Source: Paramarasmius palmivorus (taxonomy: Eukaryota > Basidiomycota > Agaricomycetes > Agaricales > Marasmiaceae). From it: a DNA stretch of 64,000 bases. The translations under genes were made by a program, and so were the position numbers. Positions 1-64,000 of the stretch are shown here, in pieces. The notes beneath the pieces are model-generated. The model saw only the letters and a program-made list of their open reading frames with translations. It made no database searches and had not been told where the DNA came from. The DNA lies in contig JAYKXP010000118.1 of NCBI GenBank assembly GCA_037176845.1, positions 1-64,000 on the forward strand, written 5' to 3'. Each line of letters opens with the position of its first letter. Position 1 is the stretch's first letter.

Positions 1-391
1 GGAGGGATACGCTTAATCCGCGTATTTTTCGGCCGATGCAGCGCATTTTTGATGAGAATTACTAAGTTCCACTCGGCTAGATGCTGATGATGGCAACTTA
101 GATTGTCAAAATGCTGCCTAAAAGGCTATCTTACACGATCTAGCTGAATACTCGATGTCAAGTGAGGACTTAGGATAATTTTCAAGGGTCACACAAGTGC
201 AGAAACAAGAACTACATTTTATTTTAGGTCCAAGTGACCTTTTGAATGTAAATTTTGTGCACTAGGGCACGAGTACAGCAGAGATATTTTTATAGTGCTT
301 CTCAGCACTCTAGACTACGATGCGATGCGATATGAATACGTATACAAAAACAAAACGTCCACGACGACGTTGACCAACCCCCACCAGCCAG

Positions 392-2672
392 CTAGTTGGC
401 GTCCTCGGCGTCCTCAGCAGGCTAGACGAGGGTTAGCATCGAGAAGAATAACACAAGAATAAAAACTTACAGCCTTGTCGACGGTAGAAGCCTTGGCAGC
501 GGCAGCAGAAGTTGATGCTTCAGCTGGTGCTTCGGACTCTGCGTCGGACGACTCGGCCTTGTCCTCGAGCGACATAGGAGGAACGACAGCTGTAAGAAAA
601 GAATATTCAGTATGAGCTAGACGATATCTAAAAGATATAGCTAGGACTTACTGGCGAGAATACTCTGGTCATCGAGAGCGACGACCTCTAGACGTCCATT
701 AACATACTTGACTTCGTAGTCGCGACAGTTGAACTGGTCGGTGGGCCAGCTCAGTGAAGCGATGAGGCAGTTGATATGGTCTTCGGTGTAGGAGAAGCCT
801 TCAGGGTCAGCCTTGCGAAGAATATGGATCAGGATGCGAGGGTCACGCGTAGCACGTCGAATCTGAGCAGCCAGGTCGTCTAGACGTTGGTCCGACTCTT
901 TGAGAGCAGCCACGGCAGTGTTGTGGACTTCGACGAGACGCTTTTGAGAGGCGATGATCTCTCGACGATGTTCCAACATGCTCAAGAGACCTAGATAAAG
1001 AATAGAATCAGAATAAAACCCAGAATAGAGAACAAGGTAGCTTACCTGCTTCACCTTGCAACCCTAGCTGAAAGAGGTTGTCATAGGACTCCACAATGGT
1101 AGCGATAGGCATGTCTAGAGAGCAACGTTGACGGCCTTGAGCACATTGATGGCACTTATGTGGACCGGTTCCAGTCGTATTGGGGGCGCAAGGGAGAGCC
1201 AAGGACGAACAACGCGAGCAATTGAACGTGGCGTTCGAAGGCTAATAAGAAAGCACTTGTATCAGTAAAATGGGCATGAGAAAATGACTTCTAGACACTT
1301 ACTCGAGTGAAGAGAGACGTTGCCATCGACACCTCTTTGTGAGTAAGTCCCATCTCGGGGTCGGAAGGGACATAGATCTTCCCTGGCATGTCTAGAAGAC
1401 GAAAGAATAAGAATCGAAAGGATGAGCAGAAGGCTAGACGACTTACTGATGCTGTCGTCGACGTAATGGGGCAGTTCTCGAAGGGATTTCTTCTTCTTGA
1501 CTGATACCGTGGTCGCTGATGACTTAGTGGAAGTAGTCTTCTTGGACGAAGCAGATGGTGCAGGCGCAACCTCTAGCTCATCCTAGACAAAGAATTAAAT
1601 AAGAAATAAGATAAGAATAAGGAGGAATGACATACGTTGTCGTCCTCGTCGTCTTCTTCTTCATCTTCCGACCCAGACTCAGACTCGTCATCATCCTGGG
1701 CGTTCACGACTTCTGGCTCCGGACTGGTGGATCCACCATCCGAGGTAACGATACGTCGACGCTTGGAGGAGGATTGGGTTTTGCTAGCGGGACCAAAAGG
1801 AGGAATGGGAGAGCTTTTGCGCTTCGTTGTCGAGACGTAAGTGATCTCTGGGAGAGACGCCTCAGACGCAGATCGAGCACGCTAGAGCAAGCTCAAGTCA
1901 GTGTCTAGAAGAAAGACTTAAGAATATAAACGTGAATTACCTTTTTCCCGGCACTTTTACTAGTGCTAGATTCCATTTTGAAGCCTGGTTCCAACTTAAT
2001 CTTGATGCTAGACGATCCGCCAGCTTTGGACGTCGACGCGGAAGAAGCGGCAGGAGCTTTCGGGGCGGAAAATGTGCGAATCGTGGGTCTAGGAGCAGAG
2101 AATGTTGAAGGAGAAGGATGTGCTGGGACGGGGACTTCATCGTTCATGTTCCACTCCTGAACCGAACAATGTTAGACTGCTAGAAAAGAATAAATAAGAA
2201 TATAAGGGCGTACCGTGAGGCCGTCTTTGAGGGCAGCGGCTAGACTGGTCTTGGTCCAAATTAGCTTGCGGTCGGCAGCTGTGAAGAGACCTTGGTCGTC
2301 CATGATGTGGCCCATGCGAGAGATAGTTGCCAAAACCTGGGAAGCTGGGTAATATTGCGGCATGTCGGTACCAATGTACGACTGTTGTAGAAGGCGCTAG
2401 AAACCAGGGCTACATTAGAAAGAAGAGAAGAACAAGAATATAAATATACTCACCAAAGCGGTGGAAGATGAACGAAAACAAACGAGAGCTTTGTCGACGT
2501 TTATGGAGTCGTCGTGATCAACGAAAAGCTGGTTGTACAAGCGTCGGAACTTGGACTGCAGCCGGCCAGCAGCTGTAACGATTTGCGTGAGACGTTGATG
2601 TTCCGCAGAGGTGACGGCGGCGGTTTTCTGGTCATCGGTTGGAGAACGATTGACTTGTTTTGTTCGCGCCAT
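392..2672 (-). CDS. Ten-exon nuclear-type protein with Zn2Cys6-like cluster and H3-like N-terminus
   Basis: About 590 residues in roughly ten exons; every junction restores frame with GT..AG introns of 50-60 bases. The start is the ATG at 2672, giving MARTKQVNRS, whose first six residues equal the histone H3 N-terminus. Residues about 200-290 are very acidic (EDEEEDDEDD) after a basic KRKS/KRRR stretch, which suggests nuclear location. A cysteine cluster follows: CSRCSSLALPC, ten-odd residues, then CHQCAQGRQRC. This is CX2CX6CX11CX2CX6C, the spacing of fungal Zn2Cys6 DNA-binding domains, but it lies mid-protein rather than near the start. A helical segment with coiled-coil character (EHRREIIASQKRL) follows, and the tail is Ala/Glu-rich, ending AEDAEDAN. 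Biological role unknown. Its introns carry the CTAG words of the surrounding block, so it probably belongs to the element. Confidence 0.75.
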
Positions 2673-4599
2673 GTAGTCGATTAGGGCAACGCGGCCGAAG
2701 AAAGAGTCAAGAGAGTCTGGAGGAATATACGGGGGGAAGTACGGGAACGTGTTGGCGTATAGGTGAAGGGGGAAGGGAGGAAAGGAATAAAAATTCTAAG
2801 TCCAACCACCCATAACCTATATAGACGACCGATCACATCCGCGTGGCGACTTCTTTAGGAATCGAAGCACATCGGACCCGGGCGCAGCAGATCCCCACTA
2901 TTCCCGATAAAGAAATAGGGCTTTGATCGCCGTGCGCAAGCAAGGCAATTGACTACCCAAAGAATATACCTTGAGAATAGAGCTAGTAGAGGTGCTTAAA
3001 GACGATTTAAGTACTGTACACCGGCTATACTCCGAATAGAAGATTGATTTCCTTATAAGGAACATCAATTGATCGCTAGTTGATGAAAATGTCGTCATCA
3101 TTGATGTCGAACGCTTTGATGCATGATTTGGATTTTTAGACTTAGTGCCCGCTCCGAAGAGAGACCTTACCAGAGACCGAGGACGGTCTAGATTTTTGGT
3201 TTGGGGGAGATGATATGGTCCAAAATATAAATCGCGTATCTAGACGAATATTCTTGCCTTCAACAAGTTTTAATACACTTGATAAGGGAAACAAGAGCAC
3301 TAGTGTGAGCCCGAGCAGCTAGTGAAAGCGGACTTAGGCTCTAACAAAGAGTAACTAGTTGTCTATACGCTTGTTCATGGATCGTATGATCAGGCTATGG
3401 TAGCTGGGGACTTAGCCATGCATGCTAGACGTGTCCGAAAACTGTAGGACTGTCTATACTAGAAAGACGGTTGTCGTGTCATCTATAGAAACGCTATGGA
3501 ATTGGCTATAGACTTCTTATGAGGCTATACAACTGATCTGGAAGAGTTGTTGCGACTAGAGACCTTGAATAATGTCTGCGACCAAGGGGATTCGAACTTG
3601 GCACAGAATAGACGCATAGGCGTAGAGACACATTGTTGACTGACCAGTCTAGACGCTGGCAGGATATGATGGAAAGAGGATCTTCCGCTCTAGGAGGAAG
3701 CGCGCGTGTTGCAGCTTGGATTAATCCGAAGCTCTCAGCATAGCTTAGTAAAATCGATGAGATCTGAAGCTAGACGGCCGAAGATCGACGTGATAAGCAA
3801 GCAAGGTTTTAGGGTTTTACGCTAGCCGCTTACTACAAGCGAGTTACTTGCCCAGGACATTTCGGACTCATCGCCGAAAGGTGTAGATCCGAAACCAACC
3901 AGAGAATTATATCTCAGAAGAGAGACCGTACCTTTCCCCTGGCTAGACGAAGTACTAGCTAGGAATGGTGATAGAATTACGCATTCTGGAACCTAGAAGA
4001 ATATAGAAGAATAGACTCTAAGGGAGGGACTCGAAGGGAAGATGTCTAGGCAGTTCCTGACGATATCCGATACCAAGGAGAGCCGTCTCCGCTCAACAGC
4101 TATGTACCATGTGGTCTAGCAAGAGTGAGTCAGCACAAGGAAGAAGGATAGTCCACCGAGCGATTTCCGACGTGGAGCTAGCCAAATATTTGGAACTGCT
4201 TTCAGGACCAAAATGCGAATAAACCCAGAATATGGACGAAAGATCGTCTAAAAGAATATTTCATTTCCTTCTTAAGTAGTTCTATACCTTGTATGGGCAG
4301 CGAGCCATCGGAATCATAGCTAGAAGTATGTATCTGTAGATTATGGGTAAATAGGACAGCTAGAGGGTATATAAGCTGGCCCATTTCGATACGAAAAGGC
4401 AAGCAAGTAGATCCCCCCACTGTCAGATAGCACAGAGCAATCAACGACTTTGGAACTTGACTTCAGAGAATATTTAAGAATATACCCCACCTGACACAGA
4501 GTCAGTGATTTGCTACTTGTATAGCTGTGATAAGCGTACAGTAGTCTCTTGAATAGAACGTACTGAGTTGCGTCTAGACGGGATTTGACTTGACCACCG
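2673..4599. other. Gene-free CTAG-rich stretch
   Basis: No exon chain could be built on either strand. The sequence is notable only for continued density of CTAGA words and scattered AGAATA runs like those in the introns of the neighbouring gene. It could be the untranslated leader or internal noncoding part of the element. A tRNA-like B-box occurs near 3589 but does not fold as a tRNA. Confidence 0.5.
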
Positions 4600-4785
4600 A
4601 GGTTTGGAGTACTAGGGACTCCCACCTAAGTTGAGGTACTGAGGACAGAGGGCCTCCTACCTAAGTTTGAGATATAGAGGACAGAGGGCCTCCTTATCTA
4701 TTGTAACTGAAGTATTGTGGACAGAGGGCCACCTTACTTATTGTTTTGGCACTGAGGACTGAGGGCCTCCCATTGCCATATATTG
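4600..4785. repeat. Degenerate tandem repeat, about five 34-41 bp units
   Basis: Repeated core GAGGACAGAGGGCCTCC appears with small changes at roughly 4640, 4677, 4718 and 4755, each followed by a TACCTAAG- or TTATCTATTG-like spacer, plus a weaker first copy near 4610. The copies have diverged, so this is an old array. Its place just inside the right edge of the CTAG-rich block would suit a leader or terminal-repeat region. Confidence 0.7.
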
Positions 4786-5086
4786 GTCATTGTTGAACTT
4801 GTTTGGAATCGATCCAGTTTGGATATTGAAGAGGCTAGCTGCACTTGGGCACTATCCTGTTGCATTTTGTTGATTTCTTTGTTCGTTGGATACGAATATA
4901 CACCTTATACCTTTCTCTATACCACGCACCTTTGTTGTTTGTTGGTCTAGATCGAGTACTAGAGTGTCTATAGCGATAATACATCGTTTCTTGATCTTAC
5001 TACCGTGCGGAACCTTTGCCAACGCCGAGCCATCCTCGCACAAAAGAGGTTGAGTTGTGTTTTGTTGTCTCTAGACGGCCTTACAC

Positions 5087-6242
5087 CAATTGAACCCATT
5101 CACCGATCTTCGTGGGATACGTTCTGAATTGGATTCAGTGCGCAAAGATGCGAAGTCTCTACTGTCTTCTGTTGAAGGACCGGCCTCGAGTACACGGAAG
5201 GAAGATCCTGAAAACGACGGAACCTCCGTCCACAAGGGGAAAGGACGGAGATTCAGCCCCCAGTTCATGGTGAGCACGGTCTCACAATCTAATGTTCCCA
5301 TCTGACTGTGACTTAGCATGTCTTCCGAGATCTGATGAACGAACTTTTGACCATTAGGGAAGACAAGGAGATAATAGATGTATACAGAAACGCGGACCTT
5401 GCAGTCTTACCAGAAGACGTCCATGACTTCGTTCGTTCCGATGGGGATGGACCGGACTTGAGGCGGGACCAATTTTTGCGTGTCTACTGGGACTCATTAA
5501 ACTCACTATGGAATCAAGAGCTATGCGAGCAGGTGGTAGACGCTTTTCTTGCTCAGTATCATGAATATGATACCGTAGCTGGAAGAGCCACCTGTAAACG
5601 TTATTTTAGGCAGCGTCTTCGCACATTGCACGAGATAATCAAACAATCTCAACCCCGCAATGGCGAGTCCTCGTTTGAAGATGCGGCGAGTCGACTCGAG
5701 AAACAAGCACTCTTGAAAAATCGACGTAATCGACAGAGAAGCCGGCGTGTTTCAGTAAGCTGCATAGATTGTGTAGCTGAATAGCCACTAACCTCATATA
5801 GCTTTGGAATAGACGAAACCAGACGGTCAAAGCTAGGATCGATTCAGCAGATGTAGAACAGAAGGAGACTTGGAACCAGATGGCGACTGTACTTGCCAAG
5901 CTTGGCCTTGATGGCATGAGCAGCGATGAAAGCGACGGAGAAGGTCAGACGAGAGTGCGTGTCAAGGCTTGGCGACACGACAATCTGACCGAAATTCTGC
6001 AATTGGTAGACGATGTACGGAAGTCCCAGACAACGGTTTACGGGAATGCCCTGCCGATGAACAAAGACAAGGTGCTAGTTCGTGTACGGTCGCCATCAAA
6101 TTGCTTGAGCCGTAGAGAAGCTGTATATGGCTTGCCAAGGAATTTTTACAATGCAGAATGGTCGCTTTTATTGACAAATGCCGAACGTAGACTACTGAGA
6201 GCGTCGCCAGACTTTGAACTCCCTTTGTCGAACGTACTGTAA
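5087..6242 (+). pseudogene. 5'-truncated Agaricomycete family gene, three exons remain
   Basis: Three exons join in phase 0: 5087-about 5269, then from 5317, then from about 5804 to the TAA at 6242. They encode about 345 residues. There is no ATG at the 5' end: open frame runs straight up to the edge of the CTAG-rich block. The C-terminal part has features I recognise from a widespread basidiomycete family of unknown function: an acidic GMSSDESDGE patch, WRHDNLTEIL, and GLPRNFYNAEW near the end. The middle has a coiled-coil-like SRLEKQALLKNRRNRQ segment. Inference: an insertion at about 5086 removed or displaced the first exon(s). It could still be expressed from a new promoter, but no start is visible. 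Confidence 0.6.
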
Positions 6243-6804
6243 CCCATTTCACCAACTGATTAACATATTTTACAAATTGCTATCGATATTAAGAAATTAT
6301 GTGTGCCATGGTCATTTGCTAGAACTAGAAGTTACTTACTATGTATGTACCGATTTCCCCAATAGCCGCCCTTGTACGCCTATGATACTCATTCTCACCG
6401 AGATTTGCATGGACACTACCCGACGACTTGAACAGATGAGCGTAGGCATTGAACCAACATTGAACTGACACATACATACGATGCTTTTCGTTGGCTAATG
6501 TCACTCAGTTGAAACTACTATAAATGACATCTGTCTCGCTACGTACTACACGAAACAAGTCCCTGTTGACGACTGGCTAGTAGTCCTCACCAAGGCACTA
6601 ATAAGTAGCTACGAGTCCCAGACTCTGCCCAGACTCCCAACATGATTGCGAAACCCTTGTTTCTGCCAAAAGAAACCACTGTCATCTATTGCATGCCAAG
6701 GTCAGTCAATATACGGGGAAACAGTAGCGATGCACTTGGTATATCGGAGAACTAGTGAGAACCAGATCGAACAAGTTCTCCATCTGTACACACCTTGCAA
6801 TTGG
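6243..6804. other. Intergenic, no gene seen
   Basis: Only short overlapping frames without splice support or recognisable motifs; nothing further seen. Confidence 0.5.
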
Positions 6805-7123
6805 TCATCGAGATCGTGAACGCTTCATGAGCCTTTCCCGACACTTCGAAGACATCCTATTCATTTTGGAACACGGATTTGGCACAATCTGTGCGATAAC
6901 TGACTTGAAATGGTGATGGTCACTGTCAGGAAGCAAGATGTTGCGACAGGGAAACACGTGAAAGAAAAGCGCATGGACCACCTCAACAGTGCCCATGGTG
7001 TCTTGGTTTCGTGGTATGTACATGCTTGTCGTCGCCACATACTACAGGCCGGTCAGGTCTAGCTTGTGAAAAATGTCATCGATAGTATCTCGGTAGTACT
7101 CGTCCCACGTTCCACAATGCCAT
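6805..7123 (-). pseudogene. Gene remnant with an in-frame stop
   Basis: A single minus-strand frame reads WHCGTWDEYYRDTIDDIF and onward to LDLTGL, then a TAG, then continues in the same frame as YVATTSMYIPRNQDTMGT, VVHALFFHVFPCRNILLP and so on for about 77 codons. The protein-like composition on both sides of one stop suggests a decayed exon. I do not recognise the family, no start or splice sites are evident, and a chance frame cannot be excluded. Confidence 0.3.
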
Positions 7124-7336
7124 AAGTATGTCATTTTGTTTATAAATTGACTATCTAGATTTACAGTGACACGCCTTTTATTGCACACTGGCCTCGCAGT
7201 GCGAATACTTAAAGAAATATACGGTTTGAATGGCGGGTGAAGATTGGGCTAATGCTGACTCGCCGAGCTGGCGGGTGCGCAAAACTGCAACTTCAGGGTC
7301 AGTACATTACATGATTTAAAAAGTATCTGCATTACC

Positions 7337-8180
7337 TTAGTGCGACCTCGGTGCGGGCATGCTGTAGGCCAGGCATGGATAGGCAGCAAGTCGGAACCGC
7401 TGGAATTCATTGTCGGAGAAGGACAGGCGCAGCTGGGTTGCTGGCGATGGTCTGGCGCCTTCCCTATAATAGGACTGAGGCCCGAAATAGACGACCCACT
7501 GGGCTAGTGTCTGTGAGATTCCCTGTCAAAATACTAGAACCGAGAGATGTATTTCTTATCGACATTACCTCTATGAGAACGCCATCGCTCGCAGGCACAA
7601 AGAGACTCGGAGCTGCCGTGCCAATTAGTCGTATCGCTATCCAAACGATATCTGACAAGTACTTTGAATGAGCAAAGCATCTCTTTGAAAAATTAGATTG
7701 CTTACTGCTTGCAATACACGGCCGGTTGAAGACAGTGACCTGAACGGAACGAAAGACGCCGCTATTTTGGGGGTCCAACATATAGCCTGCAGCAAATGCA
7801 TTGAAGACTAAAAAAGTGGAATCCGAGCCAGTTGGGGAGTGGTTGCTTGTGTATCGACTGCCGCGTTGATCGCCACGCAGTGACTCTTCACCCTGATAAG
7901 GTAATTCTTCATCGTCTTCGTCCGACCATACCTCATCGTCTTCATTCATCTCCAGCTCTTCGACCTCTGTATGCTGGAGGTTCTCGACTGCGTCCATAAA
8001 GAAGTCCTCTACCTCATCGGTACTCGAATGATGGTCAACATCAAGTTGGAGACGATGGTTGGAACTGCCGCTTGTGAGGGTAGTGAGAGGGGAAAGGGGC
8101 AGTGGTGATGCTAGGCGGGGCCTCTTGAACTGGGCAGGCTCGGGAGGCGCAGGTGTAGACGAAGACCTGGTGCGTTTCAT
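7337..8180 (-). CDS. Family X copy 1, hypothetical protein
   Basis: Three exons, about 245 residues. Exon 1 starts MKRTRSSSTPAPPEPAQFKR, a basic Pro/Ser-rich start resembling a nuclear localisation signal, then an acidic region (EELEMNEDDEVWSDEDDEE) and STFLVFNAFAAGYML. Exon 2 gives IVWIAIRLIGTAAPSLF and PASDGVLIE. Exon 3, after the acceptor GACAG, gives LAQWVV, LRLSFSDNEFQRFRLAAYP and ends PRSH. Copies 2 (15.3 kb) and 3 (36.4 kb) share the layout: a VP-x3-G-x-L exon end and a WVV...LRL.F...F.RF last exon. Function unknown; no family assigned. It stands head-to-head with the family Y gene at 8501, with about 320 bp between the starts. A TATA box lies 35 bp upstream. Confidence 0.7.
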
Positions 8181-8214
8181 GATGGATCTGTTGGACTGAA
8201 GACTCGACGCTCAG

Positions 8215-8222
8215 CTTTTATA
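8215..8222 (-). promoter_or_regulatory. TATA box of family X copy 1
   Basis: TATAAAAG on the minus strand, 35 bp before the ATG at 8180. Confidence 0.6.
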
Positions 8223-8383
8223 AGGAGATTCCGCAATGAGATAGGCTTGATACGAGTTGCTGACATCCAACAAGAGCTAGCGTGCTACGGGATGTAGCGA
8301 CATTGCTCTTCCTTCGTATGGTATGGTTGAGGCGTAGCGACATTGGATGCATCGCTATCTTTGTTCTTGCTGTTCTTAGGAGT

Positions 8384-8440
8384 GCTAGGAAGGGAAAGCT
8401 AGGAAGGGAAAGCTAGGAAGGGAAAGCAAGGAAGGGAAGC
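8384..8440. repeat. 14-bp tandem repeat in a divergent promoter
   Basis: Four near-perfect copies of CTAGGAAGGGAAAG lie between the head-to-head genes at 8180 (-) and 8501 (+). The purine-only strand bias resembles the GGAA/TTCC tracts upstream of other genes in the window (18.05, 27.57, 37.45 kb). Confidence 0.85.
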
Positions 8441-8453
8441 AGTCGTCGTCGGC

Positions 8454-8460
8454 TTATAAG
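8454..8460 (+). promoter_or_regulatory. TATA box of family Y copy 1
   Basis: TTATAAG about 41 bp before the ATG at 8501. Confidence 0.5.
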
Positions 8461-8500
8461 ACCTGCGAGTGCTATTACTACATACCTCTGGCTCCCAGAC

Positions 8501-9690
8501 ATGGCGTATCGACTTAACAAACCCCGTCCTCTCATCTCCAAGCAACTCATCGGCGAAGAAACTCCGGCTCCACCGAAACCTTTGATTTCCAGGCAAACAT
8601 TTTACACATCTAGCTTTTTGGAACGACGAAGACAGGAAAGAGTCGGAAAACCACTGTTTGAGGAAGAGGCGGCAGAGAGTGCCGTAACAACTGAGGAGCG
8701 TAGTTTTGATGGAGATTCGGAATACGAGGACTCGAACTCGGCCACTTCCGGATCAGGAGAGGTGAGAACGGACAAAGAGAACGGATATATATCATTATGT
8801 ACTGAACACCGCAAAGGATATTGATCCCAGAACTGTTGAACTCACCGTACGTCTAGTTATTATTTCGCGACAGCCACGCATCTCAAATCATCACTATTTC
8901 ATCGCAGTCATCTCGAGGTTCCACCCCCATTCCGGGCAATGATCATGCAGAGGTAACATTTTAGTTCCATCCCGCACTTTGTTGCATTGACAGTGTTAAA
9001 ATTGTAGCACACATCACGGTTCTTGTCTAGACGTCCGAAGACAAATAACCCAACGACAACTGTTGCCCATATGGATGGAAGTTTTGTATGATCTATCTAT
9101 CACCAATTTCACAGTAACGTCCAATAATGTTTTTCGCAGTATTCGCCTAGTTCTCGCGACTCTACTCCTCTCCATGAAGACAGCGATGAAACTTGTTCTG
9201 TGTCGGCTGGTCCACGAGCACGGAATCTTGCTACGGCTCTTTCGCTTCCTCAAGCAACCGGAGTCCCCATTCGGAAGCCACCTGGAGAGGCGGGTCACCC
9301 TAAGAACGGGGGATATTCTTTGGAGGCTACCCTCATCAACGTGCATCATTGGTCGAAGTCTGGATATGATGTGATCAATGTGCGTGTCGCGACTTTGTAT
9401 CTTGCAGATCTCCTGTTAATTGATTCTTCACAGAGCCAAACCAAAGGTTTGACGGCGGAGCTTCTCGACACCACAAAGAATTACAAGGATCAGGACCAGA
9501 AACTAAAGCAATCTGTCTGCAACTTTGTGCGTGTCGTGGTTTTTGCGAATAAGGTCGTGTCTAACATGATTGGGCACAGCTACTACAGGACTTTCCCTTC
9601 CTGGAAGACTATGTTGATTGCTGGCCTGTCCGTGACATGATGAAGGCGCATCTCAAACACAGAAAATCGCCAGGAAAGAAGAGGGTATAG
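8501..9690 (+). CDS. Family Y copy 1, hypothetical protein
   Basis: About 270 residues in six exons. The first exon begins MAYRLNKPRPLISKQLIGEE, low-complexity and charged. The conserved part starts in exon 4: LATALSLPQATGVPI, KNGGYSLEATL, VHHWSKSGYDVIN. Then an exon with QTKGLTAELLDTTKNYKDQD, and a last exon DFPFLEDYVDCWPVRDMMKA, ending in a basic HRKSPGKKRV tail. The same exon borders and words recur in copy 2 at 30.2 kb, which supports the splice model. The CWP-x-RDM ending resembles a motif I associate with basidiomycete orphan proteins, but I cannot assign a function. The N-terminal exons are less certain than the last three. Confidence 0.7.
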
Positions 9691-10567
9691 ATGCGACGTC
9701 AATATATTCACGTCCAGAGCTTCGTGACATAGTTGTCTCGATTCCCAGACATTCAGCACCGAAACTTACTTATGAGTACATCCTTCTTTGAATATTATTG
9801 GTGGCTCGATTGTGAAGAAACAAGCGGAGGCTTGCATAGACTGATTGTATACAATGAGATTCAAGTCGAACGTTCGCGCAGGTGAATTGGGACTGAGTGA
9901 GGCACAAATATTAAATAGAAACCACCGTCTACGATAAACTTCTTCAATGTAGTCTATTTAATGTGGGCAAACGACGTATTTGAAACGTGGAGACGCCCAT
10001 CGCTTTCTTCGGTAACATACTAGTGATCACCGTAAAGCGAGCCAATGATATGTGATGTTACGCTGAGAGCAATGTAGATTCTGTGGGTGTGTCACTGGCA
10101 GTAGGACACAAGCGCCTAACCGTATGAACTACTGAGCGCTTCACTGGCTTCACTCGTTGTCATCAACGGTCTTCATTCTACGCCTATTGACCTTGTCCAT
10201 GGTATATGACTCGATATACTGTGTGTCTGAATTCTATCCCTTGATTCTGGCCACTGACGACGCTTCCAGTTCCAGCTCAATAGCCTTCATCCACTTCCTT
10301 CTACTTGGATCGATGTACTTCGTATAAGCAGTGTCAGTGCTAGAATGAGACATGTCGTTGATTAATTTGTATGTCATTTTTATATTCAGCCAGCTTTAAA
10401 ACAGCGCTAATGGTACACAGAGTGCATTGCCAGCCGCACAGTGCAAACTCGGTTGTCTCGTTGAGCGTGATTAGTCCTGTCCCTTCCACCACTACCCGGA
10501 AATCGGCTTTAAATATTTAAATCTTGGTATGTTTGTCGATTGTCTAAGACTCTCGTATGACACTTAG
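9691..10567. other. Intergenic, no gene seen
   Basis: No coding chain, repeat or known RNA recognised in about 880 bp. Confidence 0.5.
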
Positions 10568-11154
10568 TCAATGCTTGGTCATAGTTCGTGTACACATCAT
10601 CTGGATCCTATCGTAGTCAGTGGAGCCGATCTTCATGGCCCGCATAATACGATCCTTTCGGAATCTCGCAATAAAGGAGCAAGACGACCGGGCTTTAGTA
10701 CATCTCGCACAAGCTACGGCGGACTGACTGGATCTTCGTTCACAATCCAGCCCGTGAGATTCACACCGGTTGCATACCTTGCAGCAATTGTGAGTCGTTT
10801 CAGTAACACGATTTTCATCTATAGACTTACCGCTCTCTTGTATTGAAGGTTCCACTCTAGGATCTCTTTGTGACTTCCTCGTTTCGAGTATAGGGCCTGG
10901 AATTGCTGTTGTAAAACTCGCATGTCACTGGTAGATTCCAGGTTCTGTCCGGCACTGATCAATTCATGGGTGTCCTCTCCATCTTCGTTCAGAATGTGCT
11001 GTACTTCAGCCTCATCATTTTCCGAACTATTGTTTGTTAAAAAAGAAAGAGATTGTGAGCTGGCTGGTCAATGTCCCGAGGTAAGCTTTGATTACGATTC
11101 AAAGACGTAGCGCTTACCGGTGGCATCAGGGCTATGTTTGGTGATCTGCGACAT
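10568..11154 (-). CDS. Short protein ending in a Zn2Cys6-like cluster
   Basis: Three exons, about 160 residues, from ATG 11154 (MSQITKHSPDAT) to TGA 10568. The middle exon is acidic then helical (DMRVLQQQFQALYSKR). The last exon, joined through a 53-base intron, holds CNRCESHGLDC, ten residues, CARCTKARSSC: CX2CX6CX10CX2CX6C, the fungal Zn2Cys6 spacing, followed by basic RFRKDRIMRAMK. As in the gene at 392-2672, the cluster is near the C-terminus, unlike typical regulators, and no fungal transcription-factor middle domain is present. DNA binding is a family-based inference. Start and first intron are less sure than the last two exons. Confidence 0.55.
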
Positions 11155-11248
11155 CAATAATAATGGAGGACCGCAAATCTGGTACACGGTCTTTAAAGAG
11201 TCATTAGTAGCATGCACGTGGCCGACAAGCATTGTGATAGTGTTGCAG

Positions 11249-11530
11249 TTCCAATGATGTTGGTATAGGCTACAGACAAAGGACGGTACGCCTTCAATGT
11301 CTGCTACGAACAAGCTACGAACTGACACGCTACAGTATGCAACAGCTTGTACCTTCCTTCCTTTGATGTACCATACCAGCCTGCGAATCGAGCACCCTTC
11401 CCGTGCATCCGCTTCTCATGGAGATACAGTTCCAATGATGTTGCTGTGGACAAGGCACGGTACGCCTGTGGTTCTCAGTGCTTGCTACGAACTGACGCAC
11501 TACATGCAATGCTTTGTAGCTTCCTTTCAT
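11249..11530. repeat. Imperfect tandem duplication in an upstream region
   Basis: Two copies about 180 bp apart share TTCCAATGATGTTG, GGTACGCC, GCTACGAACTGAC, CGCACTACA/CGCTACAG, ATGCAA and TTCCTTYC in the same order. The array lies between divergent genes starting at 11154 (-) and 11619 (+), so it probably duplicates promoter elements. Confidence 0.75.
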
Positions 11531-11569
11531 GATATTCTATGAATCAAAACCACATAGTCTATTTCTACC

Positions 11570-11578
11570 TATATAAAG
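11570..11578 (+). promoter_or_regulatory. TATA box of the MYND gene
   Basis: TATATAAAG about 45 bp before the ATG at 11619. Confidence 0.55.
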
Positions 11579-11618
11579 CGTACCTCCTTACGGGTTTAAA
11601 GGACCCATCACATCCATC

Positions 11619-13408
11619 ATGGCTAAATTCTCAGCTGAGGTTCGTTCCCCATCAGTGTTCATTACCGCAGAATGACTTACCGTCGTGATGACAATTAGCA
11701 CTTCCCACCTCTAACTTCGATGCTCAACCTTTTGACCAACGCGCCACCTCGATCCTTACAACTTATTGAACCAAGGCAATCTGCTATTTGGGCTGTCGAT
11801 ACACTCCGCAATATCAGCATGCGAGTCAACGCAGAGGATAAATTGTTTACCTGTCTCGACAACTCCGCCATCAACGAGCTCGAATCTAGCTGGGATGCCC
11901 TATGGGCTTGGTGCAGGGCGATTCTCGAGGCGGCGAACCCGTTACTTGGCGACCCATCCAGTTCACAGTTGAAAGATCTTTCCTTCGCGGACGACGCCTT
12001 CGAAGTTGTCTACAGAATCATCTACTCACTCTCGCGGGAAGATGAAGTGAGGAAAGTCTTCTCGCTGCCTCCCACGCATTTCAAGCAGACCATCGCACGG
12101 GAACCGGAGAACCTCTTCTTCCTAGTCAACTCTCTCATCATCACGGGGCGCCGTCACTCCCCTGTATTTGCACTTGGATTGAAAGCTGCGTATGAAGTCA
12201 GGCGCAACTGTGAACCTGTAAACAACGCTCTCGCTGTCGCTTTCATTTGTCAGGACACTGGTTTAATGTCGCAGATGATCCTCGGCCGCATCTCGGATGT
12301 CTTGGATATCAGGGAACCCGCAGAGTGTGATCTCGTTCATGCAGCCGCATTGATGAACATCATGTATATCACCTGCACTGCGCCTCTGAAAGGATCGGAG
12401 ATACGCACCGAGTATCTCTCCCGCCATGCTCCTTTGGTTCTCTTACGATTTATGGAGCGTCTCTTTCGACGCCGTGCAATCGTTCGTGTCGTTCGGGCCT
12501 CCAATCGTCATTCAATAGCCAATTTTGGCCTTTCCCGCACGCTTCAAGGTGCTGTTTTGGAAGCAGCTACGGCCCTCCAGTTGTTCCTCGAACAGAAACC
12601 CGATTCCCAATGTCAACTTATAGATTCAGGCTTGTTTCAGGTCCTACTCAGCTCCCTCTTGTTCTTCCACCACCCATCGATGCTCGAACCAGCAGCGCTT
12701 CAACGTCTAGAAGCTTGTTTAGTTCAGCTGTGGAAGACGGCACTTGCAAATTATGCATGGAAGGACATCATGCAATCCATTGCACGCTCAGTCTCGCGGA
12801 TTGCCCGTAGAGGGTTGGAGGATGAAATTAAGCGATTGCAGGTCACTCCAGGGCCTCTTTTGGATCTCTGGGAACAGACCAAAAGAATCCAAACGTCTAC
12901 AGTAGCCATTCGTGAAAAGTGGCATCTTAAATTACGGAGTTGCTGCGGAAATCCAGGCGTAAGTGTCTCAATAGATTGCACAGTACAGGTCTCCTAACCC
13001 AACTCATAGTGTAAAAGAACGAGAAGCGAAGATGATGTTTCTGGGATGTGTCTAGGATGCAAAGAAGTTTATTATTGTTCGGAATCTTGCCAGAGGGAGC
13101 ATTGGGTGGTAGAGCATCGCCTTGCTTGTCGTTTACCTGGTAAGCCCTTTACAGTATCTATGGTTCGCCCTTGCTAATCCCACGCAGGAAATCGCCGGTA
13201 CGAACAGCAATTTTTCGAGGCTGCTTTAGAGTACGAAGTGGAAAATACCTCACACGCCGGTCAAACTTCGGCCCAGACCACAATCACAGTGGACTATCGA
13301 CAATATCCTCCCCGCCTTTCGACGGTGAAGGCGACAACCCGGCATTCTGTGAAGGCTAAAGGTATCCTCCAGCGCGGAGATAAGATCGTCACTTGTCGTT
13401 TACGGTGA
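11619..13408 (+). CDS. MYND-type zinc-finger protein
   Basis: About 545 residues in four exons. A short first exon (MAKFSAE, ATG 11619) joins in frame to HFPPLTSMLNLLTNAPPR, so the true start is upstream of the ATG at 11720. A long helical region of about 410 residues, typical of Agaricomycete MYND proteins, precedes the finger. The finger spans an intron at 12960-13011: CCGNPG joins CKRTRSEDD, then CLGCKEVYYC and CQREHWVVEHRLAC, giving the full C-x-C...YC-x3-CQ-x3-HW...H-x3-C set. A C-terminal tail of about 74 residues (GNRRYEQQFFEAALEY onward) completes it. MYND fingers bind proline-rich partners; the partner here is unknown. The finger assignment is firm. Confidence 0.85.
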
Positions 13409-15306
13409 CGATTTCCCTTAATTTTGTACTCCAATCCTTTTGGCGATGGCCGTCATTCATGTCATGCCCAGTGTATTTGAATCTTTGAATATCGGTAGCT
13501 TCCTCGAGCTTTGACATTGCGTGTGATAGCTCGTACAGTAACACCGTACCCGAATGCAGAAATTTGTACTATCGAAGCTGGAGTCGCTTTCTTGCTCGTT
13601 TTCAATCACTGAGTTCCATTCGTGACGCAGCCGTGATACTCAAGAAGGTTAAGCGCTGAGATTCTCTACCATATGTGGTTGGATCAAATATCAATGATTT
13701 TCTTGGCTACAACAACGTTCAGAGCAGTAGGAATAGGACACAAATAAGTCCATAACCTTGTCAATATACGAGATGTCCATTGATCAGGATTGGAATAAGT
13801 CTACCGACTATTAAGGCATTGACCAGTTCATCTAAACAGGGATCATCAACACCGAGAAGTACATCACTTGAAACCACTCACCAGTGAACATTGCACACCT
13901 CAATTCGACCTGCTTAACCTGAGCCTGACCTGAGCATTGATAACGCCTGGTAGTTCGTCAAATAGTCCATGGCCGCCGGCGAGACACGGAATCCACTAGC
14001 AGCGTAATCTATAGCAATCATGTCGGGATGGCCGCAGTACGCTGGACTCGATACTAGTTTGATGTCAAGTGCAAGAAGGAAATGGGATACTTATGAGATG
14101 CTCAAGTCAATGCCTTTTTATACTTGAAGCACCAAAGAACACAGAACACGCACTCATCGGAAATTGGGCAGCTCATGGGCAACCATGACCGGTTGGACCG
14201 CCTCCGGTTTGCCTATTTGTAGTGTTCGGATCGATACTTTCGATTTGTCTGTCTTCCCTCTTTTTGGATTCGGCTTGGCCAAGGCCTCTTCTAGGGAAGT
14301 AAAAGGAGCGATTTGAACGAACAATATTCTGCGAGCTGTTCTTGGTCATTCAAGTACCTTCGTAGTCACGGGTTTGGCGTAGTGTACACCCTCAGGCCGT
14401 TTCACGATTATGTGGTATGCGGAAGACTGAGTTGTTCGGAAAGGATCACTATTGCAGCCATAGTATCGATAGGTTCATAAAGACTCACCTGAGTCACCTC
14501 AAAATCTTCCGAAGATAGTCTGGGGTACCAAAGATCGTTGACATGCAGGATATGGCATCCTTCTCCTTCAACCCGTGGCCAAATTTCTCAGGTGTCAACC
14601 CTCCCGAGGATATGCGCGAAAACTTGCCGCTAGCATCAGTCAGAGAACAACCAACGGAGCGAGGCGACGAAGGAACACACCTAATTGACGACCCCATCCT
14701 GAATATCCAGTTCATCTTCTACTGTAGTCCTAGTCCAGTTTTCCTCTTCGAGTCTGTTAGACCTCCCTTGAAAAGACCTCATATTCCGAGGCAGCAGTTC
14801 CTTGCATCAGGGATGCGGTGACGGTGGTCCCTCAGGCCTCAACAAGGGGCAATAAGCGCAACCTTCTGATGAAGTCACACGCTCCAAGCGGAAATTTCTC
14901 GGGGCCCGCTCCAAGCTTGATCACCCCTCCTCTTCGTACCTATCTTCGCACCATTTCCTCGCAAATCCGCAGACATAATAAGATACTTGAATATTGAGTA
15001 TCTCTTAGTTTTTGACTAGATTGATATTAACATGAAGAATTGCATGTCCCCGCCGATGTTTTCAGTCTGCCATGGCGCCTCGGCAACTCGGCGTCACGTA
15101 TCAACGGGCAAGCGCCATCAGGTAGCATGGCCTGTGCAACCATAGGTTCCTTGTTGCAGCTATCATTGGGATCATAGCGTCTTGCAACAATGTTGTAGCT
15201 GGTTTACCAACTGCAACACATCTCCTACCGAAAATGGGACCCATTTCTTGATTATAAAACCTCGCGATGTTCTAGTGAGTAGTCCAAAATCCGTTCCCCG
15301 GTAGCA
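13409..15306. other. Gene-poor stretch
   Basis: About 1.9 kb without a convincing gene. Opposed frames around 14494-14821 overlap each other and neither has splice support. The 3' part (15130-15259) holds the presumed promoter of the next gene, including GCAACAATGTTG at 15184 and a TATA box. Confidence 0.5.
15253..15259 (+). promoter_or_regulatory. TATA box of family X copy 2
   Basis: TATAAAA about 48 bp before the ATG at 15307. Confidence 0.55.
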
Positions 15307-15980
15307 ATGAAACGTAGCAGGTCATCAGATGGATCAGCCCTCGTATCTTCTGAACCCACCAAGAAAATCCGCCTCGTTTCACCACCTCTCATACCCTATT
15401 CGATCGACAGCTCCGCTGATCTTCTAATGGATGCAGTTGAGCAGCCTGACTCGGAGGAGATTGAAGAACTCCTATTCACGAACGAGGACGATCATCATGA
15501 AAGCGAGTACATTAGCAATCGCGCGCTTGCCGGACTCAATACCAGCTTCATGGTCTTCAACGCTTCCGCTACCGGTCATATGTTGAAGCTCCGAAACACC
15601 AGGTTCCAACGTTCGGTCCAGGTCATCGTTTTCAGTGAACCCAAATTTGCAAACAGTATGAACGCCTATTATTTCTCAAAAGGCTATATATTCAACGATT
15701 GTTAGATATACCCAGGATTGCAATCCGACAAATGGGCGTTCTAGTCCCTAGTCTATTGATACCGGTGAACGAAGGACAACTCATAGAGGTAATGTAAATA
15801 CTTGATTCAACACCATCCCGTAAGACGCTAATCGAGAATCCAAAGGCGCTGGCCCAATGGGTTGTCTCCGGATCACATTCGTATGTCGGAGATGCTGGTG
15901 GGCTGCGTCTCTGCTTCTCTGCTAAAGAATTTGAGCGTTTCCGCTCCGCCGCCTATCCATCATACACCCACATGTATTAG
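15307..15980 (+). CDS. Family X copy 2, hypothetical protein
   Basis: Three exons, about 190 residues, ending at TAG 15980. Exon 1 begins MKRSRSSDGSALVSSEPTKK, then SFMVFNASATGHML, matching copy 1 (STFLVFNAFAAGYML). Exon 2 reads IPRIAIRQMGVLVPSLLIPV then NEGQLIE. Exon 3 reads NPKALAQWVVSGSHSYVGDA, LRLCFSAKEFERFRSAAYP and ends THMY. Intron positions and phases match copy 1. The spacing between the basic start and the conserved core is shorter than in copy 1. Function unknown. Basic plus acidic N-terminal segments hint at a nuclear protein, by composition only. Confidence 0.75.
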
Positions 15981-16075
15981 TCCCGTCGGTGCTCGCTGGC
16001 GAGAGACGGTAAACACGCCAAGGTAATGTCACTATCCAAGTCTACGACAGTTCTATGTTGACCCTCTACGCAAGA

Positions 16076-16149
16076 GCCACCCGCCACCCGCCACCTGCTG
16101 CCACCCGCCACCCGCCACCTGCTGCCACCCGCCACCCGCCACCCGCCAT
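16076..16149. repeat. C-rich 24-bp tandem repeat, G4-capable on the minus strand
   Basis: Three units of GCCACCCGCCACCCGCCACC plus TGCT, the last slightly altered. The minus strand is a run of GGGTGGC words with enough G-triplets for intramolecular quadruplex formation. It lies about 95 bp past the stop of family X copy 2 and does not belong to an exon I can define. Confidence 0.85.
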
Positions 16150-16750
16150 CTTGTCTTGTCTCATAGTATTCCACCTATACTCTACTTTCTTAAATGTAAC
16201 CCAAAATCGCCCGAGCTGTCTGGATATACGTCAGTAAACAATAGAATAAATTGCTTCGAATACCGTGTCACTTATCATCAGTGAGAGGCAAATGGACACG
16301 AGATTATCTTGAGTTGTCTTTTCGAACGCCTTTCAAAAGTTATCGAGTAATTGGAACTGGTACGGCGAACCAAACGTCATGATACTTGATAAACGGCTCC
16401 TATACAGTAAGTATCTAGATAGTAGTAGACGATCATCACTCTTAGACCTTGTTTTATATAGCTTCACATCGTTACTTGACACAGAGCCATATCCCTCGCT
16501 GGCTTGTTTTCGCTTTCACCGTGGCGCTCGGTGTCCTTGCGAATGATTCTTATTTGTACCAGGGAGTTGTGCGCCATACCTTGACGTACCGTGGAACTCA
16601 GGGAAGAAAAGTTGTCGGATACTTCTGCCTTTATTACAATCTTTCGTCGGTGTATACGCATACAGTATGTAGGTTACAACTCGGTACTTGAACTAGTCGG
16701 TTCACAAACCGGAACTTCCTTGCGGGGCTATCTCGGTTTTGAAAAATGAT
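16150..16750. other. Intergenic, no gene seen
   Basis: Short frames only (for example 16449-16691), none with splice support; nothing recognised. Confidence 0.45.
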
Positions 16751-17836
16751 TTACTGACGTAGCTGCGTTCTGGAAGGCCAGAAATTCTCCCAGTCCTGTT
16801 CGCCATTTGAGCCAAGAGGCTCCAGACGTCTGATACTTCCTAGTTCGGTTATAATGTTCTTCAGGGCATAGATGACTACAGGTCGCTGAGAAACGTGACC
16901 ACGACAATCTGGGCAAGTGTAGTGGGGGTGTATAGGCACTTTGGTACGTAGGATAGGGATGGCCTCATGAGCATATTGGATTCCGATGAATTGAAGGCGC
17001 TCCTCAGCGGTCAAGGGAGCGGCAGAGTGTTCTCGGGGATTATAGTCTGGGTATTGAAGCCTGAAATTGTCCAATATAGCTTGGAACCAGCTATGGAGAC
17101 ACGTGAAACAAAAGACGTGCCCGCATGCTGCCAGCCTATTGCGCATAGTATGTAAGGTGCAACGAATAAGCCGGAATCATGTACTCACGCGCAAGGTACC
17201 CACATCAAGCCCTCGCAAATCCCACAACGGACAGACCGATCAAATATAAAGGCGTCCTATCAAGTTAAGTGGCCAGGATTAGAGATCAGCGACATATATT
17301 ATAATTGAAAGGAGGACGATGCTATTTACCATCGATTGAGCTCGGAGGAGGTTATACTTTGATTGCCATTCTGCCACCTCTAGTTCCTTAGCAGCTAGAA
17401 TTTTGTTTGCCCGTTTTTTTGCCGATCTTGCTTCCGCTTCCGCTTCCTCCGACTTCTTTTCTGCTTTGTTGCATTGCTCCTGGGTGAGCGCTATCCCCTA
17501 AAATAAGAAAGTAAGCTGATTGATTGAGACAACATTTACAGAAAAATGTACCTCCTTCAAGCGCTTCACTTCGTGTCGAAGATCTTTGACAGTCACAGTT
17601 GGGAGTTCGTCGTCGCTTTGTCGGTCGGAGTCGCTAGAGGATATCTCCACGACAGGTAAACGATCATTGATCCTAATTGCAGGGCGAGAAGTGCTTGGTC
17701 CTCGAAACCTTTGCGACGGAGATAACGCCGATGTACTTGAACGAGGACGGCGCCTCGGAGAATTACGAGGATGCAAAAAGGGCGCAGAGGGTGGACACAC
17801 TGTGTCGTCGATGTCATGATGTTGATGTCTCTGCAT
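16751..17836 (-). CDS. RING-finger protein with coiled coil (probable E3 ubiquitin ligase)
   Basis: Four exons, about 300 residues, ATG 17836 to TAA 16751. The N-terminus (MQRHQHHDIDDTVCPPSAPF) is disordered, Arg/Ser-rich and then acidic. A coiled coil follows: VKDLRHEVKRLKE, EEAEAEARSAKKRANKIL. The C3HC4 RING is split by an intron: CGICEGLMWVPC, then CGHVFCFTCLHSWF, a long loop of about 60 residues (NPREHSAAPLTAEERLQF), and CPDCR. Cys and His positions are complete, so zinc binding and E2 recruitment are plausible. The loop between the second and last Cys pairs is longer than usual but is seen in fungal members. Substrate unknown. It lies tail-to-tail with family X copy 2 and about 400 bp from the first F-box gene. 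Confidence 0.85.
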
Positions 17837-18166
17837 GGGCGAGCTTCAGTGACTTTCTAGCCTATAGTAAAGGCTTTAAAAAGTGTCAAGATGCGATATA
17901 GACCTCCCTTTGTTCGTTGGAGACGTGTAGCGGGCAGGTTGGTTCTGCAAATTCATTGCTGTTGTTATGTTCAAGGAAGAGAAGGAGAAGCCAATGCGGC
18001 CCGGGGTGCCCTATAAACATAGCGACCTTCAAGCTTCATCCGATCCCGGTATCCTTCCTTCCTACTCCTATAGGAGCTACAAGCTGCAACAACGAACTCA
18101 ACGTCCAACCAACGTACCTGCGCAGATCGAGCAGCTACAGCTTGTAGTGCTATGACTATGGACAGG

Positions 18167-18174
18167 TATAAAAG
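18167..18174 (+). promoter_or_regulatory. TATA box of F-box gene 1
   Basis: TATAAAAG 58 bp before the ATG at 18232; a TTCCTTCCTAC tract and GCTACAAGCTGCAACAACG lie a further 70-120 bp upstream. Confidence 0.6.
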
Positions 18175-18231
18175 ACTGGAAGTCGTTTTCCGGGCAAAAC
18201 ACACCCAATTTTCCCAATCTTCCGAGGCGTA

Positions 18232-19992
18232 ATGTCAACAAAATCTTCTCAGATTAATTCCTCAACCCCATTACACAAGCCAGATCCGCATCACGCTCTT
18301 GGTCTTCCAGAACTAATCTTCTACCTATCCGATTTCCTCGATGTGTCCGATGAAGCTATGCGCAATTTCGCTCTAGTTTGTCGGCTGTGGTTTGGAGTCT
18401 ATGTCCGCACAAGATGGAACACCGTCAAGGATCCTCGACGGATACTAGCAGCATTTAATTCCAGCTTACAGGTTCGTGATCCAGACCTTGTTTTGCAAAT
18501 TCGACGCTGACCTTGAAGTCTTATAGAGTCCATTTGGGGTGGAGCGTTTCTATGATATATACGCTCCCCATATTCACAATCTATTTTTTGACGAGCAGCT
18601 TGTGCCAAGTTTTGCATTCGACTACCTCTTCGATGCACTCGAGTCTGCCACCAACCCCCTTTATCTTCCCAACCTCTCGAAATTGAAATTTGCCAATCTC
18701 AATCATGAAGGCAGATTTGACCAGATTTCTTCATTGATGAATCTCGGAATCACGGACTTCACTATCGAGGACGATCTTGCCCGTCCCAACGATTGGTCTA
18801 TATTCTCCGGAGAATCCTTTCGTAGGATGCTTGCCCGCATTCCTATACGCATGCCTCACCTCCGTCGCTTGGAGGTAGGGATACAAACTGGCGTCCACCG
18901 CAGAGATCTGGACGTCTACGTGCCAATTCTACAGGCGCTTAAGAATGTACGGGTCCTTCACCTCCCATCCTCAGCTGCAGCCCTCGACCTCGATGTCAAT
19001 ATGGGATCCAGAAAACTCGAGGCTATCACGTTCGGTATCTCGCCCGAGATTGTGGCTCGTTCTCGCCATTTCAGAGGGTTTGATTACGCTCGGTCGCCAA
19101 TTATCCTTTGTCCCGATAACTTCCCCTATCTTACGAAGCTCGAGGTTTACTCCACACACGACCATGTCCTTTCATTCTTTACTCGCAATCCCAGCGAGAG
19201 CCTCCGAACCATATCTCTCTCCTTCCCTGCTGGCCCTTCGTTAGGATCACAGCTCCCGTCTCCATCTGCTATGAAGCGTCTCCATTCAGCCATAGCCAGG
19301 AGCTCCCCGCTTGTGGAGAGCTTGAGCATCCTATTCGTATTTGATCGATATGGGATCGAGTTAGTCGGTGTCGCTAAATACCGCACGACGCTTCAGGACC
19401 TGATCAGCGTTGATCATCTTCTTCCATTGTCAGACTGTCACAGAATTACTTCCTTCACTTTCGAACACGTCTACCCACTGTCCATCGACTCGTTTGAAGT
19501 AGGTTATCTCACGCGAGCATGGCCCAATCTCCGGCAAATCACTATATGTCCCAACCCTTTGCTCCATCTTGACCAGTTCCCCAAGGACATGAAACGGTTA
19601 GACTGGAGAGTAATTCCTATCTTTGCACGCTTCAATCCGCTGCTAGCCATCATTCGCATGGCAATACTCGTACCAAACGTCCGAGAATACACATCACGTA
19701 CCTTTTCCACCATCCGTCGTGGTGTCTGGAAACTTCAACATCTAAGGTGCTGTGATCCTGGCCCGTATGCCGGGCTTCCACGCCATAAGGACGTTGGTTC
19801 GGGCATTTTCCGCACCGGACTCAATGGATTTGGTGAAGTTATCAGAGTCTACAGCTTTTATGTATCCTCAGCAGGTGAGTCAACTATTGTACAATCATAT
19901 ATCAGGCCTCAGGTCTCACAGTTTCGCCAGGGAATATGAATGACTCGACGCCAATCGTGGTAATTCGATATCGGGTTCCACGACAACTATAA
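18232..19992 (+). CDS. F-box protein, lineage family copy 1
   Basis: Three exons, about 555 residues. Exon 1 (80 codons) is an F-box: GLPELIFYLSDFLDVSDEAM, FALVCRLWF, RWNTVKDPRRIL. Exon 2 begins SPFGVERFYDIYAPHIHNLF and forms a long leucine-rich, repeat-like region (MPHLRRLEVGI, LRTISLSFPAGP, WPNLRQITICPNPLL, CDPGPYAGLP). A third exon, entered through a GT..AG intron at about 19876-19921, adds 23 residues ending VVIRYRVPRQL; the other three copies end in a matching short exon with a W/V-x-x-R-Y/F core. F-box proteins bridge Skp1 to substrates in SCF ubiquitin ligases; the leucine-rich part would select the target. Target unknown. Confidence 0.85.
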
Positions 19993-21013
19993 GTATATCT
20001 CTATCACTTTTGTTTTGCACGACTATGCCATAGCCTACACGACCACATTGCTAGGTTACTCTCACATCTATAATTTTGACCAGACATCGTCGCGTTATCC
20101 GTTCCATGATCTTCACCTTGAAATGTTTACATCTAGTATTGAAATCTTATGAATTTATTCTGCATTTGTGTTTTGCGTGAAGTCGGCTTTGGGTTAGACG
20201 ATACGGCTATCAACACTCTTATGTTCGAGGCTTTGAGCCGATGGACTGGTGTTGGGAGTGAGCTTTGAACTTCGAGCCCAATTGAATGACAGCTGCAGCA
20301 TCGGACAACATTGACAAGCCATCCTGGGAGAAAGGCAACATGACAATCCACTGGGACCGGGGATCAATTTGCCAAATCTCAAGGAATGCACAGGACTCGT
20401 CACAAGCTTCACAGTCCACAGTCCCAGACTCTTGACATTTCACAAGTCGGCATACGTGCTATGAGTTTATCGATATTTACCTGGATCGGGAGTGAAACAA
20501 CTCGCACCTCCTTTCGGCGAATAGTCGAGTATCAAGGGAGAGGGATATGTTGGTAGCAGACTGACACCGCTGATTTCCGCAAGTATGAATCAACACTGAA
20601 TGAATACCGGAAATGAACCCGAAGCTAGTATTTACAGGGAAAATCAGAGTAAGAACTAACACAACAACTTGAAAGCAGTCTTCGACTTCCGGCCGTTCCT
20701 GCCTATATCTTGAAACTAAGAGCTCGCGTAGGCTGCCTCAAGACACCATACCTACAAGAGAGAAATCTACCATCTACTGCGAAATGTCCGGGTGAGGTCT
20801 CACCGGGCAAAAGAGAAACAAATCAGTTATAAGTTCAGAAAATATCGATTTTACAATATGAAGATCGTAGCGGTAGCGAGAACAAAAGAATATATTATAT
20901 GAACCATTCGGTCAGGAGCGCAAGATAAGGGCGATGGCGGGCATCGCAACCTCCTTGATTTGGTTAAATACCTATTGACAAGACGATCAAGCTCTATATC
21001 GCAAAGCAAGAAT
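19993..21013 (-). other. Unresolved coding-like fragments
   Basis: On the minus strand 20219-20443 reads as a plausible exon (KCQESGTVDCEACDESC, FLEIWQIDPRSQWIVML), and 20480-20600 reads CGNQRCQSATNISLSL. No consistent splice between them was found, and no start. This may be a degraded or poorly modelled cysteine-containing gene, or chance. The rest shows nothing. Confidence 0.25.
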
Positions 21014-22569
21014 CTAAACACAACATACCCAGCATATCTTTTGCCACCATACACCTAAAAGAATTGCGTAGAGAATTAGCCACTGTCGGTTAGTGACGTT
21101 CCCGTGTTCCGCAGTTCCCCTTCCATGCTCAATTTCAGTTTGAGGGATGTCTGTGTCTGTTTGTTCAGGGGTGACGAGCTGAGACCATAGGACAACCACG
21201 CCGGGATCGCAGTCGGCACTTGCAAGCAAACCCTTATCCGTAGAGGTCTGTGAGGATGTTAAGAAACGATGACAATGAAACGATCGCTGAACTCACTGCT
21301 ATAGCCTGAACTGTAACTGCCGCTCCTGATCAATGCTGGAATCAGTGTTCTATTTGTTTAGAGGGAATGCATTTACCAGGGTTGTGCGGTAATTTTTGGA
21401 GTAATGCGCCAGAGTCAGTGTCGAAGACATAGACGTTTCCGTCGTCGCTACCGCAAGCAGCATAGCGACCTTCAAGATCCACAAATGCACCTTCTTTGAT
21501 GAGCCTTTGTGACCTTGGCACTCGAAGAACAGCGGTTAGCTTTGCGGTTGGGAGAGTGTAGACATCGAATTGGCCAGTAGTAAAGTTGTGAGTAAGCAAC
21601 TTATCTCCGCTGGCTGAAAGAATTGAATGACCACTGTGGTTTGCAACTTTAGCATGACGATCAAGCACTGATGAAGAAACAGAAACTGACATCGATCCAT
21701 TCAACAGAGTTGACGACGACGACGCTTCACTTCCGTCTGACTCATTGAGAGTGGTTCTGACGTAGACGGTGAGAATCAGCAGTCCGAAGAGTGGCTGACA
21801 ACTTACAGTCTGTTATGTTCCATCCAGGTGACGAGGAGCTTGTTGCGACCATGAAAATGTACTCCAGTGGCTAGGATCGGTAGCGTTACATCTCTTTTCC
21901 ACATAAGTCTTAGCCGTTCTGTATTTGGACTTTAGTCAGGTCCTTACGATGAGGAAAGTATATTCGGCTCACCGGCTACGGGATCATACTTATACAGCTT
22001 GATGTTGCCGCCATAACTCGCAAACAGGAAACGGTCTTCTTTAAATGCGATGCATTCGATAGGATCGTTGAAGCTGAAAGCACTAATCACATGTTTGAGA
22101 GTATTTTGCTGGATGGCGGTCATTAAGAGCGTTTCCTGTGATGAAAGAGATACCCACCAAGTTGCCCACACAGCGGTACACGATGACAAGTCCTCGCGCG
22201 GTCCCAACGACTAGCAATTGTGCTCCAGCATCAGTGATGACCCATGCCAAGGACGTGACCTGACCCCAGCCATATTGCTCTTCTTGTACTCTGTGTGTAG
22301 CAGCAAGTGTTCGTTCGCAGGCAGCCTCCTGGATATTCCAAATTCGAACTCGTTCATCGTTTCCTGTGATCGAAATGTTCAATAAGAACCCTAGTGAGAG
22401 TGTGCCATAAACTTACCGCCACTGGCAAGATACAGGTTGTCTGGAGAGAAGGTAATAGCGAAGATTGGGCCGTCCGATGTAGGCAGTTCCGCGAGCTTCT
22501 TAAAACCAATCTATAAGGAAAATATGAGGGGCAAGCGTAATCAGTCAAAGACTAGAACGGACGTACCAT
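21014..22569 (-). CDS. WD40-type repeat protein with C-terminal membrane helix
   Basis: About 400 residues in nine exons. The start is the ATG at 22569, a three-base first exon that joins in phase to IGFKKLAELPTSDGPIFAI. WD40-like blades are evident: AITFSPDNLYLASGGNDERV, VRIWNIQ, CGSDDGNVYVFDTDSGALLQ, SASGDKLLTHNFTTGQFDVY, VVVLWSQL. The last exon ends RQWLILYAILLGVWWQK, a hydrophobic stretch of about 15 residues preceded by Arg and followed by Lys, then WVCCV. WD40 propellers are protein-binding platforms; a tail anchor would place the propeller on the cytosolic face of a membrane. Blade count is probably six or seven but was not verified. Splice sites restore frame throughout. Confidence 0.75.
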
Positions 22570-22615
22570 TTCGACAGGTAGTTGCAAAGTGTAAAGTGCC
22601 GTCGAACAGCTAGAG

Positions 22616-22623
22616 TTATATAT
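22616..22623 (-). promoter_or_regulatory. TATA-like element of the WD40 gene
   Basis: ATATATAA on the minus strand about 47 bp before the ATG at 22569; GCAACAAAGC lies further upstream at 22734. Confidence 0.4.
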
Positions 22624-22796
22624 CCCGTGTAGGAGATGGAGATGCTACCCCATCCAACGATCGCTTGCCGTTGCACTGCTTTGTCGATTGACTCGTAGCG
22701 TAGCAAGGAAGGTCATTGCTATTGTTGTACATTGCAACAAAGCAAGGAACCTTAACATCTCCTTCCAGCTAGTCAAAGTTCTTGGCATTAGAGAGT

Positions 22797-23301
22797 GGAC
22801 CGGATATATTCCATGGAATAGATCGTCCCAACTGCAGTGAAAGGTCGAGGCTCAGCGCTCAGTCGAAGCCAAGTGACGCGTAAGGCTGCGAGATTCCGAT
22901 TCGTAGACATTCCTTGTGAGTGAAACAGAGTTGACATAGCTATAGAAATGGGTCTACTGATATCAATCAGGACGACAGAGGTTCCGAGTTCGATGTGTAA
23001 CTTACCGATAACAAGAAAGGGACGCCAGCGTGTAGTGTTCCAACACACTTCTGAGCACGACGATCGTAACACTCGACAAGTCTCCTTGACATCCCCATGC
23101 CGTTCCATCATCCATCCAACTAATCCATCGAGGCGTCATTTCCGGAGAATTGTGCACCCTCCGAAAAAAAGGGGGTGAGGAGACGACGAGCTTCAACTTC
23201 TTGATGCGACAAGCAAAGTCAGCCACGCGCTTTTCCTGAACCAAGCCTTGAGAATGTCTCTGGTAATTTATCAGCAAGTGTCCAAAATACGAAGTAATCA
23301 A
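22797..23301 (-). CDS. Hypothetical protein, two exons
   Basis: Two open stretches join through a 49-base intron (GTAAGTTAC...GATATCAG) to a frame of about 150 residues with the words MTPRWISWMDDGTAWGCQGD, IVVLRSVLEHYTLASLSCYR and LAALRVTWLRLSAEPRPFTA. ISWMDDG is reminiscent of a WD-repeat strand, but I would not name a domain. The upstream start is not certain; more exons may exist beyond 23301. It lies upstream of the WD40 gene on the same strand and could even be a relic of a related gene. Confidence 0.3.
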
Positions 23302-24043
23302 CCTAACAGACCTTTGTGCTACATAGAGCGAAGGGAATCATAAATCATGGACATTGTGACCGGTATGGCTGAGCCCTCGTGGCCTCCAGGTGCATCCGAT
23401 GAGTCTCGCAGCGTGGCCGACGAGTCTCGTTTTACGGGATGCTGATATGTACTATCGAGGAGAGCCCAACAAACGACCCAGATGAGGGTTAAGGACAACC
23501 GGTCACCAACACGTGTAAAACGTCAACCAAGTCACGAGACGAAATGTCACACCGTGTTGCCAAATTTGCCATAGTTATGAGCACACAACGATAGTGATGT
23601 TGTTACCTGTATCTTCAGCTTGACTCTCAATAAATCTTTTCGTAGTGAATTGGCATTGTAATCCTGAAAGAGGAAGGTCGGAGCAAGGTGCCTTTCGTAT
23701 TGAGGCGGGCGCTTTACAGGCGCTTACACAACCCTTTCTTAGCAAACCTACTAGTAATCTCAGTTGAAGCTAGTTATGCAATTGTAAACGAATTGTACAT
23801 AGTTTTATATCGTACTTGATGAGCTGTGTTCACTATATATCACTCTACTTTTCAGTTGATTGTGAGCGTGTTAGATCCTCTTTTCTAACTCGCCGCACGG
23901 TTTAACACAGTTCTATAAGCATTAGCAGCGCCAATGATTCGTTGATTGACTTCGGTTGTGCGGAAAGTTTGTGAGGAACAGTGGAAAGCCGCTAATATTG
24001 CATCGGATCCCATTGAGACCGAAAGATACTGCTAAACAATCAT
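23302..24043. other. Intergenic, no gene seen
   Basis: No exon chain or repeat recognised. Confidence 0.45.
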
Positions 24044-25194
24044 CTATTCGTTACAAGTATTCCCCATCTTCCTTCTCTCCTTGCGTTCACGCCTTTTTGC
24101 AGCAACTTCAACCATATTCCTCCTAGGCCTTGTCCGAGGCTGTTTCGGCCGAGAGATATGAAAATCAGTCCCCGCCTCGCTTATAGCTTTCCCAATTTCA
24201 AGACTGTTCTGTGCCCTCTTCGCTTTGCAGTAAACGCATGGACATTGCCCGTCAAAATACTTTCTTCCATAGTTGACAAAGATTTCTTCCCCTTCCCGCA
24301 CCGCTTTCTGAATTTGCACAACAAACCCTGCGCTGCCTCGAAGATACACGAACTACAAGGCACTTTAGAAGAACGATCATCGCAAGATTGTACCTCTTAC
24401 CTCAGCGTTTGCGCGAGAACAGTCATGGTTGACGAATCTGATAGGCCCACTCAACAGGTATGCGACATTTCGCTCAGGAAAGAATCCGTTTCTACGACCA
24501 AAGATTTCTGAAAGTTGAGAGTTTTCATGACTGGCGTCTGACGATGTTGAGCCCGTTAGTTCCAAGATGAACTCTCCTTTGACGAGGTCTCGACACGCTT
24601 CGATCCAGAAACCACGGCCATTCTCTCCAGCCCCGTCCCTTTGCTTCAGCCTCACGGCGCGCTCATCGAGCAATGAAACCAGTGAATATGCGACGAACCA
24701 CCTAGGAAGGGTGTTATATTTGAGCACACTACACTTACAAAAGGAGCTCACCAGTGCACCACAGGCCTTATATCTTCCACTGTACACCCACTGACTGGAA
24801 CAAGGTGACCAACAACCCCCGAACACGCCATCATCTTGTCAGTAGCCTGATCAGCTCTCTTGATGATTATTTCCACCGGACAACCGCTCCTATCCGACGA
24901 CATGATCTCAACCCAAATCTTTCGGACTTCGTTCGAAATTTCAAGGGCGGGTCGTTGAAATCTCGTGGAAAACATAGCTGCATGGTGGATCTTTGATACA
25001 GCGTGCCGGACGTGTTGATGAAGAACACAATACGACATAAAATCATCGATCAGAACAAAAAGAGCACAGCTTGTGCGGAATGACGCGATTTGCCATGATG
25101 CCTCCAAAAGGCGGACATGAGCCAAGTCGGGAGTGTCTGTAGTGGGAACGTAGTGCAAAATTGGAAGGTGAGGCTTGAGCTTCGGCTGCTGCAT
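24044..25194 (-). CDS. SET-domain protein, SUV4-20-like lysine methyltransferase
   Basis: Three exons, about 350 residues. The N-terminal exon is helical (MQQPKLKPHLPILHYVPTTD). The SET domain runs over exons 2-3: FWIEACRDLVKGEFILELTG, VAYLLSGPIRFVNHDCSRAN (the NHDC AdoMet/substrate motif), GEEIFVNYGRKYFDGQ (the GEE..YG..YF motif) and CPCVYC, a post-SET zinc ligand set. The order LSGP-x-RFVNHDC then YF-x3-CPC-x2-C is that of SUV4-20/Set9 enzymes acting on histone H4 K20. The basic C-terminus (PKQPRTRPRRN, AAKRRERKERRK) would suit nucleosome binding. The usual long C-terminal region of SUV4-20 is absent. The open frame continues about 13 codons above ATG 25194 to a splice acceptor, so an upstream exon is possible. 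Confidence 0.75.
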
Positions 25195-25540
25195 TTGGCT
25201 GACTGGAGCTTCGTCCTTGTGTACCAGCTATAAAAAAAGGTTCTAAGAGTTTGGATTGTAATGTGAATGATTACTCGAACCTATACCTTCTACACCCTTG
25301 CTCGAGATGATTGAACAGGCGAGCACGACTGCGACAAAGTTGAAGAGGAGAAGGTGAAGCCCGCCAAGCCGTCAGGGCACCGAGTCGCCGTGGAGCCGAG
25401 GCGCCGAGCGGGCGACTCGCCGAAAACGCGCCTTACAGTTCGTAATGATAACACGTATCTGATATCCATATCTGCCATATTCAGACTGGGTGAATATTTG
25501 TATGATTACATGGTCGTACAGTGGTGTATTGTCTAGTAAA
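25195..25540. other. Short intergenic gap
   Basis: May contain a missed first exon of the SET gene (an acceptor at about 25229 on the minus strand keeps frame); no matching donor in phase was found. Confidence 0.35.
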
Positions 25541-27254
25541 TTAAGCCCTCGAGAGCAGGTAGCGAGACAAACACATCATACCCCCTAAATGCGCCAAAGG
25601 TCAGTGCTTTTCAACAGATGGATGTTATTCAGACCATACCGCCAGCATCGGAAGAACTGTATAGATCAGAGTCCAAAAGCGAGGTAACGAGGCGAAAGAT
25701 CGAATTTGGACCCCTCTGCTCAAATTGTTCGGGTAGGTGGCAATATGGGCCGGGATTGAAACAGAGCAGATTCTGAAATCGTCCCATGCTTCTCTGAATC
25801 GCCCTTAGCAAGGCAGGGCTATACCAGTGGTCCGGTGGGTGCACAATTGCCAGCTCCAAAGAGGATAGAAATTGTCTCCGACGTGACATGATATGCAAAG
25901 CCTCCCAATCAAGGCGTTTTATGCCCGTTGGAAGCTGATCGTACGGTAGGAAGGGTGTGGGACATAGGGCCAATTCAGCGAGATTGGGCCAACAAGCTGT
26001 GAGGCTCGTTAATTCGGAACAGTCAATGGAGACTGGATAGATGTGGTGATAGCTGAATACTTTCAGTCTACTACACAAAGAGAAGGGTAGTAGATCTGAA
26101 GTAGCAATCATATCCTCCAGTTCCGGCCTTAGCTTGGATAGAACATTGATCTCTTCTCCGTTGCGGTCCACGGCAAATTCAAGAACAATCTCCTCAAGCG
26201 TCAAGTAGCTCTCGGAGATAGCGAAATGTAGCTGCTTCATTTCAGCCGGCGACGGCGGGTTGGGAGCCAGCGTGCCAGCTGGGATACTGAGTACGATACT
26301 CCTGAGAGATTTGTTGGACATGGATCGAAAGAACTGCGTCGCAACTACATGGGTACAACACTGAAGTTCGACACTTGTCAGGCCATGAAAGCTATCGGGA
26401 AGAAGGGTGACAGGAACGAAGATGTACTCCGAAGAAGTGAAATGCCTGGCATCTCTGACTACCTCTGCGGGAGCACCAAAGGCGAGACTCCGGATGTTGA
26501 GAGAAGCAATGAAAAGATCGAAGGCAGGGAGGTAGGCAGAACACGGAAGACGCAGAGTCTCCAGGTCGTACAGAGACTGTGTTATCGTCGCATACAAGTC
26601 TGTGACCCGCCGAGGCAATGGTACCGTGATCTCCAGACGTCTGAGTTGTGGCATAGATTGGGGTATGGAGACCAACAACTGTTCCAGAGAGTCCTCGAAT
26701 TCCGCTGATCGATAGACATTCCGGGTGTCTTGTAAGTCGTCCAATATACGAAAGTCCGTAATCTGGTGATTAACCAAGGCCGACAATCGCTGTGAACTGG
26801 ACGCCTGTGTGAGATTCACGAGACGTAAGGAGGTGACATTTGGAAGGAAGAGGGACAGTGCGTGTGGGATGGTAGAGAGGGCATATAAAACCCATTCCAG
26901 AGCAAAAGGGTCGACCAGATGCTCGTCAAAGTTAATTCCGTGGATACGATGTGCGTAAATTTCACGGAAGCGACGAATAGAGTCATTCTGGTGAGAATTG
27001 TGAGTACAGCGTTAACAAGGCAGGAAATCATTGCTCACATTTAGGCTAAAATTGCAAGTTGCAGATAATAGATGAGCCGGATCCTTGATGGTATGCCATC
27101 GGATACGAACGTAGACGGAGAACCACTGACGACAAACCAAAGCGAAGTGCTTGTCGGACGTGGAGGAATCTTCACAATAGTGAAAAGTGAGCAGAAGGAG
27201 CTCCGGTGAGTGCAGTACAGGGTGTGCCGTCTTTAGCCTCGAATTTTGGGACAT
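25541..27254 (-). CDS. F-box protein, lineage family copy 2
   Basis: Three exons, about 540 residues, ATG 27254 to TAA 25541. Exon 1 encodes the F-box: HSPELLLLTFHYCEDSSTSD, HFALVCRQWFSVYV, RWHTIKDPAHLL. Exon 2 starts NDSIRRFREIYAHRIHGINF and carries the leucine-rich body (MPQLRRLEITVPLP, LRSIVLSIPAGTLAPNPP, CWPNLAELALCPTPFLP, FNPGPYCHLP). The last exon, reached through an intron at about 25586-25639, ends MCLSRYLLSRA, the counterpart of VVIRYRV in copy 1. Intron positions equal those of the other copies. It stands head-to-head with copy 3 (starts 488 bp apart), so the two probably share a promoter region that contains a TTCC microsatellite. Confidence 0.85.
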
Positions 27255-27566
27255 CTGTCGACACCTGGCGGAATTATGATGAGGAAAGGACCCATGTTTC
27301 GCTTTTAAATTGGGGATAGAGCTCGGATGATAGTTTAAAGGACAATGAATCCAGTTCGAACGCTAAAGCCTGTTGGCGTCATTGTTAGTTAGAATGTGTA
27401 CATCGGATGTCAAAAGCCGCGTACCAGTCCAACGTGAGTACCAGGTGTAGGCTGGGTGTAGGAAAATTGTGTTTGGAAAGTGTTGGAAGGAACAAAGCTA
27501 TGTAGCAGGTGCATCATGATCAACACGACACACGAAGCGAACGTGCTATCAGGTGCTATCCTTCCT

Positions 27567-27592
27567 TCCTTCCTTCCTTCCTATCGGCTCAA
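27567..27592. repeat. CCTT microsatellite in a divergent F-box promoter
   Basis: Five to six uninterrupted CCTT units between F-box genes 2 and 3. Similar TTCC tracts lie upstream of other accessory genes in the window. Confidence 0.85.
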
Positions 27593-27742
27593 CGCATCAT
27601 TCGAACCATCCAATGAACCTGATCCCAATCATAGGTAATATAGGAGAGTAGAGAATGAGGCATACAAACAGGCTGGCGAACTGCAACACTTTTCCGGCCT
27701 TTAAATCTCAATGTCGAACAATATACTAGTTCCAACTCCAGC

Positions 27743-29514
27743 ATGGCCAGTAAATCCATTCTCATAGCTCAATCTCGGTTTCATCAATCATCTCAGAAAC
27801 CCATCCATCATGCTTTGCTTCTGCCAGAGCTAATCCTCAGGATTTTTCACTTTTGCGAGCCTTCCGATGATGCTGACAAGCACTTCGCTCTCGTGTGCAA
27901 CATGTGGTTCGAGGTCTTTGTTTCTACCAGGTGGCAGACCGTCCGGGACCCGCGACGTCTGCTAGGTGCATATGGATTCTATGTGGGTTTCAATTCCTGG
28001 GCTGAATTCGGCAGTCTGCTAATGGATTCGTATATATGAACGTTTTTGCACAGGGATCGGCCAGGAAGCGGCGCTACAATGAGATATACTCTCAGCATGT
28101 CCAATTTCTCGACTTCGACGAACAACATCTCGGCTCGAGTGCTTTGGACAATTTCTTCGACACGCTCAGGTTTATCGAACATATCCCCATACTCCCGAAC
28201 GTCACCTCTCTGCGATTCGCCAACGTAAGGCACGCGCAGAGGTTCGGACAGATTTCATTGTGGATGAATCACCGCATCACGAAATTCGTGATAGAGGACG
28301 ACTTTCAGGCGAGCAGTAATAGGCTTCTCTTCTCAGAGAGTTCTTATCATCGACTCTTGCTTCGCATCCCGATACACATGCCCTACCTCAGGCAGCTAGA
28401 GCTGGGTCTACAGTTTAACCTTGGCTTCTCCTCATACCAGCCCGTGGTAGATTCCCTAAAAGACCTTCGTATCATTCGTCTTCCGGCATTGGGCACAATT
28501 CCCAACTTCAGTCCCATTTCTTCTGCACACCTTGAAAGTCTCGCTGTTGGAGTTAAACGCGAAATTGTCGACCGCGCACTCCACTTCACGGGTTATGGTT
28601 ATGTGGACACGCCGATTCTTCTTATTCCCGATTGCTTCCCGAATCTTTCGACCTTCGAAGTCTATTGCACCCACCTGGAGGCCATAAGGTTCTTCCGGTC
28701 CATCCATTCCACCCGGCTTCGAAATATTGCTATATCCGTCCCAGCGGGTCGATCCGTGCAAGACTTTGACCTGCCTTCGAGAGGGGAAATTCGTGTCCTG
28801 TTCTCAGCTATCGCACATGCAGCACCGTCGGCGCAAAAAGTGAGCTTACAGCTTCTGGTGGACAAGAGTGGAGCCCAGATCTTCGGCCTAGTAAAAGGCA
28901 AGCCGGATATCGTCGATATGGTGCATGTCGACGACCTCATACCGCTATCTGCGTGTGTTGAAATCACATCATTCGTATTGGACCATGTTTACCCTGCAAG
29001 CATGAACTCGGAGGATGTAGTTCGACTCACAGCGGCCTGGCCCAAGCTTAGAGAGCTTGCGATCTGTCCAGGTCCACTCCTTCCTCTTGGTAGATACCCC
29101 TTTGGTATGAAGCACCCGGATTGGACGGTTTTACCACTATTCGCCCGTTACAATCCTCACATCTCCGTAGTTCGCCTGGTAATCATGAGTCCACCTCTCG
29201 TGCACTTCTCAGGCCTCAGTGATAGCTTTCGCAAATTGTTGCTGTCATCTTTTGATCCAGGACCCTACGTCCAAACGGACAATATGGATACCAGAATATT
29301 CCGCCCTGGGATCAACGGGTTTCGAGAGCTGACAACTGTATATCATTGTACTTTTGTAGAAGGTGCGTAGATTCAATTCTGGCATATCTCCTACTACGCA
29401 ACTAACGCCGGAAATTTCCCAGACCAAACGGCTAACAAAAATGAGGACGAGTCCAGCATGGTTTGGCTCAGCCGTTATCGAGTTAAAATAGCTAATTCAG
29501 TAACGAGCCCTTGA
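27743..29514 (+). CDS. F-box protein, lineage family copy 3
   Basis: Three exons, about 555 residues, ATG 27743 to TGA 29514. Exon 1: LLLPELILRIFHFCEPSDDA, HFALVCNMWFEVFV, RWQTVRDPRRLL. Exon 2 begins GSARKRRYNEIYSQHVQFLD and repeats the family words RMPYLRQLELG-like MPYLRQLELGLQF, LRNIAISVPAGRS, WPKLRELAICPGPLLPLG, FDPGPYVQ. After a 60-base intron the last exon adds DQTANKNEDESSMVWLSRYR and VKIANSVTSP. Expected role: substrate adaptor of an SCF ubiquitin ligase, by the F-box only. A TTTAAA element sits about 45 bp upstream of the ATG. Divergent partner: copy 2. Confidence 0.85.
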
Positions 29515-30163
29515 CCCAAGTTCTGACTCATCCTCGTAATCCTTGCATGCGCTTGACACATACGTAAAACTATAGCAGATTGGTTGTAGTCTGTAAGAAT
29601 GATATTATATTCTACCTCAGTATCTGGGACAATCTTGCTACTTTGGATCATGTTTTGGTTCGAAGTGGCCAGCGGCCCGACTTAGGAACCGTGTCGAGAT
29701 CGAATAGCTTTGTATTAGGCTAAAGCCCTGGAAGTTTAGCCAACTTCAAGTCAAATTTAAACATCTAAGATACGCCAATGAATTTATGAAACCGAGGTGG
29801 TACTTATCCTCTTGGTATCTTCGTCAAGTCCGAGTCCTATAGTAGTTTGCATGGCTTCAAGAGGCTCTAAAACGATAGTGAGCTTGTACTGTGAAAACAG
29901 AAGATAGAACAAAATAGGTTAGCAACTCGCTGGATCATGGACTGTTTCTACGTCAACGAATAAACCGGTTAACGCGCTTGCTATGGAATCCGCGTAATGG
30001 ATAGCAGTAACGTGATCTGGCGTCTACCCAAGACTTGTTAGCGCTCAAATAAACGTTCCTTTGTTCAACATCATCATGGGAGCATTAATGGATCTCCTTT
30101 GTCTCGCCCCTTCGGTCTATCGTGGACAATTAAAGTAGAAGTTCGCAGCGATCTCCCACTACC
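29515..30163. other. Intergenic, no gene seen
   Basis: No coding chain or repeat recognised. Confidence 0.5.
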
Positions 30164-30865
30164 ATGGTCACCCCCACTCCCGAACCACGAGAAGACCACA
30201 CTTCGGCATTCTGCCACTCCGCCTCCGTGAAAGAATTCAGTGCTGAAACCTCCATAACCTCGGTGCGTGTCGTCTAGGACATCTTTTATTGGACAAAATC
30301 GTAATCTGCTCAGCTTGACTCCAGTCCTGATGTTCATCGATATCTTCAAGTTGAGAGTGTCACAGTTTCAGCTCAATTCTCTACTGGCCGCGCTCATCTC
30401 GCTGCCGCACTTTCACTGCCCCAACGAACTGGCATCCCAATCCCAAAGCCACACGGAGAGGCTGCTCATCCAAACAAAGGAGGATACTCATTGGAAAGAA
30501 CTTTGGTCGATATACATCGGTGGTCGAAGCCAGGATACGACGTAATCAATGTGAGTTTTCTTATTCTCAACCAGCCGCCGAGTTATTCAAAGACTCTCCC
30601 CTCAGGGCCAGACTAAAGGGCTAACATCATCAATTCTCGACACTACAAAGAACTACAGAGATCAGGACGAGTCGGCAAAAGATCATATTTGTGATCTCGT
30701 ATGTATATCATTGTCTCTGACTCAAAGCGGGGCCTCATGTTGATTTACGATTAGCTCGTCAATGATTTCCCATTTTTAGCTGACTATGTCAACTGCTGGC
30801 CCATCAGAGACATGATCAAGGCCCATCTCAAGTACCGGAGGACGAAGAGAAGGGCACGCTCATGA
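30164..30865 (+). CDS. Family Y copy 2, hypothetical protein
   Basis: Four exons, about 175 residues, ATG 30164 (MVTPTPEPREDHTSAF) to TGA 30865. Exon 2 carries LAAALSLPQRTGIPIPKP, NKGGYSLERTLVDIHRWS and PGYDVIN; exon 3 GQTKGLTSSILDTTKNYRDQ; exon 4 DFPFLADYVNCWPIRDMIKA and a basic tail RRTKRRARS. Exon borders and phases match copy 1 at 8.5 kb. It lacks the longer charged N-terminal half of copy 1. Unlike copy 1 it has no family X partner beside it. Function unknown. Confidence 0.75.
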
Positions 30866-30995
30866 GTTCATGATCTTCTGGAAATCGTATCTCAGAAAAT
30901 AAATCCTTTGTACAGTATCTACGCGGTACTACGTATTCAATCGTCTCCTATAGTGTGCATGTCAGATAGCAAGAGTTCTGGGTCGGTTTCTGCGC

Positions 30996-32014
30996 CTAAA
31001 ACTCTGTGCAACGCCAGGAGGTGCATGGCCAAGTAGTCCCGATTTCGGAGGTGGGGAAGCAGAGCTGCGCTTGCGACGAGTCTAACGCACATTGAATCAG
31101 ATCATTCGCTATGTATGAGTTATCAGTTATGCTTGCCTTTGGTGGATCACTGTCAACAGTGTTAGAGCCTGAGACCGGACCAAAGGATCCTGATATCCGT
31201 TCAAACAACGCCCGTATGGTCGATAAGATGGGAGCGGAATTAGGAACTTTGACACTTTGCTCAGGAGAAGAATAGTCGCTGAGTAGATTGTAGGCGTCGA
31301 TCAATGTTCGAAGTGCTTCATTGGCTGTATCTGTGGCCTCTTTAACGGATATCATCATCTCCGCTCGTTCGGCGCGCCTCGTCTCTGCCTCAAGAAGGTT
31401 ATTGAGGTCTTCAATCTTTGTGCGTTGTTCGGTCAATTTAGAGTCCACGGTGCGGAAGACATTGTCTATTTCCACGTGAATTTGGGTGACCTTGGTGTCG
31501 CTGGCATCAGTGTTCCGTGGACCAAGTCGTTCGAACAAGAAGAAAATACCAAGTCGAGCCAACGGTCCTCAAACCCTCCATCTTGCGTGCTACCATCGGA
31601 AACGGGGGTTGACTTCAAATTCCCGGAAGCAGTTAACGCGGGATCGGTATTCGGACTCTATATAATCGGTGGAAATTAGTTTTCCTACAGGGATGATGGT
31701 TGTAGCAGACGTACTGGTAACTCTTGGCTCAGCGTTATACTAGACAAGATTGCATCTTCCGCAATTTGATTGCCTTTAGGTGAAAGAGACGAAGAATTCG
31801 TGTCACCGCTTTCCAGTGGCTCGCAAAAGGACTCGGGGGGTGGATTTGCCATATATAGGTATTGCATGTCTGGAGATGGAGCCTCGGAAACTCCTGGTGC
31901 AAGTGAGGGCGAGCTCGAGCTGCAAATAAAGGCTATGTTGCCCCGAGAAAGTGAGCTGGGAGTAAATGCTTGTTCCATATGAGACTGCGGGATGAGCGAA
32001 GACTTTGATCTCAC
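30996..32014 (-). CDS. Hypothetical protein with central coiled coil
   Basis: Three exons, about 300 residues, ATG 32014. The N-terminal part is Ser/Pro-rich (MRSKSSLIPQSHMEQAFTPS). The central part is a strong heptad-like helix: VFRTVDSKLTEQRTKIEDLN, LLEAETRRAERAEMMISVKE. Then comes a segment IRALFERISGSFGPVSGSN. An intron at about 31501-31562 was placed so that WLDL joins VTQIHVEID. The 3' end is uncertain: the frame used stops at 30996, but a second frame (LVASAALLPHLRNRDYLAMH) is open over the same bases and could be the real last exon with a different splice. No family recognised. Confidence 0.5.
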
Positions 32015-32467
32015 TCTATCTATATGGTGCAGTTACACCATGCCATAGCAAATAGCCGATACTTCCAATGATCAACAGCAGCGAATGATAGCACACCAAC
32101 CCCTTCAGCTGAAGCAATGCAATGATAGCTTGGGTGAGGAGACGTGGTGTCGTGGTGAACTAGTCCAAATAGGCGGGTATTTTCCCTAGCCCCAAATAGG
32201 CGCCGTCGTACTCACATGCCAAGATGGCCTACAACCTGCAACAACCACGTAGCGGTTTCCTTCACTCCTTCACTCCTTCCCTCCTTCCTCACAAGGATGG
32301 CCCCAACGACTCCTTCTCGAAGCAAATATTCATGGAGCCTATTGCTGGTGTTGGAATTCATGATGTAGCAGACGCCTTCATCAGACCTTGTTCATTGAAA
32401 TCCACATGTGTCTGCCTTGGATATAAACAGTCGGCCTTGTCGCTTATGAGGCCTGCTAGGTATTTCC

Positions 32468-35451
32468 ATGTCCCCAGAAACACTGCCAGACGCCTCAACT
32501 TCATCCGAGCCATCATCAAAAACACGGTCTGACGCTCGAACACATCCATACAAAGATGTCTACGATAGGCATACCGTTCTGGGGCGCGTCGTTACTGCAG
32601 TATGTCCCTTCAATTGCTCTCTTCGGACATCTTTAGTTATCATTCCTATACTTGCCAGGATGAGCGTTACCGCTTCAAATACGAGGTACCCAGTCACGAT
32701 GTGCGAGAACGGATCCAAGGCGCAAAGGGTTCGCGGGTGAGTGGTACTACTGTGAATCCAGTGCGTACAGCTGACACATCCACAGATCTCTTCGGCTGCA
32801 AGCGCTCGAGTCAAAGTGCCTGTCACGGTATGTCCCGTTCAATTCACGAATGAGAACCCTCAAATTCATACGAGTCTAGGTTCAAGACGAAATTGGCAGA
32901 TCTCCAGGGGAAGAGACACCTCAAGAGTACTGTCAAGGACCAGCGGGCTCAAACTTCGATTGGATATATGAAGATCCTTTTGCCACTCAGGCGGACTCGT
33001 CAAACCAAGATTCAAGGGTGCAGCCTGCCCGCGCCATTCCTACAGAGAACACGGAAACCTCGCGACCCCCGCAAGACTCTCCAACCAACCGCAACTATCC
33101 CGTATCACAGCAGGCAGAAATATCGCTACCTCCTTTGCGAGACATCCTAGCTCATTTTTCTTCTGCGCCCATGCCGCACACCCCATTTGCCCATCAAGGG
33201 AACACACCTGCTAGAGAAACCGTGCATAACATCCCATTGGCATCCCCTGTCGGTGCTGACCACGACACCTTTCATGATACCCTACACCCGACAACACCGT
33301 ACGAGGAATCCGCTTATGGAATCGCTTCTGAGGGCCGAGAGCAAGCTGAGTTCGACTTTCTGAACCCACCTACCGCAGCCGACCAGGGCTACTCTGCTCA
33401 AACCAACCAACCTAGTACTGCACAAAGTGAGCCGGTATACCAAAGCTCTCCTGTGCTTCAGCAACCAGCAGAAAACGGCAGCCCCATACCTGTTTTCAAC
33501 CTACAAGAAGATACAGAAATCAGCATGTCATTTCATAGTGACGACGACATGACAGACGACCACTCCCCTGCACTCTCGATAATCAGTGAACAAATCTCTG
33601 GTCATGTGGGTGTTCATTTTTCGCTCATCATGTCATGCTTGGCTTATATAGACGGTGGTAGGATCATTCAACATCAGAATCACACCCTGGAAGTCAATTT
33701 CAATGGGAACAAGCGGATTGGGATTATTTAGGTGCCTTTTGAGATTGTCTCGACGTAGTATCCCTCACTGATGAGATGGAATAGGTTCAGTTTCGTCAAC
33801 TCAAGGAGATCCGCGACGACAAGGAGGACAGGGCTCCTACGAGTCAATTCACCATTCAATCACAAATCCGGTATTGACAGATGAAGATCCCCGGATGCGT
33901 AACACTTTTAATGAGGTACTCGTTCACATTAGTTCCCTTACCATTGTGTCTCATTCAGTTTCCAGGATGGAAGGCCGGTCGGCGTCCAGCCGAGTCCGTC
34001 CTGGCAAGCAGACGTTCACATGGTCAGAGTTTCTGTCTCCAGTCTCAATCCTCGTCTAAACAACATAACTTAGCTTGATGATCCCTTAATACCATTGGGA
34101 GGCGAAAGCAGCTCCCATGGAATCATGAACTTCGGTACAGTCTTGCCCTCAACGGTGAGCTTCCTGAATCAAGTCTGAATACGGACTTCATTTTCTTATG
34201 CCATTTCTATTAAAGAAAATCAATTCCAAGCAATCTATTCCCCGCATCCAAAGGACCAGAGGCCGGCCCATCAAAACCCCTCGTAGATCGGCTATTTTTA
34301 AGGTAGACAACCCTACTACAGGCAACAAGCGACGACGCTATTCACCCGGCGATGGACCAGCACAGAAGAAAGCCAGGCCAGATGAACCAGACGAGGCTAT
34401 TGGTACCCTTGGTGATGGGGTTCAAGCTGCTTCGGTCGAAAAGAAGCGGGAAACCGAGGTCAACCAGCTTCGCTTTGATAATACGCACAATTAACTTAGA
34501 ATTCTACAGAACGAATCAACGACACCACGAAAGAAGACAGAAAGTGGACCTTCACTGGATGTTGGTCAGAACCCTCCGATCGGGCATAAGATCAGATCCG
34601 ACAGCGCAGGTGAAGACGAACACGTGAATGTAATACGTGTCCTAGAGGTATATCACTCGTCCTGGATCCACCAGAGGCTAATTACATTATAGGCAAAGAT
34701 AGCTAATCTTGAGCGAGAAAACAGAGGTCTCTCTGCGCAGCTCATGCCTGATATCAGAGGCTTTGATGTCATCCCAACTCAAAATGCGCCGCTTAGTGAT
34801 CCTGGAGTTGGTCAGAGCAACCCGCTACCGGTGAGTATTTAAATGACTAGGATGTGGACGATAGTATCTCACAGGAACATGGATGCAGAAAACTTCCAGT
34901 ACTGATGATAAACCTAAAGCCCCCAGTGTCAATGATGAATCTAAATCCCTGGTCACAGATGTTGATCAAGTCTCCGAGCGTCGACAGAGAATGGTATGTT
35001 TCTCCCCCATAGCGCTTCATTCAGCGCTAACAACGAAAACCGCAGGCTGTAGCCATAGCTGAGCGAAGGCGAAATGTGTTGCAAGCCTCTGAAAAGAAAA
35101 AAAAAGTATGTTGACTAGCATCCTCGGTCTTAACACACTCTCTCAACTTCCTCTTTCAGGGAATACTAGCTTCTGCCAATGCTGAGCATACCGCCACATC
35201 TCCGAGACGCCAGCAGCTCGGGTCGGATCAGGCCCTGCCTGCTGTCGAGCCGCCGAAAGGTTAGTTCCTTCGAAATCTTGACGCATTCCTTCTAACTCTT
35301 GGTAGGCTCCAGTGCTGCGCGTGATACTTCAGGTACCGTCTCTATGATATGGGAACAACTCACGAAGATGCAATTGGAAACCAAGAACCAATTTCAGCTA
35401 CTGAAAAACGAAATCAACTCCGTACGACAAGAAATGACAAAAGACCCATGA
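32468..35451 (+). CDS. Large many-exon hypothetical protein with C-terminal coiled coils
   Basis: About 15 exons, roughly 650-700 residues, ATG 32468 (MSPETLPDASTSSEPSSKTR) to TGA 35451. Exons two to four give RYRFKYEVPSHDVRERIQG, ISSAASARVKVPVT and VQDEIGRSPGEETPQEY. The largest exon (32879-33600) is Pro/Ser/Gln-rich and disordered. Later exons contain a basic bipartite stretch (RTRGRPIKTPRRS, NKRRRYSPGDGPAQKKARP) that suggests nuclear import, a helix AKIANLERENRGLSAQLMPD, and a final coiled coil MIWEQLTKMQLETKNQFQLL. Most junctions keep phase with 45-55 base introns; those between 33600 and 34080 are less certain. No known domain recognised. The mean exon is under 150 bases. Confidence 0.6.
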
Positions 35452-36422
35452 TAGATAGATAGTGAATGGATGTATACAATCGTACATAGTTGGATCTACT
35501 TGTAATTCGTCACATTTCCACTGATAGTCTTTTATTTTTCCGATGGCTAGCTCCATCACAAATGAAATGAGTACAAATGGTGAATCTCTCGATCAGCCTT
35601 GAGGCTTTTGGCAATAGTCTTTCGTCCGACTTTGAACGCTTTTAAGAGCCTTTGTGTCCGATACCAGCCGATTCATCGAACACTAGATCAACTTAGGTCT
35701 TAGGTTTCAGTGTCACTCTAGCCACACCAAGTTTTTCGCATGTGAGTATATCGCAGCAAACGCTCACTCTTGTTTCCGTATTCAGTCTGACCTAAAGACA
35801 TTGTTGGAGTCTGGAATTCATGCGGAAAAGTTGATATTGGTAGTATTCAGATTATTGGAGTTCGGGCGCTGCATTCAGGTTGCAACTGGGCGTCGATATT
35901 ATTATCAGCGAATACCAGCGTCCGATAATAAAGTCTTGAGTCAAGACTCTGACTACGCCGCATCTTATCACGAAGCTCAGAACAAGAGAGGTCAAGGTGC
36001 CTCGCCCGGTTCACCAAGAGAAATCTATTGCCAAGTGCTAGCTAGCGACTGCGAAGTTGGAACGCTCTTGAGGCAGATTGACAAGTAATTGGGAGGACCA
36101 AGTGCTCACATTTGATAGTCTCGACTCTCAACCGTTCAACGTTGAAAGACAGTAAACTAGACATTGAGGCGATACCGAGAATGAGATATAGAATGAAGAG
36201 CAACATGGACGCGGATGCGTGATTGCTCTCGCAGTGCCTATTGCGCGTGGCGATGGAAACAGTTGTCGTGAAGATCAATGTTCATATTCTACTCTTTGTG
36301 ATACAATACTGCAACTCTTCTGCACGGCTAGGTAGAACAAGCTCCTAACGATTTATATAAAAGAAACTAGAGAGAGATCCAGCTGACTCTAAACTCGTGA
36401 AATTATAATAACCGTAAAGGGT
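35452..36422. other. Intergenic with unresolved short frames
   Basis: A plus-strand frame ending at 36088 (SPREIYCQVLASDCEVGTL) looks mildly protein-like but has no ATG or splice partner. Otherwise nothing recognised. Confidence 0.4.
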
Positions 36423-37256
36423 CTACGCAAATTGCTCGAGGGCGTGGTACCTTAGGCTGTCCGCCCAAGCTGACTGTGTTCGGGAGACGACATTGGGAGG
36501 TGAGCGACAGTAGCTGTCGAACATGCTGAAGGCGTGGGCGTCAAATGCAAGTCGTAAATGGGTATCTGGACCCATCACAATATAGTCATTGAGGACGATG
36601 CTTCTAAGAGCAGCGTGGACGACCCACTCTGCCATATCCTGAATAAAGAATGAGAAGGTTCCTCGACACGAATCATTGATGCTTACCCGATGAAGTTGAC
36701 CCTGTTCCACCGGCACGATGAGGAAAGGAATTGGAAGTCCTATTGCTTCTATAGACAGCCATACAGCACCTGGACAACGTTGAGGGCAAATCTGAATTTT
36801 GTGAAAAAGCGGCTACTCACTGTCATCCGGGGTACAGGGTACTGTAAAGACGTCGACGTGAACAGGTAAATTCATTACCCGATATTCGGGCGTCAAAACA
36901 TAGCCTGAGGCGAGCGCATCAATGGGCAAGGCGTGATAAGCGTGTAAGGTTCGACGATCGTGTGGATGATGCGATTGGAATTCTTGTTGATAGTCTGCGA
37001 ACACGCCGTGAGGAAGGGGGCTTCCACAGGTGCGAAACGGCTCCGGTGAGGAGACAGGAAATGTTTGGGGTGGCAGCCCTGAGGCGAACTCATCAATGGG
37101 CAAGGTATGATATGGGTGTGAGGTTCGATGATCGTCTGTATGATGCGATTGGAATTCTCGTTGGTTGGCCGCGAATGGGCCGTGAGGAAGCGGGCTTCCA
37201 CAGGTACAAAACGACTCCGGTGAGAAGATAGGAAATGTCGGAGGTGGTAGAGCCAT
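36423..37256 (-). CDS. Family X copy 3 with an internal 58-residue tandem duplication
   Basis: Three exons, about 245 residues. The first ATG in frame is 37256 (MALPPPTFPIFSPESFCTCG), 61 bp below a TATA box. Exon 1 contains two copies of a 58-residue unit, PESFCTCGSPLPHGPFAANQ.../PEPFRTCGSPLPHGVFADYQ..., each ending LPIDxxASG. Then come YVLTPEYRVMNLPVHVDVFT and VPCTPDD. Exon 2 gives IGLPIPFLIVPVEQGQLHR and exon 3 AEWVVHAALRSIVLNDYIVM, LRLAFDAHAFSMFDSYC, ending LEQFA. The exon 2/3 words match copies 1 and 2, while the N-terminal region is unrelated to theirs. Function unknown. It is head-to-head with the T5orf172 gene at 37628. Confidence 0.75.
36904..37251. repeat. In-frame 174-bp direct tandem duplication
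   Basis: 36904-37077 and 37078-37251 align end to end without length change, starting CCTGAGGCGA and sharing ATGATGCGATTGGAATTC and GGGCTTCCACAGGT. The length is exactly 58 codons, so the frame of the gene is kept. Divergence is moderate. Confidence 0.9.
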
Positions 37257-37316
37257 GTCTCGAGTGGTCGGGTAGGTCTGGTTTGGGTGGTAGATGGCAT
37301 GGCGCCCCGCCCCGCC

Positions 37317-37324
37317 CTTATATA
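37317..37324 (-). promoter_or_regulatory. TATA box of family X copy 3
   Basis: TATATAAG on the minus strand about 61 bp before the ATG at 37256. Confidence 0.5.
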
Positions 37325-37409
37325 CCGCATGAGTTGTAGGGCATAGCTGGTCGAGTGGGCAACGGTTGGACCGACACTCAACGTTCAATCGTTGGTAGTT
37401 GGGATTGAA

Positions 37410-37528
37410 GGACAGTGAAGGACAGTGAAGGACAATTGCAATGAAGCATAGTACAGGTGAAGGAAGGAAGAGGTGAAGGAAGAAAGAGGTGAAGGAAGGA
37501 AGCGGTGAAGGAAGGAAGGCGAACCCGG
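37410..37528. repeat. GTGAAGGAAGGAAG-type tandem repeats in a divergent promoter
   Basis: Two to three copies of GGACAGTGAA and four of GGTGAAGGAAGGAAGA lie between the genes starting at 37256 (-) and 37628 (+). Same purine-rich type as at 8384-8440. Confidence 0.8.
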
Positions 37529-37627
37529 GACTGATTGGTAACCGGTAATCAGGTGATTCTTCCCATCACTGTTGTTGTTTTCGGTCGACACTCGAGTACT
37601 CAACATCAACCGCGTCTTCGAATCAAC

Positions 37628-38568
37628 ATGCTTCAAGACTCACTCCCTTTCCCGACTTCGGACTTGGATCGCCGAAAAGCACTCATCACCGCCTTCGAGA
37701 TGCTCCTCTACATAGCCATACGGACTAGGTGCACCGTCCTGATACATACCCTTGCTTTGCTTGTAATCTTGTATGTATCTATCTTCTTGTCATGGGATAT
37801 CATTCTTATGCCTTGTCGCAGTGCTATATTTCACCCCATGACTTTTCTTCGCCGTGCCAAAGTCTTTTTATATGTGTGCTATCTGCTTGGAGAACACGGG
37901 TATATTTACATTCTACGTGAACTGCGATATCCACCACCTGCCGCGAAAGGTGCTGGATGTGTCTATTTCTTCTCGATAGACAACGCTGGTGAAGAAGGCG
38001 ATGCAACGACAGAGATATGCCCCACGCCGGACTCTACGAGAATGGGGGATTGGATGCGCTATTACGAAGTAGAACGAGAAGACAGCGAACGAGAAGACAG
38101 CGAACGAGAAGACAGCGAACGAGAAGACAGCGAACTAGAAGACAGTGAGCCAGAAAGGGACGAGGACACGATAAAGAGTGGCTCATCGACGGGTCCCTTT
38201 GTGAGGGTGGGGGATTGGAGGCGCTATTACAGCGGCCTGACATTGCAACGTCCCGGGAACGCCTTCGTGACGATTGGCAAACGTACTGGTATATGAACTT
38301 CTATTTCATCCCCAAGGCTCGTGCTTAGTACTGTCCTTAGAACTCCTGATCCACATTTTACTCGAAAGGCACAATGTGCGAGAACAATGCTCAGACCCCG
38401 ATTGTGAGTGCGACCACCTTATCCTCGATTTTTGATTTCATCTATACGTGTTCTTCAGGTAACCGAGTACATCGAAATTCTTCGCATCTTCAGCCCGCAG
38501 TGGAGCGTGCACTCCCTGACATTCAACTCATCATGCATTATCTCCTGATTCTTCACGCTACATTTTGA
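37628..38568 (+). CDS. T5orf172/GIY-YIG-type protein with hydrophobic N-terminus, degenerate copy
   Basis: Four exons, about 265 residues, ATG 37628. Exon 1 (MLQDSLPFPTSDLDRRKALI) leads into a hydrophobic helix AFEMLLYIAIRTRCTVLIHT; exon 2 continues FLYVCYLLGEHGYIYILREL, so two membrane segments are likely. The T5orf172 domain starts GAGCVYFFSIDN, but where the paralog at 51.1 kb has YIKIGCTTDLPVRRRYW this one reads TTEICPTPDSTRMGDWMRYY, so the KIG part is lost. Four to five REDSE repeats and a second GDWRRYY copy interrupt the domain. Exons 3-4 restore family sequence: LELLIHILLER, then CSDPDC joined over an intron to NRVHRNSSHL. T5orf172 (PF10544) is a GIY-YIG nuclease-like fold; catalysis by this copy is doubtful. 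Confidence 0.75.
38072..38146 (+). repeat. 15-bp coding repeat (REDSE units)
   Basis: Four perfect copies of GAACGAGAAGACAGC and one or two altered ones. A 22-bp direct repeat (GGGGGATTGGANGCGCTATTAC) flanks the expansion at 38044 and 38207, suggesting slippage plus local duplication. Confidence 0.9.
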
Positions 38569-38599
38569 GTTGAATTACGCTATTGTTGTAACTCTATAC

Positions 38600-41500
38600 T
38601 AAGGGTGTATTTTCTTATATATACGATTAATACAGGCGTGCGATACTGTGGATGGCGAATGCCCGAGAAGCTTGAATCTCCTGAGGAAGTATCGTGTACC
38701 TTCGGGAACCCTAGATGGCAAACATACATCTGGCCCTTTTCATCGTTGCTCAACCTGATCATCTTCTACGTTTTCCAACCAAGTCTGAGGATAGTGTTAG
38801 CGTCAAGAGTCGGTCCAATCAAAGGATTGGACATAACGCACCCTGCTAAGTGAAATTATGACAGCTAACTTTGCGTTACCCTTCCAGTCTATGTCGCATT
38901 TTGCGTATTGAGATCCCAAGTCCGCGGGCGAAATCAGTCTGTAATTTTGAGCAAGTTTACGGCTCCACAACCTAGCATTCAAAATGGGATAATCCCTATA
39001 TGGATCCGGTTCAACGTTCGCGCCAACGAGTGGCAGAACAATGATATACACGTTCTGTGCCTTGTCGATCATGATTGATTCGATGACAGCGGGTTCTTGG
39101 TTCGAAATCAGGACTTGGCTGTTTCCCTGATGATGAGCGCGTATCATGTAACGTATACCACCATGCTCAAGAGCTTTCCGCATCACGACCTTTGGCGGAA
39201 TCGGCGTACCAGCAGTTCGAAAGGCTTCCCAATAGATCTTTTCAACGCTGATACCACTGAAATTACAGTCGACGTCGGTATCATCTATATCATCGCTATC
39301 CTGCGCATCGTCTCGATCAGATACAGAGGAAAAGAATTTGATATCCGAGCTAAGAGAGTCCCTGGTAGAAGGGCCGACGAGCTTCTTGAATATGGCTGTA
39401 GCGGTTTGAACGATAGGCGGAGCTTTGACCATACACGCCCGGAAATTGGCCTGCTCTGTGTATGAAAAAGCAATCGTTTGTTCATATTCCCCTAAAGCGA
39501 TATATAAATGAGATAGGCGGCTTGAGGTGCTATGTAAAAGGGGCCTTACCCTCTCTGTAGTTGGTGTTCAGTCTTTGTAAATGGCCTATCATTCTCTCCC
39601 ATGGAAAGCACCACCATGAATGTGCTGGACCGAATAAGGTCGCAAATTCGTGGACATGCATTGCCATATGGTGGTTTGGGTGAGGTTTATACAACGGGAA
39701 TAGAATTTGGAGGTTTTCAAGATAGCGAGTGATGTAAAACTCATAGTGAGAAATACTTCGTTTAGTGGCTATTCGAGAAGATGCAATAATAACGGCGCAA
39801 ACTAGATCCATTGTTAGCTGTAAGACACGAGATTTGTGCTGCATTTCGGGGTTTGTAACATCCGTGGGCGAGTTTGACCATAGTCGTATCAGCGTGATCG
39901 GGAGGTAAAGGGTCCCGAGCATTCTCCATTGGTCCGCTTTCAGCTTTCCATGGGCTGATCCCGGTATAGTTGGAACAGAAGTTATCCAGGAGGGCTTTGT
40001 CGTGTTCTTGATATCGGCCCATATCTGGCGGGTCTCTGCCGATGAGAGTACCGCACCATGAACCTGGAGTGGACTGATGGGTGCTGCTCGTGTTTCGACT
40101 TGTCGTGAACGCTATTGACCTGAGATTAACGTGAAATCTTTGAGTTAAAAGTCAGAAGCACGCACCCACTTCAACAACTCGAGAGCTAAGTCAAAACATG
40201 TCCCTTCTGCGGCCGACTTGACTAAACCTTTGACAAGGTATATCAAAGTTGCTTTCTGAAGCTTCTTCCACTTTTGGGCGAGGGCAAGTAGCTTCTCTTC
40301 ACTGTTTATCTTGTCAGACATCGGACTTCGCAGTTTGTCGAGGGTTTTGTCAATTTGGCGGTGAGCAGGAGACTCTCGAGGCGGCTTTGGATTTTCCACC
40401 GTCTCGCATATTGCGGGTAAGTTACAGTGAAGTTGTCCGGACGATTCCTCCTGTCGTTGTTGTTCCCTGCGTTTCGCAGCCTGCATCTCTTTTTCACTGG
40501 GGTTGTAGCCCAAGATGTGGCGAAAATGTTGCATGAGTAGGCCAAGGTAAAGGTTATGCATCGGATCCACCACCAACATATTTGGTAGATCAAAATACGG
40601 AAGACGGTAGAACTGGCTCCACCGAACTCCAGATGCAGCGAAGATGTGGTTCTTCGCCGCTTCTGTTGGTGCGTCGCGGTGTCGGAAAGCCCAGGTCCTG
40701 GTTTCTTCACCAGTTCGCATTGACCATGCCTTGCGATTCGTGCTGCCCAAGCCTATATCCGTTCCCAGACGACACCAGCACCTGGAACATGGGTTCGTAT
40801 GACTGCAGTCAGCCATTCCTGTCAATTTTCGAGCGGCACGCAGGTCACATATTAAAAGGATGAGGGCCAGTACAATTAGCCTTCCCAGTGCATATAAATA
40901 GGTGCGGGAGAAGAAAACGCCGTCCCAGAATGCAAGCAGCTGATCCACCAAAGGTACGAAATAGTTATCGATGTTGGAAATGGAGGGCTCATGAGGCCCA
41001 GAGATTATTCCTGAGAGGAACAAATTCTCAGGTTTGTAGCGGTGCTGCGGCGGAAGGTTCATGCAAGCAAGGACCAACACACCGACTGATATCATCTTCC
41101 CAGATTGTTTGTTGCCCAAGGGATTAAAAAAGTCAAATCCAAGTGATAGGAGATAGCGACTTTGCGTGGAATCACGAGGCTCTCGGTACGGTTTCCCATC
41201 CTTCCATTGAAATTCCTTGAGGTACCTACCATGGTATACATCGGACATGATATCGACCTCCTCGTCGAGTTTGTCCCAAGATGACACCATGAGTTCCTCG
41301 TATCCGGGACGAGACAGAAGCTCCGCCATCCAATCTCTAAGATCAAAGTACACGAAAGGTTTGATCGGGACCAGAACAGTACGCCCTTGAACCACTTTGG
41401 GACGTAAGATCTGGGATTTACACCGCTTCATCCGTCGGTTTCCAATGCGATTCCTGCAGACTGGCGGGTAACTGACTCTACTATGAGAGTCAGTGCGTGG

Positions 41501-43300
41501 AGGGTGGAGATGTGAGCATGAAGGGCATGCGGCGTAAACCGTGGACGTTTGTCCGAGATTGAAGTGCTTGATAACAGTTGGAACATCCTTTGGAAATTTC
41601 GATACAAATTGAACCCAGTGGGATGGTACGGGTAAATGGAATGTGGCGTAAAACTGGCGAAGACACTCTGAGACAATTAGAGCAACCATCCCAAGAAGCC
41701 AGACCCCTCCACGTCTCGGAAGTCGGAGAACCAGAGCGCATGCTGCGACCATATACGCAGTAAGTTGTATGATAGCATTGGCGTTCGCCATGGGAATGTG
41801 AAAATGACGTGCTAGTAGATCGGAGGGGTTAGTCAGTGTGAGGGCGATATGACAAGAACCGTACCAGTGTCGTAAGAATCGAATGCTTCAACGGGAATGC
41901 TTTCAGCAATGCGAACTTCCAGCACCTGTTTCGCTTGTTCCCAATACATTCTTCCACGGTTAGCCCTCAACAAACATTCTTGAACAGCGTTGGAAGCAGC
42001 GTCGAGCATGCACCGAACATCTGGCCTGAGGAAATTGCCCCTTGCTTGGTCCAGTCGGCGACTCAAGGTCTTGGCGTCAGTTGCATGCTTTTCCCAAAGC
42101 ATCAGATGCTTTAACACTTCATCTAATTGCACCTCGATGGAAGGAACTGTAGGAATGGTCCCAATTTCGAAGGGTTGGGATGGTGTTGGGGGAAGGGAAT
42201 CGGAAAGATGACGTGCGGCGTCGTGAAATTCGGAGAACACTGCTATCAGCCCGGCGGCACGAGAGCGATCTTGGGCGGTCGAAACCATTGTATCGGACAA
42301 CTGTTCCTCTTCAAGTCTCTTGAGAGCACTGTTTTGTGCTTTCTGTGCATCTTTGAGACGATTCTCCGCGATAGCTTGCCTTTGGCGAGTCAACTCGTCC
42401 TTTTCATGAGCTCGTAGAGCATTCATGCTTGGTACAATCCGACCAGGGGTACCATCTTCAAGGCGTTTCATGAAACAACCTCTTGCTTCGCAGCGGCATA
42501 TAATGTCCTGCGACATCGTGGAGGAGGGGAAAACAGTGATTGAGAGCTGGCATGTCTGTGAGGCCTATAAGCTGATAGGAATGTTTCCGGATGGGGTAAC
42601 TGCATGGCTGATAGCATCCAACCGTTGCTGAATGGTTGCGATGTAGGGTGATCATTCGACTTGATTGCGAGGTGAAGGGACAATTGGACCATTGCTCGTG
42701 CTACCGGAATGAAGCTGACTGGGTGTTTCATGATGCTCCTTGTCACGAAATGACCCAGCAATAGGGATGTGCCAACCCGACGCATATGCATGCTGTATAA
42801 TCGCCCAAAACAGTGGGTAATTGACAATCCCAAGACAGTCTAAAATATTACTAGTATTAATACTATGTCCTGGCGAGCCGCTCAAAAAGACTACTAACCA
42901 GTCACCATTGATTGTAAATCACCGAACATGAACTAGTTGAGTTTGAGCTTTGAGATTGGTTCAACTTGTTGGGAATACGAAGACAAATGTCAATGATCAA
43001 GCTTCGAGCACGGGAGCGTTCTCAAGTTAACATGCCCCCTATCATCGTCATATTCAACCAAAAAGGCTGGGCAACTACGTATCCACAGTCCGAGCCATCG
43101 AGGAAAAGGAACAAAAACTTGAACGAATGTGAGTGAAGAGTGACAATTACGGCCAGGGCTGTCTTCGCACAACTCTAATACTCCAGTTCGTCACGCTGCA
43201 CGTAAATCAATCTAAAACGTAGGTTCTATAACGGAAAACACTCTACAAAACAGTGTAATACATGTAACAAGTCGAGATCGTGCAAAAAAATACTTGGTAT
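38600..43300 (-). mobile_element. Probable Plavaka-like (CACTA superfamily) DNA transposon, ends not located
   Basis: The transposase gene implies an element spanning at least 38.8-42.5 kb. Terminal inverted repeats and target-site duplications were not identified by eye, so the limits given are nominal. Short AT-rich palindromic sequence (ACTAGTATTAATACTA) occurs at 42850 but is not shown to be a terminus. Confidence 0.5.
38803..42516 (-). CDS. Tnp2/Plavaka-type DNA transposase
   Basis: Five to six exons, about 1,150 residues, from ATG 42516 (MSQDIICRCEARGC, a small Cys-rich start). A helical region (DELTRQRQAIAENRLKDAQK) precedes the catalytic part. Diagnostic words occur in order: IKPFVYFDLRDWMAELLSRP, ICDLRAARKLTGMADC, CSRCWCRLG, YFDLPNMLVVDPMHNLYLGL, SSAETRQIWADIKNTTKPSW, LKADQWRMLGTLYLPITLIR, PNHHMAMHVHEFATLFGPAH, SWWCFPWERMIGHLQRLNTN. 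The aspartates in CDLRAARK and VVDPMHNL and the glutamate in FPWER are candidates for the DDE set. The frame is open through all exons when introns at about 40090-40149 and 39484-39550 are removed, so the gene may be functional. The very 3' end (after GSQYAKCDIDWKG) could use another splice and stop at 38766. Confidence 0.85.
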
Positions 43301-43389
43301 ATCCTACATCTTCACGTATTAGATAGAATCAGAGACATAGATCATATGAAAGAAGAGGTCGGGGGATAGCCAGCAAATGCATTTGGCGT
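42517..43389. other. Intergenic, one cysteine-rich fragment
   Basis: A plus-strand stretch near 43250 reads QCNTCNKSRSCKK, half of a Zn2Cys6-like cluster. No partner half or exon chain was found. Nothing else recognised. Confidence 0.35.
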
Positions 43390-45120
43390 CTAGAGGACAA
43401 CTACTGTCAGCGTCTGATATACCTCATGGCGCAGCTGGAACCAGGGACGTACCGTATATGTGTTATCGGTGAATAAGTGCGTATCCTATGAAATCGTCAA
43501 CATTTCATTCACCGTTTGGGAGGGGTGCACGTACCAAATCCATGTTGTCGGAGGTCGTGCTATTTAACCAATGCAACAAATCCGCCATCTAGGAAGAATC
43601 ATGAACAATAGAACGATACTTGGGTGAAGGCAGGGACAAACCGAATTCTGGGGATAGGCATCCGAGCATGTATTCGTATCCTTGTCGGTACTCGACAACT
43701 GGAAAGTAGTCAGAAACCGGATAATACTTGAGCGGATGTAGGAACATACCGAGTTATGAACATAGCCATCCAAGCCTGTATTTGTGTACTTGTCGGTACT
43801 CGATAACTAGAAAATCGTCAGTAACTGGAGAATTCTTCAAGACTAAAGGGATATACCAGGTTGCTGTCAATCAACATATCATCGCTTTCCGTGTTCAAGC
43901 CCTGCGAATAGTTCAGATCTTGCATTTGGACGTCCTTGCCAACGTCGTGAGAGGACTGGAAGGGCTGCTGCGAGTAATTCGCGAAGACGTCCATTGGGTT
44001 GGGAAGGGGAAAGGAGGATGAAGGAAGTGAAAGTGAGTGCTGAGCGTACTGATCCCCGGTAACGTCCGTGAGCATTGAGGGCTGGAGAGTGCTCACGACC
44101 CCGTCCATTGGATCTGGAAGGGGGAATGACGGCGAAGTGCATTGAGCATAGTCGAGCTGCTCGTCGCTGTCCGTGATCATCCCAGCGGTTCGAAGACGTT
44201 GTCTTCGTTCCTGCTTTGTCTTCGCAGCCTTCGCGTTCCAACCCATTTTCTCCCGGTTAGGCATGCATCTCCACATCCGGGCTATGGAAACATTCTTTTC
44301 TTGTTTGCTCCCCTGTGCCTTGAGAAACTTGCAAACTTCGGAACGAAACACTACAAACCCACTGGGCCCTTGAAGCATCTTCCCATAGCTAGGAGCGTGG
44401 GATCTGCGGGAAGACTTGCGGGCGGATTGGGAGTATTGGCGGGTGGATTGGGGGTACTGGCGGGTGGGACGCTGAAGGGTCTCTGGGTTGGCGTTAGGAA
44501 CAGGAGTTGGCGGGCCGAAGAAGGAAGGCCTTGGGAGGTTGGGAGGAGTAGTGTGACCGTTTCCTGGAGGTCCAAACACAGACGGTAGTTGCACGTCGTC
44601 AAAGACGTAAGCTGGAGTGTCGTTAAACGGAGCAGCTGCGGTAACACAAGTCAGTCATATAGCTTCCACTGTGGAACGGGTAGGCTTACAATGATTTGTT
44701 AAGCTAGTCTGCAAGTAGCTGTCGCCAGAATTGCTTTGCGGAAGCACTGCAGGACCTGTAATGCCTGAGGTCAGTCACCGACATATATGTGTGAAGCGGA
44801 GGTACTTACAAGGGTTCTCTAGACCTGTCCGTCGTAAATAATCATGGAATTCGTGTAGCGAAGCAAGATCTAAATGAACAAAGTCAGTCGCATAGGTATC
44901 GCGTGGAACAGCCTATTCACCGGAAGTCTGGTTGTTGGTCTGCATGATGAGAATCGAAGTGATGAGCTGGAGATTGACTCGAGGAAGAGATTAGAGCTGA
45001 TGTCTGATAATCTAGAAGGGAGTGTTGTCACATCTTATATATCGTTAGTAGACGATGAATGAAAGACTTACTGGCAGTTCTACATTCGTCCAAATCACAA
45101 AGGTTTTCGATTTCTAGCAT
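43390..45120 (-). CDS. HMG-box protein with a duplicated C-terminal exon
   Basis: About nine exons, roughly 370 residues, ATG 45120 (MLEIENLCDLDECRTA). Early exons are short (QTSALISSSSQSPAHHFDSH, LASLHEFHDYLRRTGLENP); one junction between them was not resolved in phase. The main exon has a Pro-rich lead, then an HMG box: GPSGFVVFRSEVCKFLKAQG, ISIARMW-type SIARMWRCMPNREKMGW, NAKAAKTKQERRQRLR. The FRSE...LP-x-x-EK-x-x-W pattern is that of MATA-type HMG proteins, which bind the DNA minor groove. The acidic, Gln/Ser-rich tail suggests activation. Past LIDSNL, two 57-base exons encode near-identical peptides LSSTDKYTNTGLDGYVHNS and LSSTDKDTNTCSDAYPQNS, then MADLLHWLNSTTSDNMDL. Role in mating or development is only a family-based guess. 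Confidence 0.7.
43642..43806 (-). repeat. Tandem duplication of a 57-bp exon plus intron
   Basis: Exons 43642-43698 and 43750-43806 are both 57 bases, phase 0, with period 108 bp, and share CGAGTACCGACAAG. Flanking introns are also alike (both keep GTxTGTxCCT-type donors). Confidence 0.85.
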
Positions 45121-45617
45121 CTGTACAGTCTTTCACCGCCCAGCATATTCGGCTATCAAACGACGAGTGTCTTTGAACGGGTGCGCCTAGAACCGCCAAG
45201 CACGTCTAAAAGATGACATCAATGTACCTTGTCTTTGAGCGGGTAGACACGAGGAGGCTCACCTGACAGATTATCTTATCCTACCTTTGTCCAATTGTCT
45301 CACGTATCCTGGCGTGGCCTCCCATGAGGCGTTATTCCAGGCTTATGCTTTGTCGATGGAACGATCTGTGGCACCCTGTAGCAATATGCGATAAGCGGTA
45401 GCCATGAGGTACGAATTGCAATGTCAACCGAACGTACAGCTTTCGATGTTCCTTCACTGCTTCTTGCTTTGAGAGCTACGAATTGTTGCAAACGGAAGGA
45501 CACAATGAGACGAGGAATAATGGTGGAATGGGCGAACTCACTGGAAGGAAGTGAAGGAATAGCATCAATGGCGCCATAAAACTGTTCAGGTTGTACTTCT
45601 CCGACCAACAAACCGAA

Positions 45618-46279
45618 ATGAACACTCCCTCAGCGGCAACATTCTCGACACCAGATACACAGTCGCGGATCTGTGTCGACGTAAAGATCAATCGTGAACA
45701 CATTGGTAATTCCATTAGCTTGATCAATAACCCGAGGTGCTGACGACACTCACCAGATTACCTAGTTGATCAAGTTTGGGAAACTTCAGAGCCCGCATTG
45801 AACGAGTTTCTCTTCCGAAAAAAAGCCAGGTGGACCAGGAGCCGGGACCAGAGAGTGTGCAGGGCGAAGTTAGGACCTCTGGCAGAGAGAATGATTAGAC
45901 GCGCTCGAGTGACGTACTCGGTGGTTTTAGTAGCCTTGGTTTATCTCCAGCGAGCGCGTCCCCATCTACAGATAGCGTCGGAGAGCTTCTTGTGGGAGAG
46001 GCTTTTGATTGGTTCCATTGTCCTTGCCGATAAAGTGAGTGTTCTAGCAGTCTATATGTTTCCTAAACCGCTAATCGTCTCGTCCAGTATGTTAATGATT
46101 GCACCATGTTGAATCGTCACTGGGCAATATGCTCCGGAAAGTTTGGTAACATGGACGTCAATCGGATCGAGCGGGACTTGCTGGCTGTATTGGACTGGGA
46201 TGTGAAGCTCTCAGAGAAGGAACTGGTGGATGTACACGTCGCGATTCGTGACCGAAAGAAGTTGAATGGAAGTAGATGA
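45618..46279 (+). CDS. Cyclin, Pho80/Pcl-like N-terminal cyclin box
   Basis: Three exons, about 185 residues, ATG 45618 (MNTPSAATFSTPDTQSRICV) to TGA 46279. An intron of about 58 bases joins REHI to DYLVDQVWETSEP with the split codon GAT; a second joins LIGSIVLADK to YVNDCTMLNRHWA. The cyclin-box features are RARVTYSVVLVALVYLQRAR (helix 1-2), LIGSIVLADKYVND (helix 3, with the conserved K), LNRHWAICSGKF, and VNRIERDLLAVLDWDVKLSE (helix 5). Such single-box cyclins partner Pho85-like kinases in fungi. Length fits short Agaricomycete members. It is divergent from the HMG gene, about 500 bp between starts. Confidence 0.8.
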
Positions 46280-47188
46280 TTCTGCAGTATGCAAACCCCT
46301 TTACCATAATAGAGTCAGAACGTGTTTGGAAGGCGGAGAAACCAGGAATGCTACCTCGTTACATGATGAGACGTATGAGACGTAAGAGAAATATCCGTTC
46401 AAGAGCCACTAAAAGACGAGGGCCTGTACAAATTTGGGTCAGTAAATTTTGTATTGCTGTATAGGGATTATCCCCTACCTGGAAGGGTGCGGTCCTGCAA
46501 CCATGGAAGCTAGTAGCCCAAGTTGTATTCAGTCAGTCGACGTCAACCTTCGCTCTGAAGATGCCATTACGTGGTATCTCACTTTAGGGCAGGTCAAATA
46601 GAAAACGCTGATCGCATCAATCCTTTACAACGCCTGTTCACATTGTCATCGTGATACTACATAGTCTCCCCTCACAGAAAATTCATTCACATATAAAATG
46701 TCATTAAATGCAGTACGTGCGCCATTTCTTAATTCGCTATCTATTGATCCCTCCGACGCGTCTCGTCTCGTATAACCCCCGCCAATCAGTACTGAGGACA
46801 CCACCGTGAATATGCTTGTTGCCATGATCAAGCAAGTGCTCGAGCTTGAAACACATTGGCCTCGTGTTGCTCTTTGACCTCAATGACCCATGATGTCACC
46901 TCATGCTCAAAACATCTCCTTCCGCAAGTTACACTGGCAGACTAGAACGTCCCTCCGACCAAAGCTGCTCCCTTCAGTACGTCTACGATCCTCATGTCTA
47001 AATCTCGGTAACTCGATGACTCTTTTGTTTTCTCTATTTATCTAGCTATACGGAATCGTTCTGCGAGCCGACTAGCCAGCCGTTCAAGCTCTTGTTTGAT
47101 CAGATTCCTACAAGCCTATGAAAGGTATGATGTACAATTCCGGACAATTCAGCGTGTACTCATAAATGTTATGCTAGGCTAAAGGCAT
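46280..47188. other. Intergenic, no gene seen
   Basis: No exon chain or repeat recognised in about 900 bp. Confidence 0.5.
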
Positions 47189-47725
47189 TTACGCGCTGCC
47201 AGTGGATCTGGGCTTCGTCTTGCGGAAAACGAAACCGTGTTTGGGGAAACGGAATGGCTTTTGTTGGTCCACCTCAGATACGAATCTGAATTGATGCTGG
47301 TCAGTCGCTCGCATAGGTTGAAGGTTCGTGGCTAATATCGCTCACCTTTTGACTGCCCAAACCGCCAGTTGACGATCCTCTCGTCTAATCAGAGAAACAA
47401 GAGGCAAGGGCCTCCGGTTAAGCACCGAAGCCCCTACTTTCATTACAAGCACATCGCCTCTCCATACCTTCCGGGGACTTGATAGCTGCTGATTTTCATA
47501 GAGTCGGAGCCCGCGTTTCACGAAGATGTGGAAAACTATCTTTCGAGTTCTTGTGACTTCGACTGAGATGGTTGTGTCGTGGATATAAGGCTGCGCTTTG
47601 TGCTGCCCCATGAGGAGATCCCGTCTAGGTGAGCGAGCAATTCCATTGCGGCTAACTTCTGTTTTAATCTTGACTACACGGGGTTTTGGGCTGTTGGTGG
47701 ACAAACACAGTCCCCATAGGGTCAT
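47189..47725 (-). CDS. Small basic hypothetical protein
   Basis: Two exons, about 160 residues, ATG 47725 (MTLWGLCLSTNSPKPRVVKI) to TAA 47189. The body reads IVFHIFVKRGLRLYENQQLS, KVWRGDVLVMKVG, LIRREDRQLAVWAVKR. A split AGA codon over an intron at about 47292-47345 leads to FVSEVDQQKPFRFPKHGFVF and RKTKPRSTGSA. The WRGDVLVM words occur in Agaricomycete orphan proteins I associate with intracellular, high-pI products, but no function is known to me. Frame and splice are clean. Confidence 0.65.
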
Positions 47726-47932
47726 TGTGTTATCCTAAGGGCTATCAGCGTGCGCTGGCTTGCTCAAAACGAGTATAGTTACTGACCGACGGCGCATACG
47801 GATGTATAGGAAGCACGGAGGGCATTGGCGAGCAAGAGTAAATTCAAATGTTACTGTGTCTAATTATATCCTATACCGACTTATCTATCTATCATATCTA
47901 TCTACATTGCTTGCACGATACCTACACGTTGG

Positions 47933-48140
47933 CCGCAACAACGCCAACACCTCCCTTCATACCAACACCTCCCTTCATACCTATGCATAGGACAATGTTG
48001 GTACCGAATTGGTCCTCAAGCAATGCGTTGTTCATGGAATCCTATCCTATACTTTCCCAACGTCGCAACAGGGCCAACACCCAGCTTCACATCCCTACGC
48101 ATAGGACAATATCCGTACTGAATTGGCCAATTCGCAACAA
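47933..48140. repeat. Imperfect tandem duplication upstream of F-box gene 4
   Basis: Two copies, about 127 bp apart, share in order GCAACAxxGCCAACACC, GCATAGGACAAT, GTAC, GAATTGG. The first copy also contains a doubled ACCAACACCTCCCTTCAT. The array ends 95 bp before the start of the F-box gene and carries GCAACAA words also found upstream of other genes here. Confidence 0.75.
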
Positions 48141-48169
48141 TGCCAATAGGTTAATGGTTATAAATCCAC

Positions 48170-48176
48170 TATAAAA
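48170..48176 (+). promoter_or_regulatory. TATA box of F-box gene 4
   Basis: TATAAAA 65 bp before the ATG at 48235. Confidence 0.55.
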
Positions 48177-48234
48177 CCCACGGAAAATTGCTCAATCTTC
48201 CCTCAACAATCCCTCGAATTCCGAAGCCTCCAGG

Positions 48235-50106
48235 ATGCACGAAGTCTTGCAGACAGCAGAACTTCTATGCCTCATATTCGATTTCTGCGAGTCGTCTCGT
48301 GAGGCAGACAAACGATTCGCAATGGTCTGTCAACAGTGGTTTGGAGTATATGTGTATACTCGATGGCGGGTCGTTAGGGACCCTGAGCTCTTATTAACGG
48401 TTTTTGAGGCACAAGTGCGTGAACCACATACTTATTTAGATGTACATTCGCCTGATTCTCATATCTCTAGCAGGACTCTTTAGATCCAGGACGGTTTGAT
48501 ACCATCTATGGCACACGTATCCACGGTCTTGATTTCGACGAGGAGAAAGTCGACACCTTTGCCTTGGATAGGTTTTTCGTTGCGATTCGGCGCTCCGAAC
48601 GCCCACTTCGTCTTCCAGGACTGTGGTCGTTGAAATTCATCAACGTGCCACATCAGTATACTAGACTCGAGCAGATTTCTCTGTTGATGAACGAACGCAT
48701 CACTGAGTTTGCTGTTATGGAACGCCCAAGGCTTAATAACGGACATCCTCTGCTCTCACACCAGTTCTTTGAACAATTCCTGCTCCGTATATCCCAACGT
48801 ATGCCCTATCTTCGCCAATTAGAGCTTGGCGTGAAGGCTAGTCAACACCCTGCGGAATTTTCTGCCTATAGGCGAATGGTTTCCTCCCTAAGGACTCTCC
48901 GCCGCATCCGCTTGCCTTCCTCTCCTACTCTCCCCGACATCCAAACCTTTGTCGAGTCCCGAGACATCGAAAGCATAGCCTTTGGTGTTCTTCCGGCCCG
49001 CGGCAGCTATTTCATAGGCTCTGATTACGTGCGATCACCCATTACTCTCGCGCTAGATTGGTTCTCTTCGTTATCGGAGCTGGAAGTGTTTTGCACTATC
49101 GACGAGGCCTTTGTGTTATTCTGTTCCTTCAGCAATACCAGGAGCATTCTGAAAAACCTCACATTGTCATTTCCCGTAGGTCGGTCGGCAAACGAGATCC
49201 CCTCTCCTCTCGCTATAAGAGAGCTTCACGCGGTTATCGCTCAGAGCTGTCCTCAGCTGCTCAGACTGAGCATCCTTTGTTTAGCAGACTACTTTCAAAG
49301 CCATATCACTAGCCTGACTAAATCCAAACCCAGACTGGACGACATCATACGCATTGATGACCTCTTGCCGCTAACACTCTGCACCAACATCATTTCCTTC
49401 GTATTCGAGCACGTTTATCCTGTCTCTGCCAATTCAGCTGAGATTGGATATCTTACGTCCTCGTGGCGCAATCTCAGCAATATCGTGATATGTCCCAATC
49501 CAATACTCCCTTGCGTGAGATTTCCCGATGGCATAAAACACCCAGACTGGAGGGTGGCAGTGTGTCTTGCAGACAGCAATCCTTTGATTTCTGTGGTTCG
49601 TATCAGAATCATGGACCCGCCATTTGTCACACCCTATAGCCCAAGATGTGTCGACGGCGTTCTACAAGCTTTCAATAGCTTGAAGAACCTGGAGTGGTTT
49701 GATCCCGGTCCTTATGCCGAGCTTCCACAACCAGAGGACGGTGTTCAAATGTTCCGCACGGGACCCGAGACGTCTGGCTTCCAAGTTCGAGAGATCACTA
49801 GCTTCCATATGGTCGAGGATGTTGGCGGTGGCTCCTTTAATTTGGACAGGTCAACTCAGAACAGCAACGGAGGTAAGCTAGCGCCCTCTCTTGATCCTGA
49901 AGCTTTGCAGACTCATACATACGGTGACAGTGACAGATGACAAGATGATTTGGTTGACCCGGTTCCTTGTACCCGACACTCGGGCAATGACAGTGACCAT
50001 CAACTCACTTCGTCGTCGGCTTGAAGGCTTTGATGAACACCTCGAACACTCCGCTGGAGTAGCCGAGGATGGTGAAATAAGAGTTACTACTACTAGCGTA
50101 CGATAA
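48235..50106 (+). CDS. F-box protein, lineage family copy 4
   Basis: Three exons, about 585 residues, ATG 48235 to TAA 50106. Exon 1: MHEVLQTAELLCLIFDFCES, RFAMVCQQWFGVYV, RWRVVRDPELLL. Exon 2 begins QDSLDPGRFDTIYGTRIHGL and has the family body: RMPYLRQLELGVK, LKNLTLSFPVGRSANEIPSP, WRNLSNIVICPNPILPCVRF, FDPGPYAELP. The last exon is longer than in the other copies: DDKMIWLTRFLVPDTRAMTV, then about 35 more residues ending VTTTSVR. Its N-terminal lead before the F-box is about 20 residues shorter. Expected to act as an SCF substrate adaptor through the F-box; target unknown. Confidence 0.85.
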
Positions 50107-51122
50107 CCTCGACAATCGTGGACACCCGTCAAATTGACTGGCTGGCAGACTTAATGCAGCCAGCTCAAAGACGAATTTACTTTACCAGACTTCATTTCCT
50201 CTTTTGTAACATATATCAAATTATACACCGGACAATGTGTACCTAAGTTGCCGGATACCACATGACCCTACATGACCGCAATTGGCGAGGATCCCGTCCG
50301 GCGCCTAGACTTTTTGGCCTTTTGAACCCAACCACCAATCAGTACTTCAATATCCGTTCAAATCTCGCCCCGAGATGTGATCCTGCTGTCTGCACCTCCG
50401 ACTCTCCAAAATGGAGGGTACCATACACTTAATGAAGGCGGGTGTTTATCAGTTACTCGTCATAAGGTACTAATGGACACCACAGAAACGCTTTAACGAC
50501 TGAAATAAATGACTTCCTGAAAGCCTTGTCGTGCCCATTTGTACTCCGTGGAACCTATACATGGAGGAAGATGGGGTTTCCTAGCGTGTTCAGACTGTAA
50601 CCGCGATCTAGGTGAAACCACACAATCCATGTCCACTCCAGCAGTCGAGTATGATGCAGCGGCACTGCTCGACATCCGTACAAAACCGAGGTTCGTCCTC
50701 TCAACGTTTTGCCTTCGCCGGCCACACCACTCTCGGCGCCGGAATCGTCTGCTGGGAGAGAAAGGAAGTGCTGAGTGTTGTGTAGCAGTAATTGAGAGGA
50801 AAGTGCGTTGATGTCCATTCGTATCCGTAGACGGCATACCCTCAAAGACCGGCCGTCGTCGCAGTGCTCTCTGTCTTCAAAACTGCTGTTTTACGGCTAA
50901 CATCTTCAATATCACTGCCTATCCTTGTTCTTGTGGAAACGCTGCTAACCAGTTTCGTCATACTACTCACCTATTCCATTTTTGTCTCCAGCTTTGACCA
51001 TCTGCTCTGCCCATCTTCATTCCCGTACACATCTGTGCCCTCATCGGTGGTACGTGACGGCCATCGTTAACGTGCGCGATATTTGACATTGTTGTCAGTC
51101 ACTCTCAACTTTGACCTTGACG
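50107..51122. other. Intergenic, no gene assigned
   Basis: Opposed frames at 50493-50837 overlap fully and neither has splice support. Nothing recognised. Confidence 0.4.
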
Positions 51123-51888
51123 ATGACCTTCCCTCTTCCACTTCCTCTCCCACCCCCTAGCACCAACAACGAACGTTCTGTGATGTGTATTGTCGCTCTC
51201 GAGGTCGCGGTGCACGTGCTCACACGGGCAGGATGGAGCACCAGCTTGAAATTGATAGGAAAAATTGTGATCTTGTGGGTTCTTTTTCACCTCATCCACA
51301 GTCCAGGCTGACTCTTCGATCTAGCGCCCTATTTCAGCACAAGATCTTTGTCTACCGGCTCAAAATCTTCTTCTTGATCTGTCATTTGCTGGGCGAGAGG
51401 GAATGGGTGGCTGTTCGGGCCAAGTTGCTAGATCCGCCACATCGACTTGAGGGACCGGGCCATATCTATTATTTCACCGTCGTCGAGCAAGGGCAGGTCA
51501 AAGGCTATATCAAGATTGGCTGTACGACAGATCTCCCTGTCCGTCGACGGTACTGGGAAGCGCACTATCGGAAGTTCAAGTTGATTCGTCGTACCGAAAC
51601 CGCGGTTCATTTTCATCGGCAAACAGGTAAGGCTTGAACCATCTTCTCGGACGTGACTTACCGTAACTTCAGAGTACATTATCCATCGAATCCTACGAGA
51701 TAGCAACGTCGTAATGCCCTGCTTGAACACAAGTTGTGAGTGCTAGATTACCGTTAATACTGACGCATTCTGACCATCTCATAGGTCAAAAGCAACACGA
51801 AGAAATCTTTGTCATAGAGCCGAGTGTCGAACTGGCTTTGAACGACATGATATTCCTCGTTAAACACTTCCTCCTCCTCGTACTGTAA
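51123..51888 (+). CDS. T5orf172/GIY-YIG-type protein with hydrophobic N-terminus, complete copy
   Basis: Four exons, about 205 residues, ATG 51123 (MTFPLPLPLPPPSTNNERSV). Exon 1 ends in a hydrophobic helix (VALEVAVHVLTRAGW, LIGKIVI), and a 50-base intron in the same codon phase as the 37.6-kb paralog leads to ALFQHKIFVYRLKIFFLICH. The T5orf172 domain follows: GPGHIYYFTVVEQ, GYIKIGCTTDLPVRRRYWEA (the K-I-G, T and R of the GIY-YIG core). Exons 3-4 give EYIIHRILRD, CLNTSC and a split-codon join to QKQHEEIFVIEP: the Cys/Cys/His/Glu set near the end of the domain. It ends in a hydrophobic FLVKHFLLLVL. GIY-YIG proteins are nucleases; a membrane-linked version is unusual. Activity is inferred, not shown. 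Confidence 0.8.
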
Positions 51889-51929
51889 ACTTCTTGTAGC
51901 ATTTGACGCTTTGACCAGTGGCGTATCGC

Positions 51930-52345
51930 GCTCCCATGTAAATATTTAAAATCTTCGCCGTGCCTACCCGCAGTAAATATCCAACAACTTTGTCAGTCAA
52001 AAATGTATCATCTAAAATAGCTCAAATATCGCGCAAATATGTTTCGTTTATTTCTGATTCGAGGCGCCTTTTATACGAAGAAGGAGTGAGGAAATATTCA
52101 ACATATTTCGACTGAAACATGAGATGACAACGACCTTTCACATTCGATTTGGATTTTTATCCAGAAGTATAATTGGTATCTACTCATAAATAAATACTAT
52201 CTTTGTAGGAAAATATTTATCTCTCTCGGGGTTAAATATTCCAGATGTTTGCGCTCAAAATGAACGAAATCTAGGCCGAAAAATATCGGGCTAATAATCA
52301 CCATATTTGACGGATATATCCGCGCAAATATGATTCACCTTCCAT
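51930..52345. repeat. AT-rich stretch with clustered AAATAT words
   Basis: About a dozen AAATAT/ATATTT words occur within some 400 bp (51941, 51970, 52024, 52033, 52091, 52210, 52231, 52280, 52323 and others). GCGCAAATATG appears twice, at 52031 and 52319. No exon is present. It may be a short nonautonomous element or an old decayed repeat. Confidence 0.55.
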
Positions 52346-52649
52346 GCCGAAAATTCTGCATCTTGCCTATCAAACCAAACAACATATTTTCCCCGTGCTG
52401 TTTGGATTCCAAACAGCTACCAGCCGCCGCAGTGTTAGGGTTGCACTGCTTTTCATCTGCTTTCGCCGCCAATTCGCCGCCTTCCTCGCCGATAAACATG
52501 GTGATGGAACGAGACAGCACAAAGAGTAATCACTCCAAACCTACTAACGATGATATACTTAATACATAAAGTTCTTCTCTCGTTGGCAACGCCTGTGATA
52601 GCAACAACGACGTAAGCTGTTGCAGAGCCAATCGTATGGGGTCTACAGT

Positions 52650-52657
52650 TATAAAAA
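52650..52657 (+). promoter_or_regulatory. TATA box of surface-protein gene A
   Basis: TATAAAAA about 73 bp before the ATG at 52730. Confidence 0.5.
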
Positions 52658-52729
52658 GGTGTTCATCGCTCCGGTGACCATCTGATCTGATCGCAGACTC
52701 TGATACTTAAGGTTCCATTCCTTGGATCA

Positions 52730-54120
52730 ATGGCTAGCAAGCCCTGCACACCGTTTTATGGCTGGACTCGCCATGAATCACATCCCGTACGTTTCACTAC
52801 GTTGAGATCATGTTTTGCAGCTGATCTCAGAACACGACCAGGACACTCATTCTACTTGCTTCTCTCGACATTTCCGCCGCAATCACCGTGGAGTTTCCTC
52901 AAAACATGATCGCTGGCGAAAATACGCTCTTTACATGGACACGGAGACAGAGAGATCCACAGAGCTTTTATATCACCTACGAGAACCAGAACCGTGACGG
53001 ATCCAAAACGGAACAAACTAACATTGACTCGAACAGCGCGTTGAAGGGAACAGGAAGTGTGATTTTTACAAATGTTGGGTGGGTAAAGGCTGCGTATCTC
53101 AAAGGTCTGTACTCACTCGACTCCTCAAAGTAACTTCCAGATCGATGTTTTTGATGAACAAGATGTCACGTACGTTTTTTCCTCAGGACCTAGTGATGAT
53201 CCATGGAGCTCATTCCCACCGTGCCGAAGCGCAAGCGACATTCTGTATTCGCTCACTCTGCCAGTCTTTTCGAATTCGGCTTCTTCCGCTGAATCCCCAA
53301 CATTGTGATCTACTTTTAAAACTCTAACGTGTTTGGAATAACTGATCATACCGCTCCTATCTAGATCAAACCCGCCTACAGATCCAGCCACCCCCTCTCA
53401 ACTTGAGGCTGAGTCGACGGAAATGTAAGATATTCATGAAAGCTGATTATCTCGAGGGTGAATTAACATTTTACAGTATTCAGAATACGAGCGTGACTAT
53501 GCTAAGCATATCCAACACTCTCTCGAATGGGTAGGATGCTCCTCGAACATTCATTTGGACGTAAATTAACGTTCGGGTCAGTGATATGACTGGAACGACA
53601 GTATCTACTATGTTTGCATCTACATCGACAGGAATGTAAGTCAAGGTCATCTATTCGCGTCAAAATTGACACCATGGAATACTGTAGCGTCATCGGACCT
53701 ACCTCAGGGTCCACCGCCCAGCCCAAGTTATCAACCTCGAAGCTCAACGTCGGTGCTATCATAGGGATAGTCATCGGAGTAATCACTTCAGCTATACTAG
53801 TGGTTGCGGGGGTAATCATATTCCGAAACAAGCGCAAAAAAGGTTCCAAATCAGCGACTTTCGAAGAAGATGTAGTACCCTACCCACGCACGACATCGAC
53901 TTCCCAAGTTCATGTCACGAAGAAACAGGAATCGCTGGACTTGGATCACATTCAACGCAGCTGTCTAGATCCGCATGGAGAACAGGATGTAGCCGTGCGA
54001 GAAAGACGCGTGGTTTACCTCGAGGATAGCGGATGGAGACCATCTCCCTTGACTAGAGATGCAGACGATTCAGGTTCTAGTGTCGTTGTCATGCCGCCTC
54101 GGTATGATGCTGCAGTGTAA
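52730..54120 (+). CDS. Surface-protein gene A: Kre9-like ectodomain, one membrane helix, PPRY tail
   Basis: About seven exons, about 330 residues, ATG 52730 (MASKPCTPFYGWTRHESHP). The second exon gives a hydrophobic lead (TRTLILLASLDISAAITVEF) and a Kre9/KNH-like start: FPQNMIAGENTLFTWTRRQR, DPQSFYITYEN, closing GNFQIDVFDEQDVT. A Ser/Thr-rich stalk over small exons (TMLSISNTLSNG, MFASTSTG, GPTSGSTAQPKLSTSKL) leads to the helix VGAIIGIVIGVITSAILVVA, stop-transfer RNKRKK, and a cytoplasmic tail with RVVYLEDSGWRPSP and the end VVMPPRYDAAV. The tail motifs recur in C and D. PPRY fits PPxY, the ligand of WW domains in Rsp5/Nedd4 ubiquitin ligases. Junctions in 53150-53350 are the least certain. 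Convergent with gene B. Confidence 0.7.
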
Positions 54121-54914
54121 TAGTCGCCGTTCTAAATCCGTCAAACACATCTTCCATGAGCATCTTCAATGTTTCAAGATCTCTACGAAGAGTCACCTGT
54201 GAGAGCATCTTCTCGTGCTGTGCATATGTGAGCATCATATCGAAAGGTTCTCTGATGTGACATTCCCGTATTTTCTCAGCGTTGTGGGTTTGAGTCATTG
54301 AAGGTTCTTTCCGTAATGCTACGTCGTTTTTGTTTGCCAGACCGTGAAATGGGAGTATTCTACAGCCACACGAACACAGGTTAACCTACCTGTACGTCCA
54401 TAAAGCACAGCTTGGCGTACCATCGTAATGGTGAGTGTCATTGTGATCGTTGTTTCGAACAGAACATAGGGGATCATATCACCGGTACATTGATTAATCC
54501 AAGGATAACACGGGGCAGAACCATAGTGAGGAGGCACCTGTGAATCTTACATGTGACCGTGATGATTGTCATATCCACTATGTGTTGTGATCTTAGGCTC
54601 TCGTCAAAGGCACCGCCAACGCACCTTAATCCAATATAGCGCTTTTTATAGTTTCCCGAGCCTGAGAGTAATGTACATAATTTTGTGGCATGTAGAAACT
54701 TTTTTTGTTCCAGATCTAACATTTGATCATCATGCTGCCTTGGTGAGGTTTTCGACTTTTTCCCCCAGGATACCGCCGTCTGAATCAATTGTCCCGTAAC
54801 AGCGGGGATAACTGAAAGCCAGATATTGGACTTCTACATCAATTGCGTGCATGGTTATTCTGGAACTGGTTTCAGTGAGTTGTGCTACTAGCGTTTCAGT
54901 CGACACTCTTCCCA

Positions 54915-55871
54915 TTATAGAGCATTATCATATGGTGGTAGAGTTCTCGCCCGCGAGCTTGACCTAGTGACACCGCTGCTACTCCTTGTGTCGTATTCTG
55001 GCGGCAGGACATAATCCCTCACCAGCCGCTCATTCTCCCTCTTGAGCACGTCAATCTGGGAGTGTAGTTCCCTAATCTGCACGGAAGTTCTTGGTTGATC
55101 CACCCGTGTAGAGGCTATCAAAATCTCGTTGGATCGGTGTTGAGCTTGTGTTTCGCCTTCGGCGTTCTGAGTCGAAGACGATGACGGCATCGGAAACGGC
55201 TGGTCACTATCCGATGTCAATGGGGTTCCTTTCTTGCTTGATATTTGATTGTAAACAATCTCTGGATTAGTTTTAAATGGCTCAATAGCTCCCGCCTCAC
55301 GTTCTTCTGCAATATTTTTAAGCAAACTCGAAACAGCGTATGGAGATCATAACCTACGTTTTTTGTCTCTTGCGACTTTCAGTTTTTTATGGTGTCCTTT
55401 TCGCTCTATGAACAGGAACAATAAAAGCAAGAGGACCGAAAGTCCACCAAGAATCCCCCCAACAATAGTTCCTACTGGGATGCGTGGTGAAGATTTAAGC
55501 TGGATTTGTTGTGGAGGATTGGATGATTTTGTGGTTGCTTCAGTTGCTAATGGGGCTGTACCATCCGTGCCGCTATTGACGAATTAGCTTTGAAAAAAAA
55601 CCTGAAAAACCTCAATAAGATATACCTGGTGGTTGTTGTAATCTCTCCAGGTGCTGTTGGGGTGATTCTGGGATTCTCTGCTGCTATGACTGTGATACAG
55701 GACAGGAATGCAAGGAATGTGACACTAGCTTCCCCTGAAATTCAGCAGCAAAATTAGGAATAAAAGTATATAACCCACATTAACAGTTTCAACATTCGAG
55801 GAAGGGAGCAGGAGAAATCGTCCAGCGCACCAAATGATAGGTGAAAATGCGGGGTGTGAAAAATGAAACAT
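54915..55871 (-). CDS. Surface-protein gene B: membrane protein without large ectodomain
   Basis: Four exons, about 265 residues. ATG 55871 (MFHFSHPAFSPIIWC) joins through a 50-base intron to GEASVTFLAFLSCITVIAAE, then a Thr-rich linker (PTAPGEITTTT, LATEATTKSSNPPQQIQL), a membrane helix IPVGTIVGGILGGLSVLLLL and a basic stop-transfer ERKGHHKKLK. The tail has a coiled coil (IRELHSQIDVLKRENERLVR), LPPEYDTRSSS and the end RTLPPYDNAL. PPEY matches PPxY, and LPPYDNAL parallels the MPPRYDSAL end of C. The DSGWRP motif is missing and the Kre9-like domain is absent or reduced, so this is the most divergent member. Start and first exon are tentative. Confidence 0.6.
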
Positions 55872-57396
55872 GCATGGAATAATATAGTGATAAATCATCT
55901 CAATGATCCTAAGACCAATTTTTGCTTCCCTACGAATGATCCGTACTAGCATATTTACGATGGTCTAGTAACGATGATCATAATCGATGCCGGAGACAGC
56001 CGCATACGTGATTCCTATGCTTTGCCAAGCCTTTGAATAAGATTATGCAAATAAATAACGGGACGTATGCATGAGGATGTAAAATACCCAATCTCACTCT
56101 CTATCTCTAGAGTAGCTGTCCTATATTGTGCTTCGCATCCTACCCCATTGTCTACACCCTAATCCTCTTCTGACGCGGGAGAATCTTGTTTTGCACAAGC
56201 GGTGCCTTTTGTTCAATCAGTATCTGTTCACTTCGGCGTCCCGTTGACGTGACACGATTGATGAATGTACTGCAGCGATTGTATTCTGTCCCTGCAGAAA
56301 CAGCGCCCGACAAAGACGATGACGGGTTAGTTGAGCAAAAATGAAAGGTCTTTGCTCAACAAAGATCAAAGGAATTGCCTTATGTGGCAGTCCGGATCGC
56401 CGGCCTGGGAGCAAATCTTTTCCCGCAAACCGAGCATCATTTTTATTCTATCCTGTTTCTCATGAAACAGAATCCACTCACTGCAGGGATGAGAGGTCAC
56501 CTGTAACAGCTCCTAGACGAGACGTCTGGGTACGGTGGCTTAGAGCCTCAGATCACCCGCAACCTGGACATTGCGAGGTTTCATGACAACGTAAATACAG
56601 GTGCTGGGGAAAGATAAAACTGAGGAAGGCAAGCCGCAAAATAACAGGCTTGTTCGTATACTGACAGTCCTGATAAACGGGTGGTTCCCGGGTTCCTGGT
56701 TCCCCATTCCGCTGACTTATGTTTCCCACACCATTTTCTCCCTTCCATCACTACCGCGGGCAGCGCCTGTCATTTTTCCCGTCACTTTTTCCTTCTTTAA
56801 CTCAAGCATGGCATCGAAGGAGAAGGATCTTGGAAGACGCATTGGACTCAATGATCGCCTGAAGGGTATCTCAAGGTGACCCCCGTTTACCGGAGATTGT
56901 AAGGAACGCGTAAATGTAGAGAAGTAGGCGTAGGCGTTACATCGCCAGTGCCAGCGGTGGGTTGCTCATCGACTCGTCTTCTCACTCACCTAAGCATGTG
57001 AACGTAATACTTGTCTCCTATGTAGTATCCATTTTGTGTTGTGATATATCATCCCGCGAAGCCCGAAAGAGAAGGACTATTGGACCGTACACCTTCGGTC
57101 TAACGAGACAGACCACTGGAGAGGTGATTGCGAGCGATATTGGATAGCTCTCCTAGGCCAATTTACCGCAGTCACGAAATCTCACACGCACACTGATTCT
57201 CCAAGGGCAGAGACTAACTCGGCGCGTTCAAACCTCGTTCAAACTCCCAATATACATCTCAATGATCTTTGGTGTGTAATCGAAGATGAAAAAGACATGC
57301 ATCAGACTACGCGTGAAAAATGTCAAGCTGCTTCGAACTCGTTAGAATGGTTTCACGAAATTCAATAGATGCCACCTAATACATGCGGGGTACTTT
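55872..57396. other. Intergenic, no gene assigned
   Basis: Short frames at 56341-56586 and 56601-56879 have no splice partners or known motifs. Nothing further seen in about 1.5 kb. Confidence 0.4.
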
Positions 57397-57973
57397 CTAA
57401 GCTTCAACCATAATTAAAGTATCATATGAACCAATATCCAAAGGTCCTGGACCGGTGCAACACAGGGCTTGCGGGCTTTCAAATCTACAATGAGTCCCAG
57501 GAGGAGATACAACAGTAGATTGTACTTACAACGAATCATCAATAGCATAAAGCTGATACGTCCTACGTCACCATGAGCAATCCAGAAATCGTGAGCATGC
57601 CCAGATAAGTACTCACCCAGATGAAATTCGCCCCCACGTAGCATTTGACGTCCCACTCTCTCCATTAAAAGGCGTAGAATCATCTTTCGCACGGATACCC
57701 AAGAAATTCGCACCGGGAGGCCTCAGACTGAAAATGAATGGGGTAGTTGATTCGCCGGCAGGTTGGTGCCACTGAATTACAAGCGATATGGCGCCGTTCA
57801 CTGGGGAAACTGTTATAGGATTGACGTTGTCAATTACCACCTCCTTGGACGCGGCTGTTTGAGCCCATGGTAGTAGTGCTGCTATGGTGAGTGCCCTGAG
57901 AAGATTAAGTGATTTTGAGGAATGGTCAGCGACGGATGACGTACAAATAGGTTGTACGCAGGGATAGAAACAT
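57397..57973 (-). CDS. Secreted Kre9-like protein without membrane helix
   Basis: Four exons, about 145 residues, ATG 57973. Exon 1 (MFLSLRTTYL) joins in phase to ALTIAALLPWAQTAASK, a good signal peptide with an A-x-A-like cleavage site. The mature part reads EVVIDNVNPITVSPVNGAIS, LVIQWHQPAGESTTPFIFSL, then ATWGRISSGTYQLYAIDDS across a phase-2 intron; this is the fold-defining start and Gly-Thr-Tyr-x-Leu-x-Ala end of a Kre9/KNH-like Ig domain. The last exon gives FESPQALCCTGPGPLDIGSY and ends IMVEA. No Ser/Thr stalk, membrane helix or PPRY tail follows. It is therefore a soluble counterpart of the neighbouring membrane proteins. Role unknown. Confidence 0.65.
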
Positions 57974-60900
57974 CGTCGCAGACCTAAAACTGCGACCAAG
58001 CAATGTCCTGCGTTTATATACATTTCCCTGCGGTGGTGTTGTTAGTATATGTTCCCGATCATGACGGTGATTCAAAGTGCGATTGTATAAGCCATAGAAT
58101 GGAGGCAGAGCAAGCTCCGTAACGGTACTGCATTCCCTCGTATTTCTTGACGCAACCATGCGGTGAAATCTATTATTGAAGCAATTAGGAGACGGGATGT
58201 TTATCATTCACCAGCTGCGAGCGGCATGCCATATTGATTTATGAATAATATATACATCGATGTCCAAGGGTAAGGAAATGACAGGTACGCACCTCTTGAG
58301 AGCTTGATACGGGAAGAGAGACTTGAAAGGCATTCGCCGCACGAGTCAAAAACTGGATGCCCAGCTTTGCCCAAGGAGGTAGTAACGGGAATCTGTAACC
58401 TTTGATCTCCCGTAACGAGTAGTACATTGGAGTTAGCATTATCATTCGATGCAGTGAGATAATCGTGAGGAACCTGAATAAAATGAATAAGTGCACGAGT
58501 ATTCAAGAAACGCACCATTGTTCACTACGGCGAGGATTGTACCTAGTCTCCGACCTACTACAGCGCCATTCATAAAATACACTTCGCTCTTTCACTCGAC
58601 CTTATGTTCGAAGTCATTGGGGGTGCCAGGAAAAGTTCATCCATGTACAATGATCTGGATAGCAACGTATTCAGTACCTTCCAGGAACAAACTAGCTCCA
58701 ATGGTTCACGGCACGAGGCATATTCGCGGGAGGATATGTCAAAGCAAACTGACTAGGGGCCACGGGCAAGCATATGGAAAGCTCGGCCAATGAAACTGTC
58801 TCCGCGTCGAGAGGATGATAAGGCGAAGAAACCGCCGTGGAAATGAAGTTGAGTATCGAGAGCGACTTGCATAGAATGAGGAAAGAACATCGATGTATCA
58901 TATGCTCGTTCTATCGTGTTTTGATGAACACGGACGCTACTTATAAACCCTTTTCCGTCTTTGCGCATTAGCCTTTGCCCGAACGACACGCAAGCAATAC
59001 AGCGAGCGAGACCGTTCATTTACTTCATCGTGCATGAAGGCTACCCATACGATAGTCATGACAAGAAGGTGAACGAACGGCGTGCTATCAAGGAGAATCA
59101 CGTATCAAGAAACCAATGTGTGCCGAGGGGTATTGAATGATTTGGGGTACCGATAACTTTGCAGGGTTGCAGGTTTTGAACCACCTTCAAGTTCATAGAC
59201 TTGAGTAAGATATCATCAACGGGACTAAACTGACCTACTTCCAAATCCAAACGGTTCTGCGAAATGCATGTCCTACCACCAATAGTGGCCTGACCGCATC
59301 TCCTTCTCGGTACTACCCAGCCCACGCTGTCCAAGGCCAATCTCCGAAGTCCGTCTTGCCTAACATAAGGAAAACGAGTCCATGCCTGGCTGAACCACTG
59401 TCCAGGACGTGACGTTTTCATGTCTCCGTAATATGTTCGGGCGAGAATTCGACGAGACCGTGGAGACTGTAGAGACGGCCTTCGTGCTGCATGTATCGTT
59501 CCGAGGGATGAAAAGAACTTCGAAGGGAAAAATGTGGGAGACATCGAAATCACGATAATCGTTTTCTGGAGAACGTGGGTTGATTTTGCTGGTAGGCAAT
59601 GCCAGATCGACTAAGTACGAAATGGGGATGAGAAGAGAACGACTTCGCTTGACATTTCTATGCGATGATTGATCTAATCGGATCTCGTTTCAACGTGGAC
59701 CAGCTCCATGATAATGGAGTAAACGCACCGTGTACGCTATAGCTCTATGTTGGCAATAGCTCATCCCAACTTAACGACTCGTCCCTTCTTCATTTGCTCA
59801 TAACCCTTTCGACCCGAGAAAAACCACGGAGCATGTAAGCGCACGACTTTCATCCGATAACGAAGGGCAAATTGGAAGCGAGAACCTTCATGCAGAAGGG
59901 CAGCAGGAAGGACGGTGATGATGTAGGTAAGGCTCTGCGTCGGGAGGGTCAAAAAAACCTCAATGTCGGTAAGACTGCGGTAACTTACCGTCCTCGATTC
60001 CGCCTATTGACGCTGAGAGCTGAGAGTCCAGAATATAGGAGGTGGAGAAATAGGTAGACCACTTTATGCAGCTTATACCACTGGCACAAGACTACAGCGC
60101 CAACATCAAGAGCAGAAGGTGACTAATGGCTGAGATGGTGAGGACAGGAGCGAGGAAGCAATGGTGTATGATACATGATGAGGCATCGGAGATGCATGCA
60201 TTATGGCAGGAGGTCGTGGCGGGGCTGTGTATGTGGTCGATCGAGTCTTTCAGTGTCCTCCGGAGGTGGGGGGCATAAATGTCCTGAGCTGTTGTCAGAG
60301 TCAGCGAAGAGAACATAACTTATAAGGCCAACGCACTTGTTCCGAATCCACCCATCCGGAAGCTCATCCTCAGCCAAACAGTCATACACTGTTTCCATCT
60401 ATTTACCTCCACCAGAAAAGCAGAAAGGCAGAGAGCATGGTCGTTAAGGTGAAGGCCTAGGAAAGGAAGGATCCGGGCGATCACGCAAGAAAAAAAAGCA
60501 CGTGGCAGAAACCAACGCGCCTTCCATTTTGGAAATTTGGATATTAGCGCCCGTGTGCCGTCAATCGTTGAGGTTTCCCTTTCAGGTTGACCATCTTCTC
60601 CCGTAATCTGAAGAGACACGATCAGGCTTGTAACCGCAAGCGCTAGGCACCCGGAAGATTCTTGCTATGTCAGCATCGTAGGAGAACGTACCTCGGTTCT
60701 GATCACTTCTTCGAAGAGGTCATTCACGTCTTCTTACAACCATCACGATTCCATGCCATTAAACAACAGATGTTACATGGTAAGCACTGCTTCACAAGTG
60801 ATTTAAATGATCCAATACTATCGATATCAACGTTATTGTTGACTGTGGAATCCTAGTATGCAGCTCGACTGAGCGCTCTCGTTGTCGCAGCTTTTCCATT

Positions 60901-61102
60901 CACGTCCCTTTGTTTTTGTAGGTAATCTCCGTCATTACACTGTCAGTGATATTTCTACACTCAAGCGTTCCTGCTATCTGATCATCATCACCCACAATCA
61001 GATGAGCACAGCATTCTGTCACTTCCCAGTGTCGACCGTCTTGAGTCCATTGAACGAGTACATAATTCTCCGAGCGACTCTGGCTGAAATTTTATGTCGC
61101 TA
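57974..61102 (-). other. Unresolved coding-like region
   Basis: Several minus-strand stretches look protein-coding but do not join into one model: 58204-58518 (FIQVPHDYLTASNDNANSNV, TSLGKAGHPVFDSCGECL), 58692-58901 (SLSILNFISTAVSSPYHPLD, FALTYPPANMPRAVN), 59098-59553 (RLALDSVGWVVPRRRCGQAT), 60092-60316 with a hydrophobic C-terminus (LTISAISHLLLLMLAL) and 60320-60619. The second has a signal-peptide-like start. Some could be decayed relatives of the flanking surface-protein genes or an unrelated secreted-protein gene. No function is claimed. Confidence 0.3.
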
Positions 61103-62357
61103 ATGTTCCCATCCTGGTGAGCTAACCTTGACATTCAGCCTTGTACACGCTTGTCACTCATCGCTCACAGTTTAACACTCGCCCAGATCGCCTCCTTCTA
61201 CCTCCTTGCCATCAGTAGATCAAATGCTTTCACCATTTCTGCTCCAAATGTTGTCGATGTCAACACTCCAACAAACATTGTCGGTAGATGGACATGGAAC
61301 ACAGGCGAACCAACGTCATGAAAGCCGTACTCGAAGGCCAAAGAACCGGTTCGCCGTTCCTAACACAGCATATCTTTGATGATATCGACAAGGCGCAGGA
61401 GGTCAATGGGAAGAAGACTGGTAACGCATTTTTTGGAGCAGATCTACCTGGGTGCGTTGTTACTCTTTGCAATCTTCTCCAAATAGGGCTGATTCATCCA
61501 ATGAAGAAACTACATCTTATGCGCTTACCAAGGGTGAGCACCATCTCTTCACAAAGCAGTCGGAACGTGTTCGCTAAGTGAGCGAGTCTCGTAGTGCTTC
61601 TGATCTTTTCCTCGCCGCACAATCCGACGTAATCAGTGTATCCCGTCTGGATGTTTTGAGTTCCGCATCGTCACTCGCTTCCTCCACTACCAGCGGCTCA
61701 TCAGAATTGAGTTTAGATACGGCAACGAAGATACCGACTATTCCATCCAGGACAACCGCCACGACAGCGTCCACCGACATAACCAATTCTAAGCCCACTG
61801 AACCAACCAAGACTCCTTTGGAGTTTGAATCAATGACGTCTTCTCGTGCGGATACCGGAGACACTGGAACTCCAACCATAATCAAATCCACTCCGACTAC
61901 CCAGTCATCCACTTCCCATAATCCAACTAAGAGCGCTACCAGCTCTATCTCACCTACGAACTCGGTTGCAAGCTCGCCTAAATATTCTTCGGGAGTAACC
62001 GCCGGCTTGGTGGTAGGAGTTTTGTTCCTTGTACTCGCCTTGTGCGGAGGTATACTCCTCTATCTTCGTCAGAGGCTACGAAAGGGGCGCACCAAATCAA
62101 TGTCTCCGTACGTACATTCATCAACTGTGGAGAAGCTCCCACGGAAGGATCGTATAAATTGGGGATCTAGTACCCCAGAGTCCGCGGTGGATGCTTCAAC
62201 TGCAGCTCAAGATGAAGGCCGCGAGGAGCATGTTGAAGAAGAGGAGAGCCGTGAACAAGTAGTGGTATATCATGATGATGGCGGCTGGAGACCACAGCTA
62301 CAAGCAAGAGGTCTCACAGTTTTGGAGATGCCGCCTAGGTATGATTCTGCATTGTAG
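61103..62357 (+). pseudogene. Surface-protein gene C: Kre9-like, membrane helix, PPRY tail, probable frameshift
   Basis: Exon 1 (ATG 61103, MFPSC) joins through a 54-base intron to LTLAQIASFYLLAISRSNAF, a signal peptide. The ectodomain starts TISAPNVVDVNTPTNIVGRW, TWNTGEPT. At about 61311-61318 the frame meets TGA, while the next frame continues the domain (VMKAVLEGQRTGSPFLTQHI, AFFGADLP) as in paralog D. One base appears lost, or the assembly is wrong. Two further introns (about 55 and 50 bases) lead to SESRSASDLF, a long Ser/Thr stalk, helix SGVTAGLVVGVLFLVLALCG, stop-transfer RQRLRKGRTK, then VVVYHDDGGWRPQL and LEMPPRYDSAL. About 370 residues if the shift is ignored. The tail is intact. 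Convergent with D. Confidence 0.65.
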
Positions 62358-62818
62358 GAAAAGTTTTTCATTTCTGTTAAAGGAGGTCATGACCAATATC
62401 ACTATCTGAGGCAGGATAGGACAAAATGGAAACAGTCTCATCTGCGTTCTTGACCTTGATCAACAATCAATCAAATACGCTCTGAGATAGTGTGTCCATT
62501 CCAGGTGATTTGATGACGAATGACAAGTGAAGCTTTGGCCAGATTCACGGCAAGGAGATTACCATGATCATCTACCTGCGAATTCACACTTTTACCTAAA
62601 TTATAGGAGCTGAAAGTTAAATGTGGCAGTGGGAAAATGCAAGCCTCGCGTTCTATTTGACTATTGTAATGGAGGATGAGCGATACAATGAGCTCAATTC
62701 ACGACGTCGCTTGCAATATAATGTAAGCTAATTCGTAGTGTCTTGCTTGAATCTAGTATGTACCACCTCACAGAAATGCCCAATGTCCTGTATGTATATT
62801 AAATATTGACACAATCGT
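62358..62818. other. Gap between convergent genes C and D
   Basis: Shared 3' region, no gene or repeat recognised. Confidence 0.5.
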
Positions 62819-63906
62819 TCAGAGTGCAGAATGATAGCGGGGCGGCATTTCCAAAACGCCGCTCATTCCCAGATCAGACTGCGATAGTACTCTCCCAGGA
62901 GGCCTCCAACCACTATCTTTGTGGTACATCACCCTAAGTTCTTCCCGACTCTCATCCCGTGTCCGTTCTAACCGACCCGAGGCATCCTGGGCTAACACAT
63001 GTGTTCTATCGTATTCTGAAATCCGAGATGAACCACGACCCTTTTTCGGTACCTTATGTATCGGCGCCATCTGGGAGAAAGGCGTGATAATGAATTTTGC
63101 ATGGAAATTTTGCGCATTTTCGTGATTCAAGTGACGGCTCCGTCTGAAAATAAGAAGTACTGCCAATATCATTCCTGCGAGCAGGACGGCTCCAATCACA
63201 ATCCCTGTGATAATTCCAGCGGATAGCCTTGGTGCGCTCTCCGAGCTGTGCTGAGATTAGATTGTCATTACATATAGTAGACCTCTGTATTACCTTCCGG
63301 GCCCCGAACCTGAAAGGGTGGTCGAGTTGGAGAATATGGGTGTCTGGAGATGGGATACACTAAAAACACTCGAGTTTGCAACAGACACCAGATTCAATGG
63401 TCTGCATCCAACGATTAGCAATCTCGCCAGCCGTATGACGGTGTTGACTGTACCCTTCAGGCATTGTGACATCCTCGTAGGCACACAGGATATACTCCCT
63501 GTGATGTAATTCAATGTAGGTCGGTGTACCGGCAACGCTAATGACAAAACTTACCCGACTTTATCAGCTTGGTAGAATATAGTCCCGTGTCTCTGGCCGT
63601 CAATCTCCATCTCCTCTTGAATCTTTCTCTGAATACCCTCGGAATGAATAGGGTTTGCTTTCGTGAATACACAAACGTCCGTGATATTGTTCACGAAGAG
63701 ATGAATTAAGATTTTTGTTGGGTCTCCCTCAGCCCAAGTCCAATTTCCCGCAATATTATTGATACGATCCACATCTGCAACCGGAGGAGCAACGATAGAG
63801 AATCCTGAGACATAGGACATGAAGAGAAAGACAGAACTGGCTGTGCTGACAAACATAAGTAACCCACCAAGATCCATGACAGTAGTACTCACGAAAATGG
63901 CCCCAT
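62819..63906 (-). CDS. Surface-protein gene D: Kre9-like ectodomain, membrane helix, PPRY tail
   Basis: About four exons, about 330 residues, ATG 63906. The five-residue first exon (MGPFS) joins in split codon to SSVFLFMSYVSGFSIVAPPV, a signal peptide, mirroring gene C's exon structure. The ectodomain reads VADVDRINNIAGNWTWAEGD, PTKILIHLFVNN and ends GQRHGTIFYQADK. After an intron, a Ser/Thr-rich stalk (LQTPIFSNSTTLSGSGPG) leads to helix SAGIITGIVIGAVLLAGMIL, stop-transfer FRRSRHLNH, and a tail with RVMYHKDSGWRPPG and VLEMPPRYHSAL. The WTWxxGxPT word places it closest to C. PPRY is a PPxY WW-ligand. The stalk exon borders are less certain than the rest. Confidence 0.7.
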
Positions 63907-64000
63907 TCACTCAAACGCCAGCGGAAGAGCGAGCTCTTAGATGTGAATTGATCAGTCTTATATGTAACGTCCTTGATATCACTATCAGATTGCTATTATA

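Follow-up and report, generated by a model that had tools for sequence, protein, structure and literature searches.

Genes A, C and D of the window, a 64,000-nucleotide stretch of contig C118 of the tropical agaric mushroom Paramarasmius palmivorus, have in common a C-terminal module, DSGWRP...PPxYxxA-hydrophobic-COOH, and the cluster to which they belong is a fragment of a much larger array. In the 68-Mb genome, 155 loci with such a tail are found (alleles and decayed copies counted in), of which 143 are confined to 11 contigs that together represent about 2% of the genome, and the one tail is carried by at least seven groups of ectodomains, three of them related. The preliminary description of an expanded, clustered family of single-pass surface proteins, with a conserved tail and a variable outside, is borne out. 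The most likely reading, to which we give even chances, is that A, C and D encode surface receptors or adhesins that diversify rapidly and are regulated by Rsp5.

Genes of the cluster

The genes form two convergent pairs, A(+)/B(-) and C(+)/D(-), in the order and on the strands initially described. Gene D appears intact in our model, which was assembled by hand, the other genes being read as exon frames. It encodes 300 aa in four exons, separated by three introns that are all GT..AG: exon 1 (63555..63877, minus strand) contains the signal peptide and a D-type ectodomain, exon 2 (63454..63498) the end of the ectodomain, EYILCAYEDVT, with the same residues as in the annotated protein P0001, exon 3 (63294..63401) the Ser/Thr-rich stalk, and exon 4 (62819..63245) the transmembrane (TM) helix, the stop-transfer and the tail, where DSGWRP lies at 62900-62917 and PPRYHSAL at 62822-62845. 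Gene D is 50% identical, across its full length, to its annotated neighbour VNI00_016142.

The ectodomain exon of gene C seems to be disrupted. A remnant of a D-type ectodomain exon is present at 61121..61321 (plus strand), but the frame is not open through the exon and only residues 9-55 of the query are matched, within a 66-aa frame, whereas the copy on the colinear contig C164 matches residues 7-108 within a 181-aa frame. The long exon of gene C (61578..62357) encodes the Ser/Thr stalk, the TM helix and the tail, including DGGWRP, a variant of DSGWRP, at 62277-62294 and PPRYDSAL at 62331-62354.

Gene A, also on the plus strand, has an ectodomain frame (A-type: ITVEFPQNMIAGENTLFTWTRRQRDPQSFY) at 52825..53133, which is 96.4% identical at the DNA level to its C164 partner; the partner has a clear signal-peptide start, while the 5' start of the C118 copy is uncertain. 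The TM helix and cytoplasmic tail of gene A lie in an open frame (53737..54120), with DSGWRP at 54025-54042 and PPRYDAAV at 54094-54117.

The four genes had been presented as tail-matched, which holds for A, C and D, with DSGWRP and PPxY, but not for B. The exon of gene B that encodes its TM helix and tail (54915..55583, minus strand) contains PPEY and PPYD motifs; DSGWRP is missing, and PPxY is the sole feature in common with the other three tails. The gene B family comprises 32 matches at E <= 0.1, gene B itself included, and 21 of them are located on C86, C124, C91, C71 and C247, contigs that are absent from the lists of those carrying DSGWRP tails. Gene B is assigned to a separate family, which resembles A, C and D in being single-pass, in having a PPxY-type motif at the C-terminus and in its neighbourhood, but differs in the absence of DSGWRP.

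An orphan V-type ectodomain frame with a signal-like start, for which no tail was seen, occupies 57613..58041 (minus strand), where the surrounding block and C164 share 93.6% identity; it may be a relic or encode a secreted protein. C164 is colinear with the window cluster, with indels and missing genes between the two contigs, so that their gene contents differ. They may be a pair of haplotypes or result from a segmental duplication. An Rfam scan of 52-64 kb gave nothing at gathering level.

A common C-terminal module

The alignment of the TM-plus-tail regions of A, C and D contains 24 invariant columns. Among 81 distinct fetched open reading frames (ORFs) with the DSGWRP core, 80 contain PPxY, and in 71 the C-terminus lies exactly four residues past its Tyr (counts of 76 and 70 by script, completed by reading the last 11 rows by eye). 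Checked against background in the P. palmivorus genome, the tail motif holds up: PPxY occurs in only 5 of the 1,070 further open frames (at least 60 aa long) from the same loci, most of which are presumably non-coding; the sample of core ORFs is itself not independent of the motif, because the loci were fetched via whole-tail matches. By itself, the PPRY codon pattern does not rise above background, with 343 + 360 sites versus 375 + 367 for the reversed pattern, so the evidence lies in the combination of DSGWRP, PPxY and a fixed C-terminus.

When 80 distinct tails are considered, a TM-like window is found in 76 and DSGWRP is exact in 69. The last 45 residues are lysine-free in 66 of them and the last 90 in only two (median of two lysines). 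As lysines are this scarce in the tail, ubiquitin acceptors would have to sit closer to the membrane or on another, bound protein. Tails of the L3 group have an eroded Trp-Arg-Pro core and a longer C-terminus. DSG was also considered as a beta-TrCP phosphodegron, and dropped since the second Ser, by eye, has no fixed spacing.

Extent of the array

With the tail exon of gene C as a query, at least 135 genome matches are obtained at E <= 1 (147 of 184 candidates scored), the top non-self match having an E-value of 1.2e-63; stops are present in a minority of the tail matches. The cluster extends past 63.9 kb, with tails continuing on the same contig up to 146 kb. In a telomere test for a subtelomeric position, the exact triple TTAGGG was no commoner than its control pattern (7 versus 12 sites).

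Protein searches, which depend on shared exact words (2,393, 5 and 7,995 candidates scored), returned P. palmivorus proteins together with P0003 (source lgn) and P0008 (source ena), both without organism label. No description of such a tail family was found in the literature searched.

Divergence of ectodomains and tails

The seven ectodomain groups take in 48 of 82 genes. After exclusion of 12 pairs in which the aligned ectodomain spanned less than 45 codons (11 D, 1 Q), 150 within-group pairs could be compared. Identity is higher over the last 45 residues than over the ectodomain in 132 of them, and over the whole TM-plus-tail region (110 codons) in fewer, 105. In the D group it is even the TM-plus-tail part that is lower, with a median identity of 50.5% versus 54.4% for the ectodomain. 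Ectodomain and tail exons are mosaic relative to each other: for 11 of the 34 pairs with a young TM-tail (dS < 0.3), the dS of the ectodomain is more than three times larger, whereas the reverse mosaic, a young ectodomain with a far older tail, is found in none of the 22 pairs with young ectodomains.

The median dN/dS of the ectodomain ranges from 0.34 to 0.51 and thus stays below 1 in each of the seven groups. Only 6 of the 150 pairs have a ratio above 1, so pervasive positive selection is not indicated. D-type ectodomains reach 1.05 among 15 pairs, with a median of 0.37 among 55 pairs. In the L3 group, the last 45 codons are under no more constraint than the ectodomain. The dN/dS of this group may be inflated by some copies whose frame looks disturbed.

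Domain and fold searches

No Pfam family fits the tail-family proteins. A Kre9/KNH domain had been proposed in the preliminary description, and the small ectodomains do resemble those of Kre9/KNH surface proteins by eye, with a pattern of hydrophobic strands and a Trp. However, this profile (PF10342) is absent when 13 sequences are scanned with Pfam at E <= 10, a negative limited by the HMMER filters, which discard most weak hits. It is also missing from the hits for 8 exons at E <= 10 and for 7 proteins at E <= 1, and the proposal is not supported. The Ig V-set (PF07686) matches the gene A ectodomain frame with 17.4 bits (E = 0.005; cut-off of 26) and one of 13 scanned members with E = 0.073. 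The NPC2-type PDB chains obtained in a profile search for the V, K and Q ectodomains (E of 0.36-0.4) were taken as chance matches. In an AlphaFold model of the D-type protein P0001, built from a five-sequence alignment (pLDDT of 40.5), only the signal and TM helices are credible.

A putative link to Rsp5/Nedd4-type ligases

PPxY is a group I WW ligand. The genome was expected to contain Rsp5/Nedd4-type ligases alongside the PPxY tail, and two were indeed found: among the three HECT loci looked at out of five, those on C6 and C28 each encode a C2 domain, three WW domains and a HECT domain. The expected partner of the PPxY tail is therefore encoded. At the C10 HECT locus, no WW was detected by pattern in the forward frames, with Pfam run on one frame.

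Members of the family are type I single-pass proteins, with a signal peptide, a small ectodomain, a Ser/Thr stalk, one TM helix and a basic stop-transfer, and with a juxtamembrane [ST]PY motif often preceding the C-terminal module. The PPxY end could dock the WW domains of both ligases, which would attach ubiquitin to the tail or to a protein bound to it, and thereby control abundance at the surface, endocytosis and sorting to the vacuole, while DSGWRP could be a second docking site, for a putative partner. The diverse ectodomains would bind different outside ligands, and duplication together with tail conversion would generate new surface specificities under a single intracellular control.

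An unlikely alternative is that they are adhesins or wall-bound proteins, the tail being a mere trafficking and turnover tag with no role in recognition signalling. The Ser/Thr stalk, the small ectodomains and the scanned tails, in which no known signalling domain was found with Pfam, would fit; but DSGWRP is conserved as well as PPxY, which suggests a second intracellular partner, and the arrays of fungal adhesins or surface proteins that we know of are GPI-anchored.

About as unlikely, the proteins could be Rsp5 adaptors rather than receptors, whose tail brings Rsp5 to membrane cargoes chosen by the ectodomain or TM helix, as with yeast Rcr1/2 and Ssh4/Ear1 or animal Ndfip/Comm. Rcr1/2 and Ssh4 are membrane proteins with a PPxY that binds Rsp5 WW domains, and lysine-free tail ends would suit a protein presenting the ligase to others. 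To our knowledge, however, known adaptor families are small and conserved, and about 80 distinct, fast-diverging tails are found here, preceded by exons for an ectodomain and a stalk wherever a model was readable. Yeast Sna3, described in PMC2171029 as a membrane protein with Rsp5-dependent sorting whose PPxY binds the WW domains of Rsp5, also favours adaptors. Sna3, Rcr1/2 and Ssh4 are nevertheless known as single conserved genes and not as arrays with variable ectodomains.

It is very unlikely that we are dealing with Mid2/Wsc-like sensors of cell-wall stress, in which a mannosylated stalk feels wall strain and the tail signals. The architecture is identical (signal peptide, Ser/Thr stalk, single TM helix), and UniRef labels P0006, P0009 and P0010 as 'Mid2 domain-containing'. 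Yet Pfam Mid2 (PF04478) is matched in only two of seven proteins, over the stalk and TM helix, with 15.6 and 12.4 bits, below the cut-off of 23.2; the tail differs, and so does the copy number, such sensors being few per genome.

Finally, a recombining array that turns over by largely neutral birth and death, in which many copies are dead and few serve a function today, would account for the disrupted ectodomain exon of gene C, the stops in a minority of matches and the orphan ectodomain at 57.6-58.0 kb, but is extremely improbable given that PPxY is kept in all but one core ORF and that the last 45 codons have a median dN/dS of 0.13-0.52 across the seven groups, with no pair above 1.

A possible role in recognition

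Within the reading as Rsp5-regulated receptors or adhesins, the shared-tail surface proteins may be recognition receptors. It is distinctly unlikely that the array is a mushroom complex for self/non-self or partner recognition, in which haplotype-variable receptors would be encoded in one or a few linked regions, with diversifying recognition exons and a conversion-homogenised PPxY/DSGWRP tail that would connect each receptor to one Rsp5-controlled pathway. A comparable organisation is known in Dictyostelium, where the tgr genes (TgrB1/TgrC1 allorecognition) form a large family of recognition proteins, whose locus shows duplication, recombination and haplotypes that differ in structure (PMC12324515). 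The mushroom array is clustered too, and its gene content varies between colinear contigs, which may be haplotypes or segmental duplicates, but the function of tgr genes is demonstrated whereas recognition is a candidate function of the mushroom family. The likeness seen is one of organisation; the abstract of PMC12324515 does not mention a PPxY/DSGWRP tail.

The mechanisms by which basidiomycetes recognize non-self mycelium are said to 'remain completely unknown' (PMC8229728). A recognition complex of this kind, if real, would be the first molecular candidate for basidiomycete somatic-incompatibility loci, and a clustered family of variable content offers named genes with which to approach non-self recognition. 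Many diverse ectodomains on a single conserved, putatively ligase-docking tail would follow the logic of animal receptor clusters, and DSGWRP could serve as bait for its candidate intracellular partner.

Tail module of the window genes

The tail module, a C-terminal DSGWRP core followed by a PPxYxxA-hydrophobic end, is common to genes A (52.7 kb, +), C (61.1 kb, +) and D (62.8 kb, -), with 24 invariant alignment positions that include DxGWRP and PPRYxxA, gene C reading DGGWRP at the core. Gene D is intact (- strand, four exons, 300 aa) and encodes successively a hydrophobic leader, an ectodomain spread over exons 1 and 2, a short stalk exon and one exon carrying the membrane helix (TM), the stop-transfer and the tail. 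In gene A, the ectodomain frame is open at 52.8-53.1 kb (+) and the tail match lies at 53.7-54.1 kb (+); the leader is clear in the copy on contig C164, not in the window copy. Stalk, TM and tail of gene C form one long exon, and its D-type ectodomain exon has a closed frame in the window and an open one in the colinear C164 copy. An orphan frame with a V-type ectodomain, in which no tail is seen, lies at 57.6-58.0 kb (-).

Gene B (54.9 kb, -), counted as a fourth tail-matched member in the preliminary description, carries two PPxY-type motifs at its C-terminal end (PPEY and PPYD), lacks DSGWRP and falls by tail search into a separate family. The pattern initially described is real and unusual, with one gene too many, and only the edge of an array had been seen. 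A genomic search with the gene B tail finds 32 matches at E <= 0.1 (one being gene B itself); five contigs outside the two DSGWRP-type consensus-tail match lists, C86, C124, C91, C71 and C247, hold 21. This second family with PPxY-type tails also occurs on C93, C164 and others, C86 alone holding 11 of the 32 matches.

Tail motifs and their association

So that PPxY would play no part in the choice, a profile was restricted to the 20 columns up to and including DSGWRP (15 sequences) and scanned against the ORFs of L001-L092, the loci fetched through tail matches. It matched 81 distinct ORFs, 80 of which have PPxY downstream of the core (76 by script, the rest among 11 leftover rows read by eye, the profile match having overrun in some) and 71 exactly four residues from the end (70 by script, plus reading by eye). 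The sole exception, on the minus strand of L009, ends in LPEYETEYRA in place of PPxYxxA. In the same loci, PPxY falls within the last 12 residues in 5 of the 1,070 remaining open frames of at least 60 aa; as the loci were fetched through whole-tail matches, this sample is not fully independent. Genome-wide, the bare PPRY codon pattern is not in excess over background.

The 94 tails in these loci give, with that of gene A added, 80 distinct 55-residue ends, with 53 representatives below 78% identity. A 19-residue window of mean hydropathy above 1.9 precedes 76 of the 80; 56 carry the juxtamembrane motif [IVMLF][STND]P[YF] and 69 an exact DSGWRP, whereas the frequency of PPxY in this set follows from the way it was built and carries no weight. 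The tail module is real and constrained. In a subgroup (L003-L008, L010, L012, L013 and L018, on C77, C188, C312 and C164), the tail extends beyond PPxY to WQER/WRES-like ends and DSGWRP is decayed in most members (DSERRP, DSEWRT); the second motif is fading there, PPxY being kept. The database protein P0003 (source lgn, another data set, longest contig 1303 bp) has a D-type ectodomain on a tail without DSGWRP or PPxY, and could reflect either a swapped tail or an incorrect gene model.

Size and genomic setting of the tail family

Searching the genome with the gene C tail exon gave at least 135 matches at E <= 1 (best 147 of 184 candidates scored), with the annotated relative P0007 at least 167, some loci twice (best 150 of 277), with a 39-aa consensus tail at least 150 (best 150 of 167) and with a 41-aa PPEYENAL-branch consensus at least 144 at E <= 0.1 (best 150 of 151). 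The union of the gene C, 39-aa and PPEYENAL searches, at about E <= 3e-3, comprises at least 155 tail loci, a lower bound by scoring (member L091 on C13, for example, lies outside it) that is also inflated by decayed copies, alleles and overlaps between contigs. Of these loci, 143 lie on 11 contigs that contribute ~1.45 Mb of relevant sequence, 2.1% of the genome; the contigs were picked after the hits were seen, and the figure is a description of clustering, not a test.

Blocks of tails shared between contigs make this inflation visible. For seven tails on C77 and C104, the coordinates add up to a nearly constant value (219,061-219,069), and for 4 of 5 tails on C104 and C137 to a constant one; C93 and C104 show a constant difference for 3 of 4 tails, the fourth being off by 130. 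Colinearity is only loose for C93/C195 and C164/C104.

When C164 (10.9-49.3 kb) and C118, the contig of the window (48.0-78.2 kb), are compared, they are colinear from 52.5 kb of C118 onward, with DNA identities of 96.4% for A, 93.6% for the orphan-ectodomain block, 86% for the C region, 92% for the 65.7-kb gene and 89% for the 77-kb gene. No match is seen between the flanks compared upstream of gene A. On C164, the interval separating two neighbouring blocks is 6.6 kb longer, no B segment lies at the corresponding position (relatives, 70-86% identical, are found at C164:60.8-62.8), and the best C164 partner of gene D (74%) is a copy pairing better with the 65.7-kb gene. The two contigs could represent either haplotypes that have diverged or a segment duplicated recently. 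The fungal assembly (68.3 Mb, 393 contigs; C118, 147,534 bp, of which bases 1-64000 form the window) is essentially haploid outside the cluster, since core genes look single (Rpb2-type matches on three contigs, the number expected with polymerases I, II and III) and no near-identical second copy of the 8 kb at 40-48 kb of the window was found. The C118 genes at 68.6 and 77.0 kb have the same tails as the annotated proteins VNI00_016142 and VNI00_016143 of the agaric Paramarasmius palmivorus.

Ectodomain divergence and mosaic histories

The exons upstream of the tail in 82 genes were grouped by phmmer similarity, and seven groups (48 genes) were compared. Profile-profile comparison links V to K (97%), V to Q (93%) and K to Q (81%), and weakly D to L3 (65%, possibly through the leader); A and T have no link to any other group (6% or less). 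In the comparison that gave the K-Q link, column-shuffled controls remain under 3%. Within groups, 150 non-independent pairs were retained, 12 more with fewer than 45 aligned codons being dropped. Median identities of ectodomain and last 45 residues are, respectively, 54 and 66% (D), 35 and 66% (A), 66 and 69% (L3), 43 and 61% (V), 32 and 54% (K), 39 and 89% (Q) and 70 and 79% (T). Identity is higher over the last 45 residues than over the ectodomain in 132 of the 150 pairs, and over the whole TM-plus-tail part (110 codons) in only 105; strong constraint therefore sits at the very end of the tail. In group D, the TM-plus-tail median (50.5) is even below that of the ectodomain (54.4).

Median ectodomain dN/dS is 0.34-0.51 across the seven groups; that of the last 45 codons is 0.13-0.52, below the ectodomain in all groups except L3. 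Values above 1 occur in the ectodomain of 6 of the 150 pairs, 4 of them L3, and in the tail of none. For gene A, nonsynonymous differences between the C118 and C164 copies number 2 over 87 codons of the ectodomain and 3 over 125 codons of the tail, with no ectodomain excess.

TM-tail dS is below 0.3 in 34 pairs; in 11 of them (D 3, L3 3, K 1, Q 4) it is exceeded more than threefold by the dS of the ectodomain. Between C118:77017 and C164:46752, for instance, TM and tail are 91% identical (dS 0.10) and the ectodomains 62% (dS 0.46). The reverse mosaic, a young ectodomain on an old tail, is found in none of the 22 pairs whose ectodomain dS is under 0.3. Conversion of tails or replacement of ectodomains would yield such mosaic pairs; they might also arise if the ectodomain mutates faster or aligns less well.

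Domain searches and candidate partner

Pfam scans of 8 exons and of 7 proteins gave no family at or above its cut-off; with 13 sequences, the best match was CYYR1 (E 8e-4, under its cut-off), the others being at 0.0078 or worse. The Kre9/KNH domain evoked earlier is absent from all these listings. Mid2 stayed below its cut-off (15.6 bits against 23.2). A trace of Ig V-set (17.4 bits, cut-off 26) may be taken as a lead, no more.

HECT matches lie at five places in the genome, of which three were examined. Two, C6:743700-747240 and C28:242600-246130, each encode C2, three WW and HECT domains; they are two diverged Rsp5/Nedd4-type ligases, and their WW-bearing ORFs share 55% identity; the C10 locus has no WW domain by pattern. 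Such a pair is not peculiar to this fungus, since the Laccaria bicolor row of a published table gives 2 genes in its first column, taken as RSP5 (PMC5913265). From knowledge of the motif, these ligases would bind the tail PPxY. Together with the anatomy of the proteins, this leads us to prefer a reading as surface receptors or adhesins controlled by Rsp5, for which a recognition function can be hypothesized.

Other features of the window

Four long ORFs, at 18527-19939 (+), 25629-27011 (-), 28006-29370 (+) and 48471-49940 (+), resemble one another by eye, with a start near IYxxxIHxLxFDE and similar bodies, and are read as paralogues, presumably in the style of F-box/LRR proteins. Transposase-like ORFs with DPMHNLYLGL at 39530-41887 (-) suggest a DNA transposon, which we take to be of the KDZ/Plavaka kind. 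Finally, two dispersed repeats lie at 56269-56505 (~230 bp, 84-88% on C55, C349, C149, C203, C15 and others) and 56502-56984 (split, ~180 and 55 bp, 75-79% and 85-90% on C133, C104, C77, C110 and others).
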